Below are positions 1 to 64,000 of a stretch of DNA of 64,000 nucleotides, in pieces. The notes under the pieces are model-generated. The model was not told the origin of the DNA, did not search any database, and was given only the letters and a program-made list of their open reading frames with translations. How positions within the stretch are numbered: the first letter of the stretch is position 1; each line of letters begins with the position of its first letter. The DNA comes from Burkholderiaceae bacterium (lineage in GTDB: Bacteria; Pseudomonadota; Gammaproteobacteria; Burkholderiales; Burkholderiaceae_C). The DNA lies in contig JAEUOY010000064.1 of assembly GCA_016790515.1 (NCBI GenBank), positions 1 through 64,000 on the forward strand, read 5' to 3'. A program made the position numbers and the translations under genes.

Positions 1-4
1 TCCC

Positions 5-1489
5 ATGAACAAGAGAGCCTTCCTGCTCGAAGGCGGCCTGGTGGTCGACGGCTCGGGCGGGCCATCCTGGCCCGGTGACCTGTTGCTGGTCGACGACCGC
101 ATAGCCCGCCTCGGCGAAGGCCTGCGCGAACGCCTGCCTGAGGGTCTGGCACTGGCCGACGTCGAGGTGATGGACTGCCGCAGCCAGGCCATCGCCCCGG
201 GCTTCATCGACGCCCACACCCACGACGACGCCATCGTGCTGCGCGACCCGGCCTGCCTGCCCAAGATCTCACAGGGCATCACCACGGTGGTCACCGGCAA
301 CTGCGGCATCTCGCTGATGCCCTATGCCACCGCGTCGGCCAGGCCGCCGCTGAACCTGCTCGGCGCCGATTCGTTCCACCATGCCTCGATGCGTTCGTAC
401 CGCGATGCGGTCGCAGCAGCGCAACCGGCGCTGAACGTTGCGGCGCTGGTCGGCCACACGACGCTGCGCTTCGCGACGCTGGCCGATCTTGCGCAGGCGG
501 CCAGCGCCGACGAACGTGCGCGCATGGCGGCGCTGCTCGAAACCTGCATGGCCGATGGCGCGCACGGCCTGTCCTCGGGGCTGTTCTACGAGGAAGCCTT
601 TGCCGCGCCGGCCGACGAAGTGACCCAGCTGGCGCGCATCGTCGCGCGCCATGGCGGCGTCTACGCGACGCATTTGCGCAGCGAGATGGCGCAGATCATC
701 GAGGCGATCCACGAGGCTGGCGACTGCGCGTTCGAGGCCGGCCTGCCGCTGGTGATCTCGCACCACAAGTGCGCCGGGCCGGCGAACTGGGGCCGCACCC
801 GCGAGACCCTGCCGCTGGTCGAGGCGCTGGCCAAGCGCCAGGCCATCGCGATGGACGTCTACCCCTATGTTGCCGGCTCGACGGTGCTGCGCGAAGACCT
901 GGTCGATGGGGTGATCGACGTGATGCTGACCTGGAGCGACAGCCACCCCGAGTTGGGCGGCCGATCGCTGGCCTCGATTGCCGAAGAGTGGGGCGTCGAC
1001 CAAAAGACCGCCTGCCGCCGGCTCCAGCCGGGTGGCGCCTGCTACTTCCAGATGAACGAGGACGATGTCGAGCGCGTGATCGCCCACCCGCTGACGATGA
1101 TAGGCACGGACGGCCTGCCGCACGACCGCCATCCACATCCGCGGCTGTGGGGAGCCTTTCCGCGCGTCTTCGCGCGCTACTGGCGCGAGCGCCGGCTGTT
1201 CACGCTGGAGCAGGCGGTGCACAAGATGACCGGCCTGACGGCGCGCAACTTCCGTATCGCCGAGCGCGGCCTGCTGAAGGTCGGCGCGATGGCCGACGTG
1301 GTGGTGTTCGACCCGGCGCGCATCGCCGACACGGCGACCTACGACGACCCGATCCGCGCCAGCCAGGGCATCAGCGCGGTGTTCGTCAACGGCCGCATGG
1401 CCTACGCCGGCGGCGGCGAGCCGCGGGTGCTGGCGCGCGCCGGCCGCATGCTCAGCCGCGGCAAGGTGGAGCATCACGATGGCTGCTGA
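5..1489 (+). CDS. N-acyl-D-amino-acid deacylase (D-aminoacylase)
   Basis: Amidohydrolase-superfamily enzyme expected to hydrolyse N-acyl-D-amino acids to the D-amino acid and a carboxylate in the cytoplasm. The 494-residue protein shows the metal site of the family: GFIDAHTH (His71, His73), the Cys of GNCGIS (Cys100) that is a zinc ligand in D-aminoacylases, HLRSE (His223), SHHK (His253) and GTDG (Asp369). Length matches the family (about 480-500). The ATG at 5 is only four bases into the window, so an upstream start cannot be excluded, but the N-terminus aligns with the usual beginning of the family. Its end overlaps the following sugar kinase gene by 11 bp, so the two are probably co-transcribed. 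Exact acyl and side-chain preference is not visible. Confidence 0.9.
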   Translation: MNKRAFLLEGGLVVDGSGGPSWPGDLLLVDDRIARLGEGLRERLPEGLALADVEVMDCRSQAIAPGFIDAHTHDDAIVLRDPACLPKISQGITTVVTGNCGISLMPYATASARPPLNLLGADSFHHASMRSYRDAVAAAQPALNVAALVGHTTLRFATLADLAQAASADERARMAALLETCMADGAHGLSSGLFYEEAFAAPADEVTQLARIVARHGGVYATHLRSEMAQIIEAIHEAGDCAFEAGLPLVISHHKCAGPANWGRTRETLPLVEALAKRQAIAMDVYPYVAGSTVLREDLVDGVIDVMLTWSDSHPELGGRSLASIAEEWGVDQKTACRRLQPGGACYFQMNEDDVERVIAHPLTMIGTDGLPHDRHPHPRLWGAFPRVFARYWRERRLFTLEQAVHKMTGLTARNFRIAERGLLKVGAMADVVVFDPARIADTATYDDPIRASQGISAVFVNGRMAYAGGGEPRVLARAGRMLSRGKVEHHDGC

Positions 1490-2408
1490 CAAGACCCTGG
1501 ACCTGCTGGCGATCGGCGAGGCGATGGTCGAGTTCAACCAGCAGCAGGGCGCACCGGGCAACTACCTGGCCGGCTTCGGCGGCGACACCTCGAACTGTGC
1601 GATCGCCGCGGCGCGCCTGGGCGCGCGCAGCGCCTATCTGAGCGAGCTCGGCGACGACGTGTTCGGCGACCAGCTGATGGCGCTGTGGCAGCGCGAGGGC
1701 GTGGCCACCGGCGCCGTGCGCCGCGTCGCGGGCGGCGAGACGGGGATCTATTTCGTCACCCATGGCCCCGACGGCCATCGTTTCTCGTACCGCCGTGCTG
1801 GCAGCGCCGCCGCCCGCATGGACCCGGCGACGATTCCGCCCGGCGCGGTCGAAAGCGCGCGCTGGCTGCATTGCTCGGGCATCTCGCAGGCGATCAGCGC
1901 CTCGGCCTGCGACACGGTGTTCGAGGCGATCGCCCGTGCCCGCGCGGCCGGCACGCAAGTCAGCTACGACCTCAACTTCCGTCCGTCGCTGTGGCCGGCG
2001 CCACGTGCGCTGGCGATCGCCCGCGCGACCTTGGCGCAGTGCGACCTGTTCTTCCCCAGTGTCGACGAGATCGGCGCGCTGACCGGGCTGAGCCGGCCCG
2101 AGGAGATCGTTCGCTGGTCGCATGACCAGGGGGCGGCGAGGGTCGCGCTGAAGCTGGGCGCGGCCGGCTGCATGGTGTCGGACGCAACCGGCATGCGCCG
2201 CATCGCGCCATTCCCGGTGCAGCCGGTGGACGCCACCGGCGCCGGCGACTGCTACGCCGGTGCGCTGCTGGCCCGGCTGTCGGCCGGCGATCCGCTGGAC
2301 ACCGCGGCGCGGGCGGCGAACGTCGCGGCGGCGCTCAGCACCCAGGGTTACGGCGCGGTGGCGCCGCTGCCGCGCTGGACGGAGGTCAGGGCGAAGCTGG
2401 CGAGTTGA
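1479..2408 (+). CDS. PfkB-family sugar kinase, probably 2-keto-3-deoxygluconate kinase-like
   Basis: Ribokinase/PfkB kinase of 309 residues that transfers phosphate from ATP to a sugar or sugar acid. The N-terminal GGDTSNCAIAAARLG segment (about 34-48) and the C-terminal signature DATGAGDC (251-258, catalytic Asp257) are intact. The overall pattern with YDLNFRPSLW near 163-172 resembles KDG kinases. Its start overlaps the D-aminoacylase stop by 11 bp, a pairing compatible with use of D-amino acid or amino-sugar derivatives, but the substrate is inference. It converges on the NudC gene and the two coding regions overlap by 23 bp. Confidence 0.85.
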   Translation: MAADKTLDLLAIGEAMVEFNQQQGAPGNYLAGFGGDTSNCAIAAARLGARSAYLSELGDDVFGDQLMALWQREGVATGAVRRVAGGETGIYFVTHGPDGHRFSYRRAGSAAARMDPATIPPGAVESARWLHCSGISQAISASACDTVFEAIARARAAGTQVSYDLNFRPSLWPAPRALAIARATLAQCDLFFPSVDEIGALTGLSRPEEIVRWSHDQGAARVALKLGAAGCMVSDATGMRRIAPFPVQPVDATGAGDCYAGALLARLSAGDPLDTAARAANVAAALSTQGYGAVAPLPRWTEVRAKLAS

Positions 2409-3219
2409 CAGCCGCAGCCGAGCGCATCGACGCCAGCGTGTCGCGGATCAGATGCCCGGCGATCGACAAGCGCGGCGGGATGTTCGGCAGCGCATCGAGT
2501 GCAAACCACTGCGCATGCTCGATCTCGCCGGCCTGCGCAACGATCTCGCCGCCGGCCCAGCGCGCGGTGAAGGCGATCATCAGGCTGTGCGGGAACGGCC
2601 AGCTCTGGCTGCCGTAGTAGCGCAGCTCGGTCACCCTGACGGCCACTTCCTCGGCCACCTCGCGGTGCACGCAGTCCTCCAGCGATTCGCCGGCCTCGAC
2701 GAAGCCGGCCAGCGCGCTGTACATACCGGCCGCATAGTGCGGCGATCGCGCCAGCAGCAACTCGCCGGGCCTCCAGACCAAGGCCATCATCGCCGGGCTC
2801 AGCCGCGGGTAGGCGCTGTGCTGGCAGGCCGGGCAGATCCGGGCGCGTTCGCCCGGCTGCAGTTCGGTCGGCGTGCCGCAGACGCCGCAGTGGCGGTGGC
2901 TGCGGTCCCACTCCAGCACCTGCGATGCGCGGCCGGCCAGCGCAGCCAGCGTGGCGTCCAGCGCCAGCATCGCCGCGCGCAAGGGCAGGCGGCGCCAGCC
3001 CGGCGGCGGCTCGGGCAGCGCCAGCGCCCAGCAGTCCTGGCCGGCCAGCGTTCCGAGGTAGTGGCGTGTGGTGGCCAGTGCGGCCAGCCAAGCGGAGTCC
3101 AGCGGCTGCAGCGAGGGTGCGTCGGCCTCGGGCAGCAGCAAGTCGCGTTGCACGAAGGCAAAGCACCAGGCCTGGGTCGACGGCGGCAACGCGGGCTGGT
3201 TGGCGGGGATGAAGATCAT
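2386..3219 (-). CDS. nudC: NADH pyrophosphatase / RNA NAD-decapping Nudix hydrolase (NudC type)
   Basis: Hydrolyses the pyrophosphate of NAD(H), and in known NudC enzymes removes NAD caps from RNA. The 277-residue product has the NudC architecture: a divergent N-terminal domain, a zinc ribbon (Cys111, Cys114, Cys129, Cys132), a Nudix box (about 172-194, GFVEAGES...REVAEEV) and the NudC hallmark SQSWPFPHS (204-212). The start is placed at the internal ATG giving MIFIPANQ, because the longer frame adds 19 residues without conservation. It overlaps the 3' end of the sugar kinase convergently. Confidence 0.93.
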   Translation of the reverse strand: MIFIPANQPALPPSTQAWCFAFVQRDLLLPEADAPSLQPLDSAWLAALATTRHYLGTLAGQDCWALALPEPPPGWRRLPLRAAMLALDATLAALAGRASQVLEWDRSHRHCGVCGTPTELQPGERARICPACQHSAYPRLSPAMMALVWRPGELLLARSPHYAAGMYSALAGFVEAGESLEDCVHREVAEEVAVRVTELRYYGSQSWPFPHSLMIAFTARWAGGEIVAQAGEIEHAQWFALDALPNIPPRLSIAGHLIRDTLASMRSAAAVNSPASP

Positions 3220-3307
3220 GCAGCGGTGCTGGCAGGCGGCGTGGCCTGCATCATCCCCGATGCGTTGCAGCGGCAAGCCCGCAGAGCGCCAATCCCGGCC
3301 GCGCGGC

Positions 3308-6102
3308 TCAGCCGATCAGCGTCAGCCCCGGCGGCAGCGCGTCGCCGAATGCGCTCTGCTGGCCCGCTTCGTCCAGCGGCACGTACTCGCGAACGCGCGC
3401 GATCCAGCCCGCCGGTGCCCCTTGCGCCTGCAGCCCTGCGATCACCCGCTCGCAGATCTCGGGCGCCAGATCGCGGGCGCGGTCGCCGCTGCGCCGCGCC
3501 AGGTTGGCGGCTGCCGCGGCAGCGCCTTCGGCCTGTTTCCAGTCCAGCGCCAGCAGCGCTTCCAGCCAGGCCGATGCGGTGTCGGCCGGCACGACACCAT
3601 GCACGCTGCCGTACAGCGGCACCCGCGCCCCCAACCGGCCCAGCGCCCAGAACGTCCAGGCGTCCTGCGGGCGCGATCTGGCGGCCGTGCCGGCCGCGCG
3701 CAGCCGCCCGACCAGCCAGTCGCCGACCTCGGCCTTGTGCTCGGCCGGCACGCGTTCGAGCGCGGCGGCCAGCCGCAGCATGTCGTCCCAGCCGCCCTTG
3801 ACCAGGCGTGGCGGGCGTTCGTGCAGGCCGGCCTCCGCGCCGCGCAGGTTGAACGCGAAGTCCTCCAGCAGCCGCGCCTGCGCCGCCTCGTCCAGACCGC
3901 CGGCGACGCGGCGCCACAGCGTCCACCATTCGCTGTTGACCTGCGGCTCCTGGCCATGCTGCACGCCCGCGTCGTAGAGCGGCCACAGCTGCCCGATGCG
4001 CCAGCCATCCAACGGGTCGCCGAGGCCCGGGCGCAGGCACCAGCCGACCAGGCTGAGCCACTGGCGTTCATGGTCGGCCGAGCGGCGGCGCGCGCGGGCC
4101 AGCGGCATCAGCCGGTCGAACAGCGCGCGCAGCAGCGGCGTGGGCCAGCGCTCGCGCGCGCCTAGCAGCGCTTCGAGCTGCGGCCGGATGCGCTTGACGG
4201 CCTTCGGGTCGGCCGTGCGGTCGCGCGCGCCGAACACGCGTTCGAGGCAGGCCACCGCCTCGCCGAAGCGCGGCGGCAGGCCGGCCGCGCCGGCAGGCTC
4301 GTCGCCCGCCTCGCCACGCAGCTGGAATTCCAGCAACCAGCGCTGCGCCGGGTCGGCGCTGGCGATGCAATGCACCGCCAGCGTGCCGACCTCGGTCAGC
4401 GTCGCGGCCAGTTGCACCGGGATCTCCTGCCGGCCCTCGCCGCGCACGACGGTGGCCACCGGCGGCAGCGGCTGTGCGTCGCGCCCGGCCAGGTCGACCA
4501 GCTCGCCGGCGCTCGGCGGCGCCTGGCCGCTGAGTTCGGCGGTGGTCGAGACCAGGTGGAAGCGCACCGGGCTGCCGATGCGCAGCGCGAAGCTGCGGTC
4601 GGCCAGGCGCTGTTCGTGGCCTTCCCCGCTGCCCTGCGGGAGCAGGCAGACGCCGGGCGTGGCCAAGCCGGCGACCGGCTCGTCCAGGCGCAGGAAATAG
4701 CTGCGCGGCGAGCCGCCGCCGATCTTCGGCGCCAGCCCGCGCCGCGCCAGCGCATAGGCCACCGCGCCGCGGGCGACCGCGACATCGGGGTCGGCGTTGG
4801 GCAGCAGGCGCAGCGGCGCGCCGCGCCAGGCGGCCAGCGTGGCCTGCAGCCGCCGCTCGATCGGCTCGGCGCGGAACACGCCGCCGTTCAGCAGCAGCGC
4901 ATCGGGCCAGCCGGCGTCGCGGTGCTGCTGCAGGAAGGCGGCGATGTGGCGCGTCACCGCCGGGTCGCTGGCGTAGGGCAGTCCGAAGCTGACCAGGCCG
5001 CCGCTGCGTTCACGCCGCGGCAGCTCGCCGGCGGCGACCTGCGGGAAGAAGCCGTCGACCACCAGGCTTGCGACCTCATCGCGCGTCAGCTCGACCGAGC
5101 GGGCGCCGCCGATCAGGCTCGACCCGGCGCCCAGCAGCGTCACCGTCGTGCGCTCCGGCGCGTCGGCGGCGAGCAGGCGCTCTTTCGCGGTGCGGCACTG
5201 CTCGACCAGCTGTGCCAGCTGGCCCGGCGACAGCCGCGCCGCGCCGCTGTCGGCCAGCCGGGCTTCGGCGCGGTGCGCCAGCGCCAGGTCCATGTTGTCG
5301 CCGCCGAGCATCAGGTGGCGGCCGACCGCGAAGCGTTCGAGCTGCGGCTCGCCGTCCTGCAGCGTGACCCGCACCAGGCTCAGGTCGGTGGTGCCGCCGC
5401 CGACATCGCAGACCAGCACCAGCCGGCAGCCGGCCAGGTCGTCGCGCAGCGTCTTGCGGTGGCGCAACAGCCAGTCGTACAACGCCGCCTGCGGTTCCTC
5501 GAGCAGGCGCAGCTGCGGCAGCCCGGCATCGCGCGCGGCCTGCAGCGTCAGCGCGCGCGCGGCGTCGTCGAACGAGGCCGGCACCGTCAGTACCAGCTCC
5601 TGCGCTTCCAGCGGCTGTTTCGGGTGGTGATGGTTCCAGGCCGCGCGCAGATGGGCCAGCAGGCTGGCGCTGGCAGCCACCGGCGAGACCTTGCGCACCT
5701 CGGCCGGCGCGCCCCAGGGCAGGATCGCCGCCAGCCGGTCGACCGCCGCATGCGACAGCCAGCTCTTCGCGCTGGCCACCAGCCGCCCCGGCACCTGGGC
5801 GCCGAGCCGGCGCGCGAGGCGGCCGATCACGACGCCGTCGTCGGAGCCATCGTCGCTTCTGGGCCAGGGCAGGGCGGTGGCGCCGGCGGCCAGCTCGCCC
5901 GGCGCCGCGTGGTAGCGCAGTGAGGGCAGCAGCGGCAGCGCCGCGACCTCGCCGGGCGCGACCAGCTGGTCGATCGCGAACAGCGCGATCGGGTCGCCCA
6001 CCGCTGCGCCCCGCGCCTTCGCGAACGCGACGACGGTGTGGGTCGTGCCGAGGTCGATGCCGACGCTGTAGGCCGGCGCCGCCGCCGGCTGCCGGGCTTG
6101 GC

Positions 6103-6106
<4 letters not shown>
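3308..6106 (-). CDS. Hsp70-family protein with DUF3731-type C-terminal region
   Basis: DnaK-like ATPase of about 932 residues. The N-terminal actin-like domain begins SVGIDLGTTHTVVAF and contains phosphate-binding CDVGGGTTDLSL and a GGDNMDLAL segment, as in Hsp70s. Beyond about residue 600 the long C-terminus does not look like the DnaK substrate-binding domain and fits the DUF3731 extension known from such gene pairs (family knowledge). The start is a GTG overlapping the stop of the upstream Hsp70 gene as GTGA; the longer open frame upstream only shadows that neighbour. It is the last gene of a three-gene overlapping operon with a second Hsp70 and DUF2760. Role unknown; specialised chaperone function is inference. 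Confidence 0.88.
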
Positions 6107-7976
<1,870 letters not shown>

Positions 7977-7980
<4 letters not shown>

Positions 7981-8558
7981 AGCTCGACCTCCGCCGGCGC
8001 GATCACGCGCGGATCGTGGCGCTCGGCCAGCTGCGGCAGGCGCACCTCGCTGACGCGCCAGCCGCGGTGGCTCAGGCTGCCGGCAAACGGCGGCTGGCCG
8101 ACGACGTTGCCGGTCAGCCGGACCTGGGCGGCGTCGAATCCCGCCGGCAGCGTGATGCGCGCGCCCTCGGCCTCGGCGCGCACCGGCACGATCGTGAAAT
8201 GCTCGCGCAGCACCTTGGCGCAGCCGGCATGCACGACGCGGGCCGCGGCGCCGATCTGGGCGTCGCCGTAGCCGGCCAGGTCCTCGCCGACGAAGTCGAC
8301 CAGCCGCGCCTCGCGCTGCAGCAGCGCCAGCAGCTGCAGCGCCGCATCGGGGGCACTGTCCTTCAGCGGTGATGGCGGCGGCGGGGGCGGGGGCGGCGGC
8401 GCGGCCGGGGCCGGCGCATCGGGTGCACCGCTGCGCAGCGCGGCGAAGCGCGCGGCCAGCCGGGCGTCGCCGAGCACGCCGAAGAAGGCGCCGAAGGCCA
8501 GCGACAGCCGGGTCAGCAGCGACGGCAAGGGTTCATTGCCGGAAGGAGGGGGGTTCAT
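7977..8558 (-). CDS. DUF2760 domain protein
   Basis: A 193-residue protein, first in the operon with two Hsp70-like genes. The N-terminal 45 residues are followed by a low-complexity proline/alanine linker with a run of nine prolines (about residues 51-60), then a conserved C-terminal domain (about 70-193) matching DUF2760 as it occurs beside paired Hsp70 genes. No enzymatic motif or signal peptide is visible. The conserved neighbourhood suggests it is a partner or client adaptor of the two ATPases; that is inference. Confidence 0.8.
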
Positions 8559-8851
8559 CGAAGGCTCCAGGCGAGCGTGAGGCGGTCAGCCGGCGCGCGC
8601 AGCGCGATGGCCGGCGGTCGACCGGGCAGGCCCTGCGGGCGGGACCCGGGCAGGGCGACGGATGTCGATGGATGGATGTTGCAGTGCAGCATGTTAGTGC
8701 TTCTGTCGGCGTCCCGTGTTCGGCGCGTATCTTCGTCGCAACGCTCGCCGTCGGGCGCTAGGATGCGTCGGTTCCGGCAGCGCTGCCGCTGCCGGCTCCG
8801 CCGAACCGTCATCGCGGTGCCCGCGCGCCGCCCCTGCCCGAAAGCGCCGCC
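8559..8851. other. Divergent intergenic region, no gene recognised
   Basis: About 290 bp between the DUF2760 operon (minus) and the class II aldolase gene (plus). It must carry the promoters of both. I see no convincing -35/-10 pair, hairpin or conserved RNA element in it. Confidence 0.5.
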
Positions 8852-9643
8852 ATGTCCTCCGTGCCCGCCACCCGCCGATCGCCTGCCGTTTCCGATGCCG
8901 AGCGCCGCGTGCGCGAAGACCTGGCCGCCGCCTACCGGCTGGTCGCGCTGTACGGCATGGACGACAGCATCTACACCCACATCTCGGCGCGGGTGCCCGG
9001 GCAGCACGACCAGTTCCTGATCAACCCGTTCGGCAGGCTGTTCCGCGACATCACCGCGTCGTCGCTGGTCAGGATCGACCTCGACGGCCGCATCCTCGAC
9101 GATTCGCCCTGCGACGTGAACCCGGCCGGCTTCACGATCCACAGCGCGGTGCATGCGGCGCGCCCCGACGCCGCCTGCGTGCTGCACACCCACACGGTGG
9201 CCGGTGTCGCGGTGTCGGCGCTGGCCGGCGGGCTGCAGCCCTGCAACCAGTGGGCGCTGCAGTTCCACCAGCGGGTGGCCTACCACGACTACGAGGGCCT
9301 CGCGCTCGACCATGCCGAGCGCGAGCGACTGGTCGCCGACCTGGGGCCGAACCGGCAGGTGATGATCCTGCGCAACCACGGCCTGCTGACGCTGGGCCGC
9401 AGCGTCGCCGAGGCCTTCATCCTGATGCACAACCTCGAGCGCGCCTGCCGGGTGCAGCTGGCGATCCAGGCCACCGGGCTGGCGGTCAAGGAGCTGTCGC
9501 CCGAGGTCTGCGAGAAGACTGCACGCCAGTACGAGAGCGGCGACAGCAAGCGCGAGGCCGGCAGCGACGACGCGAACGCGCGCGAATGGCGCGGCTTCCT
9601 GCGCCGCCTCGAACCGGCAGCGCCGACATCGTTCCGCGACTGA
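8852..9643 (+). CDS. Class II aldolase/adducin-family protein
   Basis: 263-residue member of the zinc-dependent class II aldolase fold. The zinc-binding HTHTVAG motif (about residues 110-116) and the downstream NHGLL motif (about 174-178) are present, with the family's typical N-terminal helix and glycine-rich NPFGRLF segment. Enzymes of this fold cleave sugar phosphates or act as decarboxylases; the short cytosolic form found in proteobacteria often sits near acyl-CoA genes and its substrate is undefined. The AMP-dependent ligase gene follows 31 bp downstream on the same strand, suggesting one transcript. Confidence 0.87.
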   Translation: MSSVPATRRSPAVSDAERRVREDLAAAYRLVALYGMDDSIYTHISARVPGQHDQFLINPFGRLFRDITASSLVRIDLDGRILDDSPCDVNPAGFTIHSAVHAARPDAACVLHTHTVAGVAVSALAGGLQPCNQWALQFHQRVAYHDYEGLALDHAERERLVADLGPNRQVMILRNHGLLTLGRSVAEAFILMHNLERACRVQLAIQATGLAVKELSPEVCEKTARQYESGDSKREAGSDDANAREWRGFLRRLEPAAPTSFRD

Positions 9644-9674
9644 CGCCGGCCGATCCGGCACCCGGAGATACGAC

Positions 9675-11285
9675 ATGCCCCCGACCCTCTCGCTGGCCGT
9701 CGGGCCGCAACAGCCCGCGCTGCTCGACATCACGCTCGGCGACCTGCTGGCGCAGGCCGCCGAGCGCGCACCCGACCGGCTGGCGCTGGTCGCCGGCACG
9801 CCCGACCCGGCGCAGCGCCGGCAATGGACCTATGCCGAGCTGCTGGCGCAATGCCGGCGCAGCGCCCGCGCGCTGCTGGCGCGCTTTCGGCCCGGCGAGC
9901 GGGTGGCGGTTTGGGCGCCCAACCTGCCCGAATGGGTGATGCTGGAGTTCGGTGCCGCGATGGCCGGGCTGGTGCTGGTCACCGTGAACCCGGCGTTCCG
10001 CGCCCGGGAACTGAGCTACGTGCTGAAGCAGTCGCGCGCGGCCGGCATCTTCGTGATCCACCAGTTCCGCGGCAACCCGATGCACGCCACGGTGCATGAG
10101 GTGAAGCCCGACTGCCCCGAGCTGCGCGAGGTGATCTGCTTCGACGACTGGGCGGGCTTCATCGCCGCCGGCGACGACACCAGCATCGCGCTGCCGCCGG
10201 TGCGGCCGCGCGACGCGGTGATGATCCAGTACACCTCGGGCACCACCGGGTTCCCCAAGGGCGCGCTGCTGCACCACCAGGGCCTGGCCAACAACGGCGC
10301 GCACACCGCGCAGCGCATGGGCGTGGCCGACGACGGCGCGGTGTGGATCACCACGATGCCGCTGTTCCACACCGGCGGCTGCGTCTGCTGCGTGCTCGGC
10401 GCGGTGTCGCGCGCGGCGACCAACGTGCTGGTCGAGGCCTTCGAGCCCGGGCTGGTGCTCGAGCTGTTCGAGACCCACCGCGGCAACGCGATGATCGGCG
10501 TGCCGACGATGCTGATCGCGATGATGGAGCACCCGCGCTTCGCCGAGACCGACCTGTCGTCGGTGCGTGCGATCTGCGCCGGCGGCTCGACCGTGCCGGC
10601 GGCGCTGGTCACCCGGCTCGAAGAGAAGCTGGGCGCGCCGTTCACGATCGTCTTCGGCCAGACCGAATGCTCGCCGGTCGCGTCGATGACCTGGCCGGAC
10701 GACACCGTGGCCGACAAGTCCGGCACGATCGGCACGCCGATGCCGCATGTCGAGGTCAAGATCATCGACCCGGCCACCGGCCAGACGCTGCCGACCGGCC
10801 GGATCGGCGAGTACTGCACCCGCGGCTACCACGTGATGCACGGCTACTTCGAGATGCCCGAGGCCACCGCGGCGGCGATCGACGCCGACGGCTGGCTGCA
10901 CACCGGCGACCTCTGCGCGATGGACGAGCGCGGCTACTGCACCGTCGAGGGCCGGCTCAAGGACATGATCATCCGCGGCGGCGAGAACATCTACCCGCGC
11001 GAGCTGGAGGAGCTGCTGTTCCGCCACCCGAGCATCGGCGCGGTCGCGGTGGTCGGCCTGCCCGATGCCAAATGGGGCGAGGAAGTGGCCGCCTTCTTGC
11101 GCCCCGCGCCGGGCGCGACGATCGACAAGGCCGCGCTGATCGACTACCTGCGCGCCAACCTGGCGCCGCACAAGACGCCGCGACGCTGGTTCGCGGTCGA
11201 CGAATTCCCGCTGACCGGCTCGGGCAAGATCCAGAAGTTCAGGCTGCGCGAGATGTGGCAGGCCGGGCAGCTGGCCGAACTGTGA
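9675..11285 (+). CDS. AMP-dependent acyl-CoA synthetase (fatty-acid--CoA ligase family)
   Basis: 536-residue ANL-superfamily ligase that activates a carboxylic acid through an acyl-adenylate and transfers it to CoA. The P-loop-like motif YTSGTTGFPKGALL (about 182-195), the FGQTECSPV adenylate-binding region, the HTGDLCAMDERGY hinge and GRLKDMIIRGGENIYP are all intact, and the catalytic lysine lies in GSGKIQKF near the C-terminus. Acid chain-length specificity cannot be read from sequence. It follows the class II aldolase gene closely. Confidence 0.92.
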   Translation: MPPTLSLAVGPQQPALLDITLGDLLAQAAERAPDRLALVAGTPDPAQRRQWTYAELLAQCRRSARALLARFRPGERVAVWAPNLPEWVMLEFGAAMAGLVLVTVNPAFRARELSYVLKQSRAAGIFVIHQFRGNPMHATVHEVKPDCPELREVICFDDWAGFIAAGDDTSIALPPVRPRDAVMIQYTSGTTGFPKGALLHHQGLANNGAHTAQRMGVADDGAVWITTMPLFHTGGCVCCVLGAVSRAATNVLVEAFEPGLVLELFETHRGNAMIGVPTMLIAMMEHPRFAETDLSSVRAICAGGSTVPAALVTRLEEKLGAPFTIVFGQTECSPVASMTWPDDTVADKSGTIGTPMPHVEVKIIDPATGQTLPTGRIGEYCTRGYHVMHGYFEMPEATAAAIDADGWLHTGDLCAMDERGYCTVEGRLKDMIIRGGENIYPRELEELLFRHPSIGAVAVVGLPDAKWGEEVAAFLRPAPGATIDKAALIDYLRANLAPHKTPRRWFAVDEFPLTGSGKIQKFRLREMWQAGQLAEL

Positions 11286-11364
11286 GCGGCGGCGCGATCG
11301 CCGGGGCCGCACCAGTGCCGGGCGCGGCCACTCGAGCGCGGTGGCCCATGGCGCCGGAGATGAC

Positions 11365-11393
11365 TTGCACAGGGAACTGTAAATATATACAGT
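11365..11393 (+). promoter_or_regulatory. LexA-type SOS box within a promoter
   Basis: CTGTAAATATATACAG at 11377-11392 fits the CTGT-N8-ACAG LexA operator, with an A/T-only N8 very close to the enterobacterial consensus, in an otherwise GC-rich stretch. A TTGCAC at 11365-11370 and TACAGT at 11388-11393 have a 17-bp spacer and could be the -35 and -10, so LexA would cover the promoter. The downstream 28-codon frame begins 25 bp after the box. Confidence 0.75.
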
Positions 11394-11417
11394 CCTGCAT
11401 CAGGAGCACCCGACGCC

Positions 11418-11504
11418 ATGAAACCTGCCCTGCTGCGCCAGCATTACCAGCCCAGGACCAGCCGCGTGCCCGAATGGCTGATTCGGATCTGGCTGTGGTT
11501 CTGA
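11418..11504 (+). CDS. Putative SOS-induced small protein, 28 residues
   Basis: A short frame directly downstream of the SOS box, with AGGAG at 11402-11406 placed about 11 nt before the ATG. The peptide begins MKPALLRQHYQPRTSRVPEW and continues with an aromatic, hydrophobic tail containing two more tryptophans and a terminal Phe. It has a basic N-terminal half and a possible membrane-interacting C-terminus. No family is recognised. Known SOS-controlled peptides of this size (TisB, DinQ in E. coli) are membrane toxins; similarity here is only in size, regulation and hydrophobic tail, so function is inference. The frame ends 26 bp before the convergent DUF799 gene. Confidence 0.6.
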   Translation: MKPALLRQHYQPRTSRVPEWLIRIWLWF

Positions 11505-11529
11505 AGGCTGCGACGGCCTGAACGATCGA

Positions 11530-12192
11530 TCAGCGGGGTTGCGCCGGCGGCTGCCCGGAGCGCGGCGAACGCGGCCCGTACAGCACGCCCTCGGGTCCGC
11601 CGATGAGGCGCGCACCGGCGACGCCGGCGTAGCCGTAGGCGGCATCGGTCGTCGCGCTGACGATCTGGTTGACCACCGCCTGCACCAGCAAGCCGATGAG
11701 CCCGGCCTGGCCCGCCTGCTGCTGCTCGGCCGACGAGGCGCGCGCCGTGCCCTCCCACAGCAGGGCGCCATCGCGCAGATCGACCAGCCTGGCGCTGACA
11801 TTGACTGCGGTTTCGCTGACGATCACCTGGTAGCGCGTGCCGTATTCGCTGACGCGCAGGTACAGCGCCGCGTCGGCGCCGAAGAACTGCCGCAGCCGGT
11901 CGGCCGGGATCTGCTGGGCATCGTGCGAGGTGGTGACGCCGTTCTGCTTGAAGGTCTCGTCGGCCAGCGTGACCGGCACGACGTAGTAGCCGGCCTCGGC
12001 CAGTGGCCGCGTGATGCTGGACCACACCGCCGGCGTGGCCTTGATGTCGGGCGACTCGTTCAGCGGCGGCAGCACCAGGATGACCGCCGGCCGCGCACGC
12101 TGGAACGCCGAGTAGTCCTTCGGCGCCCTGGTGGCGCAGGCGCCGAGCAGCAGTGGCGCCAGCAGGGCACCGAGCCAGGCGATGCGCCTCAT
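11530..12192 (-). CDS. DUF799 (GNA1162-type) lipoprotein
   Basis: 220-residue predicted outer-membrane lipoprotein: signal sequence MRRIAWLGALLAPLLLGAC with lipobox LGAC (Cys19). The mature part matches the DUF799/GNA1162 family, with the early VLPPLNESPDIKAT segment. The C-terminus is Gly/Pro rich. Start ATG overlaps the stop of the DUF4810 gene as ATGA. It is the third gene of the conserved CsgG-DUF4810-DUF799 set, which is thought to assemble an envelope complex; the exact role is unknown. Confidence 0.88.
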   Translation of the reverse strand: MRRIAWLGALLAPLLLGACATRAPKDYSAFQRARPAVILVLPPLNESPDIKATPAVWSSITRPLAEAGYYVVPVTLADETFKQNGVTTSHDAQQIPADRLRQFFGADAALYLRVSEYGTRYQVIVSETAVNVSARLVDLRDGALLWEGTARASSAEQQQAGQAGLIGLLVQAVVNQIVSATTDAAYGYAGVAGARLIGGPEGVLYGPRSPRSGQPPAQPR

Positions 12193-12608
12193 GCCGGCGG
12201 CTGCTTGCCCTGGGCGTCGGGGCGGGCCGGCGCGGCGTCGGGCCCGGCCAGCCGCTTCAGCAGCTGGCCCATGTAGACCGCCGACTCGGGGAAGGCCGTT
12301 TGCTCGGCGTTCCACAGCTCCATCGCCCGGCCCGGATTGCCCACGCTCAGGTAGAGCAGGCCGAGGTGGGCGCGCAGGCCCGGCGGCAGCTGCGCGTTGG
12401 CGGCCCGCGCCTTCCCGGCGTGCGCCTCGATCTCCTGGATCTGCTGCTCGGGGCTGATGCCCTCGCGCAGCAGGTAGGCGTACTGCTGGCGCGGAAAACC
12501 CTCCCACAGGTACAGCGGCTGGCTCGTCTGCGCGCAGCCGGCCAGGCCGGCGACCAGCAGCGCCACCGCGACGACGCGCGGCCGCCGTGCCCTCAAGGCT
12601 TGCCCCAC
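12189..12608 (-). CDS. DUF4810 lipoprotein
   Basis: 139-residue small lipoprotein with signal peptide and lipobox AGLAGC (Cys25). The mature region LYLWEGFPRQQYAYLLREG followed by a helical TPR-like stretch (about 60-110, GLLYLSVGNPGRAMELWNAE) is the DUF4810 pattern. Proline/alanine-rich tail. The start overlaps the CsgG-family stop by 16 bp, and the end overlaps the DUF799 start by 4 bp, giving a tight three-gene operon. Confidence 0.87.
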   Translation of the reverse strand: MGQALRARRPRVVAVALLVAGLAGCAQTSQPLYLWEGFPRQQYAYLLREGISPEQQIQEIEAHAGKARAANAQLPPGLRAHLGLLYLSVGNPGRAMELWNAEQTAFPESAVYMGQLLKRLAGPDAAPARPDAQGKQPPA

Positions 12609-13264
12609 TTGCCGGCGTCGCGCGCCGCCACCAGGTTGTCGACCGCCTCGCGCATCGCCAGGTCGAGCACCTTGCCGTTGAGCGTCGCGTCGTAGCCCGC
12701 GGTGCCGCCGAAGCCCACCACCTCGCGCGTCGACAGCTCGTACTCGCCGGCGCCGCGCGCCGAGTACACGACCTCCGAGGTCAGCGTGTCGACGACGTTC
12801 AGCGTGATCTTGGCGTAGGCCACCTGCGAACGGCCGCGGCCGAGGATGCCGAACAGCTGCTGGTCACCGACCTCCTTGCGGCCGAACTCGGTGATGTCGC
12901 CGGTGACCAGGAACGCAGCGCCGCGCAAGGTCGGCGACACGCCCTGCAGCTTCGCCTCCTGGGTGATCTCGCCGAGGTTCTCGCGCTCCAGCATGTTGAA
13001 GCGCTGCGACTGCTGCAGGTGCGCGACCAGCGAGGTCTTGGCCTGGCTGCCCAGGCGGTCGATGCCGTCGGAGAACACGCCCATCATGTAGTTGGAGCGG
13101 TTGTCGAACTTGCCCACCGCCACCGGAATGCGCGGGCCCTGCGCGGGGGTGCTGGCCGACTGCACCTTGGCCACCTCGACGGTGCGCGAGCTTTCGGTGG
13201 CGCAGCCTGCGACGAGGAAGGCGCCGGTCAACACGACGATCAGCGGGACGGCTGCCCTGAACAT
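12593..13264 (-). CDS. CsgG/HfaB-family lipoprotein
   Basis: 223-residue lipoprotein. The ATG giving MFRAAVPLIVVLTG is chosen because it begins a good lipoprotein signal with lipobox VAGC (Cys21); the open frame extends 20 codons further without a signal. The mature domain has the CsgG core: IPVAVGKFDNRSNY, LVAHLQQSQRFNMLERENL and a C-terminal beta-rich part. CsgG homologues form outer-membrane export channels for curli or other cargo, but no curli subunit genes are nearby. First gene of the trio with DUF4810 and DUF799. Confidence 0.88.
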   Translation of the reverse strand: MFRAAVPLIVVLTGAFLVAGCATESSRTVEVAKVQSASTPAQGPRIPVAVGKFDNRSNYMMGVFSDGIDRLGSQAKTSLVAHLQQSQRFNMLERENLGEITQEAKLQGVSPTLRGAAFLVTGDITEFGRKEVGDQQLFGILGRGRSQVAYAKITLNVVDTLTSEVVYSARGAGEYELSTREVVGFGGTAGYDATLNGKVLDLAMREAVDNLVAARDAGKWGKP

Positions 13265-13298
13265 GAAGATCACCTCGTTCGGCTGGGGATGGGATCGG

Positions 13299-14102
13299 TC
13301 AGTAATGGATGCTGCGCGGTGCACCGCCGCCGACGGCGACCGCGTCGCCGTTGATCGCGCGCGACTTCGGCGAGCACAGGAAGGCCACGACGTCGGCCAC
13401 TTCGGCTGCGTCGACGAGGTGGTGGATCGAGTTGACCGCCGCCATCTGGGCCTCGACCGCCTCGGCCGCCACGCCCTGGGCGGCGGCGCGCGCAGCCACC
13501 AGCGGCGCGGTGCGCTCGGTGCGGGTCAGCCCCGGGTGGACGACCGTCACGTTGATGCCCGACGGGCCGAACTCGTCGGCCATGTTCTTGGTCAGCGCCG
13601 CGACGGCCACGTTGCGGATGCTGCCCACCGTGTTGCCGGTCTGGCGCGCCGCCAGCCCGCTGATGTTGACGATGCGCCCCCAGCCCCGCGCCTGCATGCC
13701 GCCGACCACCTCGCGCGCGCAGCGGATGTAGCCCATCACCTTGGTGTCGAGCTCGCCGTGGAAGAACGCGCCGCTGATCTCGGCCAGCGTCGGCGGCGCC
13801 GCGAAGCCGGCGGGTTCCGCTGCCGCGTTGACGAGGATGTCGATCGTCCCGCCCAGTGCCTGAACGGCTTCGGCCACGGCCCGGCGCACGGACTCGTCGT
13901 CGGTCGTGTCGCCGCACACGCCGACCACCCGCCGGCCGCTCGCCGCGGCCAGTTCGGCTGCCGCCGCGTTCAGCGCATCGGCATGGCGGGCCAGCAGCGC
14001 AACGTCGGCGCCTTCCAGCGCCAGCACGCGGGCGACGGCCTTGCCGATGCCGCGGCTGCCGCCGGTGACCAGGGCGCGCTTGCCGGTGAGTTTCAAGTCC
14101 AT
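13299..14102 (-). CDS. Short-chain dehydrogenase/reductase-like protein lacking the usual YxxxK
   Basis: 267-residue Rossmann protein with the SDR cofactor motif TGGSRGIG (about 14-21), the NAAAEP variant of NNAG and the NISG serine (about 140). Where the catalytic Tyr-x-x-x-Lys is expected the sequence reads SIRNVAVAALTK, so Ser and Asn stand in place of Tyr and Lys. The C-terminal HPGLTRTE and final glycine-rich GDAVAVGGG are normal for the family. Either it uses other residues or it is a non-catalytic or differently acting relative. It lies 34 bp downstream of the CsgG start on the same strand but reads as a separate unit. Confidence 0.85.
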   Translation of the reverse strand: MDLKLTGKRALVTGGSRGIGKAVARVLALEGADVALLARHADALNAAAAELAAASGRRVVGVCGDTTDDESVRRAVAEAVQALGGTIDILVNAAAEPAGFAAPPTLAEISGAFFHGELDTKVMGYIRCAREVVGGMQARGWGRIVNISGLAARQTGNTVGSIRNVAVAALTKNMADEFGPSGINVTVVHPGLTRTERTAPLVAARAAAQGVAAEAVEAQMAAVNSIHHLVDAAEVADVVAFLCSPKSRAINGDAVAVGGGAPRSIHY

Positions 14103-14213
14103 GGGAGGCCTGTCGGTGATCTCTGGGTGATGGCCTCGGCGAAGCCGGCGCCGATTCTGCCGGACCCCCGGGCGGCCCGCGCGGCGTGGTGACGCGCGCA
14201 CAATGCGGCGACG

Positions 14214-15233
14214 ATGCCGAGCAGCCGGGACATCGCCAACGACGCGAGCGGCGCCCGCCAGGCCGGGTTCGGCTTCGCCGCGGCGCACGATCTGCCGATC
14301 CCCTACCTGGAGCGCACCCGCCGCTGGTACCAGGCGCTGGGCTACGGCGCGCCCTACGAGTGGGCGCACTACGGCGAGGTGCCGTTCCAGCCGTTGTGCA
14401 AGCCCTTGTCCGCCTGCCGCATCGCGCTGGTGACGACCGCCGCGCCGTTCGTGCCGGGTGCCGGCGACCAGGGCCCCGGCGCGCCCTACAACGCCCGCGC
14501 CAAGTTCTACGCCGTCTATTCGGGCGACACCGCAAGCGACCCCGACCTGCGCATCGCGCATGTGGCGATCGACCGCCAGCACACCCGGGCCGACGACCTG
14601 GCGGCGTATTTCCCGCTGGCTGAGTTGCGCCGCCAGGCCGTGGCCGGCCGCATCGGCTCGGTCGCGCCGCGCTTTCACGGCGCGCCGACCAACCGCAGCC
14701 AGCGCGTGACGATCGAGGTCGACGCGCCCGAGATCGTCGAACGCTGCCGCGCCGATGGCGTCGATGCCGTTTTGCTGCTGCCCAACTGCCCGGTATGCCA
14801 CCAGACCGTCAGCCTGGTCGCGCGCCAGCTGGAGCGCTCGGGCATCGCCAGCCTGGTGATGGGCTGCGCCAAGGACATCGTCGAGCGGGTCGGCGTGCCG
14901 CGCCTGCTGTTCTCCGACTTCCCGCTCGGCAATGCCGCCGGGCGGCCGAACGACCACGCCTCGCAGGCCTTCACGCTCGATCTGGCGCTGCGCACGCTGG
15001 AAGCCGCGCCGGCTGCGCGCACCACCGTGCAGTCGCCGCTGCGATGGTCCGACGACCCCGGCTGGAAGCTCGACTACTGCAACATCGAGCGCCTGTCGCC
15101 CGACGAGATCAGGCGCCGCCGGGCCGAGTTCGACGAGGGCAAGGAACAGGCCCGGGCCTTGCGAGAACTGCAAGCCGCGCTGCAGCGCGGCGAAGATCGG
15201 CAGGCCGGTCAGTCGTTGTCGTCCGGCCCGTAG
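14214..15233 (+). CDS. Glycine/sarcosine/betaine reductase B-like protein, cysteine form
   Basis: 339-residue relative of the selenoprotein B (GrdB) family of glycine/betaine/D-proline reductases. In clostridial enzymes the active site carries selenocysteine; here the corresponding site reads LLLPNCPVCHQT (Cys192 and Cys195), so the redox centre is a CxxC. No GrdA, GrdC or thioredoxin genes are adjacent. The family is found scattered in aerobic proteobacteria with unknown substrate; a thiol-based reduction or C-N bond cleavage is inference. The gene is divergent from the SDR and overlaps ribA convergently by 25 bp. Confidence 0.82.
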   Translation: MPSSRDIANDASGARQAGFGFAAAHDLPIPYLERTRRWYQALGYGAPYEWAHYGEVPFQPLCKPLSACRIALVTTAAPFVPGAGDQGPGAPYNARAKFYAVYSGDTASDPDLRIAHVAIDRQHTRADDLAAYFPLAELRRQAVAGRIGSVAPRFHGAPTNRSQRVTIEVDAPEIVERCRADGVDAVLLLPNCPVCHQTVSLVARQLERSGIASLVMGCAKDIVERVGVPRLLFSDFPLGNAAGRPNDHASQAFTLDLALRTLEAAPAARTTVQSPLRWSDDPGWKLDYCNIERLSPDEIRRRRAEFDEGKEQARALRELQAALQRGEDRQAGQSLSSGP

Positions 15234-15880
15234 TGCCCCATGCGGCGCGACTTGGTGCGCAGGTAGGCGGCGTTGTGCGGGTTCGGCGGCGTGTGCAGCG
15301 GCACGCGCTGGATGACATCGATGCCCAGCCGCTGCAGCGCCTCGACCTTGGCCGGGTTGTTGGTCAGCAGTCGTACCTGATGCACGCCCAGTGCGCGCAG
15401 CATGTCGGCGGCCAGCGTGTAGTCGCGCGCATCGTCGGGCAGGCCGAGCAGGCGGTTGGCCTCGACGGTGTCGGCGCCGGACTGCTGCAGCGCATAGGCG
15501 CGGATCTTGTTGACGAGGCCGATGCCGCGGCCTTCCTGGCGCAGGTACAGCAGCACGCCGCGGCCGGCCGCGGCGATCGCCTTCAGCCCCGCCTCGAGCT
15601 GGGCGCCGCAGTCGCACTTCAGGCTGAACAGCGTGTCGCCGGTCAGGCATTCGCTGTGCAGGCGCACCAGCACCGGCTCGCCGTCGTCGAGCGGCCCCAG
15701 GCTCATCGCGGCATGTTCGGCGCCGGTGGCCGGGTCGACCAGGCCGTGCAGGTCGAACTCGCCCCAGCGCGTGGGCAGCCTGCAGCTGACCATCGTGCCG
15801 GCGGGCAGGGGTTCGGGCAGCGGCGGTGCCGGCGGCCCGGCGACGATGCCCGCGCGGGCGGGCGATGGGCGAACGGTCAT
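15209..15880 (-). CDS. ribA: GTP cyclohydrolase II
   Basis: First enzyme of riboflavin synthesis, opening GTP to 2,5-diamino-6-ribosylamino-4-pyrimidinone 5'-phosphate. The 223-residue product has the zinc cysteines (SECLTGD Cys78; KCDCG Cys89 and Cys91), RQEGRGIGL (114-122) for substrate binding and LLTNNP further on. It stands alone without a fused DHBP synthase domain. The start MTVRPSPARAG is preferred to an upstream in-frame ATG that adds an unconserved 31 residues. No FMN riboswitch is seen in front of it. Confidence 0.93.
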   Translation of the reverse strand: MTVRPSPARAGIVAGPPAPPLPEPLPAGTMVSCRLPTRWGEFDLHGLVDPATGAEHAAMSLGPLDDGEPVLVRLHSECLTGDTLFSLKCDCGAQLEAGLKAIAAAGRGVLLYLRQEGRGIGLVNKIRAYALQQSGADTVEANRLLGLPDDARDYTLAADMLRALGVHQVRLLTNNPAKVEALQRLGIDVIQRVPLHTPPNPHNAAYLRTKSRRMGHYGPDDND

Positions 15881-16011
15881 GGCAGGGGCCGGGCCTCGTG
15901 GCCCGGCCGGTTCCGGAATCGGGCCCCATTGTCGGCGATCGCGCCGCACCGGCCCGGCACGCGGGGGACACACCGGCAGGGCATGCCCGGCCGCCGATCA
16001 GCCGATCCGGC

Positions 16012-17580
16012 TCAGACGATGCGGCTCTTGTGGCCCGCCCAGTACCGGTCGCGCAGCACGCGCTTGTACAGCTTGCCGGTCGGCAGCCGCGGCAGCTGGT
16101 CGCTGAAGTCGATCGTGCGCGGGCACTTCAGGTGCGCCAGCTGCTGGCGGCAGAAGTCGATCAGCTCGGCCGCCACCTCGGGCGTGTGCGGCACGCCGGG
16201 CACCGTCTGCACCACCGCCTTGACCTCCTCGCCGAGGTCCTCGTTGGGCACGCCGAACACCGCCGCGTCGGCGACCTTCGGGTGGGTGATCAAGAGGTTC
16301 TCGCATTCCTGCGGGTAGATGTTGACGCCGCCCGAGATGATCATGAAGGTCGAGCGGTCGGTCAGGTACAGGAAGCCGTCGTCGTCGAGGTAGCCCATGT
16401 CGCCGACGGTGGTCATCGTGCCGTCGGGCGAGCGGGTCAGCGCGGTGCGCCCGGGGTCGTTGAAGTACTCGAAGGGGTTGGCGGTCTTGAACCAGACCTC
16501 GCCGGCCTGGCCGCGCGGCAGCGGCTGCATCTGCTCGTCCAGGATGTGGATGTCGCCCATCAGCACGCGGCCGACGCTGCCGCGGTGGGCCAGCCACTCG
16601 GGCGTGTTGCAGGCGGTGAAGCCCATGCCCTCGGTGGCGCCGTAGTACTCGTGGACGATCGGGCCCCACCAGTCGATCATCGCCTCCTTGACCTGGGCCG
16701 GGCAGGGCGCTGCGGCATGCACCGCAATCTTCAGCGACGAGACGTCGGCCTTGGCGCGTTCCTCGGGCGGCAGCTTCAGCATGCGCGAGAACATCGTCGG
16801 CACCAGCTGGCTGTGCGTGACCCGGTACTTCGGGATCAGCGCCAGGTACTGCTGCGGGTCGAAGTGCTCCATGATGATCACCGTGCCGCCGTGGCGCAGC
16901 GCCAGGCTGACGTTGGCCAGCGGCGCCGAGTGGTACAGCGGCGCCGGCGACAGGTAGGTCATGCCTTCCTCGCACTGCCACAGCTTGCTGAGGAAGTCGA
17001 ACAGCGGCAGCGGCTGGCTCGGCGGGTTCTCGGGCAGCGGCCGCAGGATGCCCTTGGGCCGGCCGGTGGTGCCCGACGAATACAGCATCGGCGTGCCCAG
17101 CCACTCGTCGGCGATCGGGGTCACGGGCCGGCCGGCGATCGCGGCGTCGAAATCGGTCAGCCGCGCCGCGCCGGCGCGGCCCTCGGCCGCCGCGCCGCCG
17201 CCGACCACCAGGCACAGCGCGACGTTCGGGCATTGCGCCAGCGCCTCGCGGGCGACCGCCAGCTTCTCGGCCGAGGTGATCAGCAGCTTGGCCTCGCTGT
17301 TGTTCAGGATGTAGGCCAGCTCGTCGGCCTGCAGGTAGCCGTTGACGCAGGTGTAGTACAGGCCGCTGCGCTCGCCGGCGACGCAGGCCTCGAGGTAGTG
17401 CGCGTTGTTCTCCATGAACACCGCGTAGTGGCCCAGCCGCTGCAGGCCCTGCGCGCGCAGCAGGTGCGCGAGCTGGTTGCTGCGGGCCTCGAGCTGGCCG
17501 TAGGTCAATGCCTTGCCGCTGGTGGCCATGACGAAGGCCGGCCGGTCGGCGAACTGCCGGGCGTACTTGCCTGGGTACAT
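16012..17580 (-). CDS. AMP-dependent acyl-CoA synthetase
   Basis: 522-residue ANL ligase with YSSGTTGRPKGI (about 172-183), EYYGATEGMGF, VGDMGYLDDDGFLYLTDR and the C-terminal catalytic lysine in LPTGKLYKR. It is a different subgroup from the ligase at 9675-11285, with a VHAAAPCP loop and a shorter hinge. The acid substrate is not evident. It stands as a monocistronic unit on the minus strand between ribA and the DTW gene. Confidence 0.9.
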   Translation of the reverse strand: MYPGKYARQFADRPAFVMATSGKALTYGQLEARSNQLAHLLRAQGLQRLGHYAVFMENNAHYLEACVAGERSGLYYTCVNGYLQADELAYILNNSEAKLLITSAEKLAVAREALAQCPNVALCLVVGGGAAAEGRAGAARLTDFDAAIAGRPVTPIADEWLGTPMLYSSGTTGRPKGILRPLPENPPSQPLPLFDFLSKLWQCEEGMTYLSPAPLYHSAPLANVSLALRHGGTVIIMEHFDPQQYLALIPKYRVTHSQLVPTMFSRMLKLPPEERAKADVSSLKIAVHAAAPCPAQVKEAMIDWWGPIVHEYYGATEGMGFTACNTPEWLAHRGSVGRVLMGDIHILDEQMQPLPRGQAGEVWFKTANPFEYFNDPGRTALTRSPDGTMTTVGDMGYLDDDGFLYLTDRSTFMIISGGVNIYPQECENLLITHPKVADAAVFGVPNEDLGEEVKAVVQTVPGVPHTPEVAAELIDFCRQQLAHLKCPRTIDFSDQLPRLPTGKLYKRVLRDRYWAGHKSRIV

Positions 17581-17693
17581 CGGGTCGCTCCTCGGTGGAT
17601 GGGCGCGGGCCGCCGGGCCGGCGCGATCGACGGCGATTGTCCGGATGGTTCGTGCGGCCGGGCCTGGGGCTTGCCCGCTGTGTCGCCGAGGCG

Positions 17694-18302
17694 TCAGCGC
17701 CGCAGCGCCTGGTGGCCGCGCCGTTGTCGCGCCGCTTCATCGGCGACCCAGCCGTCGAACGCCGCCAGCAGCGGGGCATAGCGTCCGGCATCGCCTTCGA
17801 GCGTGCCCAGCGCCAGGCAGGTGGCCTCCAGCGTCGACAGCTGGCCGGGCCGCCGCGCCTTGCGGATCGCATAGCGCGACGGTGGCGGCGAGCGCAGCGG
17901 CCAGCGCGGCAGCGCGGCCAGCCAGGGGTTGTCGTGCAGCAGCCTGCGGGTCTTGCGCCAGGTGCCGTCGAGCACCAGCAGGCCGGCGGTGACGGAGCCG
18001 GGCGGCGGGTCATCCGCAGCGGCCGGGTACAGCAGCCGCCAGCCTGCCGACGGCAGCGCGTCGGGTTCGAAGCGTTCGCCGACGCGGCACTCGAGCCGCT
18101 GCAGGCTCAGCCGCAGCAGCGGCAGGCTGCCCTTGGCCTGGCCGGCCTCCAGCGGGTGCTGCAGCACCTGCACCGGCACCCGGTTGGCGGTGGGGCGTAC
18201 CCAGGCGCACAGGCAGGCCGGCAGCGGGCGGTCGCAGCGCGGGCAGCGCGCGCGCCGCGGCGCGGCGGCCGCGGGGCAGGGCGGAAGGGTGTCGGCCGGC
18301 AT
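17694..18302 (-). CDS. DTW-domain tRNA-uridine aminocarboxypropyltransferase
   Basis: 202-residue protein of the DTW family, which transfers the 3-amino-3-carboxypropyl group of S-adenosylmethionine to uridine in tRNA (acp3U). It shows a four-cysteine zinc site (Cys20, Cys23, Cys30, Cys32), LQHPLE (48-52) and the DTW box as LDGTWRKTRR (111-120). The start MPADTLPPCP is the only in-frame ATG close to the zinc site. No operon partner is obvious. Confidence 0.88.
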   Translation of the reverse strand: MPADTLPPCPAAAAPRRARCPRCDRPLPACLCAWVRPTANRVPVQVLQHPLEAGQAKGSLPLLRLSLQRLECRVGERFEPDALPSAGWRLLYPAAADDPPPGSVTAGLLVLDGTWRKTRRLLHDNPWLAALPRWPLRSPPPSRYAIRKARRPGQLSTLEATCLALGTLEGDAGRYAPLLAAFDGWVADEAARQRRGHQALRR

Positions 18303-18316
18303 CGTGCAGGGACATT

Positions 18317-18655
18317 GTGGCTTCGGCGGCGCTGCTTGGGCTTGCGCTGGAAGCCGTCGTTCTGTTCTTCCAGCTCGGTGCGGTGGCCGGTCTGGCGAAG
18401 TCGGACTCGAAGCTGCCGCTGGCCCTGGACGACGCCCGGTCGATCTACCTGCTGCTGGCCGGCGGCCTGCTGATCGGCTGGGCGCGCAAGGCGCGCGCGG
18501 TGCCACCCGGGGACGCCGGCCGCCGCATCCGCATGGCGGTGATCTGCGACCCAGCCACCGCCGAAGCCATGCCGGCGCGCGCCGGTGTCAGGACAAGGCC
18601 AGCCGGCGCGGCGCGCCGCCGCGTTCCCATTGCCAGAGCCCGCCGTCGGCGCTGA
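18317..18655 (+). CDS. Possible small membrane protein, unrecognised
   Basis: A GTG-initiated 112-codon frame divergent from the DTW gene. The first 60 residues hold two hydrophobic segments (ALLGLALEAVVLFFQLGAV and SIYLLLAGGLLIGWA), which is more than expected of a random frame. The last 40 residues are arginine-rich and overlap the 3' end of the RCC1-like gene on the other strand, so the true end or the reality of the gene is doubtful. No family recognised. Confidence 0.35.
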   Translation: MASAALLGLALEAVVLFFQLGAVAGLAKSDSKLPLALDDARSIYLLLAGGLLIGWARKARAVPPGDAGRRIRMAVICDPATAEAMPARAGVRTRPAGAARRRVPIARARRRR

Positions 18656-19487
18656 GCGCCAGCGTCGCGGTGTCGCCCGCCGCGGCGGCGAGCACGGCGT
18701 CGCGCAGCTGGCGCGGCTCGATGCCGAAGCCTTCGCCCCAGGCCCACAGGCTGCCGTCGTCGCGGATCGCCAGCGAATGGCGCGATCCGGTGGCAATCGC
18801 GCGTGCACCGTCGAAGATCGGGCCCCAGCGGTCGGCCTTGTCGCCCAGGCCGTGCGCGGCCAGCGGGCCGAAGCGGTTCCCGCCGGTGCCCAGCACCATG
18901 CCGTCACGGCGCAGGTAGATCGCATGGCCGGTGTGGGCCTTCACCGCCACGGCGTCGCTTGCAGTGCCGACGAAGTCGGGGCTCGCCGCGAGGCGGCCGT
19001 CGCCGTACTGGCCGCGGTGCGCCAGGCCGGTGACCCACAGCCTGCCGTCCTGGCGAACGTAGTAGTCGGCGCCGTCGCCGATGCAGGCCGCCACCACGTC
19101 GGCGGCCACGCGCCGCGGCGCGGCGCCGCCGTGCCACAGCTGGCGCGACGCATCGATCGCGAACCAGCCCGATTCGCCGGCCGCGAAGGCCGCCACGCCG
19201 GACATCAGCAAGTCCGCCTGCCGCGGGTCGTCGCGCCAGCGCAGCAGCCGGCCGTCGTCGAGCAGCGCGAAGCAGGTATCGCGGCCCACGCCCACCTGGC
19301 GCACGCCGTCGCGCTGCGACGCGGGCCGGCCCTGGCCGCGCCAGGCGTAGGCCACGCCGCCGACCAGCGCCATGTGGCGCTCGTAGTACGAGGCCAGTGA
19401 CGGCGCCGATCCGTCGGCCTGGGTGCCGGTGCCGGACAGGGTCATGGCCGATCCGCTGAGCAGTGCGAGGACGCGGCGCCGGCGCAT
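18588..19487 (-). CDS. Exported RCC1-like beta-propeller protein
   Basis: 299 residues beginning with an Arg-rich n-region and hydrophobic segment (MRRRRVLALLSGSAMTLSG), a probable signal peptide. The rest is built of RCC1-type repeats, for example GSRHSLAIRDDGSLWAWGEG and ACIGDGADYYVRQDGRLWVTG, spaced about 45-50 residues apart. Such propellers are usually binding scaffolds. It is the third gene after an exported deaminase and an ankyrin protein, 9 bp behind the ankyrin stop. Ligand unknown. Confidence 0.8.
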   Translation of the reverse strand: MRRRRVLALLSGSAMTLSGTGTQADGSAPSLASYYERHMALVGGVAYAWRGQGRPASQRDGVRQVGVGRDTCFALLDDGRLLRWRDDPRQADLLMSGVAAFAAGESGWFAIDASRQLWHGGAAPRRVAADVVAACIGDGADYYVRQDGRLWVTGLAHRGQYGDGRLAASPDFVGTASDAVAVKAHTGHAIYLRRDGMVLGTGGNRFGPLAAHGLGDKADRWGPIFDGARAIATGSRHSLAIRDDGSLWAWGEGFGIEPRQLRDAVLAAAAGDTATLALSADGGLWQWERGGAPRRLALS

Positions 19488-19496
19488 CGGCAGCCG

Positions 19497-20147
19497 TCAG
19501 GCCTTGGCGCCGGCGCGGCGCAGGATCTCGGCGATGGCGCGCTGGCCGCGCGCCTGGGCATGCGCCAGCGGCGTCACGCCCTGGGCATCGGCGAGCTGCA
19601 GGTTCGCGCCATGCGCGACCAGCAGGCGCACGATCTCGGTGTGGGCCGCGCCGCCGTCGCCCAGGAGGATGGCCTCGAGCAGTGCCGTCCAGCCGAGGCG
19701 GTTGACATGGTCGATGTCGATCCCGGTCTTCAGCAGCTCACGCACCGTCTCCACATGGCCGTGGTGGGCGGCGGGGATCAGCGCCGTGCCGCCGTAGCGG
19801 TTGGTGCTCTTCAGGTCGGCGCCCGCGGCCAGCGTCAGCCGCAGGATCTGCAGCCGGCCCTGTGCGCCGGCATAGAGGAAGGGCGTGTCCTGGATGTCGT
19901 CCCTGGCGTTGACGTCGGCGCCGCGCTGGATCAGCAGGTGCGCCGCCTCGATGCGGTTGGCCTGGGTGGCCGCCAGCAGCGCGGTGCGGCCGCGCCCATC
20001 GCGCGAGTCCACCGGGGTCTCGGCATCGAGCAGCCGGCGCAGCGTCGCGAGCTCGCCGGCTTCGGCGGCCGACACCAGCGCGGCAGCGTCGGCGCGCGTC
20101 AGCGCCGGCCAGGCGATGGCCACGGCCAGCAGCGGGCGCCGCCTCAC
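19497..20147 (-). CDS. Exported ankyrin-repeat protein
   Basis: 216 residues: an N-terminal signal-like VRRRPLLAVAIAWPALTRADA followed by about five ankyrin repeats (AGELATLRRLLDAETPVDSR, RTALLAATQANRIEAAHLL and so on) and a basic end. The start is the GTG that overlaps the deaminase stop as GTGA; the much longer frame upstream is a shadow of the deaminase gene. Periplasmic ankyrin proteins encoded behind secreted enzymes commonly bind and protect or inhibit the partner; that role here is inference. Confidence 0.82.
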   Translation of the reverse strand: MRRRPLLAVAIAWPALTRADAAALVSAAEAGELATLRRLLDAETPVDSRDGRGRTALLAATQANRIEAAHLLIQRGADVNARDDIQDTPFLYAGAQGRLQILRLTLAAGADLKSTNRYGGTALIPAAHHGHVETVRELLKTGIDIDHVNRLGWTALLEAILLGDGGAAHTEIVRLLVAHGANLQLADAQGVTPLAHAQARGQRAIAEILRRAGAKA

Positions 20148-20563
20148 CGCGGCGCTCCCGCATCGGTGAGGGCGTCGCCGTACACCATGCGCGCGATGCC
20201 GGCCCAGCCCGCCGCCGCCTCGCACATGCGGCAGGGCCGCGAGGTCGACACCAGCACGCAGCCCGACAGGTCGCGCGTGCGCAGCCGCCGTGCGGCGTCG
20301 CGGATCGCCTCCATCTCGGCATGCGCGGTCGGGTCTTCGGTGGTGACCACCCGGCTCGGCGCCGCGCCGACGACGCGGTCGCCTTGCAGCACCACGGCGC
20401 CATAGGGCTGATCGCCGCCGCGCAGGGCTTCGTCGCGCAGGGTCTCGGCGCGGCGCATCGCCTGCTGCAAGGCGTTGCCCTGCGCCGTGGCGCCAGCGCC
20501 GAGCAGCGGCAAGCCGGCGATCAGGCAATCGCGGCGCGACGGGCCGGCGTGGCGGGGCGGCAT
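20144..20563 (-). CDS. Cytidine/deoxycytidylate deaminase-fold enzyme with Tat-like signal
   Basis: 139 residues. The zinc-deaminase core is clear: THAEME (His81, Glu83) and RPCRMC (Cys111, Cys114). Upstream lies a twin-arginine-like export signal, SRRDCLIAGLPLLGAGATAQ, so the enzyme is probably folded in the cytoplasm and exported. The ATG giving MPPRHAG is chosen; the longer frame adds 26 unconserved residues. The base or nucleoside substrate (guanine, cytosine or adenosine-like) is not determinable. Heads an overlapping operon with ankyrin and RCC1-like genes. Confidence 0.8.
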   Translation of the reverse strand: MPPRHAGPSRRDCLIAGLPLLGAGATAQGNALQQAMRRAETLRDEALRGGDQPYGAVVLQGDRVVGAAPSRVVTTEDPTAHAEMEAIRDAARRLRTRDLSGCVLVSTSRPCRMCEAAAGWAGIARMVYGDALTDAGAPR

Positions 20564-20630
20564 GCGCCGATTGTGAGGCCCGCATCGGCCGGCGCGGCGG
20601 CCGGGCAGATCCGATCTGGGCCGCTCGGCG

Positions 20631-20912
20631 TCAGCCGCCACCGGCCTCGTACAAGGACAGGGTGACCCCGGCGCGGGCGAGGAACTCGCGCAGGTGCATC
20701 AGGCCCTGCTTGTCGAGCTCGTTGTTGTGGTGGTGCGGACGGTGAAGCACGGCCTCGATGCGATCCTTGGTGACCCTGATCCGTGCGCCCGACAACGGCT
20801 CGACTCCGGCGCCGACATGGTGCAGCAGCGACTCGACGTCGCGCCAGTGGATGTTGTGGCTCGGCGGATCCTGAAAGATCAGCCGCAGCGTCTTGGCATG
20901 GTGACTGCTCAT
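20631..20912 (-). CDS. HicA-like small protein (orphan)
   Basis: 93 residues with the small double-stranded-RNA-binding-like pattern of HicA toxins (WRDVESLLHHVGA, GARIRVTKDRIEAVLHRPH, KQGLMHLREFLARAGV). The usual HicA glycine-serine-histidine segment is degenerate and no HicB antitoxin gene is adjacent on either side. Such solitary HicA-like genes are common in proteobacteria and may not be toxins. Separated from the deaminase gene by 67 bp. Confidence 0.65.
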   Translation of the reverse strand: MSSHHAKTLRLIFQDPPSHNIHWRDVESLLHHVGAGVEPLSGARIRVTKDRIEAVLHRPHHHNNELDKQGLMHLREFLARAGVTLSLYEAGGG

Positions 20913-21068
20913 CGTGGCGCCTCGCTCCGTTGGGTGAAGCGTCAGCCTAGCAGCCCGCGGGTGCGCGGTACCCGCGCTGCATCAATGCCGGGCCGCTGCG
21001 CCTTGCCGATCGCACAGCGCGCCGGCGCCGCCGCTGGCCGCGCACCCGCGTTGGCCGGCCGCCGGAGC

Positions 21069-21320
<252 letters not shown>

Positions 21321-21364
21321 TCATCGGCAGTGGCGAGGCCTTCAGTCTGGCCGCCGGACCGCAT

Positions 21365-21394
21365 CAGGTCGATGACCTGCCAGGTCATGACCTG
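21365..21394. promoter_or_regulatory. Two tandem dyad symmetries upstream of the c-subunit gene
   Basis: CAGGTC-GAT-GACCTG (21365-21379) is followed one base later by CAGGTC-AT-GACCTG (21381-21394). Both are perfect 6-bp inverted repeats of the same half-site. They lie 54-83 bp upstream of the c-subunit ATG and just downstream of the LysR stop. No T-run follows, so an operator for a dimeric regulator is more likely than a terminator. Confidence 0.5.
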
Positions 21395-21428
21395 GCTGCG
21401 CAGGCCATCGCGGCTCGCGAGACCTCGC

Positions 21429-22301
21429 TCAGGGCAGCACCAGACCGCGCCGAACGTGGTCGAAGAAGGCCTTGACGCGGCGCAGGTGGCGCATGTCCGG
21501 GTGGGTCAGCAGCCAGCAGTCGACCTCGACCTCGGGCAGCGGGCCGCTCAGGTCGACGAGCCCGTCCTGCCCGGCCATCAGGAAGTAGGGCGCGACGCCG
21601 ATCGCCAGGCCCGAGCGCACCGCGTGCACGACCGACAGCATGCCGTCGCAGCGGATGCGCGGCTCGACCGCGGGATAGCGCCGCTCGCGCCAGCGCCGCG
21701 AGGGGTAGACGGCGAGCGCCGGATCGGCGTCGGGCACTGCCCAGTCCATCGCTGCCGGGTCCGTGCCCGGGGCCTGCTGGGCCAGATAGTCGCGGCTCGC
21801 CCAAAGCGCCGAGCGGATCGTGCCCAGGCGCACGCCGACCAGGTGCTCGGGCGGCCGCGGCGTGCCGCGCAGCGCGACGTCGGCCTCGCGGCGATCGAGC
21901 CGCGCCAGCAGGTTGGACGCCAGCAGTTCGAGCCCGAGCTGCGGGTGCGCGGCGCGAAACGCCGGCAGCAGCGGCATCAGCAGCCCGGCGAGCATCACGT
22001 CGTTGCTGGTGATGCGCAGCGTGCCGGTGAGCGCGGCGCGCGCGCCCAGCACGCGCTCGCGCGCGGTCAGCAGCGCCGCCTCGACCGCCTCGGCGTCGGC
22101 CGCCAGCGCCTGCGCCAGCTCGCTCGGCGCCATGCCGCGGCGGCTGCGGTCGAACAGCGGCTCGCCGAGCGCACGCTCGAGCCGCTTGACTGCACGGTAG
22201 ACCGACGAGGTGTCCAGGCCCAGCCGCCGCCCCGCCTCGGCGAGCGTGCCGCCGCGCACGACGGCGAGCACCAGTTCCAGTTCCTTCGCGCCGAGTTCCA
22301 T
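21429..22301 (-). CDS. LysR-family transcriptional regulator
   Basis: 290 residues with an N-terminal winged helix-turn-helix (about 5-63, GTLAEAGRRLGLDTSSVYRAVKRLERALGEPLF) and a two-lobed effector domain (about 90-285, ALTGTLRITSND onwards). It is divergent from the alpha/beta hydrolase gene with 92 bp between the starts, the usual arrangement for a LysR regulator and its target. Effector unknown. Confidence 0.92.
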   Translation of the reverse strand: MELGAKELELVLAVVRGGTLAEAGRRLGLDTSSVYRAVKRLERALGEPLFDRSRRGMAPSELAQALAADAEAVEAALLTARERVLGARAALTGTLRITSNDVMLAGLLMPLLPAFRAAHPQLGLELLASNLLARLDRREADVALRGTPRPPEHLVGVRLGTIRSALWASRDYLAQQAPGTDPAAMDWAVPDADPALAVYPSRRWRERRYPAVEPRIRCDGMLSVVHAVRSGLAIGVAPYFLMAGQDGLVDLSGPLPEVEVDCWLLTHPDMRHLRRVKAFFDHVRRGLVLP

Positions 22302-22393
22302 GGGCGTTGCTGCAGTGTCCGGCTTCGTGGCCGCCTATTTTCGCGGCTGGCCCGGCTGGCGATAGTCGCAGCCACACCATCCGGAGACCACCG

Positions 22394-23248
22394 ATGAACC
22401 CCACTGCCGACGCCACCGCCGCCCCGACTGCCGTCCCCACCGCCGCCCCGACTGCCGTCCCCACCGCCGACGCCACCGCCGACCGCCTTGCGCAGGCCTT
22501 CCTGACCCCGCGCCGCGGCGCCGGCGGCACGCCGCCGATCGTGTTGCCGCAGTCGCGGCGCCGCCGCTGGCCGACCTCGCAGGGCGCCGTCGCCGCGGTC
22601 GACGCCGGCGCCGGCCCGATCGCGCTGCTGGTGCACGGCTGGGAAGGCGCGGCCGCCGATCTTCAGCCGATTGCGCAGCGGCTGCTCGCCGAAGGGCTGC
22701 GCGTCGTCGCGATCGACCTGCCCGCGCACGGCGAGTCCGACGGGCTGCAGACCTCGATCCCGGCGTCGGCCCGGGCGCTGCTGGCGCTGCAGCGCCAGCT
22801 CGGCAGCCTGGCGCTGGTGGTCGCGCATTCGGTCGGCGCCGCGGTCGCCGTCGAGGCGATGGCGCTCGGCCTGGACGTGCAGCGCGCGGTGCTGCTCGCT
22901 GCCCCGGCGCATTACCTCGATTACGCACGCGGCTTCGCGCGCCAGGCCGGCCTGGACGCCCGGCAGACCGAGGCCCTGGTCGAGGCGCTGCAGCGCCTGG
23001 GCGTGGACGTGCGCGATGTCTCGATGCCGGCGCGCGCCCGGCTGCTGCGCCAGCCTGCGCTCTTCGTCCACGCCGAGGACGACCGCATCGTGCCGATCGC
23101 CGATGCGGTCGAGTCGAGCACCGCCTGGCCCGGCGCGACCCTGCGGCGCGTGGCCGGCCTCGGCCACCGGCGCCTGCTCGCCGACCCGGCGGTGCTCGAC
23201 GCCGTCGCCGCCTTCGCCCGCCCGGTGGCCGAGGCGGCGACGGCCTGA
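22394..23248 (+). CDS. Alpha/beta-fold hydrolase
   Basis: 284 residues. Catalytic elements are visible: oxyanion LLVHGWEG, nucleophile elbow AHSVGA (Ser), acid in HAEDDRIVP (Asp) and the C-terminal His in GLGHRRLL. The start MNPTADAT is preferred because the longer frame has 29 extra unconserved codons. The N-terminus is Ala/Pro/Thr-rich because of a 24-bp tandem repeat. Divergent from the LysR gene and probably its target. Substrate unknown. Confidence 0.88.
   Translation: MNPTADATAAPTAVPTAAPTAVPTADATADRLAQAFLTPRRGAGGTPPIVLPQSRRRRWPTSQGAVAAVDAGAGPIALLVHGWEGAAADLQPIAQRLLAEGLRVVAIDLPAHGESDGLQTSIPASARALLALQRQLGSLALVVAHSVGAAVAVEAMALGLDVQRAVLLAAPAHYLDYARGFARQAGLDARQTEALVEALQRLGVDVRDVSMPARARLLRQPALFVHAEDDRIVPIADAVESSTAWPGATLRRVAGLGHRRLLADPAVLDAVAAFARPVAEAATA
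22415..22462 (+). repeat. 24-bp tandem repeat, two perfect copies, inside the hydrolase gene
   Basis: Two adjacent identical 24-bp units (22415-22438, 22439-22462) with a partial third copy after them. They encode repeats of APTAVPTA near the N-terminus and keep the frame, so copy-number change would only lengthen the linker. Confidence 0.85.
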
Positions 23249-23362
23249 CCCCGGCCGCCGAGCTGCCGGCGCGGCGCCGGCCCGGCAACGCCGCGCCCTA
23301 CACTGCGCGGGCGGTTGCCCCGGTTCTCGGCCCCGAGCGCCGCGGCACCGGGAGGGACTGGC

Positions 23363-23827
23363 TTGAAGCTCGACGCGCTGCTCGGCAGCGCCCTGGTGGC
23401 GCTGCAACTCGGCCTGATGGCGGTGATCGCCGGGCTGGCCGCGCCGTTCTTCCTGCAGCGGCAGGCGCCGCTGTTCGCCTGGGCCATCGGCCTGGGCGCC
23501 GCCGCGCTGGGCCTGTGGGCGCTGTCGGCCAACCGGCCGGGCAACTTCAACATCCGGCCGCTGCCCAAGGCCGGTGGCCGGCTGGTGCAGGCCGGGCCTT
23601 ACCGCTGGATCCGCCACCCGATGTACACGTCGATCCTGCTCGCCGCGCTGGCCGGCCTGTACGGCGTCGACCTGCCGCACCGGCCGGCAGTGGGCACGGC
23701 CTTCTTCGCGCTGGCCGCGGTGCTGTGGTTCAAGGCCGGGATCGAGGAGCGCTGGATGGCCGCGCAGCACCCGGCCTATGCCGACTATGTCCGGACCACC
23801 CGGCGCTTCGTGCCCTGGCTGCTCTGA
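23363..23827 (+). CDS. Isoprenylcysteine carboxyl methyltransferase-like membrane methyltransferase
   Basis: About 154 residues with four hydrophobic segments and the ICMT/PEMT signature: GPYRWIRHPMYTSIL in the middle and an ERWM...HPAYADYVRTTRRFVPWL end, where the cofactor SAM binds. The start is set at a TTG preceded by GGAGGG at a good distance; an upstream TTG in frame lacks such a site. The real substrate in bacteria is not a prenylated protein and is unknown. DUF2164 follows 30 bp downstream. Confidence 0.82.
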   Translation: MKLDALLGSALVALQLGLMAVIAGLAAPFFLQRQAPLFAWAIGLGAAALGLWALSANRPGNFNIRPLPKAGGRLVQAGPYRWIRHPMYTSILLAALAGLYGVDLPHRPAVGTAFFALAAVLWFKAGIEERWMAAQHPAYADYVRTTRRFVPWLL

Positions 23828-23857
23828 CGACTACCCGACCGACGACGAGGAACGGCG

Positions 23858-24136
23858 ATGGCCATCGAACTGCCCAGAGAACTCAGAGCCCAGATGGTCG
23901 CCTCGATCGAGCGCTGGTTCGAGGACGAGCGCGGCGAGCGCATCGGCAACATCGCCGCCGGCGCGCTGCTCGGCTTCTTCATGGACGAGGTCGCGCCGAC
24001 GATCTACAACCGCGGCGTCGCCGACGCCCAGGAGCGCTTGCTGCAGCGCGTCACCGAGCTCGACATCGAGGTCCACGAGGACGAGTTCCAGTACTGGCGC
24101 AAGCGCGAGCCGCAGGCCAAGGCGCGCAAGCGCTGA
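23858..24136 (+). CDS. DUF2164 protein
   Basis: 92-residue soluble helical protein (MAIELPRELRAQMVASIERW ...) matching the small DUF2164 family. It contains a conserved IGNIAAGALLGFFMDEVAP stretch (about 28-46) and a charged, lysine-rich end. No function is known. Its stop lies 42 bp from the decayed last repeat of the CRISPR array, so it marks the edge of the locus. Confidence 0.85.
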   Translation: MAIELPRELRAQMVASIERWFEDERGERIGNIAAGALLGFFMDEVAPTIYNRGVADAQERLLQRVTELDIEVHEDEFQYWRKREPQAKARKR

Positions 24137-24178
24137 GCCGTCACGCGTGCAGGACGTTTCGGCCGGCCGATCGAGGAC

Positions 24179-24207
24179 GGTCCGTCCCCTCTAGCGCCAG
24201 GACGGCC
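24179..24207 (-). repeat. Degenerate terminal CRISPR repeat
   Basis: Matches the array repeat at about 22 of 29 positions with one inserted base (begins GGTCCGTCCCCTCT on the plus strand) and lies exactly one 33-nt spacer before the first good repeat at 24241. The hairpin pairing is lost. This is the oldest, trailer-end repeat, so the array is one unit longer than its intact repeats show. Confidence 0.75.
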
Positions 24208-24240
24208 TCCAGCCGCGGCAAGCTGATCCCGGTCTTTCGG

Positions 24241-27200
24241 GGTCCATCCCCGCTCGCGCGGGGCCGCCCGACTCCTCGAGCTGCTGCGACGCTGGGGCCC
24301 GGGTCCATCTCCGCTCGCGCGGGGCCGCCGTGCGCAAGCTGCGGGTGGACGAACTCGACGAGGGTCCATCCCCGCTCGCGCGGGGCCGCCCTTGCCGAAG
24401 GCAAGTCCGGTTGAGTGGCGGGGGGTCCATCCCCGCTCGCGCGGGGCCGCCGTACGACCTGTACCCGTGACGCCCAACGCCAGGGGTCCATCCCCGCTCG
24501 CGCGGGGCCGCCCACCACGACGGCAACCCGGCCACCGCATGGATGGGTCCATCCCCGCTCGCGCGGGGCCGCCGTGCGCGAGCTGGTCGAGAAACCGACG
24601 CAGTGGGGTCCATCCCCGCTCGCGCGGGGCCGCCGCATGCACCTGATCGGCAAACGTCAGCAGAACGGGTCCATCCCCGCTCGCGCGGGGCCGCCGTCCA
24701 GGTGCTGCCGGCCACGGACACGGGGGTGGGTCCATCCCCGCTCGCGCGGGGCCGCCACGAACACGCCCATTTTCGTGTTCCTTCAGTCGGGTCCATCCCC
24801 GCTCGCGCGGGGCCGCCCCACCGATGCCGTCGGTGACGCCGAGACGGCGGGGTCCATCCCCGCTCGCGCGGGGCCGCCTCCAACAGGCCGACCGCTTCAA
24901 GGGTATCGACGGGTCCATCCCCGCTCGCGCGGGGCCGCCGTGGAAGAACTGACCGTCGGCGGCGGCGTGGAGGGTCCATCCCCGCTCGCGCGGGGCCGCC
25001 TACGGGATCGGGGGCCTTAGCCATGCGTGGCGGGGTCCATCCCCGCTCGCGCGGGGCCGCCGACGCCGCCAGCGACGCGGCGCGCGAGCTGGGGGGTCCA
25101 TCCCCGCTCGCGCGGGGCCGCCATGCCTGCTCGGTGCGGCGGCTGTACTGGCGGGGGTCCATCCCCGCTCGCGCGGGGCCGCCCCGAGCTCGCCCCGGCG
25201 TACTGGCCTACGCAAGGGTCCATCCCCGCTCGCGCGGGGCCGCCGATGGCCCAGGGGGCGGTGATGATGTCCAGGAGGGTCCATCCCCGCTCGCGCGGGG
25301 CCGCCCTCACCTGCCCGAGCACGCCGATGCGAAGCTCGGGTCCATCCCCGCTCGCGCGGGGCCGCCACGGTGCTCGGCGACTGGACGGGCGGCGTCGTGG
25401 GTCCATCCCCGCTCGCGCGGGGCCGCCCACAGCGCCTGTTTGCGGCGCCGGTGCGCGGCGGGTCCATCCCCGCTCGCGCGGGGCCGCCCGATTGGTGATG
25501 TACGGGGACATGCCGGCCAGGGGTCCATCCCCGCTCGCGCGGGGCCGCCCCGGGGCGCAGCTGGCGGAACAGATGCAGCACGGGTCCATCCCCGCTCGCG
25601 CGGGGCCGCCTGCTTGGCGCTGGGGCGGCCGGGGCCGCTCAAAGGTCCATCCCCGCTCGCGCGGGGCCGCCTGCGCTCGAGGTCGGCGCAGCGCTCGCGC
25701 AGGGGGTCCATCCCCGCTCGCGCGGGGCCGCCGCGATTACCGGCCTTGCCAGACCGGTCGCCGCGGGTCCATCCCCGCTCGCGCGGGGCCGCCTGACGAG
25801 CCGCACGACCAGGCCGGACGGGTCCGGGTCCATCCCCGCTCGCGCGGGGCCGCTTCGGGCTTGGCCTTGCGCGGGAAGATGTTGTCGGGTCCATCCCCGC
25901 TCGCGCGGGGCCGCCGTCATGCGCGCAAAGCCGGCGCCGCCGTCGTAGGGTCCATCCCCGCTCGCGCGGGGCCGCCCGGCCATGGGCCAAGGTCGCCACG
26001 CACTATGGGGGTCCATCCCCGCTCGCGCGGGGCCGCCAATTGCGGAGACATGCGGTACTCGTGCGCTCGGGGTCCAACCCCGCTCGCGCGGGGCCGCCCG
26101 AAGGCAGGTTCATGATGGCTCTCCGGTATGGGGTCCATCCCCGCTCGCGCGGGGCCGCCGCCCGCCCAGCGAACAACCCGCCACCCGGCGGGGGTCCATC
26201 CCCGCTCGCGCGGGGCCGCCGCTTTGCACGCCGGGGCAGGTGAGTGCGATGTGGGTCCATCCCCGCTCGCGCGGGGCCGCCGCCACTCAACCGGACCCGC
26301 CTGCGGCTGGCCGGGGTCCATCCCCGCTCGCGCGGGGCCGCCTCGAAGTACCCATTCATCCGCATGTGGCGCGAGGGTCCATCCCCGCTCGCGCGGGGCC
26401 GCCGTGTGGTGTTCGGGCTGCGGCTCAGCTCGAACGGGTCCATCCCCGCTCGCGCGGGGCCGCCGCGCCAGCGCGACCTTCAAACCGCTCCACATCGGGT
26501 CCATCCCCGCTCGCGCGGGGCCGCCCGTCAGCGTGACCATCGCGCAGTAGGTCGGCAGGGTCCATCCCCGCTCGCGCGGGGCCGCCAAGCCCCGCCGCCG
26601 CCACCACATGCGCAGCAGGGGTCCATCCCCGCTCGCGCGGGGCCGCCGTGGAGGTGCCGCCGCTGATCTGGCTGAACATGGGTCCATCCCCGCTCGCGCG
26701 GGGCCGCCCCGGCAGCCGATCGGGCATCGGCACGCAGGGCGGGTCCATCCCCGCTCGCGCGGGGCCGCCCGTGGCACGGCCGCTGACGCCAAAGCCCCGG
26801 CGGGTCCATCCCCGCTCGCGCGGGGCCGCCGCCGAGCTGTGCAGCGACGACACGGCCGGGTTGGGTCCATCCCCGCTCGCGCGGGGCCGCCCAGGCATCG
26901 ATGCCGGCGCGGATCTCGGCCAGGGGTCCATCCCCGCTCGCGCGGGGCCGCCGCGCGTTGAATGCGTGGTATCGCACCTTGCCGGGGTCCATCCCCGCTC
27001 GCGCGGGGCCGCCTTGCCGAGGGTATCCAGCGCGCAGAGATAGGCGGGTCCATCCCCGCTCGCGCGGGGCCGCCCATTGCTGCCATGATGTACCCCTCGG
27101 TGAATCGGGTCCATCCCCGCTCGCGCGGGGCCGCCATCGCCCTGGGGGCCTGCTATGCGGCATTCCGGGGTCCATCCCCGCTCGCGCGGGGCCGCCATTT

Positions 27201-30200
27201 CGCGGTTCTTCTGGACCGCTGGAGACCTGGGTCCATCCCCGCTCGCGCGGGGCCGCCCAGTCCAGCGGACGCCGTACCGGCGCCGCTGACGGTCCATCCC
27301 CGCTCGCGCGGGGCCGCCCTGGTCGTCTACCGGCACGGTCTGCAGCCTGGGGGTCCATCCCCGCTCGCGCGGGGCCGCCCACCTCGGCCACCAGGTGCAG
27401 CTCGGCATCGGCGGTCCATCCCCGCTCGCGCGGGGCCGCCCAAACGCAACGCCGACCCCGGCACTCTGTGGAGGGTCCATCCCCGCTCGCGCGGGGCCGC
27501 CCGGCTGGGGGGCGGGCCCGATGTTCCGCCTCCGGGTCCATCCCCGCTCGCGCGGGGCCGCCGTTGCAGACCAGACGATGCATCCCGGCCGACAGGGTCC
27601 ATCCCCGCTCGCGCGGGGCCGCCTGTAGCGCCAAGCCCCCACCCCGCACCCGTAAAGGTCCATCCCCGCTCGCGCGGGGCCGCCCGACCATGAAATCGCC
27701 GGACGCGGCTTCGCGGGGGTCCATCCCCGCTCGCGCGGGGCCGCCGTCTCCGCAGCCGGGGTCATTCGCCGGCTGCAGGGTCCATCCCCGCTCGCGCGGG
27801 GCCGCCGGCTGGGAGTGGCATTGTCATTGTTGACTAATGGGTCCATCCCCGCTCGCGCGGGGCCGCCCGCTCCGGGGCGGGTTTCTCGGCGTGGGGAAAC
27901 GGTCCATCCCCGCTCGCGCGGAGCCGCCGACGATCCGCGCGCCGGGGTCGACCTGCCCGAGGGTCCATCCCCGCTCGCGCGGGGCCGCCCGTGAAGAGCA
28001 AGGACGCCAACGTCTCCCACGGGGTCCATCCCCGCTCGCGCGGGGCCGCCGGCTACTCGGCTCGGGCGCCGGTTACCAAAACGGGTCCATCCCCGCTCGC
28101 GCGGGGCCGCCGTCGACGTGCGCCAGTCCGAAGGCGACATCATGGGTCCATCCCCGCTCGCGCGGGGCCGCCGCCGATGGCGTTGTGACGCCCAACCCGG
28201 CGCCGGGTCCATCCCCGCTCGCGCGGGGCCGCCTCGTTGATCGGGCTCGGCGTCATCGCGGCCATGGGTCCATCCCCGCTCGCGCGGGGCCGCCTCCAAG
28301 CGCGTGGCCGACGTCGGCGGCACCACGGGTCCATCCCCGCTCGCGCGGGGCCGCCCAACACCACTACCGTGACGATTATCAACAACGAGGTCCATCCCCG
28401 CTCGCGCGGGGCCGCCCGAAGCGATTCTTTCATCGGCAGGCGGGCAGGCGGTCCATCCCCGCTCGCGCGGGGCCGCCCGTTGCGGATCACGCGGCCGCTC
28501 CCGTCACGACGGTCCATCCCCGCTCGCGCGGGGCCGCCTCGGGCACCTACTGGCCCGAGCCGGGGGACTGGGGTCCATCCCCGCTCGCGCGGGGCCGCCC
28601 CAGGCCGCAGCACGCGCCGGCTGGCAACCCGGGGTCCATCCCCGCTCGCGCGGGGCCGCCGACCAGGAAGAGTGCAACGCGCTCGCGCGGGAGGGTCCAT
28701 CCCCGCTCGCGCGGGGCCGCCGCCCTCGTCGCGCATGCTGAGGCGGTCGTCGAGGGTCCATCCCCGCTCGCGCGGGGCCGCCTGCTGCAGGCCGGCGATG
28801 ATGGCCGCGCTGGTGGGTCCATCCCCGCTCGCGCGGGGCCGCCGTCAGCGCGGCCAGGCGCGTCGACGCCCAGGTGGGTCCATCCCCGCTCGCGCGGGGC
28901 CGCCTGCGTCGGCGCCCCAGTCCTTGTCAGCGCGTGGGGTCCATCCCCGCTCGCGCGGGGCCGCCTGTCGTGGTGTCGTCTTCGCCGGTCATGGCCGGGG
29001 TCCATCCCCGCTCGCGCGGGGCCGCCCTGAGGCCCAGATAGGCCGCGTCGATCTGCGGGGGTCCATCCCCGCTCGCGCGGGGCCGCCGGGCTGCTGCCCG
29101 CGGACTGGTGGGAGACCGCGGGTCCATCCCCGCTCGCGCGGGGCCGCCTGTTACACCGCGGGGTGCGCGGTCGAATTCATGGGTCCATCCCCGCTCGCGC
29201 GGGGCCGCCCACCGCGGTCTCGGCGGCCAGGTAGGCGGCGAGGGTCCATCCCCGCTCGCGCGGGGCCGCCTCGGCCAAGTTGTCGATGACGGCTCCGACC
29301 CAGGGTCCATCCCCGCTCGCGCGGGGCCGCCAGCAGCGTGGTGTTGGCGTCGTCGCGGCTGCGGGGTCCATCCCCGCTCGCGCGGGGCCGCCATGCTGAC
29401 CACCGTGTCCCGCATGGCCTCGCGGGGTCCATCCCCGCTCGCGCGGGGCCGCCCATTCGCGCATCGCCGGCGACTGGCCCAGGAAGGGTCCATCCCCGCT
29501 CGCGCGGGGCCGCCACCATGCCGTATGACACTGGCGCGGGTGGGTACGGTCCATCCCCGCTCGCGCGGGGCCGCCGTGTCGGCGCGCTGCTGGATGGTGA
29601 TGCGGCGGGGTCCATCCCCGCTCGCGCGGGGCCGCCTAGACCGGCTGGCACAGCGCCACGGTGATCCAGGGTCCATCCCCGCTCGCGCGGGGCCGCCGCC
29701 GAGTTCGTCAGCCTGGACGCCTACACCGCGGGTCCATCCCCGCTCGCGCGGGGCCGCCTGCAGACGCAGCGCCTTGGGCGTGTGGCGGTAGGGTCCATCC
29801 CCGCTCGCGCGGGGCCGCCGGCTCGGCGACCAGCCGTTCGAGGGTGGTCTGGGGTCCATCCCCGCTCGCGCGGGGCCGCCCAGTCGACGCCTCGGCTGAA
29901 CTCCGCCAGTGCGGGTCCATCCCCGCTCGCGCGGGGCCGCCTTTCACGGCCCGCGGGCCGATCAGCCGATCATGGGTCCATCCCCGCTCGCGCGGGGCCG
30001 CCTGTGACAAGAGCAAGCCGACGTGCATCGCGAAGGGTCCATCCCCGCTCGCGCGGGGCCGCCCAGACGTGGTGAAGCTGGCGCTGGCTGGCGGACGGTC
30101 CATCCCCGCTCGCGCGGGGCCGCCCCGCCCTGCCGTCACGATAGCCCCCCCCCCGAAGGTCCATCCCCGCTCGCGCGGGGCCGCCGCAAGGACGAGGCGG

Positions 30201-33200
30201 ATGCACGGGCGCAGGCGGGGTCCATCCCCGCTCGCGCGGGGCCGCCCGCGCACCTCGTAGATCAGCTCGCCGGTCGCGGGGTCCATCCCCGCTCGCGCGG
30301 GGCCGCCGCCGCTGGCCGACTACGGCAATCGCATCCCGAGGGTCCATCCCCGCTCGCGCGGGGCCGCCGCGGCCAAATAACTTCAAATGGGGCCATTCCC
30401 GGGTCCATCCCCGCTCGCGCGGGGCCGCCAGGACTTCATTCACCGCACCGTGAGCGACTCGGGGTCCATCCCCGCTCGCGCGGGGCCGCCATCTTCGGGC
30501 TCTTCTCGGCCTTTTCGGTGTACGGTCCATCCCCGCTCGCGCGGGGCCGCCGGCATGGCCTTCGGCCAGCAGGGCCTGCAGCAGGGTCCATCCCCGCTCG
30601 CGCGGGGCCGCCATTGGCGGCCCTTGTGGTCAGGTGAGCTTGGCGGGTCCATCCCCGCTCGCGCGGGGCCGCCAGCTTCTTGCCTGGGAACCCGCCGCCC
30701 GTGGTGGGTCCATCCCCGCTCGCGCGGGGCCGCCCGGCCACAGCCAGGCGGTGCACGGTAACACCAGGGTCCATCCCCGCTCGCGCGGGGCCGCCTCCCA
30801 GCAGCTTTCGCCGCGGAAGTCCTCGACGGGTCCATCCCCGCTCGCGCGGGGCCGCCGCTCGCGGCCAGCTCGAGCAGCCGGCGCGATAGGGTCCATCCCC
30901 GCTCGCGCGGGGCCGCCATGTAGGCATTGAGCACGGCGACGCTTGATTCGGGTCCATCCCCGCTCGCGCGGGGCCGCCGCGCCGGTGCCGGACTTCAGCA
31001 CCAGGCGGTGGGGTCCATCCCCGCTCGCGCGGGGCCGCCCGGTGCAGTCCCTGAGAGAGGCGCTGTTGGGCGGGTCCATCCCCGCTCGCGCGGGGCCGCC
31101 GAGGCGTGGGCCTCGGCATGGGGCATCCGGCAGGGTCCATCCCCGCTCGCGCGGGGCCGCCGGCACCTCGACCAGGCCGCCGAAGGTGGTGCCGGGTCCA
31201 TCCCCGCTCGCGCGGGGCCGCCACGGCCCCGGCAGCATCGACCCGCAGAAAGAAGGGTCCATCCCCGCTCGCGCGGGGCCGCCCCGGGGCGCAGCTGGCG
31301 GAACAGATGCAGCACGGGTCCATCCCCGCTCGCGCGGGGCCGCCCGAGGCGCTGAGCGCGCTGTGGCACGTGGTGAAGGTCCATCCCCGCTCGCGCGGGG
31401 CCGCCTCCTCGCCGCGCTCGCGCACCACCCGGAACAGGGGTCCATCCCCGCTCGCGCGGGGCCGCCGATGTCAAGCCAAGCCGACCACGTGATGGCTGGG
31501 GTCCATCCCCGCTCGCGCGGGGCCGCCCGATTGACCTGATGACGTGGTGCATTGACAAGGGGTCCATCCCCGCTCGCGCGGGGCCGCCTCGTCGAGCTTG
31601 GTCGCCGCGGCCGCGAACGGGGGTCCATCCCCGCTCGCGCGGGGCCGCCAAGCCCCGCCGCCGCCACCACATGCGCAGAAGGGGTCCATCCCCGCTCGCG
31701 CGGGGCCGCCGCACAGATGCTCGGTGATCCAGCACCCGGCAAGGGTCCATCCCCGCTCGCGCGGGGCCGCCTCCTCCTCGGTCTCCTCGGTCTCGGTGAT
31801 CTCGGGTCCATCCCCGCTCGCGCGGGGCCGCCTAGATGATGTCGCTGGCGATCACCGGGAAATGGGGTCCATCCCCGCTCGCGCGGGGCCGCCGAGCCTG
31901 TAAGGAGAGCAACCATGATCCGCAAGGGTCCATCCCCGCTCGCGCGGGGCCGCCAAGTCGAGCTGGCCCATGGCCTTGCCCGATCCGGGTCCATCCCCGC
32001 TCGCGCGGGGCCGCCATTCGGTCCGCCGTGCCGACGCTGACCCTCACGGGTCCATCCCCGCTCGCGCGGGGCCGCCAAGCCCCGTTCGTGCTCTAGCGGT
32101 GCCCGGCAGGGTCCATCCCCGCTCGCGCGGGGCCGCCACCATCGTCTCGCTGCACCCGCTGAACAGCCAGGGTCCATCCCCGCTCGCGCGGGGCCGCCGG
32201 CCTCGATGCTGTCGTTCACGGCCTGGCGCAGGGTCCATCCCCGCTCGCGCGGGGCCGCCCAACGGCGGGTGAGTTCATCTTGTTTCTCCAAGGGTCCATC
32301 CCCGCTCGCGCGGGGCCGCCGTGAAGGACAGCGTGCAGTCGGTGGCCGATGAGGGTCCATCCCCGCTCGCGCGGGGCCGCCCCACCTGATGCAGGTGCCT
32401 TCGTGGATGCCGAGGGTCCATCCCCGCTCGCGCGGGGCCGCCCTCATCGCGGGCTTTCCGCCTTGGCAGCGGCGGGGTCCATCCCCGCTCGCGCGGGGCC
32501 GCCTCCAGCGCGCTCATGGGCATGTAGTCGATGGTGGGTCCATCCCCGCTCGCGCGGGGCCGCCCGAGACCGCTGCCGCCGACGACCACGTCGACGGGGT
32601 CCATCCCCGCTCGCGCGGGGCCGCCCCGCCGGTGCCGCTGCAGAACTGGCAGGTCACGGGTCCATCCCCGCTCGCGCGGGGCCGCCCTGGGCGGGCTGTG
32701 GGTGCCGAGGCCGTTCGGGGGTCCATCCCCGCTCGCGCGGGGCCGCCCCGCTGCCGATGCTGTGCCCGTGCCAGCCGATGGGTCCATCCCCGCTCGCGCG
32801 GGGCCGCCCGCTGGGCGCGGCCGATGGCGATCTGCACCGCGGGTCCATCCCCGCTCGCGCGGGGCCGCCGCCGACCTCTCGCACCTGTGAAGAGGCCGAA
32901 CGGGTCCATCCCCGCTCGCGCGGGGCCGCCGAACAGGTCACGCCGATCGTCGCCGCCGCGGGGGGTCCATCCCCGCTCGCGCGGGGCCGCCCACCAGCGC
33001 GGGGGTTTCTCTTTGCGGGTCCAGGGTCCATCCCCGCTCGCGCGGGGCCGCCGTTCCCGTCGGTGCTGTTCGACCTGGCCGCCGGGGTCCATCCCCGCTC
33101 GCGCGGGGCCGCCTGTGCGGATCACGGTCCAGCGTCGCCGCCAGAGGGTCCATCCCCGCTCGCGCGGGGCCGCCCTGGCAACGAACGACAGATAGGCATC

Positions 33201-33418
33201 AAGGTCGGGTCCATCCCCGCTCGCGCGGGGCCGCCCCGCCGCCGGCGGCGGTGAGACTGGCGGCGGTGGGTCCATCCCCGCTCGCGCGGGGCCGCCGCCG
33301 CGCCGCTAGGTGTCGGCTCGAATTGCGTGGGTCCATCCCCGCTCGCGCGGGGCCGCCCTCGATGCTGGCCACCATCGACTTGGTGTCGCGGGTCCATCCC
33401 CGCTCGCGCGGGGCCGCC
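24241..33418 (-). CRISPR. Type I-E CRISPR array, 151 repeats, 150 spacers
   Basis: 28-bp repeats at a 61-bp period: starts at 24241, 24302 and 24363 through 33391, with every checked repeat falling on an exact multiple of 61. Each repeat has a 6-bp stem (CCCCGC/GCGGGG) and a 4-nt loop. Read on the minus strand it ends GCGGGGATGGACC, giving the 8-nt handle AUGGACC plus one variable base, typical of I-E. Spacers are 32 nt plus that base. Transcription runs from the leader at 33419 toward 24241, in the same direction as the cas genes. Variant repeats occur at 24302, 25827, 26071 and 27901, all in the older half. Open frames crossing the array are artefacts of a stop-free repeat. Confidence 0.98.
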
Positions 33419-33470
33419 TGTTGATCGTAACTTCACGAACAGAAAGCGAATTTTGAAAGAGCGCGGCTCA
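33419..33470 (-). promoter_or_regulatory. CRISPR leader
   Basis: 52 bp between the cas2 stop and the first repeat, clearly more A/T-rich than its surroundings (minus strand: CTTTCAAAATTCGC, then GTTACGATCAACA next to the repeat). It should hold the array promoter and integration signals, though part may lie inside cas2. No convincing IHF site or -35/-10 pair was found. Confidence 0.7.
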
Positions 33471-33773
33471 TTACTTGGTGGAAACCCGATGCATCAGCAA
33501 TGCGCCGTCGATCTGCACTGGTCGGCGCGACGGGGTGCCGAGTGTCCGCACCGCGATGCCACCATCGCAGGACATGTCTGGGTACAACAAGGTGAGCGAC
33601 CCCTGTCCGAGTGCCGCATGCCAATCGGATACCACGCGCCAGAGCTTGTCGCGTGCCTTCGGTGTCAGGCTCTTGCTGACGTACACCCCTGGAGACGCCT
33701 CAAGCATGGCCGACGCCAAGAAACCGCGGAAGCGGTCCTCCACGTCACGAGTGATCAGCACCGTCAGGCCCAT
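33471..33773 (-). CDS. cas2: CRISPR-associated endoribonuclease-like Cas2e
   Basis: 100-residue Cas2 of the I-E type. It starts MGLTVLITRDVEDRFRGFLA and has the ferredoxin-like pattern with SPGVYVSKSL, comparable to the VRAGVYVG region of E. coli Cas2. Cas2e forms the dimeric core of the Cas1-Cas2 integrase. The gene overlaps the end of cas1 by 29 bp and is the last cas gene before the leader. Confidence 0.95.
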   Translation of the reverse strand: MGLTVLITRDVEDRFRGFLASAMLEASPGVYVSKSLTPKARDKLWRVVSDWHAALGQGSLTLLYPDMSCDGGIAVRTLGTPSRRPVQIDGALLMHRVSTK

Positions 33774-34641
33774 CGCGCTCCAGCCCCAGTCCCAACAGGC
33801 TCTTGATGTCGTCGATCATCGAGGCGATCAGCTGCTGGCGCCTGAACTCGCGCGAGGCGGTCTGCCGGACCAGGCGGTCGATGGGCTGGTCCTCGCCCTG
33901 CGTCACGCGCTTGGCGACGTGGAAGGCGATGCGCAGCGTCACCGCCTCCCGGTACAGGTCGGCCACATCGAGCACGAACGACTGGTCGGAATCCTCGTGG
34001 ACGAAGCCCAGCTGTGGCAGTGCCGATACCGCCGTGACCGCGATCGCGGCGGCTGCCTGCACGGCCGACGCAGCGTGGTTGATGGCCTGGTTGGCGGCGT
34101 CGGCCTCGTCGGGTCGGTGGCGGTCGTAGCGCCGGCCCTTCCAGGCCAGACCGAAGGACTGCGCCAGCAGCTTGTAGCTTTCCTTGACGCGCGCGCCCTC
34201 GATGCCGCGCAACACCTCGATGTCGCGGTGCGGCAGTATTTCGCCCAGCCGGCGGGCGTACATCTTGCGTGCCGTGGCCACGCGGGCCTTGTCGTCGGCC
34301 CACAGCCGGGCCTGGGCACGCGCCACGTCCGAGCGGTCGGGCCCCAGCGGCGGTGCGGTGTAGATCCGGGTGCCCTCGGTGCCCACCGCCACCAGCGCCG
34401 TGCCGTGGCGGGCCAACAGGCGCAGCACGTCGTGAGTCAGGCTGGTGCCGGGGCCGATCAGCAGTGCCGAGATCGTCTGGTGCGGCAGCTGGTAGTCGCC
34501 GGCCGGCAGCACGCCGCCGCCGGAGCTGAAGCCCAGGCAACCGTCGACCACGCTCAGCTGGCCGCGGTCCAGGTAGAGCAGGCCGTGCCGGTCGGCATGG
34601 GCGATCTGCACCCGTTCCAGACCGAGCCGGCCCTTGAGCAT
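33745..34641 (-). CDS. cas1: CRISPR integrase Cas1e
   Basis: 298-residue Cas1 of the I-E subtype, the metal-dependent integrase for new spacers. The catalytic residues align with E. coli Cas1: Glu148 in RGIEGARVKE, His215 in LGFVHEDSDQ, and Asp225/Asp228 in SFVLDVADLY. Its ATG shares one base with the cas6e stop (TGATG). The C-terminus is charged, as usual. Active-site intactness plus a very long array argues for a functional adaptation module. Confidence 0.97.
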   Translation of the reverse strand: MLKGRLGLERVQIAHADRHGLLYLDRGQLSVVDGCLGFSSGGGVLPAGDYQLPHQTISALLIGPGTSLTHDVLRLLARHGTALVAVGTEGTRIYTAPPLGPDRSDVARAQARLWADDKARVATARKMYARRLGEILPHRDIEVLRGIEGARVKESYKLLAQSFGLAWKGRRYDRHRPDEADAANQAINHAASAVQAAAAIAVTAVSALPQLGFVHEDSDQSFVLDVADLYREAVTLRIAFHVAKRVTQGEDQPIDRLVRQTASREFRRQQLIASMIDDIKSLLGLGLERDGPDGADHS

Positions 34642-35390
34642 CAGCCGCTCCGGTGGAAGGCTCCGGGCGGCGCCAGCAGCAGGCAGCCGAAGCCGAAAGC
34701 GCGGTGCCGACCGAGTCCGCGCGCCAACAGCGCGCCGAATGCCGCGCCGTCGCCCACGCGCAGGCTGCCGCGCACGGTCAGGTCCGGCAGCCGCCCGCGG
34801 CGGCCGTGCCGAGGCGCGGCGCCGGCCTGGGTGCGCCGCACCATGTCGGTCAGGTGGAAGCTCACCGTTTCATGCCCCAGCCACTCGGCGGCGCCGCCGC
34901 GAGCCAGCTGGGCGCGCAGCCATGCGGCATAGGCCGCGACTCGGTCGCCCGGGGTCGACGCGAGGTCGGGGTGGTAGGCGGCGTCGATCTCGACATAGGC
35001 CCCTTCCGCCCGGGCGCGGCTGCGCACCACCGGTGCCACCCGCACCTCGAAACTGAAGCGTTCGCCGGCGCGCCAGTCCTGTGGCATCGGCTTGGCCAGC
35101 AGATCGTGCAGGCGCAGCGCGGCGGTGGCTTCGGGGTCGTGGTTGTCCAGCGCCGCGGCGCGGGCCAACTCGTCGGGGTGCGCCGCGGTGTAGCCGACCA
35201 GCTCGGCCTGACCGGCGCGTTGCCGCAGCGCGAAGGGTTTCGGCGCCAGCGAGCCCAGCGCGGCCCGCGTCGCGGCGTGCAGGGCATAGCCCGGATCGTC
35301 GGCGGCGTCGCGCAGGCCGCTGGCGCGCGCCCAGCGTGCCAGCCGCACCATGTCGGGCTGCAGGCGCACCAGTGTGAGCGCGTCGGTCAT
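34641..35390 (-). CDS. cas6e: crRNA-processing endoribonuclease Cas6e (CasE/Cse3)
   Basis: 249-residue RAMP protein that cleaves the pre-crRNA at the base of each repeat hairpin and stays bound as part of Cascade. It carries the N-terminal histidine of the GYALHAATR segment (His38), matching the catalytic His of Cse3, and the glycine-rich C-terminal GLGRHRAFGFGCLLL loop. The start MTDALTLVRLQ overlaps the cas5 stop by 4 bp. The upstream extension of the open frame shadows cas5. Confidence 0.95.
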   Translation of the reverse strand: MTDALTLVRLQPDMVRLARWARASGLRDAADDPGYALHAATRAALGSLAPKPFALRQRAGQAELVGYTAAHPDELARAAALDNHDPEATAALRLHDLLAKPMPQDWRAGERFSFEVRVAPVVRSRARAEGAYVEIDAAYHPDLASTPGDRVAAYAAWLRAQLARGGAAEWLGHETVSFHLTDMVRRTQAGAAPRHGRRGRLPDLTVRGSLRVGDGAAFGALLARGLGRHRAFGFGCLLLAPPGAFHRSG

Positions 35391-36103
35391 GGCGTGGTGG
35401 TCGCCGGCGCCAGCAGTTCGCGGATGGTCTGCTGGCCGGCATGCACGTCCAGCGCGAAGCGTCGCTCGTCGCTGCTGCGGTGGCCGATCTCCGGGCCGGG
35501 CCAGGCGACGGCCGGGTCGCGGCAGAACAGCGCGGGTTCGGCGTCGGCGTCGTGCGACAGCGGGCACTGCGCCAGCGCGGCCACCGTGTCGGCCGCGTCG
35601 ACCAGGCCGACCAGCAGCCGTTGCGAGGGCAGGCAGTTCTTGCGGCCGATGAACAGCGGCCGTGCCGGGTGTTGCAGCGCGGCGGCCAGGTCGTCCAGCG
35701 TCGGCGCTTCGTCGGTCGGGTCCAGCCGCAGCGCCACGGCCAGGGAAGCGTCGGCGCGGTAGTTGCGCCAGCGGATGTGCGGCGCGTCGTAGGTATTGGC
35801 ACCGCCGGCCCGGGTCTCGACCGTGCCACGCGTGGTCCAGCCACTTTCGTCCGCGTGCAGCTGGGCGGTCTGGAAGTCGGTGAAGGGATGGCCGGCGCGG
35901 TCGATGCGGGCGGCCCAGCGCAGGCGTTCCTGCAGCCGGTCCAGCGCCGCGGGACGGTCGCGGCGGCAGCCCAGCGCATTGCCCAGCAGGCCGGTGAGCA
36001 GCGAGGCTGCGGGCCAGCGCTGCACCGGCCGCCGCTGGTCCACCGCCGGGCTGCCCAGTGACAGCATCGGAGCCTCCAGCCGCAACAGCAGGTGCGCGGA
36101 CAC
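35387..36103 (-). CDS. cas5: Cascade subunit Cas5e (CasD)
   Basis: 238-residue RAMP protein holding the 5' handle of the crRNA. It begins at a GTG (36103) as SAHLLLRLEAPMLSLGS and carries the family's RRPVQRWPAASLLTGLLGNALG segment. It abuts the cas7 stop with two bases between and overlaps cas6e by 4 bp, so the genes are translationally coupled. Confidence 0.94.
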   Translation of the reverse strand: MSAHLLLRLEAPMLSLGSPAVDQRRPVQRWPAASLLTGLLGNALGCRRDRPAALDRLQERLRWAARIDRAGHPFTDFQTAQLHADESGWTTRGTVETRAGGANTYDAPHIRWRNYRADASLAVALRLDPTDEAPTLDDLAAALQHPARPLFIGRKNCLPSQRLLVGLVDAADTVAALAQCPLSHDADAEPALFCRDPAVAWPGPEIGHRSSDERRFALDVHAGQQTIRELLAPATTTP

Positions 36104-36105
36104 GT

Positions 36106-37344
36106 TCAGGCCTCGGGCTTTGCGGCGACCGGGCTGCCGACTTCGGTCTGCAGCCAGTCCACCAACCCGCCCAGCGGCAGCTGCGCGATGTCGGCCAGTG
36201 CCGGCGGCGTCACGCTCATTTGGCGCCGCTGGGTCTGCACGCCGTAGGCGGCGTCAAGCTGCTGCAGATGGGTCTGCAGCACGGCCATCGCACCGGCGAA
36301 CACGTCGTCGCCGCCGCCGTCGCGCGGCAGCGGCACGGCCTTGCGGAAGGCATTGGCCAGCGTGCGCGGCTGGTCGTCGCCCAGTTCCACCAGCAGCCAC
36401 TCGGCATGGGCGAAGGGGGCGGTCGAACCCTTCTTGGCGCCGGGCGAGACGCGCGCGACAAGCTGCAGCAGCCGCCCGGCGACTTGCCCTGCCAGTGCTG
36501 CATCGCCGCCGAGGTTGGCCACCAGCAGGCCGACGTCGATGTTGACGTAGCCATAGAACAGCCCGCTGGTCAGTTCGACGTCGAACATCCCGGCCGAACC
36601 GGCGTCGGCCTCCGGGTCGCGGTTGCGCAGGTCGTCCACCGCAGTGGCGAAGTCGAGGTCACGCTCCATCGCGTGCACGGTGAAGGCGTGGGCCACGTGC
36701 ACCGGCGCATCGCGGTTGGCCGCCGGGTCCGACGTGACCATGCGGCCGAACAGCGCCGATTCCAGCCCGGCTGCCGCGGCGCCCAGCGCCCGAAGGTTCT
36801 TGCGCAGGTCCTGCAGCGCGTCCTTCAGGGCTTCGGCCAGGGCCTTCTCCTGCGCCTTGTTCGGTTTGCTGTCGGCCGCCAAGCCCGCGACGCTGGCCTG
36901 GCCGATCTCCAGCAGCGCTCGGGCCTGCTGGACCAGATAGTCGATCTCGGGGTGGCCGAAGAACAGGGCCTGCCTGCTCTTGGCGTCCTTGCCCTTGTCG
37001 CCATAGAGCGCGACCAGCAGCGCATCGGCCACCGCAGCCTGCACCGCCGGGTGCACGGTGAGGCCTTCCAGCGCCCGAGGCAGGATGGCGCCTTGCACCA
37101 CCTCCTTGGTGCGTTCGCCCATCGGGCGGCCCAGGCTTTGCAGCGAGAAGGGCACGCGTTGCGCCGCCACATGGTCGGCCTCGCCGGCAAAGCGCCAGTG
37201 CCGCTTCAGGCTCTGTGACGAGATGCGGGTCCGTGTGCTGCCGCCGAAGGGCAGACGCTTGGCCATGCCCGCGTCGTCGCGGTTGATCAGCGCGGCCGGG
37301 TAGCTGGCCAGGCTGTGGATCTGAATGAAGCGGGGCAGGGTCAT
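36106..37344 (-). CDS. cas7: Cascade backbone subunit Cas7e (CasC)
   Basis: 412-residue RAMP protein, six copies of which coat the spacer in type I-E Cascade. The N-terminal MTLPRFIQIHSLASYPAALINRDDAGMAKR... and SSQSLKRHWR are typical Cas7e motifs. The start at 37344 is supported by a strong AGGAGG about 8 nt upstream; the longer frame lacks one. It is longer than E. coli Cas7 (about 363), mainly because of an insertion rich in Ala/Lys (about 155-200). A 77-bp gap separates it from cse2. Confidence 0.96.
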   Translation of the reverse strand: MTLPRFIQIHSLASYPAALINRDDAGMAKRLPFGGSTRTRISSQSLKRHWRFAGEADHVAAQRVPFSLQSLGRPMGERTKEVVQGAILPRALEGLTVHPAVQAAVADALLVALYGDKGKDAKSRQALFFGHPEIDYLVQQARALLEIGQASVAGLAADSKPNKAQEKALAEALKDALQDLRKNLRALGAAAAGLESALFGRMVTSDPAANRDAPVHVAHAFTVHAMERDLDFATAVDDLRNRDPEADAGSAGMFDVELTSGLFYGYVNIDVGLLVANLGGDAALAGQVAGRLLQLVARVSPGAKKGSTAPFAHAEWLLVELGDDQPRTLANAFRKAVPLPRDGGGDDVFAGAMAVLQTHLQQLDAAYGVQTQRRQMSVTPPALADIAQLPLGGLVDWLQTEVGSPVAAKPEA

Positions 37345-37421
37345 CGCGGGGTCCTCCTGATCGTGAGTTGCTCTGGTGTGCGGACGTGCGGCTTGGTGCA
37401 CAGGGCTTTGGCGCGCGCGGT

Positions 37422-38003
37422 TCAGGTTGCGGCGGGCCGGCCCGCCGCGGCCTTGGCCGCCACGGCCCGCAGGTAGCCCTGGACAATGCGCCGGCGTGCG
37501 TGGTCGGCCCGCATCAGGGTTCGCGGGTCGTCGCGGTCGGCCAGCGCCAGATCGGCCAGGGGCTGCCAGTCGACGGCGGTGCCGGCCGCAGCCAGCCTAC
37601 GGGCCAGGGCAGGCAGCAGGTCGGCCAGCAGCGGAGTGTCGGCCTCCACCAGCTGACGCAGCCGTGCCTCGCTGAGGCCTAGCTCGGCCAGTCGCGCACC
37701 GGTGTCCAGGCGGGGCTGGTGCGCACCCTGCACGATGGCCAGGCAGTGCACGAGCAGGCCCCAGCGCGGCTGCAGCGCGCTGCCCGGCGGCAGGTCCAGA
37801 CCGGCGTCCAGCAGCACCTGCTGCACTTCGAATACGTTGTGCCGACCCTCCTGTCCCGGATGGAATCGGCGAAGCGCGGCCAGCAGGCCGCGGTCCACGT
37901 GTGGTGCCGAAAGGCGCTGCGCGATGCGCAGCAACGGGTCAACCTGGCGGGCGGCGTCGGGCTGGCCGACCTGCGGATCGGGCGTGTCAGGCGAGGTCGA
38001 CAT
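37422..38003 (-). CDS. cse2: Cascade small subunit Cse2 (CasB)
   Basis: 193-residue all-helical small subunit that stabilises the R-loop. It matches Cse2 in FHPGQEGRHNVFEVQQVLLDA and the C-terminal DWQPLADLALADRDDPRTLMRADHARR region. The start overlaps the cse1 stop by 17 bp; the longer frame upstream is a shadow of cse1. Confidence 0.92.
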   Translation of the reverse strand: MSTSPDTPDPQVGQPDAARQVDPLLRIAQRLSAPHVDRGLLAALRRFHPGQEGRHNVFEVQQVLLDAGLDLPPGSALQPRWGLLVHCLAIVQGAHQPRLDTGARLAELGLSEARLRQLVEADTPLLADLLPALARRLAAAGTAVDWQPLADLALADRDDPRTLMRADHARRRIVQGYLRAVAAKAAAGRPAAT

Positions 38004-39597
38004 TGGCGGTCTCCGTGGCGGGCGCGTCGGCCGGTGCGGCCGGCAACAGGTGCCGGAAATGCTTGAACAGGCCGCCGACGAACACCCGTTCGGCGCGTGC
38101 ACGGGCGAATACCCGCGAGCGGTCGCGGCTCGGCAAGGCTTCGCAAGCCTCGGCGACCAGGGCGTCGGCCACGGTACGCAGCTGGGCCAGCCAGCGGCTC
38201 TCGGCTGCGCTGTCATCCAGATCGGCCTCCAGCGTGGCGAACAGCAGGCCGTAGAACACCTCGTCGACCTGCTGGTCGAAGCGGGCGACCCAGGGCGCGA
38301 CGAACTTCGCGAAGTCGTTGTTCTGCCAATCGGGCTCGTCGCTGCCATCGACGAATTGCAGCAGCGCGGGACGCAGCACCTTGCCCTGCAGTGTGCCCGC
38401 CATGTCGACGAATCGCTGGGCTCGCTGCGCCAGCTCGTCGCGGTGCTCGGCGAAGTGGCGCAGCGCCCGCCCGCGCAGCGGGATCTCGCGGCGCAGCAGC
38501 CCGTCGCTGCGGCCCGAGCCGCCTACCAGCACCTGGGCCAGCAGCGCGCCGGCGTGTTGCTCCTGCGGCGTCGGGCGGGCCAGCAACGGCAGCACGCAGC
38601 GCGCGCCGTCGAACAGGATCGGTGACAGGCTGCGGTAGCCGAAGCTGCCGGCGTGCGCGGTCAGCGCCTTGGTGCTGCCGTCTTTGCTGTCCTTGACCAA
38701 AGGCAGCCAGGGGTCCATCACGACGCCGTTGCGGTCCTTCGCATCGACGCGGGCCGTGGCACTGGCCGCGGTGAGGGCCTGCAGCGTGTCACCCTCGCGC
38801 CGTAGCCGGACCCGACGACACACCTCCAGGCACAGAGGGTGCACGCTCGCCAGCGCCAGCGGTGCAGCGCCCCAGGGCGTCAGCCAGAGCAGTCGGTGCT
38901 CCAGCGCGGTGCCGATGCCGTGCGCGTCCAGCGCCTGCTCGCGCAGGTTCTCGGCCTGGGTCAGCAGCGCCGTCAGGTCGCGCCGGAACTCCGGACCCGA
39001 TCCCCGTTCGACGACGAAGCGGAACTGTGGGCGCGAGCTGAAGCCGCCGTTCATGCGCATGGTGTTGTAGTTGCCGGCCCCCAGGAAAGCCGAGAAGCCC
39101 TGCAGCGAGACGAGCGCAAACACCAGCGCATCGACCTCGCCAGCGCCGGCCAGCGGCAGCTTGCCGGACTTCTCATCGTGGTGCTTGCTGGTGATCAGCA
39201 GGTCGATGTCCTGCGCCGAGTCCAGCACGCGCCGGTAGTCGGCCTGTCCGCCCGGCAGGCAAGGCGACTGCAGAAATGCCGGTTGCAGCCAGTCGTCGAC
39301 GACCAGACACCAGGACACGTCGTTCGGATGGTCAGCCGTCAGTGCCCGCAGCAGGCTGCGCCAGTCGGCGCCGTCGATGGGTGGGGCGTCGCGTCCGGCC
39401 AGCTCCAGGGCCAAGTAGGCCAGCTGCACCAGGAAGGCATGCCAGGCCGGCTGTTGGTGCGGCCGCAACAGGGGGAAGTCAAGCGCCTCGCCGGCGGACA
39501 TCCTGGCCAGCAGTTCGGGGAGGTCGAGCCGGGCGGGCGCGCCGCCCGCTGGCCGCACCAGGATCAGCGGATCGGTCAGCAGGTTCAGAGCGCGCAC
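37987..39597 (-). CDS. cse1: Cascade large subunit Cse1 (CasA/Cas8e)
   Basis: 536-residue large subunit that reads the PAM and recruits Cas3. It starts at a GTG as RALNLLTDPLILVRPAGG, matching the NLLTDPWIPV start of Cse1. Diagnostic parts follow: AGNYNTMRMNGGFSSRPQ and TPWG in the middle and a four-helix bundle at the C-terminus. A GGAG sits about 9 nt before the GTG, inside the repeat-like element at 39605-39684. Expression could therefore be affected by processing of that RNA. Confidence 0.95.
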   Translation of the reverse strand: MRALNLLTDPLILVRPAGGAPARLDLPELLARMSAGEALDFPLLRPHQQPAWHAFLVQLAYLALELAGRDAPPIDGADWRSLLRALTADHPNDVSWCLVVDDWLQPAFLQSPCLPGGQADYRRVLDSAQDIDLLITSKHHDEKSGKLPLAGAGEVDALVFALVSLQGFSAFLGAGNYNTMRMNGGFSSRPQFRFVVERGSGPEFRRDLTALLTQAENLREQALDAHGIGTALEHRLLWLTPWGAAPLALASVHPLCLEVCRRVRLRREGDTLQALTAASATARVDAKDRNGVVMDPWLPLVKDSKDGSTKALTAHAGSFGYRSLSPILFDGARCVLPLLARPTPQEQHAGALLAQVLVGGSGRSDGLLRREIPLRGRALRHFAEHRDELAQRAQRFVDMAGTLQGKVLRPALLQFVDGSDEPDWQNNDFAKFVAPWVARFDQQVDEVFYGLLFATLEADLDDSAAESRWLAQLRTVADALVAEACEALPSRDRSRVFARARAERVFVGGLFKHFRHLLPAAPADAPATETANVDLA

Positions 39598-39704
39598 CGG
39601 CCGGCTCCGGTCCCCGCTTGCGCGGGGTACAAGCCCGTTCTGGCTTCAACCAATGCGGACCATCTCCGCGGCGGCGGAGTGGCATCGTTGTGGTCGGAAT
39701 ACAT
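39585..39704 (-). CDS. Candidate 39-codon leader ORF upstream of cse1
   Basis: ATG at 39704 with AGGGAG seven bases upstream, the best ribosome site in the region. The frame runs through both repeat-like hairpins and ends 10 bases inside cse1. The peptide begins MYSDHNDATPPPRRWSALVE and is not recognised. It may be a small CreT-like toxin, a leader peptide affecting hairpin formation and cse1 translation, or chance. Its body is the hairpin element, so coding conservation is doubtful. Confidence 0.35.
   Translation of the reverse strand: MYSDHNDATPPPRRWSALVEARTGLYPAQAGTGAGRCAL
39605..39684 (-). ncRNA. CreR/CreA-like crRNA-like element: two pseudo-repeats around a short pseudo-spacer
   Basis: Two hairpins resembling the array repeat lie between the cse1 start and the intergenic region. 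The first (39657-39684, minus-strand 5' side) matches the repeat at 19 of 28 bases with handle ATGGTCC, and one stem pair has changed from C-G to T-A on both sides (stem CTCCGC/GCGGAG). The second (39605-39632) has the exact repeat stem CCCCGC/GCGGGG. Stem-to-stem distance is 52 instead of 61, so the pseudo-spacer is about 9 nt short. Cas6e cleavage would give a crRNA-like RNA starting CATTGGTTGAA after the 8-nt handle. Such elements in cas operons are known Cascade guides for repression. Confidence 0.75.
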
Positions 39705-39721
39705 CAAAAAGCTCCCTGATG

Positions 39722-39735
39722 AACCATTGATTGAA
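39722..39735 (+). promoter_or_regulatory. Predicted target of the pseudo-spacer (AAC plus 11-nt seed match)
   Basis: AAC at 39722-39724 is followed by CATTGATTGAA, identical to the first 11 bases of the pseudo-spacer (CATTGGTTGAA) except at position 6. Position 6, like 12, is flipped out and not read in type I-E Cascade. Matching stops at position 12. The site overlaps a possible plus-strand -35 TTGAAA (39731-39736, with GATCAT at 39754-39759, 17-bp spacer) for mntA-hepT. It also covers the likely start region of minus-strand transcription into cse1. Confidence 0.65.
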
Positions 39736-39825
39736 AAATTGGTTTCTTAAACAGATCATGCTTGTTGCCCGACCACTCGGTAAATCAGCTCAAACCCTGT
39801 GTACGGGGCGCTATCCTCGGCGGCC

Positions 39826-40116
39826 ATGAAGCCGTCCGCAGCTCTGTCCTCGCATCGGATCGCGGTGCGTCGCCTGGCCGCGCGCTTCCACACCGCCAAC
39901 CCGCGCGTATTCGGCTCGGTCGCGCAAGGTGTGGACCAGGACGGCAGCGACCTCGACCTGCTGGTCGATGCACTGCCCCAGGCCACCTTGCTGGACCTGG
40001 GCGGTCTGCAGGCAGCGCTGGAAGACCTGCTGGGGGTGCCGGTGGATGTGCGCACCCCGCTCGACCTGCCCGCCTCCTTCCGCGACGAGGTGCTGCGTCA
40101 GGCGCAACCGGTGTGA
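39826..40116 (+). CDS. mntA: MntA-type nucleotidyltransferase antitoxin
   Basis: 96-residue minimal nucleotidyltransferase with the signature GSVAQGVDQDGSDLDLLVD (Gly30-Ser31, then Asp42 and Asp44). In characterised HepT-MntA pairs this enzyme adds AMP to a HEPN tyrosine and so silences the toxin. The ATG at 39826 is preferred; a GTG at 39799 would add nine residues. It is encoded opposite to the cas genes, between cas3 and cse1, and overlaps the hepT start by 4 bp. Confidence 0.88.
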   Translation: MKPSAALSSHRIAVRRLAARFHTANPRVFGSVAQGVDQDGSDLDLLVDALPQATLLDLGGLQAALEDLLGVPVDVRTPLDLPASFRDEVLRQAQPV

Positions 40117-40484
40117 AGCCCGAACGCCGCGCCGACTACCTGGCCCACATGGTCGATGCGGTGCAGACCGCGCTGTCCTACGTGGCTGGCATGGACCGCG
40201 ATACCTTTCTTTCCGACCGCCGCACCCAGCAGGCGGTGCTGCACAACATCCTGGTGCTGGGCGAGGCGGCGACACAGCTGGGCCAGGCCGCGCCGGATTG
40301 GGTGTCCGCTTGTCCCGAGATCCCCTGGGCCGGGCTGCGCGGCATGCGCAACCGCATTGCGCACGGCTATTTCGACATCGACCTCGGCGTGGTCTGGACC
40401 ACGGTGCACGACGCCATGCCGGCGTTGCTGCCGCAGCTGAGGGCAGCGCAGGCTCGCCTGGCAGCTGATCCGCCTGCGGGCTGA
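40113..40484 (+). CDS. hepT: HepT-type HEPN ribonuclease toxin
   Basis: 123-residue helical HEPN protein (DUF86 type). The catalytic RX4HXY motif is intact as RNRIAHGY (Arg79, His84, Tyr86); the Tyr is the residue modified by MntA in known pairs. It starts at a GTG overlapping the mntA stop (GTGA). It ends 13 bp from the convergent cas3 stop. HEPN toxins cleave RNA, including tRNA or mRNA. The position inside the cas operon suggests linkage to CRISPR immunity, by co-mobilisation or direct control. Confidence 0.9.
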   Translation: MKPERRADYLAHMVDAVQTALSYVAGMDRDTFLSDRRTQQAVLHNILVLGEAATQLGQAAPDWVSACPEIPWAGLRGMRNRIAHGYFDIDLGVVWTTVHDAMPALLPQLRAAQARLAADPPAG

Positions 40485-40497
40485 TCCGCCCGTCGGG

Positions 40498-43224
40498 TCA
40501 GGCGGGCCGCAGCCCCAGGCGGTCGTAGCGCAGCGTGGCGCCGGCCACCGCGAAGCTCAGGGCGACCTCTCCCCGATCCAGCGACTCGATCTCCGGGGGT
40601 GAGGAGGAGGGCGTCAGCTTGGGCAGCATCCAGCGTGGCACGGTCAGCTGTGTCAGCTGCTGGCCGAGCGGGCTGGTCCAGGGCCGGGGCAGGTCGATGT
40701 CGACGCCCTCCAGCCCCAGGCGGGTGCGCGCCACGTCGCCCAGGTCGGTCCAGGCGCTCTGGTTCCAGTCCTCGTCCCAGCGCACCAGCAGCGGCGCGGC
40801 CTGGCCCGCCTGGCCGGCCTGTTCGCCCAGGTACTCGAGGCGAGCGGTGGGCCAGACGCCGCCCAGTTCGCCGGCCAGTGCATCCAGGCGCGCGCCGTCG
40901 GCGCCGGCCTCGACCAGGCCGCGGTTGTGGTCGGGGATCAGCCACTCGGGCCGGGTCTGCATGTCCTCCAGCAGGCGCAGGCAGGCCTCGATGGCCACCA
41001 GGTTGTTGTAGGCGCCGCGTCTGCCCAGACCGAGGCCGCGGCCACCTCCCGGCACGAGCAGGCCGGACAGGTCGCGTTCCTCGGGCGTCAGTACCACGAC
41101 GTGCGGGCTGCGGTACCCGGCTGGTCGCCACGCGTCACGGTCCCGGTGGCGGTGCAGTCGGCCCAGGCGTTGCAGCAGCACGTCGATCGGGACCAGGTCG
41201 CTGACCATCAGGTCGGCGTCGCAGTCGAGGCTGATTTCCAGCGTCTGCGTGCCCACCAGCACGCGCGGCCGGGTGTCGCACGCCGCGGGCTTGCCGAAGG
41301 TCTGCTCCACCGCGGCGTCCAGACAGCGCCGGTCTTCGAAGGCGTAGCGGCCATGGTGCATTGCGACCGTGTTGGTCGTGCCGGCGCGAAACAACGCCGG
41401 GTGGTCTGCGCCCATTCGCTGTTCGATTGCCTGCTGCGTGGCCAGCGCCTGGGCCACGGTGTTGCGCAGCACCAGAACGCGGGCGCCGGCGGCCACCGCG
41501 CTGGCCACCCGCTCGGCCACACGTTCCGGGTCGCGCATTGCGGTCAGCAGGCTGCGGCCGATGCGGCGCTGCGGCGCTGCGCGTTGGCAGGCCACCAGGG
41601 CCCGGGCGTCGGCAATACACGGGTAGGGCGCCTCTCCTGCTGCCGCCGGAGCCGCGTTGCCGCTGGGTGCGCCCCAGGCCCGTTGGCGCTGCCCGGCTTG
41701 CAGCAGCCGAGATCGAGCCTCGCCGGTCAGCGTGGCCGACATCAACAGGCCGTGCCCGCCGGCGCGAACGTGCCGGTGCAGCGCCGCGCGCAGCAGCGCC
41801 GTCATGTAGGCATCGGAGGCATGGACCTCGTCCACCACCACCAGCGCGCGCAGCAGCGCCGTGCCGCGCAGGTGGGCATGCTTGGTTTGCAGCACGGACA
41901 GCAGGAACTGATCGATGGTTCCGGTGGCAAGGGCAGCGGCGAAGTAGCGCTTGCCATGCTCAGCGGCCCAGTACAGCGGGCGCGTCACCGGGTCGTCCGG
42001 CCAAAGCACCTCGAAGCCGGCCAATGGCTTGCCCTCCTTGCCGTTGGCGCGCAGGTAGCCCGGCACCGCCAGCACAGTGTTGGGCCGGCGCGCCGGTTCC
42101 GGGAACAGCCGCTCGACGAAGCTCTGCACGCGTTGCGCGATCGCGGTGGCCGACACCCTCGTCGGCAGCAGAAAGCACAGCGCGTCGACCAGGCCGGCTT
42201 CGAACAGGACCTTGAAGCGCCACAGCGCAGCCTCGGTCTTGCCGCTGCCAGTCTCGGCCTCGATCACCACCAGCGGGCCCAGGTCGGTGCGGCCGGCGTG
42301 CTGCTGCACATCGCGCGGGTCGTGTCCGTCGAACAGGGTCTGGAAGCTGGGCTGGCGCTTTCGCAGGTCCGCGCGCAAGGGTTCGACGTCCAGCCGCATC
42401 GCGCGCAGCACCTCGGCCGCGCGCTGTTGCGCCATAGGCCAGCGGGTCTCGTCCTGCGGGCCTTGTATGTTCTGCGGGTCCAGCTGGTAGGGGAAGAAGC
42501 CTGCGTCGGTGTTGGAGGCAATCCAGTCCGCCAGCGATACCAGCCCGGCAAACGCATGCACCAGCGGGGCGTCTGCGCGCAGCGGTGGCGCATCCGCCGC
42601 AAAGGCCTCTGGCAGCAGCCGCCGCACGGCGGTCTGCAGCCGGGCCAGACCGCGGGCGGGGTGGTAGCCGTCGACGGGATGGGTCCAGGCGGCCCGGGCC
42701 TCAGTGACGCGCTTTGCAAGGTCGTCGCGGGTCTGCGGGCTGCCGTGGTGCGAGATCGCAGCCAACCAGAGCGACAGCACCTGCTCCTGGCCTGCCGGGT
42801 CGCCGCCCCAGGCCAGCACCGTGTCCACGCCCAGCGCATCGCGCAGCGGCTGCAGGCTGCGATCGCCGTCGAACAGCGGGGCCACCACGGCCACATGCCC
42901 GAGCGCCGCGCCACTGGCCCGTGACGAATGGCGCCAGGCCAAAGCGACTGGCTCAGGCAGCGCCTTGGCGTAGAAGCCGGCGCCGGCCTTGCCGACGTCG
43001 TGCAGGAAGGCAAGCGCGCAAAGGCGCGCCAGATCAGTGGGCGTGAGCGGCCGTCTCGCCAAGCTGTCGAGCCTTGCCCGCCACGTCGGCAGCACCAGCA
43101 GCGCCTGGGTGACCGCCGCGACGTCGATACAGTGCGCGACCAGGCTCAGGCGCGGCGCCTGGCCGGGGTCGACCGCGCGGCGGTCCAGCTTGCCCCACGC
43201 TTCCGGCAACTCGTGCGTGCTCAT
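40498..43224 (-). CDS. cas3: CRISPR helicase-nuclease Cas3
   Basis: 908 residues combining an N-terminal HD nuclease (His31, His75-Asp76 in LAFLHDVGKAG, ISHHG near 158) and a superfamily 2 helicase with Walker A ETGSGKTE (324-331), DEVH box (465-468), SATLTGEAR and a QRLGRLHRHR arginine-finger motif. Cascade recruits it to degrade the displaced strand. The start MSTHELPEAWGKLD is chosen; an ATG 19 codons upstream adds no conserved sequence. It is separated from cse1 by the inverted mntA-hepT pair, so it probably has its own promoter in 43225-43312. Confidence 0.96.
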   Translation of the reverse strand: MSTHELPEAWGKLDRRAVDPGQAPRLSLVAHCIDVAAVTQALLVLPTWRARLDSLARRPLTPTDLARLCALAFLHDVGKAGAGFYAKALPEPVALAWRHSSRASGAALGHVAVVAPLFDGDRSLQPLRDALGVDTVLAWGGDPAGQEQVLSLWLAAISHHGSPQTRDDLAKRVTEARAAWTHPVDGYHPARGLARLQTAVRRLLPEAFAADAPPLRADAPLVHAFAGLVSLADWIASNTDAGFFPYQLDPQNIQGPQDETRWPMAQQRAAEVLRAMRLDVEPLRADLRKRQPSFQTLFDGHDPRDVQQHAGRTDLGPLVVIEAETGSGKTEAALWRFKVLFEAGLVDALCFLLPTRVSATAIAQRVQSFVERLFPEPARRPNTVLAVPGYLRANGKEGKPLAGFEVLWPDDPVTRPLYWAAEHGKRYFAAALATGTIDQFLLSVLQTKHAHLRGTALLRALVVVDEVHASDAYMTALLRAALHRHVRAGGHGLLMSATLTGEARSRLLQAGQRQRAWGAPSGNAAPAAAGEAPYPCIADARALVACQRAAPQRRIGRSLLTAMRDPERVAERVASAVAAGARVLVLRNTVAQALATQQAIEQRMGADHPALFRAGTTNTVAMHHGRYAFEDRRCLDAAVEQTFGKPAACDTRPRVLVGTQTLEISLDCDADLMVSDLVPIDVLLQRLGRLHRHRDRDAWRPAGYRSPHVVVLTPEERDLSGLLVPGGGRGLGLGRRGAYNNLVAIEACLRLLEDMQTRPEWLIPDHNRGLVEAGADGARLDALAGELGGVWPTARLEYLGEQAGQAGQAAPLLVRWDEDWNQSAWTDLGDVARTRLGLEGVDIDLPRPWTSPLGQQLTQLTVPRWMLPKLTPSSSPPEIESLDRGEVALSFAVAGATLRYDRLGLRPA

Positions 43225-43312
43225 TGGCCCAACCTCGCGCCAGACAGTGAGGCAAACGCCCTGGCAGCGGCCATCGGCCATAGGGCTGCGTGGCCGACGA
43301 TCGGCGTATCGC

Positions 43313-44866
43313 TCAGCCCGGCCCCCACGCCTCCCGCAGCTCCCGCTTCAGCACCTTGCCGATCGCGCTGCGCGGCAGCTCGTGGACCAGCCGCAGCCCA
43401 GACAGCCGCTGGGTCTTGCCGACCTGGTGGTTCAGCCAGTCGCGGATCGCCTCGGCGTCGTCGGCATGGCCGTCGTGGCGCACCACGTAGGCCACCGGCG
43501 TCTCGCCCCATTCGGCCGAGGGCACGCCGACCACCGCGCAGTCGGCCACCGCCGGGTGCTGGCGCAGCGCGGCCTCCAGGTCGCTGGGGTAGATGTTGAA
43601 GCCGCCCGAGATCACCATGTCCTTGCGGCGGTCGAACAGCACCAGGAAGCCGTCCTCGTCGAAGCGGCCGACGTCGCCGGTGCGGATGTAGCGCCGGCCT
43701 TGCGGGTCGAACCACTCGGCCTCGGCGGTCTTGGCCGGCTGCTTGTGGTAGCCGGTCATCATCGCGCCCGAGCGGCCGACCACCTCGCCGGCCTCGCCCT
43801 TGGCCACCTCGCGGCCCTGCTCGTCGATCAGCCGGATGTCGTGCCCTTCAGCCGGCTGGCCCACGGTGTGCAGCTTGGTCGGGTGCAGGTGGGCCTGCAG
43901 CATGCAGGTGCCGCCGCCCTCGGTCATGCCGTAGTACTCGGTCAGCCCGCCGGGCCAGCGCTTCAGCACGTCGGCCTTCAGCGCGGCGCCGAACGGCGCG
44001 CTGGTGCAGAACTTCATCCGGAAGCTGCCCAGGTCGAAGCGGTCGAACTCGGGCCGCGCCATCAGCCGCTGGTACTGCACCGGCACCAGCATCGTGTGGG
44101 TGGCGCGCTCGCGTTCGGCGATCTGCAGGTAGGCCAGCGCGTCGAACTTCGGCATCAGGACCACGCAGCCGCCGTAGGCCAGCGTCGGGATCACCGCGAC
44201 CAGCGTGGTGTTGCTGTACAGCGGCGTGGCGATCATCGTGATGCTGTCGGGGCCGTAGCCCGACATCGCCGCGCGCTGGATGTGGCCCCAGCGCATGCCG
44301 TGCGACTGCACGATGCCCTTGGGCGTGCCGGTGGTGCCCGACGAGTAGATCAGGTTGAACGGCCCCGCCGGGTCGATCGCCACCGGCGCCGGCTTCGCGC
44401 CGGCCCCGGGCAGCCAGGGCGCCAGCGCCGGCAGGCCGTCGTGGGCGTCGAGCCGCGTGACCGGCATGTCTGCCGGCACCACGACGCCGGCCGCGGCCAG
44501 CGCGGCGACCTCGTTGCCGTCGAGGAAGAAGCGGCGCGCGTCGGCATCGACCGCCATGCCGACCAGCTGCTCGGCGGTCGAACTCGGCGCCAGCGGCGCC
44601 ACCGCGCCGCCGGCGCGCAGCGTGCCGAGGAACACCGCGACGTACTCGGGGCTGCTGGTGGCGCAGACGGCGACGCGCTCGCCCGGCTGCAAGCCGTCGC
44701 GCTGCAGAGCGGCGGCAATGCGGTCGGCCAGCGCGTCGAGCTCGGCATAGCTCAGCCGCCGCTCGCCGACCACCAGGGCGGTGGCCTGGGGCCGCTGGCG
44801 GGCATGCTCGGCCACCAGCGAGGGCAGGTCGCGGAACGGGGCTGACGAGGGGTCGGGGGCGGTCAT
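43313..44866 (-). CDS. AMP-dependent acyl-CoA synthetase
   Basis: 517-residue ANL ligase with IYSSGTTGTPKGIVQSHG (about 161-178), EYYGMTEGGGT, GDVGRFDEDGFLVLFDRRKD and the catalytic Lys in RSAIGKVLKREL. Resembles long-chain or aryl-CoA ligases, but the acid is unknown. Start MTAPDPSS is preferred over an ATG nine codons upstream. It is divergent from the SDR gene at 45037, a plausible functional pair. Confidence 0.9.
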   Translation of the reverse strand: MTAPDPSSAPFRDLPSLVAEHARQRPQATALVVGERRLSYAELDALADRIAAALQRDGLQPGERVAVCATSSPEYVAVFLGTLRAGGAVAPLAPSSTAEQLVGMAVDADARRFFLDGNEVAALAAAGVVVPADMPVTRLDAHDGLPALAPWLPGAGAKPAPVAIDPAGPFNLIYSSGTTGTPKGIVQSHGMRWGHIQRAAMSGYGPDSITMIATPLYSNTTLVAVIPTLAYGGCVVLMPKFDALAYLQIAERERATHTMLVPVQYQRLMARPEFDRFDLGSFRMKFCTSAPFGAALKADVLKRWPGGLTEYYGMTEGGGTCMLQAHLHPTKLHTVGQPAEGHDIRLIDEQGREVAKGEAGEVVGRSGAMMTGYHKQPAKTAEAEWFDPQGRRYIRTGDVGRFDEDGFLVLFDRRKDMVISGGFNIYPSDLEAALRQHPAVADCAVVGVPSAEWGETPVAYVVRHDGHADDAEAIRDWLNHQVGKTQRLSGLRLVHELPRSAIGKVLKRELREAWGPG

Positions 44867-45036
44867 GCGGGCGGTCCTGGCAAGCGGTGGCACGGCAGGC
44901 GAGGGCGGTGCCGGGTCGATCGGGAAGGCCGCCGACGATAGCAGCGCAAGCGGCCGGCGTTTGTCGCCCAGGTGCTTGCCGCCGCGGCCGGCGCCGGGCC
45001 GAATGCCGGCTCGACGACGAGGGGGCGAGCGGCGTG

Positions 45037-45828
45037 ATGGACATCGAGGGCAAGGTGGTGGTGGTCACCGGCGGCGCGTCGGGCATCGGCAGGGCGCTCT
45101 GCCAGGCCTTCGCGCAGGCCGGCGCGCGCGCGGTGGTGGTGTCGGACCTCGACGGCGACGGTGCCGCGGCGGTGGCCGCCGGCATCGGCGCCCAGGCCAT
45201 CGCGGTGCGCACCGACGTCTCGCGCGAGGCCGAGGTTCAGGACCTGGTCGCGCAGGCCACCGGGCGGTTCGGCCGCATCGACGTCTTCTGCAGCAATGCC
45301 GGCATCATCAGCCGGGTCGATGCCGATGCCCCCACCGCCACCTGGCAGCGCCACTGGGACGTCAACGTGATGGCCCATGTGCACGCCGCCAACGCGGTGC
45401 TGCCGCAGATGCTGGCGCGCGGCGAGGGCTGGCTGCTGCAGACGGTGTCGGCCGCCGGGCTGCTGAGCCAGGTCAATGCCGCGCCGTATTCGGTGACCAA
45501 GCATGCCGCGCTGGGCTTCGGCGAATGGCTCAGCATCGCCCATGGCGACGCCGGCATCCACGTCAGCTGCCTGTGCCCGCAGGGTGTGGACACGCCGATG
45601 CTGCGCAGCGCCGGCGGCGACACCGGCCGCGCCAGCTTCCTCGCCGAGGGCGCGCTGACGCCCGAGGCGGTGGCGCAGTGCGCGCTGCAGGGCCTGCGCG
45701 AGGGCCGCTTCCTGATCCTGCCGCACGAGGAGGTGCTGGGCTTCTGGCAGCGCAAGGGCCAGGACTGCGAGCGCTGGCTGCGCGGCATGCGCCGGCTGCG
45801 CGCCAAGGTGATGGGCAGCGGCAGCTGA
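45037..45828 (+). CDS. SDR-family oxidoreductase
   Basis: 263-residue classical SDR with cofactor motif TGGASGIG (about 11-18), SNAG (about 87), the catalytic Ser in QTVSAAG and Tyr-Lys in YSVTK. C-terminal CPQGVDTPM is typical. A complete catalytic set distinguishes it from the SDR at 13299. Unknown alcohol or ketone substrate. The upstream 50-codon extension of the frame has no conservation, so the start is placed at MDIEGKVVV. Confidence 0.88.
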   Translation: MDIEGKVVVVTGGASGIGRALCQAFAQAGARAVVVSDLDGDGAAAVAAGIGAQAIAVRTDVSREAEVQDLVAQATGRFGRIDVFCSNAGIISRVDADAPTATWQRHWDVNVMAHVHAANAVLPQMLARGEGWLLQTVSAAGLLSQVNAAPYSVTKHAALGFGEWLSIAHGDAGIHVSCLCPQGVDTPMLRSAGGDTGRASFLAEGALTPEAVAQCALQGLREGRFLILPHEEVLGFWQRKGQDCERWLRGMRRLRAKVMGSGS

Positions 45829-45856
45829 GCGGCCGTGGGTCGGCCGCCGCGCAGCG

Positions 45857-46321
45857 TCACTTGACGGTGTAGCCCTTGCCTTCCAGGCAGGCGGCGCGGG
45901 CCTTGGCGTAGCTGGCCTGGCCCTGCTGGGTGGCGGCCTGCTGCTGCTGTTGCGCGGCCTGGTTGGTCTGCGCGTTCTGGCGGCGGCTCTGGCTGCGTGC
46001 GGCCACCGCGCCGACCGCGGCGCCCGCGCCGGCATCGCCGCTGACGATCTCGCCGACGATCGCGCCCTTGGCCGCGCCGCTGACGCCGGCGCCGCGCTGG
46101 GTGCCGGTCGCGGTGGTCGGCTGCGCCGGCGCTGCGGCGGCCGGCGGCGGCTTGGCCGGGTCGTAGCCGGTCTGCTGCACGGCCCAGGTATGGCAGGCCG
46201 ACTCGTCGGACGTCTGCTGCTGCGCCGACTGGCCCTTGGCCGGGTAGACGTATTGCTGCGCTTGCGCGCCGGCGGCCAGCAGCGCTGTCGCGGCGAGCGC
46301 CCAGCGGACTCGATGGTTCAT
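45857..46321 (-). CDS. Exported glycine-zipper protein
   Basis: 154 residues: Sec signal MNHRVRWALAATALLAAGAQA, then a DESACHTWAVQQTGYDP segment (about 39-55) found in periplasmic glycine-zipper proteins, then a glycine-zipper stretch AAKGAIVGEIVSGDAGAGAAVGAVAAR (two short hydrophobic helices), a glutamine-rich region and a terminal ACLEGKGYTVK. Probably outer-membrane associated; function unknown. Confidence 0.8.
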   Translation of the reverse strand: MNHRVRWALAATALLAAGAQAQQYVYPAKGQSAQQQTSDESACHTWAVQQTGYDPAKPPPAAAAPAQPTTATGTQRGAGVSGAAKGAIVGEIVSGDAGAGAAVGAVAARSQSRRQNAQTNQAAQQQQQAATQQGQASYAKARAACLEGKGYTVK

Positions 46322-46483
46322 GTCGATCTCTCCTTGTCGGTTGGGGTGGGACCCTGGTCAGGGCGGCCAGCGGCCGCCGGGGCCAGGTCCGGTGCTGCAC
46401 TCTGATCGTAGCGCGGCGCGTTCGGGTCGACCTTGCCCGAGGCCGCAGCCGACGTCGGCACTTCGGTGAGGTTCTGCCAGGCG

Positions 46484-47758
46484 TCAACCCGCCCAGCGCA
46501 TCCAGCCCCACACCACCGCCAGCGTGCCCAGCGTGACCGGGATGCCGGTCAGCGCATGCCGGCGCCAGTCGATCGCGATGCCGCTCTGGCGCGCCAGGTC
46601 GACGACGATCAGGTTGGCGATCGAGCCGACCAGCAGCAGGTTGCCGGCGAAGGTGGTGACCAGCGCCAGTTCGACGCCGGCGTTGCCGCCCTTCAGGTGC
46701 GGCAGCAGCAGCATCACCGCCGGCACGTTCGACACCAGGTTCGACAGCCCCACGCCTGCCACCAGCAGCGGCCCGGGGTCGGCCAGGTGCAGACCCTGCG
46801 CGGCCCCCCAGGCCACTGCCTGGCCGGACAGGCCGGTTGCCTCGAACGCGTGGTTGACGACGAACAGGCCGATGAACAGCAGCAGCAGCGGCCAGTCGAC
46901 GAAGCCCATCACATGCGCCGAATGCAGCCGGCGGCTGAGCAGCAGCACGCCGGCGCCGACCAGCGCCGCGACGTCGCGCGGCCAGCCGCTGAACAGGAAG
47001 ATCAGCAGCAGCGTGACGGCCACGGCCAGGCCCTTGATCGTCTGCACGCGGTCGTAGGCGGGCTCGTCGTCGACATTGTCCGGCGGCACCGGGGGCAGGG
47101 CGGCCGGCGTGGCGGCATGGCCGGGGCCCCAGGCCAGCCAGGCCCACAGCAGCCCCAGGCTGACCGCCACCGGCGGCAGCGCCTGGCGCAGGTAGTCGCC
47201 GAAATGCAGCTGCAGCACCGAGCCGATCAGCATGTTCTGCGGGTTGCCGATCAGCGTGGCGGCCGAGCCGATGTTGGCCGCGCAGGCCAGCCCGATGAGG
47301 AAGGGCACCGGGTCGAGCCGGCGCTGCAGGCACAGCCGCGCCACCACCGGCGTCATCGCCAGGCAGATCACGTCGTTGGAGAACACCGCCGACAGTGCGC
47401 CGGCGACGACGATCAGCGCGGCCATCAGGCCGTTGCGCGACAGCGGCAGCGCGCCGACACCGCGCGTCACCGCGCCGTAGAAGCCGCCCAGCCGCATCTG
47501 CGCCGACACCACCATGAAGGCGAACAGCAGCACGATCGTCGGCAGGTCGACGGTGCGTGCCGCCTCGTCGATCGGCTGGCCGGTGATCGCGATCACCGCG
47601 ATCGCGCCGAGCAGCGCGACGCCGCTGCGGTCGAGCTTGAGCTTGGGCAGGCCGCCGAGGAACATGCCGAGGTAGACCACCGCGAACACCGCGACGACGC
47701 CCCAGTCGCGCGCATCGTGGCCCAGCACGGTCAGGTGGGCCGGCACGCCCGGGTTCAT
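46484..47758 (-). CDS. SLC13/ArsB-NhaD-type anion transporter
   Basis: About 424 residues with 11-12 transmembrane segments. Conserved SNDVICLAMTPVV and its mirror LSNLVSNVPAVMLLLPHLKG are the paired helix-break motifs of the ion transporter superfamily. GNPQNMLIGS is also present. The substrate may be a dicarboxylate, sulfate or arsenite-like anion. Neighbouring dicarboxyl-CoA genes make a dicarboxylate possible, by inference only. Start could be 12 bases upstream at an alternate ATG. Confidence 0.85.
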   Translation of the reverse strand: MNPGVPAHLTVLGHDARDWGVVAVFAVVYLGMFLGGLPKLKLDRSGVALLGAIAVIAITGQPIDEAARTVDLPTIVLLFAFMVVSAQMRLGGFYGAVTRGVGALPLSRNGLMAALIVVAGALSAVFSNDVICLAMTPVVARLCLQRRLDPVPFLIGLACAANIGSAATLIGNPQNMLIGSVLQLHFGDYLRQALPPVAVSLGLLWAWLAWGPGHAATPAALPPVPPDNVDDEPAYDRVQTIKGLAVAVTLLLIFLFSGWPRDVAALVGAGVLLLSRRLHSAHVMGFVDWPLLLLFIGLFVVNHAFEATGLSGQAVAWGAAQGLHLADPGPLLVAGVGLSNLVSNVPAVMLLLPHLKGGNAGVELALVTTFAGNLLLVGSIANLIVVDLARQSGIAIDWRRHALTGIPVTLGTLAVVWGWMRWAG

Positions 47759-47798
47759 CGGCGGCGGCACGTCGAGGCCGCCGCGCTGGGCCGCGGCG

Positions 47799-49034
47799 TC
47801 AAGCCAGCAGGCTCTTCAGCGCGACCGCCGGGTCGCAGGCCAGCGCCGGCGCCGGGTGCCTGCCGGTCTCGAGCAGCTTGCGCGCGGCCATGTGGTCCAT
47901 CGGCGCGTTGACCGATTCGGCGCAGACCAGCCGCTCGCCGACGTAGTGCAGGATCGAAAAGCTCGCCGCGCTGGCGCCGGGGCGGCGGTGGCGAGTCGCG
48001 CCGGCGGTGCCGGGCGCCGGCATCAGGCCGGCCATCTGCAGCCGCATCGCGCCCTGCTCGGACCAGAACCAGGGCAGCGCGGCATAGACCGGGCTCCGGC
48101 CCTGGAGGGTCAGCGCCGCGGTGCGCGCCTGGTCGTTGGCGTTCTGCACCGATTCCAGCCGCAGCCGCGTGCCCGCCGGCGCCCACGGCGGCGAGACCGG
48201 GAAGCCGGCGACGTCGCCGATCGCCAGGATCGCCGGGTCGCTGCTGCGCATCGCGGCGTCGACGACGATGCCGTTGTCCACCACCAGCCCGGCGGCCTGC
48301 CCCAAGCCGACCTCGGGCTCGGCGCCGATGCCCAGCAGCAGCCGCTCGACCGGCTGGCGCCGGCCGTCGATGCCGAGGGCGATCAGGCGCTGGCCATCGT
48401 GCTCGACCTCGCCGAGCCGGGCGTCCAGCACCACCTCGATGCCGGCGGCGCGGTGGACCGCCAGCACATGCTCGGCCAGTTCGACCGAGACCGAGCGGCC
48501 CAGCAGCCGCGGCGCGACCTCGACCACCTGCACCGCGAGGCCCAGCGCGCGCGCGGTGGCGGCCACTTCCAGCCCGATGAAGCCGCCGCCCAGCACGGTC
48601 AGCGACGTGGCGCCGTCGAGCAGGCGGCGGCAGGCATCGGCGTCGGCGGCGTTGCGCAGCACCGCGACATTGGCCAGGTCGGCCGGCCAGCCGACCGGCC
48701 GGCGCGCGCGCGCACCGGTGGCCAGCACCAGGTGGCCGTAGGCCAGCTCGGTGCCCGAGCGCAGGCGCACGGTCCTGGCGGCGCGGTCGATGGCCAGCGC
48801 CGGGTCGCTGCGGTGCACGGTGATGCCGGCCTGGGCGTACCAGGCGTCGGCGCGGTGCGGCTGCAGCAGCTCGGCCGGATTCTTCAGGTAGGCCTTGGAC
48901 AGCGGCGGGCGCTGGTACGGCAGCACGCCCTCGGCGCAGACCAGGTGGACCCCGGCGCCCAGCCCGGCCTCGGCCAGGCTGGCACACAACTGCGCGGCGG
49001 CATGGCCGCCGCCGACGATGACGATGGATTCCAT
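47799..49034 (-). CDS. FAD-dependent ferredoxin reductase-type oxidoreductase
   Basis: 411 residues with two Rossmann motifs: IVGGGHAAAQLCASL at the N-terminus (FAD) and VLGGGFIGLEVAATAR near 146 (NAD), followed by AIGDVAGFP. A C-terminal domain (about 330-411) matches ferredoxin reductases of aromatic-ring dioxygenase and P450 systems. It transfers electrons from NAD(P)H to a ferredoxin or rubredoxin. No oxygenase gene is in the window, so the partner is unknown. Confidence 0.9.
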   Translation of the reverse strand: MESIVIVGGGHAAAQLCASLAEAGLGAGVHLVCAEGVLPYQRPPLSKAYLKNPAELLQPHRADAWYAQAGITVHRSDPALAIDRAARTVRLRSGTELAYGHLVLATGARARRPVGWPADLANVAVLRNAADADACRRLLDGATSLTVLGGGFIGLEVAATARALGLAVQVVEVAPRLLGRSVSVELAEHVLAVHRAAGIEVVLDARLGEVEHDGQRLIALGIDGRRQPVERLLLGIGAEPEVGLGQAAGLVVDNGIVVDAAMRSSDPAILAIGDVAGFPVSPPWAPAGTRLRLESVQNANDQARTAALTLQGRSPVYAALPWFWSEQGAMRLQMAGLMPAPGTAGATRHRRPGASAASFSILHYVGERLVCAESVNAPMDHMAARKLLETGRHPAPALACDPAVALKSLLA

Positions 49035-49095
49035 GGGGCGGATTGTGGCCCCTCGAGAGTGGACGAAGGGCGGCCGCCGCCGCCTGGGGGCAGTC

Positions 49096-50271
49096 TCAGG
49101 CGAAGGCCTGGATCCCCGTCTGCGCCCGGCCCAGGATCAGCGCATGCACGTCGTGCGTGCCCTCGTAGGTGTTGACGACCTCCAGGTTGACGAGGTGGCG
49201 GATCACGCCGAACTCGTCGCTGATGCCGTTGCCGCCCAGCATGTCCCGCGCGACACGGGCGATGTCGAGCGCCTTGCCGCAGCTGTTGCGCTTCATGATC
49301 GAGGTGATCTCGACCGCCGCCGTGCCCTCGTCCTTCATCCGGCCCAGGCGCAGGCAGCCCTGCAGGCCGAGCGTGATCTCGGTCTGCATGTCGGCCAGCT
49401 TCTTCTGCACCAGCTGGTTGGCCGCCAGCGGCCGGCCGAACTGCCGGCGGTCCAGCACGTACTGGCGCGCGCGCTGCCAGCAGTCCTCGGCGGCGCCGAG
49501 CGCGCCCCAGGCGATGCCGTAGCGCGCCGAGTTCAGGCAGGTGAACGGCCCCTTCAGGCCACGCACTTCGGGGAGGGCGTTCTCCTCGGGCACGAAGACC
49601 TGGTCCATCACGATCTCGCCGGTGATGCTGGTGCGCAGCCCGACCTTGCCCTCGATCTTCGGCGCCGACAGGCCCTTCATGCCCTTGTCGAGGATGAAGC
49701 CGCGGATCTGGCCGCCGTCGTCCTTGGCCCAGACGACGAAGACGTCGGCGATCGGGCTGTTGGTGATCCACATCTTCGCGCCGTTCAGCACATAGCCGCC
49801 GGGCACGCTGCGCGCGCGGGTGACCATGCTGCCGGGGTCCGAGCCGTGGTTCGGCTCGGTCAGGCCGAAGCAGCCGATCCATTCGCCGCGCGCCAGCTTC
49901 GGCAGGTACTTCTGTTTCTGCGCCTCGGTGCCGAAGGTCTCGATCGGCACCATCACCAGCGAGCTCTGCACGCTCATCATCGAGCGGTAGCCCGAGTCGA
50001 CTCGCTCGACCTCGCGGGCGACCAGGCCGTAGCAGACGTAGTTCAGGCCGGCGCCGCCATAGGCCTCGGCGATCGTCGGCCCGAGCAGGCCGAGCTCGCC
50101 CATCTCGCGGAACACCGCGGCATCGGTCTGCTCGTGGCGGAAGTTGGACAGCACGCGCGGCGCCAGCCGCTGCTGGCAGTAGCTGTGCGCCGAGTCGCGC
50201 ACGATGCGCTCGTCGTCGCTGAGCTGCTGGTCGAGCAGCAGCGGGTCATCCCATCGGAAGCTGGCGGACAT
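49096..50271 (-). CDS. gcdH: Glutaryl-CoA dehydrogenase
   Basis: 391-residue acyl-CoA dehydrogenase that oxidatively decarboxylates glutaryl-CoA to crotonyl-CoA in lysine/tryptophan degradation. It has the FAD-binding [15 protein letters not shown] and WITNSPIAD motifs, and a C-terminal [17 protein letters not shown] containing the catalytic Glu370. These are characteristic of glutaryl-CoA dehydrogenases rather than straight-chain acyl-CoA enzymes. Eleven bases separate it from the upstream CoA-transferase gene. Confidence 0.93.
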
Positions 50272-50282
50272 GGTGGTTTCCT

Positions 50283-51428
50283 TCAATCGTCGTTGGCGGA
50301 TTCGTGCGGCAGGAAGTGATCGCCTTCGGCCAGCGGCGCGATGCGGTAGCTGGCGGGCGTGCGGCTGAGCTTGATCGGCGAGGCGATGCCGCGGTAGCCG
50401 CCCGCCATCTCGACGACCATGCCGCGGTGCGCGGTGTGCGGATGCTCGAGCGCCGCCGGCACCGACAGCACCGCGGCGCAGGGCACGCCGGCGGCGACCA
50501 GCGCGTCGGCCAGCGCCGGGCCGTCGTGCGGCGCCATCAGCGCCTCGAGTTCGGCCTTCAGCGCGGCCCGGTTCACCGAGCGCGCGCCGGCGCTGGCATA
50601 GCGCGGGTCGGCGGCCAGTGCGGGTGCGCCCAGGTGCCGGCACAGGATTGCGAACTGGCGGTCGTTGCCGACCGCCAGGAACACCGGATCGGTGGCCGTC
50701 GCCAGGCTGTCGTAGGGGTAGATGTTGGGGTGGGCGTTGCCGGTGCGTTGCGGCGTGCGGCCGTCCATGAACCAGTTCGCGCCATGCGGGTGCAGCAGCG
50801 ACAGCCCCGAGTCGTACAGCGCCGATTCGATGAACTGGCCGCGCCCGCTGCGCTCGCGCTCCTGCAGCGCGAGCAGCACGCCCAGCGCGGCGTTCAGCCC
50901 GGTCACCATGTCGATGACCGGCAGGCCGACGCGCAGCGGCGCGCCGCCGGCCTCGCCGTTGACGCTCATCAGGCCGGTCAGCGCCTGCAGCGCGGCGTCG
51001 TAGCCGGGCAGCCCGCCGAGCGGACCGTCGGCGCCGAAGCCCGAGACCCGGCAGTGCACCAGGCGCGGAAAGCGCTGCGACAGCGTCTGCCAGCCCAGGC
51101 CCCATTTCTCGAGCGTGCCGGTCTTGAAATTCTCGACCAGCACGTCGGCGTCGGCCAGCAGGTCCAGCAGCCGCGCGCGGTCGGCCTCGGTCGTCAGGTC
51201 CAGCCGCATCAGGCGCTTGTTGCGGTTCAGCCCCAGGTAGTACGAGGCGACACCGTCGGCGTTGAAGGGCGGTCCCCAGGTCCGGGTGTCGTCGCCCTGC
51301 GGCGGCTCGACCTTCAGCACATCGGCGCCATGGTCGCCGAGGACCTGGCCGCAGTACGGCCCGCCCAGGATGCGCGACAGGTCGACGACCCGGATGCCGG
51401 CGAGCGCGCCGCTCGAGTGCTTGTTCAT
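50283..51428 (-). CDS. CaiB/BaiF (family III) CoA-transferase, probably glutarate-CoA forming
   Basis: 381 residues. Family III features are [29 protein letters not shown] at the N-terminus and the catalytic aspartate in [10 protein letters not shown] (about 165). It lies directly upstream of gcdH, as in known succinyl-CoA:glutarate CoA-transferase/gcdH pairs, so glutarate activation is the likely role. Followed upstream by the Bug remnant with 10 bp between. Confidence 0.88.
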
Positions 51429-51438
51429 TGCGCCGCCC

Positions 51439-51678
51439 TCAATCGATCTCGGCGCCGGAGGACTGCACCACCGCGCGCCACTTCGTCACTTCCGACTGCA
51501 GCAGCGCGTGGCCGTCGCGGTCGGCGCCGGCCAGCGTGCGCGCCATCGCATCGGTCGGGCCGCCGGGGGCGAAGGGCACCACCATCGTCACCGGCCTGGC
51601 CGGAAAGTCGGCGGCCCGGGCCGCCAGCGCCGGGGCCAGGCAGGCCGCCGCCAGGATCATGCGGGGCAGGAGCTTCAT
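51439..51678 (-). pseudogene. Bug-family (TctC) solute-binding receptor, internally deleted
   Basis: Only 79 codons where the family needs about 320. The N-terminus is a normal receptor start: signal peptide MKLLPRMILAAACLAPALAA, then DFPARPVTMVVPFAPGGPTDAMAR, the first ligand-binding loop. After about residue 50 it jumps directly to a family-like C-terminal end (LQSEVTKWRAVVQSSGA). The central 240 residues are missing and the frame is kept, so this is a remnant of an in-frame deletion. It sits in the glutaryl-CoA operon where an intact receptor would be expected. Confidence 0.75.
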
Positions 51679-51702
51679 CGTTGTCACCTCGGTGGTCTTG
51701 GG

Positions 51703-53433
51703 TCAGAACAGGTCGACGCCGGCGACATCGCCGTCGTCGAGCGTGGGGTCGAGCAGCGCCGGCAGCCAGTCCGGTTCGGCGTCGTCGCCGCCGTCACCGC
51801 CCAGCGGGTCCTGCGGCAGCAGGCGCTGGCGCAGCACCAGCTGCGCCAGCCGCATGCGCCTTGCCGAGCGCATGCCGCCGGCCTCCCAGGCCATCGCGAC
51901 CGCGCTGCTCAGGTGGTACAGCGACGAGCCGACCTGGCGGGCCAGCGCGTCGCCGCGCGCCCCGGCCTCGGCCACCTCGGCGGCGCGGCCGACGCAGCGC
52001 GCCAGCGTGGCCTCGAACACGCGCCGGGCGTCGGCGTGCAGCGGCGCCTGCGCCAGCAGGCCGCGCAGATGGGCATCGAGCACCGGCAGCGCGCCTTCGC
52101 GGCGGATCGCGCGCAGCACGTCGAGCGCGACGATGTTGCTGGTGCCTTCCCAGATCGAGCCGAGGTGGGCGTCGCGCACCAGCCGCGGGTCGCTCCAGTC
52201 CTCGATGTAGCCGCAGCCGCCGCGCACCTCCATCGCGTCGCCGGTGACCTTGCGCGCGTCGCGGCAGGCGCGGAACTTGATCAGCGGCGTCAGGATGCGC
52301 GCCAGCGGGTAGGCGGCGGCCTCGCCGGCATCGGCGCGGCGCAGCGCCTCGGCGGTCTGGAAGACCATCGTGCGCGCCTGCTCGGTGGGCAGCATCAGCT
52401 TGGCGAGCTGGCGCCGCATCAGCGGCAGCTCGATCAGGCGGCGGCCGAAGGCGCGGCGCTCGCGGGCCACGAACAGCGCCTCGCTCAGCGCGCGGCGCAT
52501 CAGCCCGGCGGCGCGCACGCCGTTGGACAGCCGCGAGTTGTTGACCATGTCGGCCATCTGCTGGAAGCCGCGCCCGGCCTCGCCGACCAGCCAGGCCTGC
52601 GCACCCTCGAGCCGGATCTCGCCGCTGGCCATCGAGCGGGTGCCCAGCTTGTCCTTCAGCCGCACGATGCGGTAGGCGTTGGCCGAGCCGTCGGCCAGCG
52701 TGCGCGGCAGCAGGAACAGCGAAACGCCCTTCATGCCGGCCGGCGCACCCTCGATGCGCGCCAGCACCATCGCCAGCGCCGCGTCGGGGTTGGAGCAGAA
52801 CCACTTGTCGCCGTACAGGCGGTAGCCGTCGGCGTCGGGCACGGCGCGGGTCGCGGTGGCCGCCACGTCGGAGCCGGCGCCCTGCTCGGTCATGAACATC
52901 GCGCCCTGGTACAGGTCGTCGAAGACCTGGGTCGTCAGCTGCGGCAGGAAGCGCTCGACCAGCGCGGGCGCGCCGAACCTGCGCAGCGTGCGCGTCAGCG
53001 AGTCGGTCATCGACAGCGGGCAGCACAGGCCGAACTCGGCCTGCACGAACAGGTAGGTCAGCGCGTACTTGGCGGCGGCCGGCCACGGGCTGTCCCAGCC
53101 GAGCACGCCGCCGCGGTGCGACATCGCCGCCAGGCCGTACTGGCTGAACGCGATCCGCTCGAGCTCGACATAGGCCGGGTGCTTGACGATGCGCTGCGCG
53201 TCGACGCCGCTGCGCGTGCGGTGCAGCAGTTCGGGCGGATGCCGGTCGGCGGTCTGCGCCAGCGCATCGAGCACCCCGCCGGCCAGGCCGCCCAGGTGCT
53301 GCAGGTGCGGCATCAGGTGGCGGTAGACCGGCGCCGGCAGGTACAGCGCGAGCAGCGCGCCGAGGTCGGGGTCGGTGCTGAAGAGGTTGCTGCCGTGCTG
53401 GTCGGGCACCGGATGGGCCGGGGTCGTCGTCAT
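51703..53433 (-). CDS. Acyl-CoA dehydrogenase, AidB/large type
   Basis: 576-residue FAD enzyme, longer than ordinary acyl-CoA dehydrogenases (about 390) owing to an extended C-terminal region. It has MFMTEQGAGSDVAATAT and KWFCSNPDA (FAD and substrate binding), and SIWEGTSNIVALDVLRA near the end of the core, as in AidB-like enzymes. First gene of the minus-strand operon that continues into the Bug remnant, CoA-transferase and gcdH. It is divergent from a LysR gene, probably its regulator. Confidence 0.87.
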   Translation of the reverse strand: MTTTPAHPVPDQHGSNLFSTDPDLGALLALYLPAPVYRHLMPHLQHLGGLAGGVLDALAQTADRHPPELLHRTRSGVDAQRIVKHPAYVELERIAFSQYGLAAMSHRGGVLGWDSPWPAAAKYALTYLFVQAEFGLCCPLSMTDSLTRTLRRFGAPALVERFLPQLTTQVFDDLYQGAMFMTEQGAGSDVAATATRAVPDADGYRLYGDKWFCSNPDAALAMVLARIEGAPAGMKGVSLFLLPRTLADGSANAYRIVRLKDKLGTRSMASGEIRLEGAQAWLVGEAGRGFQQMADMVNNSRLSNGVRAAGLMRRALSEALFVARERRAFGRRLIELPLMRRQLAKLMLPTEQARTMVFQTAEALRRADAGEAAAYPLARILTPLIKFRACRDARKVTGDAMEVRGGCGYIEDWSDPRLVRDAHLGSIWEGTSNIVALDVLRAIRREGALPVLDAHLRGLLAQAPLHADARRVFEATLARCVGRAAEVAEAGARGDALARQVGSSLYHLSSAVAMAWEAGGMRSARRMRLAQLVLRQRLLPQDPLGGDGGDDAEPDWLPALLDPTLDDGDVAGVDLF

Positions 53434-53471
53434 CGATGTCTCCTTGTCTGCGGGGCCAGTATCGGCAGCGC

Positions 53472-53510
53472 GTCCATTCACGTCCAATTCAATAATTGGC
53501 TTCGTCCATT
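53472..53510. promoter_or_regulatory. Candidate LysR operator in the divergent promoter region
   Basis: A perfect 16-bp dyad CCAATT-CAAT-AATTGG at 53484-53499 is flanked by two direct copies of GTCCATT (53472-53478 and 53504-53510). It is A/T-rich and central between the two divergent starts at 53433 and 53527, where a LysR protein usually binds. Confidence 0.6.
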
Positions 53511-53526
53511 TAAATGCTGTATCGCC

Positions 53527-54408
53527 ATGGAGTTCCGCCACCTTCGCTATTTCCTCGCGCTCGCCGACGAGCTGCACTTCGGCCGGGCGGCGCAGCGCCT
53601 GTCGATCACCCAGCCGCCGCTGTCGCTGAACATCCAGCAGCTCGAGGCCTCGGTCGGCGCGCGGCTGTTCGATCGCGACAGCAAGGGCGTGCGGCTGACC
53701 GCCGCCGGGCTGGCCTTCCGCGACGCGGCGCAGGCGCTGCTGGCGCGGGCCGACGAGGCGCGGCTGCTGGCGCGCGAGATCGAGGCCGGCGCGGTCGGCC
53801 GGCTGCGCGTCGGCTTCGTCGGATCGGTGCTGTTCCGCGGCCTGCCGCAATGGCTGGCGCGCTACCAGGCCAGCCACCCGCGCATCGACCTGCAGCTGAT
53901 CGAGCTGAACTCGCAGGAACAGATCGACGCGCTGATGCACGACGAACTCGATGTCGGCTTCGTGCACACGCGGCGCGTGCCGGCCGAACTGCAGACGGCA
54001 CGGGTGCACGCCGACGACTTCCTGTGCTGCCTGCCGGCGGGGCACGCGCTGGCCGCCGGCGCCCAGGTCTCGCTGCTGCAGTTGCGCGACGAAGCCTTCG
54101 TGCTGTTCTCGCGCAAGGGCTCGCCCGACTACTACACGCGCATCATCGAGATGTGCGGCGCCCAGGGCTTCTACCCGCGCGTGCGCCACGAGGTGCGGCA
54201 CTGGCTGTCGGTGGTGTCGCTGGTGTCGCAGGGCCTGGGCGTGTCGGTGGTGCCGGCGCCGCTGCAGCGCTCCGGCATGGCCGGCGCCGTCTTCAGGCCG
54301 CTGGCCGAGGCGGTGATGCCGTCGGAGGTCTTCTGCGCCTGGAACGCGACGCAGGACCAGCCGTCGCGCCGCCAGTTCCTGGACCTGGTGCTGCCCGGCG
54401 GCGCGTGA
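53527..54408 (+). CDS. LysR-family regulator of the glutaryl-CoA operon
   Basis: 293 residues. The winged helix-turn-helix is at 1-60 (MEFRHLRYFLALADELHFGRAAQRLSITQPPLS ...) and the effector domain at about 90-290. It is divergent from the acyl-CoA dehydrogenase gene with 93 bp between starts that include a good dyad. Neighbourhood suggests control by glutarate or glutaryl-CoA; that is inference. The stop abuts the stop of the convergent ligase (TGATCA). Confidence 0.92.
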   Translation: MEFRHLRYFLALADELHFGRAAQRLSITQPPLSLNIQQLEASVGARLFDRDSKGVRLTAAGLAFRDAAQALLARADEARLLAREIEAGAVGRLRVGFVGSVLFRGLPQWLARYQASHPRIDLQLIELNSQEQIDALMHDELDVGFVHTRRVPAELQTARVHADDFLCCLPAGHALAAGAQVSLLQLRDEAFVLFSRKGSPDYYTRIIEMCGAQGFYPRVRHEVRHWLSVVSLVSQGLGVSVVPAPLQRSGMAGAVFRPLAEAVMPSEVFCAWNATQDQPSRRQFLDLVLPGGA

Positions 54409-56025
54409 TCAAGGCGCCTCGCCCTCGGCCGCCAGCGCCGCCCGCAACTGCGCCTTGGCGATCTTCTCCAGCGTCGAGCGCGGCAGCGAATCGACCAGCC
54501 GCACCTCGTGGGGGCGCTTGAAGTCGGCCAGCTGGGCGGCGCAGGCGGCCTGCACCCGGGCGGCCAGTTCGATGCCGGCCTGCGGTGACGCGCGCACCGC
54601 GTCGACCGGCAGCACGAACACCACCGGCACCTCGTCGAGCATGCGGTGCTTGCGTGCGACGACCGCGCACTCATGCACCCCCGGCACCGCGGCGACCACC
54701 CGTTCGATCTCGCTGGCCGCGACGTTTTCGCCGCCGACCTTCAGCATGTCCTTGCTGCGGTCGCCGAAGCGGATCGAGCCGTCCTCCAGCAGGTCGACCC
54801 GGTCGCCGGTGCGAAACCAGCCGTCGGCGGTGTAGCTGGCTTCGGTGGCCGCGGCGTTGCCGAGGTACTCCTGGAACAGGCTCAAGGCCCGCACGCCCCT
54901 GACCAGCAGCTGGCCCGAACCGCCGGGCTCGACCGCGCGCGCCTGCGCCACCGGCCGCTCGTCGTCGTCGACGACCGCGATGCCGTACTCGGGCGCCGGC
55001 CGGCCGATCGCCAGCGGCGGGCTCGGCACATGCCGGCAGCTGACGATGCCGTGGCTGATCGTCTCGGTCATGCCCCACCAGCCGATCGTCCGGACGCGGA
55101 AATGCGGATCGGTCGGCAGCTCGTTGGCGGCGGCGCCCCACAGCCGGTAATGGTGCGCCGCCGGCACCTCGTGGTTCATCAGCGCCTTGATGCAGAACGG
55201 GATCATCGAGACCCAGGTGCAGCGGTGCTTCAGCGAGACCGGCCAGAAGCGGCTGGCCGAGAAACGCGGCAGCACCACCGCGGTGCCGCCGGCCCACAGC
55301 GTGGCCAGCACCGAATAGGCCTGGGCGTTGGTGTGGAACAGCGGCAGGTGCACCAGGTGCACGTCGGTCGATTGCAGGTCCTCGTGCACGGCGTTGATGC
55401 GTGCCCCCCACAGCGCGTTGGCATGGCTCCACAGCACCGCCTTCGGCCGGCTGGTGGTGCCCGAGGTGTACTGCACGCTGCAGGGCTGCAGCGGGTCGGG
55501 CGCGCGGCGCGGCGCCGCTTCGGCGTCCAGCGTCGCGAAGCGCTGGCCGGGCTCGACGGCGCGCGCCGGCGGCGTGCCATTGTCGGTGTCGGTGACGACG
55601 ATCCAGCGCAGCGCGCGGCAGTTCGCCGCGACACGCTCGGCGAATTTCGGCTGGGTGATCGCCGCCACCGCGCCGCAGTGCTCGGCGTAGTAGGCCAGCT
55701 CGTCGTCGGCGGCGCGGGCGTTGGTGGTCACCGCCACCGCGCCCAGCCAGGCGCAGGCGTACCAGGCCAGCAGCGTCTCGGGGCAGTTGTCCAGGTGGAT
55801 CAGCAGGCGGTCGCCGGCGGCCACGCCGCGCCGCGCCAGGCCGCCGGCGATGCGGCCGACCTGGTCGTGGAACTCGCCGTAGGTCCAGCTCCGGGCCTCG
55901 CCCTCGAACGGCTCCCAGACGATGAACGGGTGGTCGCGGCGGCTCGTGGCGCGCTGCGCCAGCAGCGTCGGCACGTCGAGCCGGTTGAAGGGGTGCAGGT
56001 CGGTCGGGCGCAGCAAGGGGGGCAT
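54409..56025 (-). CDS. AMP-dependent acyl-CoA synthetase
   Basis: 538-residue ANL ligase. [19 protein letters not shown] (about 179-197), [40 protein letters not shown] and the catalytic Lys in [11 protein letters not shown] are present. The [21 protein letters not shown] start of the domain suggests the ATP-dependent CoA ligase group linked to crotonobetaine/carnitine-type acids, but the substrate is not known. The chosen ATG at 56025 ([10 protein letters not shown]) discards 66 unconserved upstream codons. Confidence 0.86.
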
Positions 56026-56229
56026 CGCGGGCGGCAACGGGTGGGTGAGCCGCCGATGCTGCCGGCTCGCGCGGCCGCTGGCCATGGGGGCAAGCGCGCA
56101 GCCGGCCGCTGCCTGCCGGCGGGTGTCGCTCGGGCTGGTCGCTCGGTTATCCTGCCGGCGATGCCGGGCCTGCCGTCGCGCTGCCCTTGCCCGGGTGTCC
56201 ATCGACCCCCTCCTGCCCTCCACAGCCCG

Positions 56230-58503
<2,274 letters not shown>

Positions 58504-59148
58504 GCGAGGGCCGGCGCGGCGCCGCGGCGGCGCAGCAGCCACTCGGCGGCCAGCAGGTTGGGCACCCAGCACAGCCAGGCCACGAGCGGGTAGGCCACGG
58601 CCAGAGACAGGCCGCCGGCGATCGCCGCCGGCAGGATCAGCCGCAGCGTCACCGCTGCCAGCGTCAGCGCCAGATTGCGGACCATCCAGCGCCGGTGCGC
58701 CGCGACATCGCCCTGGCGGATCCTGGCCCAGGCGATCGCGCCGGTGGCCAGCCACAGCAGCGCCAGCAGGCCGAAGCCGCTGCGCGACGCGGCGCCGCCA
58801 TGGGCATTGACGGCCAGCGCCAGCCCCGACAGGCCACCCGCGCCGACACCGACCGTCAGGTACAGCCGGCCGGCCCAGCGGTGCAGGCGCGGGTGCTGCC
58901 GGCGCCGGCCGGTGCGCCACTGCAGCGGCGCGAGCCCCAGCGCCAGCGCGGCGCAGAAGACATGCAGGTAGACCACCGTCACCCGGTGGGTCGCGAACGA
59001 GGCCCGGATGTCCGGGTGCAGCACGGTGCCCAGCGGCAGCAGCGCGTAGGCGGCGACCGCATAGGCGGCGACGCCGACCGACAGCAGGGCGACGGTGTTC
59101 TCGAACGATGCTCGGTTCATGGGGGGCCTTTCTGCCGCGGCGGCGGCG

Positions 59149-59724
59149 TCATGCAGGGGTCGTCGCGGGCGGGTGCCAGCCGTCGAGCAGCCGCTCCAGG
59201 TTCAGCCGCGTGCCCTCGACGATGGGCCCGGCGAAGTCGCGCAGGTGGGTCAGCCGCAGCACCGCGGCGCCATGCACCAGCGACCAGATGCCGAAGCCCA
59301 GCATCTCGGCCTGCGGGTGGGCGTCGCCGAGGAAATCGGCCACCCGGGCGAGCAGCAGGCGGTACGGCGAGCCTGCCGCCGGCGCGTCGGCCAGGCTGCG
59401 GCGCTCGCTCAGCAGCTCGAGGAACAGCAGCGCGAACAGCGGCGGCCGGACCTCGGCAAAGCCCAGGTAGGCCAGCGCCGTGGCGAGCAGGCGCGCGCGC
59501 GGATCATCGCCGCCGGGGTCGGCGGCGCGCAGGAAGTCGGCCAGCGCCGCGGCGGCGACCTCGCTGGCCGCGGCCAGCAAGGCCTGCTTGCTGGCGAAGT
59601 GCACGTAGATCGAGGGCGCCTTGATGCCCACGCGCTCGGCCACCTGGCGCAGCGACAGCGCAGCCGCCCCCTGCTCGGCGATCAGCTCGGTGCAGGCGCG
59701 CAGCAGGTCGTCACGGGTCGTCAT
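59149..59724 (-). CDS. TetR-family repressor
   Basis: 191 residues with an N-terminal TetR DNA-binding domain (about 3-48, LSLRQVAERVGIKAPSIYVHFASKQALLAAA) and a helical ligand-binding domain with a hydrophobic core. It is transcribed with the DUF2306 gene behind it. Two perfect operators precede its ATG by 7 and 29 bp, so autorepression is very likely. Confidence 0.92.
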   Translation of the reverse strand: MTTRDDLLRACTELIAEQGAAALSLRQVAERVGIKAPSIYVHFASKQALLAAASEVAAAALADFLRAADPGGDDPRARLLATALAYLGFAEVRPPLFALLFLELLSERRSLADAPAAGSPYRLLLARVADFLGDAHPQAEMLGFGIWSLVHGAAVLRLTHLRDFAGPIVEGTRLNLERLLDGWHPPATTPA

Positions 59725-59730
59725 CGGCGG

Positions 59731-59769
59731 TCCTAATGCTGTTAGGACGATATCCTAACAACGTTAGGA
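59731..59769. promoter_or_regulatory. Twin TetR operators
   Basis: TCCTAATGCTGTTAGGA (59731-59747) and TCCTAACAACGTTAGGA (59753-59769) are 17-bp palindromes with identical TCCTAA/TTAGGA arms, centres 22 bp (two helical turns) apart. They lie between the TetR start and the divergent glycine-zipper gene, positioned to repress the TetR-DUF2306 operon. Confidence 0.85.
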
Positions 59770-59882
59770 TCATTCGACAAGTCGGCAACGCAGCGGCGTC
59801 CGAGGCCCGCTTGTCAGCCGCAGCGAGGGTGTCGCGCGTTGAGGTACGGATCGCGACCCGAGATCCAGCCGAGGAAAGCCCG

Positions 59883-60698
59883 ATGAACATGCCGTCCCAG
59901 ATGCCCGCACCCGGCGCCACGCCGCCCAGGCAGGGCCTGAACACGACCTCGATGGTGATCGGCGGCCTGGGCCTGGTGGCGGTCGGCGCGCTCGCCGCCG
60001 TGCTGCTGATGGGCCCGCGCAATCCGGTGGCGCCGGCCGAGACGACGCCAGCCGCAACGACCGCTGCCCCGCCGGCGCTGGCAGCGCCAGCGGCCGAAAC
60101 GCCGGCCCCGGCGGCCGCGGTGGCCACCGCCCCGCCGGCCGTCGCCGAGCCGGCGCCAGCGCCGTCGCCACGCCCGGCGGCCAAGCCCGCGCCGCATGCC
60201 AAGGCGCCGGCCCCCGCCACCCCCCAGGCCGTCGAGGCGCCGGCCGCGCCGCCAACTGCACCGCCGGCCGCGCCGCCCGCCGACAACGCCCCGCTGCCCG
60301 GCACGCGCAGCGAGGCCGCGGCGCCGGCCGAACCGGTCGCGCCGCCCAAGCCGGTGTGCACGAACTGCGGCGTGGTCAGCGCGGTGACGCCGGTCGAGCA
60401 GAAGGGCGAGGGCAGCGGGCTGGGCGCGGTCGCCGGCGGCGTGCTCGGCGGCGTGCTGGGCCACCAGGTCGGCGGCGGCCGCGGCAAGGACGTCGCGACG
60501 GTGATCGGCGCGATCGGCGGCGGCCTGGCCGGCCACGAGGTCGAGAAGCGCCAGCGCAGCACCACCGTCTACCAGGTGCAGGTGCGCATGGACGACGGCA
60601 GCCGCCGCATGTTCACCCGCGAGACCGCCTACACGGTGGGCCAGCGCGTGCGCATCGAGGGCGAGAACGTGGTGCTCGACGGCAGCGGCAGCCGCTAG
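59883..60698 (+). CDS. Glycine-zipper 2TM-domain protein
   Basis: 271 residues. One N-terminal membrane segment (about 23-44), a 100-residue Ala/Pro-rich linker, a CTNCG segment, then a glycine zipper (GLGAVAGGVLGGVLGHQVGGGRG and GAIGGGLAGHEVEK, about 182-222) and a small beta domain TTVYQVQVRMDDGSRRMF. Resembles SlyB/RcnB-type envelope proteins; likely anchored in the inner membrane and spanning the periplasm. Function unknown. Confidence 0.8.
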   Translation: MNMPSQMPAPGATPPRQGLNTTSMVIGGLGLVAVGALAAVLLMGPRNPVAPAETTPAATTAAPPALAAPAAETPAPAAAVATAPPAVAEPAPAPSPRPAAKPAPHAKAPAPATPQAVEAPAAPPTAPPAAPPADNAPLPGTRSEAAAPAEPVAPPKPVCTNCGVVSAVTPVEQKGEGSGLGAVAGGVLGGVLGHQVGGGRGKDVATVIGAIGGGLAGHEVEKRQRSTTVYQVQVRMDDGSRRMFTRETAYTVGQRVRIEGENVVLDGSGSR

Positions 60699-60786
60699 CG
60701 CAGCGCCCGGGGCCGCCGCAGCGGCCGCCCCGGCGAGGGGCGCGCCGGCAGGGATACTCGGCGGCCGACCCACCCGCGACCGCCCG

Positions 60787-61698
60787 ATGCCGCTGCCCGC
60801 CACCGCCCCGCCCGCCCATCGCATCCCGCCCCGGGCGCTGGTCCTGCTGGCGGTCATCACGCTGGTCTGGGGCACCAACTGGGCGCTGTTCCCGCTGGCG
60901 GTGCGCGAGGTCTCGGTGTGGACCTTCCGCAGCGTCGCGGTGCTCGGCGCCGGGCTGGCGCTGCTGATCGTGGCCCGGCTGCGCGGGCTGCCGCTGGTCA
61001 TCCCGCGGCGCCACTGGGCACCGGTGGCGCTGGCCACCAGCTTCTACCTGGTGCTGTGGAACATCGCCAGCACCTATGCGGCGCTGATGATCCCGTCGGG
61101 CCAGGCCGCGGTGCTGGGCTTCACGATGCCGCTGTGGGCCGCGCTGATCGGCTGGGCAGTGCTCGGCGAACGTCTGACGCCGCGGCTGAAGCTGGCGCTC
61201 GTGCTGGGCGCGGCGGCGGTGGCGCTGCTGGCCTGGCGCAGCCTGGGCGTCTATGCGCAGGCGCCGCTGGGTGTCGCGCTGGGGCTGGTCGCCGGCATCG
61301 GCTGGGCGGTGGGCACGATGATCCTCAAGCGCAGCGGCGTCGCGGTCTCGGCGCTGGTGCTGACGGGCTGGCAGCTGCTGCTGACCACGCTGCCGCTGGG
61401 CCTCGGCGCGCTGGTCCTCGGTGACGGCCGCTGGTTCGTGCCCAGCTGGCAGAGCCTGCTGCTGATCGGCTACATCACGCTGGTGCCGATGGCCATCGGC
61501 AACGCGGCGTGGTTCGCCATCGTCGGCCTGCTGCCGACCACGGTGGCCGGGCTGTCGTCGATCCTGGTGCCGGTGGTGGCGATGGTCACCGGCGCGCTGC
61601 TGCACGGCGAGCCGCTGGGGCCGGTGCAATGGGCGGCGATGGCCTGCTGCGCCGCGGCGCTGCGGCTGGCGCTGGTGCCGGCGCACCGGCAGGCGTAG
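60787..61698 (+). CDS. EamA-family (DMT) transporter
   Basis: 303 residues with ten hydrophobic segments in two EamA repeats (about 18-140 and 153-295). VITLVWGTNWALFPLAVREV at the start and VLGERLTPRLKLALVLG before the second repeat are typical. Probable metabolite exporter of the drug/metabolite family. 88 bp downstream of the glycine-zipper gene; it ends 9 bp before the convergent CHAT gene. Confidence 0.88.
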   Translation: MPLPATAPPAHRIPPRALVLLAVITLVWGTNWALFPLAVREVSVWTFRSVAVLGAGLALLIVARLRGLPLVIPRRHWAPVALATSFYLVLWNIASTYAALMIPSGQAAVLGFTMPLWAALIGWAVLGERLTPRLKLALVLGAAAVALLAWRSLGVYAQAPLGVALGLVAGIGWAVGTMILKRSGVAVSALVLTGWQLLLTTLPLGLGALVLGDGRWFVPSWQSLLLIGYITLVPMAIGNAAWFAIVGLLPTTVAGLSSILVPVVAMVTGALLHGEPLGPVQWAAMACCAAALRLALVPAHRQA

Positions 61699-61707
61699 GC
61701 GCCGGCG

Positions 61708-63735
61708 TCAGCCCGTGCCGTAGTTCCAGGCCGCCGGCGCCTGCGCCGGCAGCACCGCCAGCACCGCCGCGGCGGCCTCCAGCAGCTGCGGCGGCAGCGT
61801 GGTGCCGGGCAGCGCGGCGTACCAGTCCAGGTAGCGCTGCACCTGGCGCCGGGTCGAGAACCGCTCGAAGGCGCCCTCGGCCGTGCCGTCGACCATCGCG
61901 CGCGCCTGCGTCGCGGCCATCTCGGCCCAGCCGGCGCCGCGCTCGGCCAGGCCGGGCACGGCCGGCGCGAGCAGGTACAGCTCGATCAGGTTGCCCAGCG
62001 CCCAGACGCGCGCCTGCGCGGCCCCGCTGGCGGCGTCGTGCAGCGCCTGCACCTCGGCGCTGGTCCACAGCGCGGCGCTGTCGCGGCCCGGACCCTCGGC
62101 ACCGCCGCCCAGCCGGCCGCCACTGCGCAGCACCGTGGTCAGCGACAGGTACTGGGTGGTCCAGTACGGTGTGTGCTCCAGCGCATAGCAGCTGAAGTAC
62201 AGCGCACGCGCGCGGTCCAGCGAGGCCCACAGGTCGGCTTCGTGCTGCGCCTGCTGGCCGCCATCGGGCGTGCGCAGCCGGCGCTCGTGGCTGAGCGCGG
62301 CCTCGCGCTTCTCGGTGCTGGCCAGCAGGCCCAGGATGCGGGCGCGCTGGGCGTTGTGGCGCGCCATCGTGTCCTGCAGCCGCTGCTTGGCCGCGCGCAC
62401 CCGGGCCAGTGCGTTGTCCAGCGCCTGCATCAGCTCGGCCGGGGTGTCGGCCGCGGCCGCCGGCGGCGCCTCGCGCGGCAGCCGCGCCACCACTTCGTCG
62501 GCGATGTCGAGCGCGACGTCGATGCTGGCCATCGCGCGCTGGATCTGGGCCTGCGCCAGCTGGGTGTCGAAGTCGGCCGGCAGCGACGAATAGGCCGTCA
62601 GGCTGGCCCAGTCGTGGGTGTCGGGGAACTGCGCATGCAGCTTGCGGCGCAGTTCGACCAGCAGGCTGCGCGGGTCCTCGCCCCACAGCAGGCCGTCGTA
62701 CAGCGCCTCGACCATGCGTACCGAGCCGCCGAAGGACAGCGGGAACTGCGAGGCGATCACCAGCGGGATGCCGGCCTGGTGCAGCGCGTGCGCGATGCTG
62801 GCACCGACCCCGGCGATGCTGCCGACCGCGCCGCTGTTGCAACTGGCCAGCGTGACCACCGCCGGGCCGCCGAGCCTGGCCGCGCTGCCGCCCGCGCCGG
62901 CCTGGGAGGGCCGGCCGGGCGTGCGCAGCGCGCTGGCCAGGCGCTCGCCGCTGACGATGTCGGCCGCGCCCTCGGGGTCGCCGGCGCGGTGCAGCATCAG
63001 GCCGAAGCGGGTGTCGTAGCCGTCGCGGTACTCGCAGCCATGGGCCAGGATGTGCACATGGGTGAAGGCGCTGGCGGCGCAGGCGGCCTCGATGTCCTCG
63101 AGGCTGGCGTGGCTGAGCACGGTCAGGTGCCGGCCCAGCCGGCCGGCGCGGCCGACCCAGGGCTCGATGCGCTGGCGCAGCGCCAGCAGGTGGGCCAGCG
63201 CCGGCACCGGCTCGGCGCCGGCGGGCGAGGCGACGACGAACAGCAGCCGGGTCTCGTCGGGCCAGACCAGCTGCGTCTCGGCCACCCGGCGGGTCTCGCG
63301 GGTGATGCACACCGGGCTCAGCGACTGCAGCAGCAGCGGCTGGCCCTCGGCCGGGCAGCCCGGCGGCGACAGCGTCAGCTCGAACGGCAGCAGCGCCAGT
63401 TCGCTGGCCGACAGCACCAGCCGCAGGTGGGTGATGCCGTCGCCGGCGGCCGCCGCGCCGCCGGCCTGCCGGTTCATGTCGGCGGTCAGCCCCGGGATGC
63501 CGCCGAGGATGTCGGCCAGCAGCCGCGCGGTGTCGTGCAGCTGGAAGCCGCGCGAGCCCTCGCCGAGCCGGTAGCTCAGCGCGCCCAGCCGGTGCAGCAG
63601 CTGGTTGTGTTCCATCGGCAGCTGCAGCGTGACGGCCGGGTGGTTCTCGCACAGCGCGAGGTAGGGCGTCAGCGGCGACAGCAGCTGGTTGTGCGCCGGA
63701 CCGTGACGCAGCAGTTCGAGGGTCAGGGTGCGCAT
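61708..63735 (-). CDS. CHAT-domain caspase-like protease
   Basis: 675 residues. The N-terminal half has the CHAT (caspase HetF associated with TPRs) domain with the catalytic dyad His232 in THVHILAHGCEYRDG and Cys299 in VVTLASCNSGAVGS, both intact. The C-terminal half is helical (from about 400, coiled-coil near 445-500) and unrecognised. CHAT proteases act in bacterial cell-death and defence pathways and other regulated cleavage (family knowledge). The partner gene ends 20 bp upstream. Start MRTLTLELLRHG is chosen over an ATG eight codons earlier. Confidence 0.85.
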   Translation of the reverse strand: MRTLTLELLRHGPAHNQLLSPLTPYLALCENHPAVTLQLPMEHNQLLHRLGALSYRLGEGSRGFQLHDTARLLADILGGIPGLTADMNRQAGGAAAAGDGITHLRLVLSASELALLPFELTLSPPGCPAEGQPLLLQSLSPVCITRETRRVAETQLVWPDETRLLFVVASPAGAEPVPALAHLLALRQRIEPWVGRAGRLGRHLTVLSHASLEDIEAACAASAFTHVHILAHGCEYRDGYDTRFGLMLHRAGDPEGAADIVSGERLASALRTPGRPSQAGAGGSAARLGGPAVVTLASCNSGAVGSIAGVGASIAHALHQAGIPLVIASQFPLSFGGSVRMVEALYDGLLWGEDPRSLLVELRRKLHAQFPDTHDWASLTAYSSLPADFDTQLAQAQIQRAMASIDVALDIADEVVARLPREAPPAAAADTPAELMQALDNALARVRAAKQRLQDTMARHNAQRARILGLLASTEKREAALSHERRLRTPDGGQQAQHEADLWASLDRARALYFSCYALEHTPYWTTQYLSLTTVLRSGGRLGGGAEGPGRDSAALWTSAEVQALHDAASGAAQARVWALGNLIELYLLAPAVPGLAERGAGWAEMAATQARAMVDGTAEGAFERFSTRRQVQRYLDWYAALPGTTLPPQLLEAAAAVLAVLPAQAPAAWNYGTG

Positions 63736-63755
63736 GGGGGTCTCTCCTGCACGCC

Positions 63756-64000
63756 TCAAGCGCGGGTGAAGCGGCTGCCGGCCACCGGCACCGCGCTGAA
63801 ACCGGCCTGGCCGGCGGCCTGCACCTGGCGCAGCTCGGCCTGGGTCGCGCCCTGGGCATCGACCCAGACCGCGACCACGGAGTTCAGCCGCATCACCAGC
63901 CCGGGGCTGGCGTCGAGGTCGGCCATGCGCGCGCGGCCCAGCAGTTCGAAGAGCTGGCGGAAGCGCTCCTTGTCGCGCCGCAGCTCGGGCGCGACCTTCA
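63756..64000 (-). CDS. C-terminal part of an unrecognised gene, cut by the window edge
   Basis: An open frame of about 81 codons enters from the window end on the minus strand and stops at 63756, 20 bp before the CHAT start. The visible end contains RDKERFRQLFELLGRARM and WVDAQGATQAELRQVQAA. It is probably in one operon with the CHAT protease. No family can be named from this part. Confidence 0.6.
   Translation of the reverse strand, partial: KVAPELRRDKERFRQLFELLGRARMADLDASPGLVMRLNSVVAVWVDAQGATQAELRQVQAAGQAGFSAVPVAGSRFTRA

Follow-up and report, generated by a model that had tools for sequence, protein, structure and literature searches.

A predicted CreR-type guide before cse1 in a bacterial type I-E CRISPR–Cas locus, and its recurrence with unrelated guides

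A degenerate mini-CRISPR between cse1 and mntA

The window, i.e. the whole 64,000-nt stretch of DNA analysed here, carries a complete type I-E system on its minus strand, comprising cas3, cse1, cse2, cas7, cas5, cas6e, cas1 and cas2 together with a CRISPR array. A mntA–hepT-type gene pair (39826–40484) sits on the opposite strand between cas3 and cse1. The genes and the array are arranged as follows.

24241–33418, minus strand: CRISPR array of 151 repeats with a 61-nt period
33471–38348, minus strand: cse2, cas7, cas5, cas6e, cas1 and cas2
37987–39597, minus strand: cse1 (cas8e), with a GTG start
39826–40116, plus strand: mntA-type antitoxin nucleotidyltransferase gene, divergent from cse1 (NCBIfam match below cut-off)
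40113–40484, plus strand: hepT-type HEPN toxin gene (PF01934, 8e-25; NCBIfam match below cut-off)
40498–43281, minus strand: cas3, full-length

The array repeat is 29 nt long (GGCGG-CCCCGC-GCGA-GCGGGG-ATGGACC, 151 copies). The array is itself very long, with all 151 repeats on the 61-nt period and 149 of its 150 spacers distinct. The mntA-like protein is fitted better by the PADLOC candidate models PDC-S09 (best E 9e-27) than by NCBIfam MntA. Because the mntA–hepT pair intervenes on the opposite strand, transcription of the cse1 operon most likely starts from a separate promoter within the gap at 39690–39826.

Within the cse1–mntA interval, on the cas strand, lies a unit of degenerate repeat, short spacer and repeat at 39612–39682, outside the array and beside the cas operon.

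39656–39682, minus strand: psiR1, a degenerate copy of the array repeat (sequence and RNA fold)
39628–39655, minus strand: psi-spacer CATTGGTTGAAGCCAGAACGGGCTTGTA, 28 nt from the handle to the psiR2 stem
39645–39655, minus strand: seed CATTGGTTGAA of the psi-spacer, from the sequence
39612–39627, minus strand: psiR2 stem CCCCGC-GCAA-GCGGGG, from the sequence; its PRASG-type coding is found likewise in Cse1 homologues

psiR1 reads CTCCGC-CGCC-GCGGAG followed by ATGGTCCG, with its stem at 39664–39679 and its 5′ handle ATGGTCCG at 39656–39663; this handle is retained, showing one change from the array's ATGGACC within the first seven bases, and that of psiR2 is degenerate (ACCGGAGC). Stem pair 2 of psiR1 is T-A where the array repeat (CCCCGC/GCGGGG) has C-G, both sides having been altered, and the same pair is T-A in the relative L004 and A-T in L005. 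RNA folding yields both hairpins (z −2.33, with 4 of 200 shuffles equally good), and a cas6e gene is present in the window's cas operon. The distance from handle to next stem, which is 37 nt in the array, is 28 nt in the window and L004, 26 nt in L005 (in the register used) and 37 nt in L006 and L044. The initial annotation had described two degenerate repeat copies around a short pseudo-spacer between cse1 and mntA, one of whose hairpins had exchanged C-G for T-A on both sides; the first description holds base for base at 39612–39682, and the second in pair 2 of psiR1.

An upstream seed match flanked by a plausible PAM

The psi-spacer has limited seed complementarity to a site on the plus strand in the gap upstream of cse1.

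39722–39735, plus strand: predicted Cascade target, PAM AAC plus CATTGATTGAA, matching at 10 of the 10 read seed positions
39725–39756, plus strand: predicted 32-bp Cascade footprint, with pairing confined to the first 11 positions

The footprint estimate is based on the standard type I-E protospacer length of 32 bp. Set against the plus strand at 39722 (AAC followed by CATTGATTGAAA), the guide CATTGGTTGAAG matches at positions 1–5 and 7–11 with a mismatch at 6, and from 12 through 23 the pairing fails. This agrees with the earlier description of ten matches among the first eleven bases, a sole mismatch at position 6 and an end at 12. The distance of about 70 bp given there is correct when measured from spacer to target.

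In type I-E of E. coli, repeat base 29 is PAM-derived. This base is C in 138 of the 151 array repeats of the window, which makes AAC plausible as the PAM of its system; it is also C in 20 of 21 repeats in L005 and 22 of 23 in L006. A comparison of array part 24241–32000 (of 24241–33418) with phages gave no convincing protospacer for the PAM. The ten positions matched here are exactly those, 1–5 and 7–11, that CreA of H. hubeiense requires according to the extract of PMC8501985.

We assessed the match against 256 nt of upstream sequence on both strands with 20,000 dinucleotide shuffles. All ten read positions were reached in 23 of the 20,000 without a PAM and in none with an AA PAM. Among the 150 real array spacers compared with the same region, one attained 10/10 without a PAM and none exceeded 8 with an AA PAM. 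The target site is the sole occurrence of AANCATTGNTTGAA in the assembly (5.0 Mb, 82% complete). The shuffles and this single occurrence uphold the earlier judgment that a chance match is unlikely. With the PAM and the full seed both there, the guide could in principle be a self-targeting one that provokes cleavage or primed acquisition; yet pairing covers 11 positions and fails at 12–23, and the site is intact alongside a full-length cas3, so that we hold this reading to be extremely improbable.

Recurrence of guide and target before cse1

Relatives were collected by Cse1 searches over 1,995 genome entries, which include repeated searches of some genomes, with Cse1 matches in, e.g., 17 of 399 (family) and 14 of 200 (phylum), the window's own genome included; a scan of named genomes (4 loci) and plasmids (6 records) supplied further loci. 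Viral contigs with a Cse1 alignment gave 47 pattern matches, none of them a relative. Two-hairpin elements lie directly 5′ of cse1 in the window, in L004 (a Paucibacter MAG, Cse1 63% identical), in L005 (a Burkholderiales MAG, 55%), in L006 (Chelativorans intermedius, 36%) and in L044/L069 (Cse1 64% identical to L006). When each guide is compared with its own upstream region, the window, L006 and L044 score 10 of 10 read positions, L005 scores 8 and L004 scores 7. Cross-pairing the 5 guides with the 5 upstream regions, the score of 10 is reached only by the own pairs of the window, L006 and L044, and the 20 non-own pairs score at most 8. A chance seed match was rejected on the shuffles, the array-spacer control, the single genomic occurrence and this cross-pairing.

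The individual pairs differ in their details. The L006 guide pairs as far as position 17 except at 6 and 12, fails at 18 and has a site flanked by AAT, not AAC, and the L044 guide pairs at all of positions 1–11. A different layout is found in L047/L073, where a single antisense repeat lies before cse1, between cas3 and cse1 (at about 6238–6400 of the L073 reverse complement), and the L073 guide pairs at 11 of 11 positions with a site that has an AAC flank and lies in the ribosome-site region of cse1. The first hairpin of L047 resembles a sense repeat, but the real repeat copy there is antisense. Out of 20,000 shuffles each, a score of 10 with an AA PAM was hit by 2 for L006, 0 for L044 and 0 for L073, and without a PAM by 18, 7 and 4, respectively. 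L005 reaches its 8/10 with an AAC flank (shuffle p 0.019 with AA, 0.3 without). In L004 the upstream region gives at most 7/10, and the 11.5-kb locus contains no site with 9 or more matches (register 8); L004 retains both hairpins, with the psiR1 stem reduced to 4 bp. Hairpins kept with the seed match lost is the combination that the initial annotation had named as speaking against its proposal, and it does occur in this one relative. The support from L005 and L004, the nearer relatives, appears weaker than that from the loci in which the full match recurs.

To search without reference to the known elements, 50 type I-E stretches were scanned with their arrays masked for a handle-like heptamer behind a hairpin, with matches sought within 350 nt. 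L007 and L075 are apparently one contig, with equal length and identical sequence before cse1, which leaves 49 distinct stretches, and a default repeat was used in the 14 of the 50 where array detection found none. The set excludes fragmentary or weak cse1 hits (L025–L028, L035, L036, L063, L064, L066, L068), the plasmid hits H5 and H6, and repeat loci (among them L037–L043 and L067). The scan returned 1169 candidates with handle and hairpin and 20 perfect ten-position seed matches, 4 of which have an AA PAM (three AAC, one AAT), namely those of the window, L006, L044/L069 and L073. These four elements lie 66–145 nt before cse1, and their guides are unrelated. One of the remaining 16 perfect matches is 560 nt before cse1, inside the window's hepT, and the others are at least 1.6 kb from cse1. 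The element was seen in 6 of the 50 stretches, 4 of which have the full seed match. Thus a test on sequence features, i.e. hairpin and handle, AA-type PAM and the read seed positions, singled out three loci besides the window. This recurrence, of unrelated guides that share place, PAM type and read positions, is the main evidence for the predicted function, and the four loci with a perfect seed match and AA-type PAM before their own cse1 back the CreR/CreA-type reading first proposed for the window.

The same data bear on a further reading, in which the element is only the remnant of a short, defunct CRISPR array and the seed match a coincidence. One of the 150 array spacers likewise attains all ten matches in the upstream region when no PAM is demanded, and L004 resembles such a targetless relic. 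Against this, match and PAM together appeared in 0 of 20,000 shuffles, the arrangement is repeated in four loci with unrelated guides, the two-sided stem change preserves pairing, and the handle is retained. A relic is therefore very unlikely.

Traces of the element are also seen in the nearest Cse1 homologues (at most 83% identical), which were mostly compared as proteins and so reveal hairpin parts, not seeds. In 9 of the 120 homologues listed, one of the 120 being the window's own, an in-frame N-terminal extension contains a PRASG-type stretch, equal to the psiR2 sequence as read in the window's frame, that stands 13 residues ahead of the L.LLT start. In 5 of these 9 (P0003, P0006, P0010, P0013, P0027), a Met stands exactly 12 residues before that stretch, a spacing that equals the position of the ATG in the window's psiR1 handle; the Met codon is uncertain in four of the five because Met is the first residue there. 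P0027 also keeps AAEMV, as in the window's reading of psiR1. For 78 of the 120 homologues the start-motif filter gave no fit; two of these, P0036 and P0047, are not among the nine but show similar traces by eye. These traces suggest that the hairpin parts and their spacing persist while the guide portion differs. We take the N-terminal extensions of these homologues to be spurious. In P0003, P0006, P0010, P0013 and P0027, the start of Cse1 has apparently been called on or close to the CreR handle, which produces false extensions that betray a CreR.

Predicted autorepression and related systems

The gap that contains the target has two predicted promoters, a weak one toward cse1 and a stronger one toward mntA.

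39731–39759, plus strand: predicted promoter toward mntA, TTGAAA-17-GATCAT (9 of 12 matches, 0.1 expected)
39755–39784, minus strand: weaker predicted promoter toward cse1, TTTACC-18-CATGAT, from the promoter score

The scores in the gap are 7.3 cse1-ward and 10.3 mntA-ward, and the −35 of the mntA-ward promoter falls mostly inside the seed; no strong cse1-ward promoter is predicted in the window's cse1–mntA gap, the best one facing mntA. L006 and L044 have strong predicted cse1-ward promoters (TTTACA-17-TATGAT and TTGAAA-17-TATTTT), whose −35 adjoins the PAM side of the target.

This raises the possibility that the guide mainly serves the toxin–antitoxin pair, with Cascade–CreR silencing mntA–hepT as a CrePA-like guard and the effect on cse1 a by-product. 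In line with it, the gap's best predicted promoter faces mntA and has its −35 overlapping the seed, and L005 has a divergent yefM–yoeB pair in the same cas3–cse1 slot, where the weaker L005 target lies on the best −35 predicted in the yefM direction. However, in L006, L044 and L073 the element precedes cse1 with no such pair between cas3 and cse1, and L072 has in this slot a divergent mntA (L072:7382–7672) 65% identical to the window's, with a Cse1 identity of only 39%, and no such element was seen before its cse1. Moreover, with an antitoxin encoded in the pair itself, its derepression would not have to be toxic. We regard this reading as improbable. L049 carries a DUF6364 and PIN pair in the slot on the same strand, and here too no CreR-like element was found before cse1; in L072, no hepT was recognised by Pfam in the one ORF tried behind mntA. 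The slot is thus common to neighbours, and control of the toxin–antitoxin pair stays a prediction, in which mntA–hepT may be co-repressed. No report linking MntA–HepT with CreR appeared in a search of open-access papers.

A further feature of the element is an ORF that runs through it.

39585–39704, minus strand: leader ORF of 39 codons, with GGGAG before its ATG, traversing the predicted CreR and overlapping the cse1 start by 13 nt

Leader ORFs are found in 4 of 5 loci, with 39 codons in the window, 38 in L004, 78 or 90 in L006 and 75 in L044 (L069), and none in L005. Each has a GGGAG-type ribosome site and an ATG upstream of psiR1 and stops within cse1, 4 to 13 nt past its start; that of the window opens ATG TAT TCC GAC. 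Each alone is a 2.5–5% event (75–142 of 3000 shuffles), and their joint rarity is post hoc because the pattern was noticed before its test. The arrangement suggests that ribosome and Cas6e may compete for the same RNA. It could also fit a CreTA, in which the guide acts as an RNA antitoxin against a small toxic RNA whose gene lies between the target and psiR1: a ribosome site and ATG begin a leader ORF upstream of psiR1 in the window, L004, L006 and L044, and in the window, L006 and L044 this start is on the downstream side of the target. But no leader ORF has tandem AGA, AGG, AUA or CUA codons, and the leaders, far from stopping within a few codons, continue into cse1, which leaves a CreTA quite unlikely.

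Based on these features, the unit at 39612–39682 is probably a type I-E CreR that would guide Cascade to repress the cse1 operon. The CreR would be transcribed within the 5′ leader of the operon and cut by Cas6e at the hairpins, releasing a crRNA-like small RNA with a predicted 5′ end of AUGGUCCG. Loaded with this guide, Cascade–CreR would bind the AAC-flanked site (39722–39756), presumably without cleavage because only 11 positions pair, and would likely lower cse1–cas2 transcription. The predicted footprint takes in the start region of the weaker promoter toward cse1 and covers most of the mntA-ward promoter; from the latter, co-repression of mntA–hepT would follow. Repression would ease once array crRNAs or anti-CRISPR proteins draw Cascade away, as the extract of a review describes for CreR, whose repression is relieved by abundant array crRNAs or anti-CRISPR proteins (PMC12737573). 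A more elaborate scheme is a self-metering two-way switch, in which CreR comes out of a translated leader ORF coupled to cse1. A given cas transcript would then either serve translation or yield, through cutting by Cas6e, one copy of its own repressor, and Cascade–CreR would shut the divergent promoters of cse1–cas2 and mntA–hepT together; we offer it tentatively, as an unlikely extension, and if true it would tie a protein toxin–antitoxin pair to Cascade levels.

Self-control of the CreR type has already been described in other microbes, and the locus adds a well-supported bacterial type I-E instance of this RNA-guided control. Its independent recurrence shows that guide and target remain paired even though the guide sequence turns over. 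It also raises two questions: does translation of the leader ORF compete with Cas6e for a shared RNA, and is a protein toxin–antitoxin pair coupled to Cascade levels? The primary paper on CreR is reportedly Liu et al. 2023.

Among known systems, the CreA of haloarchaeal type I-B CreTA, as given in the extract of PMC8501985, shares the psiR1-psiS-psiR2 order with divergent repeats, the use of seed positions 1–5 and 7–11 only, and a PAM-flanked promoter target, the promoter being a predicted one in the window. In contrast to that system, the window lacks a creT-like mini-ORF carrying rare codons in tandem, and its subtype and PAM are different; without such a mini-ORF under the targeted promoter, we did not assign it to CreTA. 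CrePA, as outlined in the extract of PMC12737573, shares a protein toxin gene near a Cascade-guided target (predicted here). Its CreP is a protein toxin that usually bears a KilA-N domain and has the CreA RNA as its antitoxin, whereas the window has a complete protein pair, mntA–hepT, whose control by Cascade is predicted. Since mntA precedes hepT as a protein pair, we did not assign it to CrePA, where a protein toxin has an RNA antitoxin only. CreR, the cas-regulating RNA, is known from types I-B, I-E and V-A according to the extracts of PMC13131331 and PMC12737573, the former of which states its presence in type I-E. With CreR, the window shares a mini-CRISPR with degenerate repeats beside the cas operon, limited seed complementarity before the cas genes and predicted autorepression. 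It may differ from published CreRs in its shortened spacer part (28 versus 37 nt from handle to next stem), in a target that overlaps the predicted promoter of the divergent mntA–hepT, and in the nesting of the element in a leader ORF that overlaps cse1.
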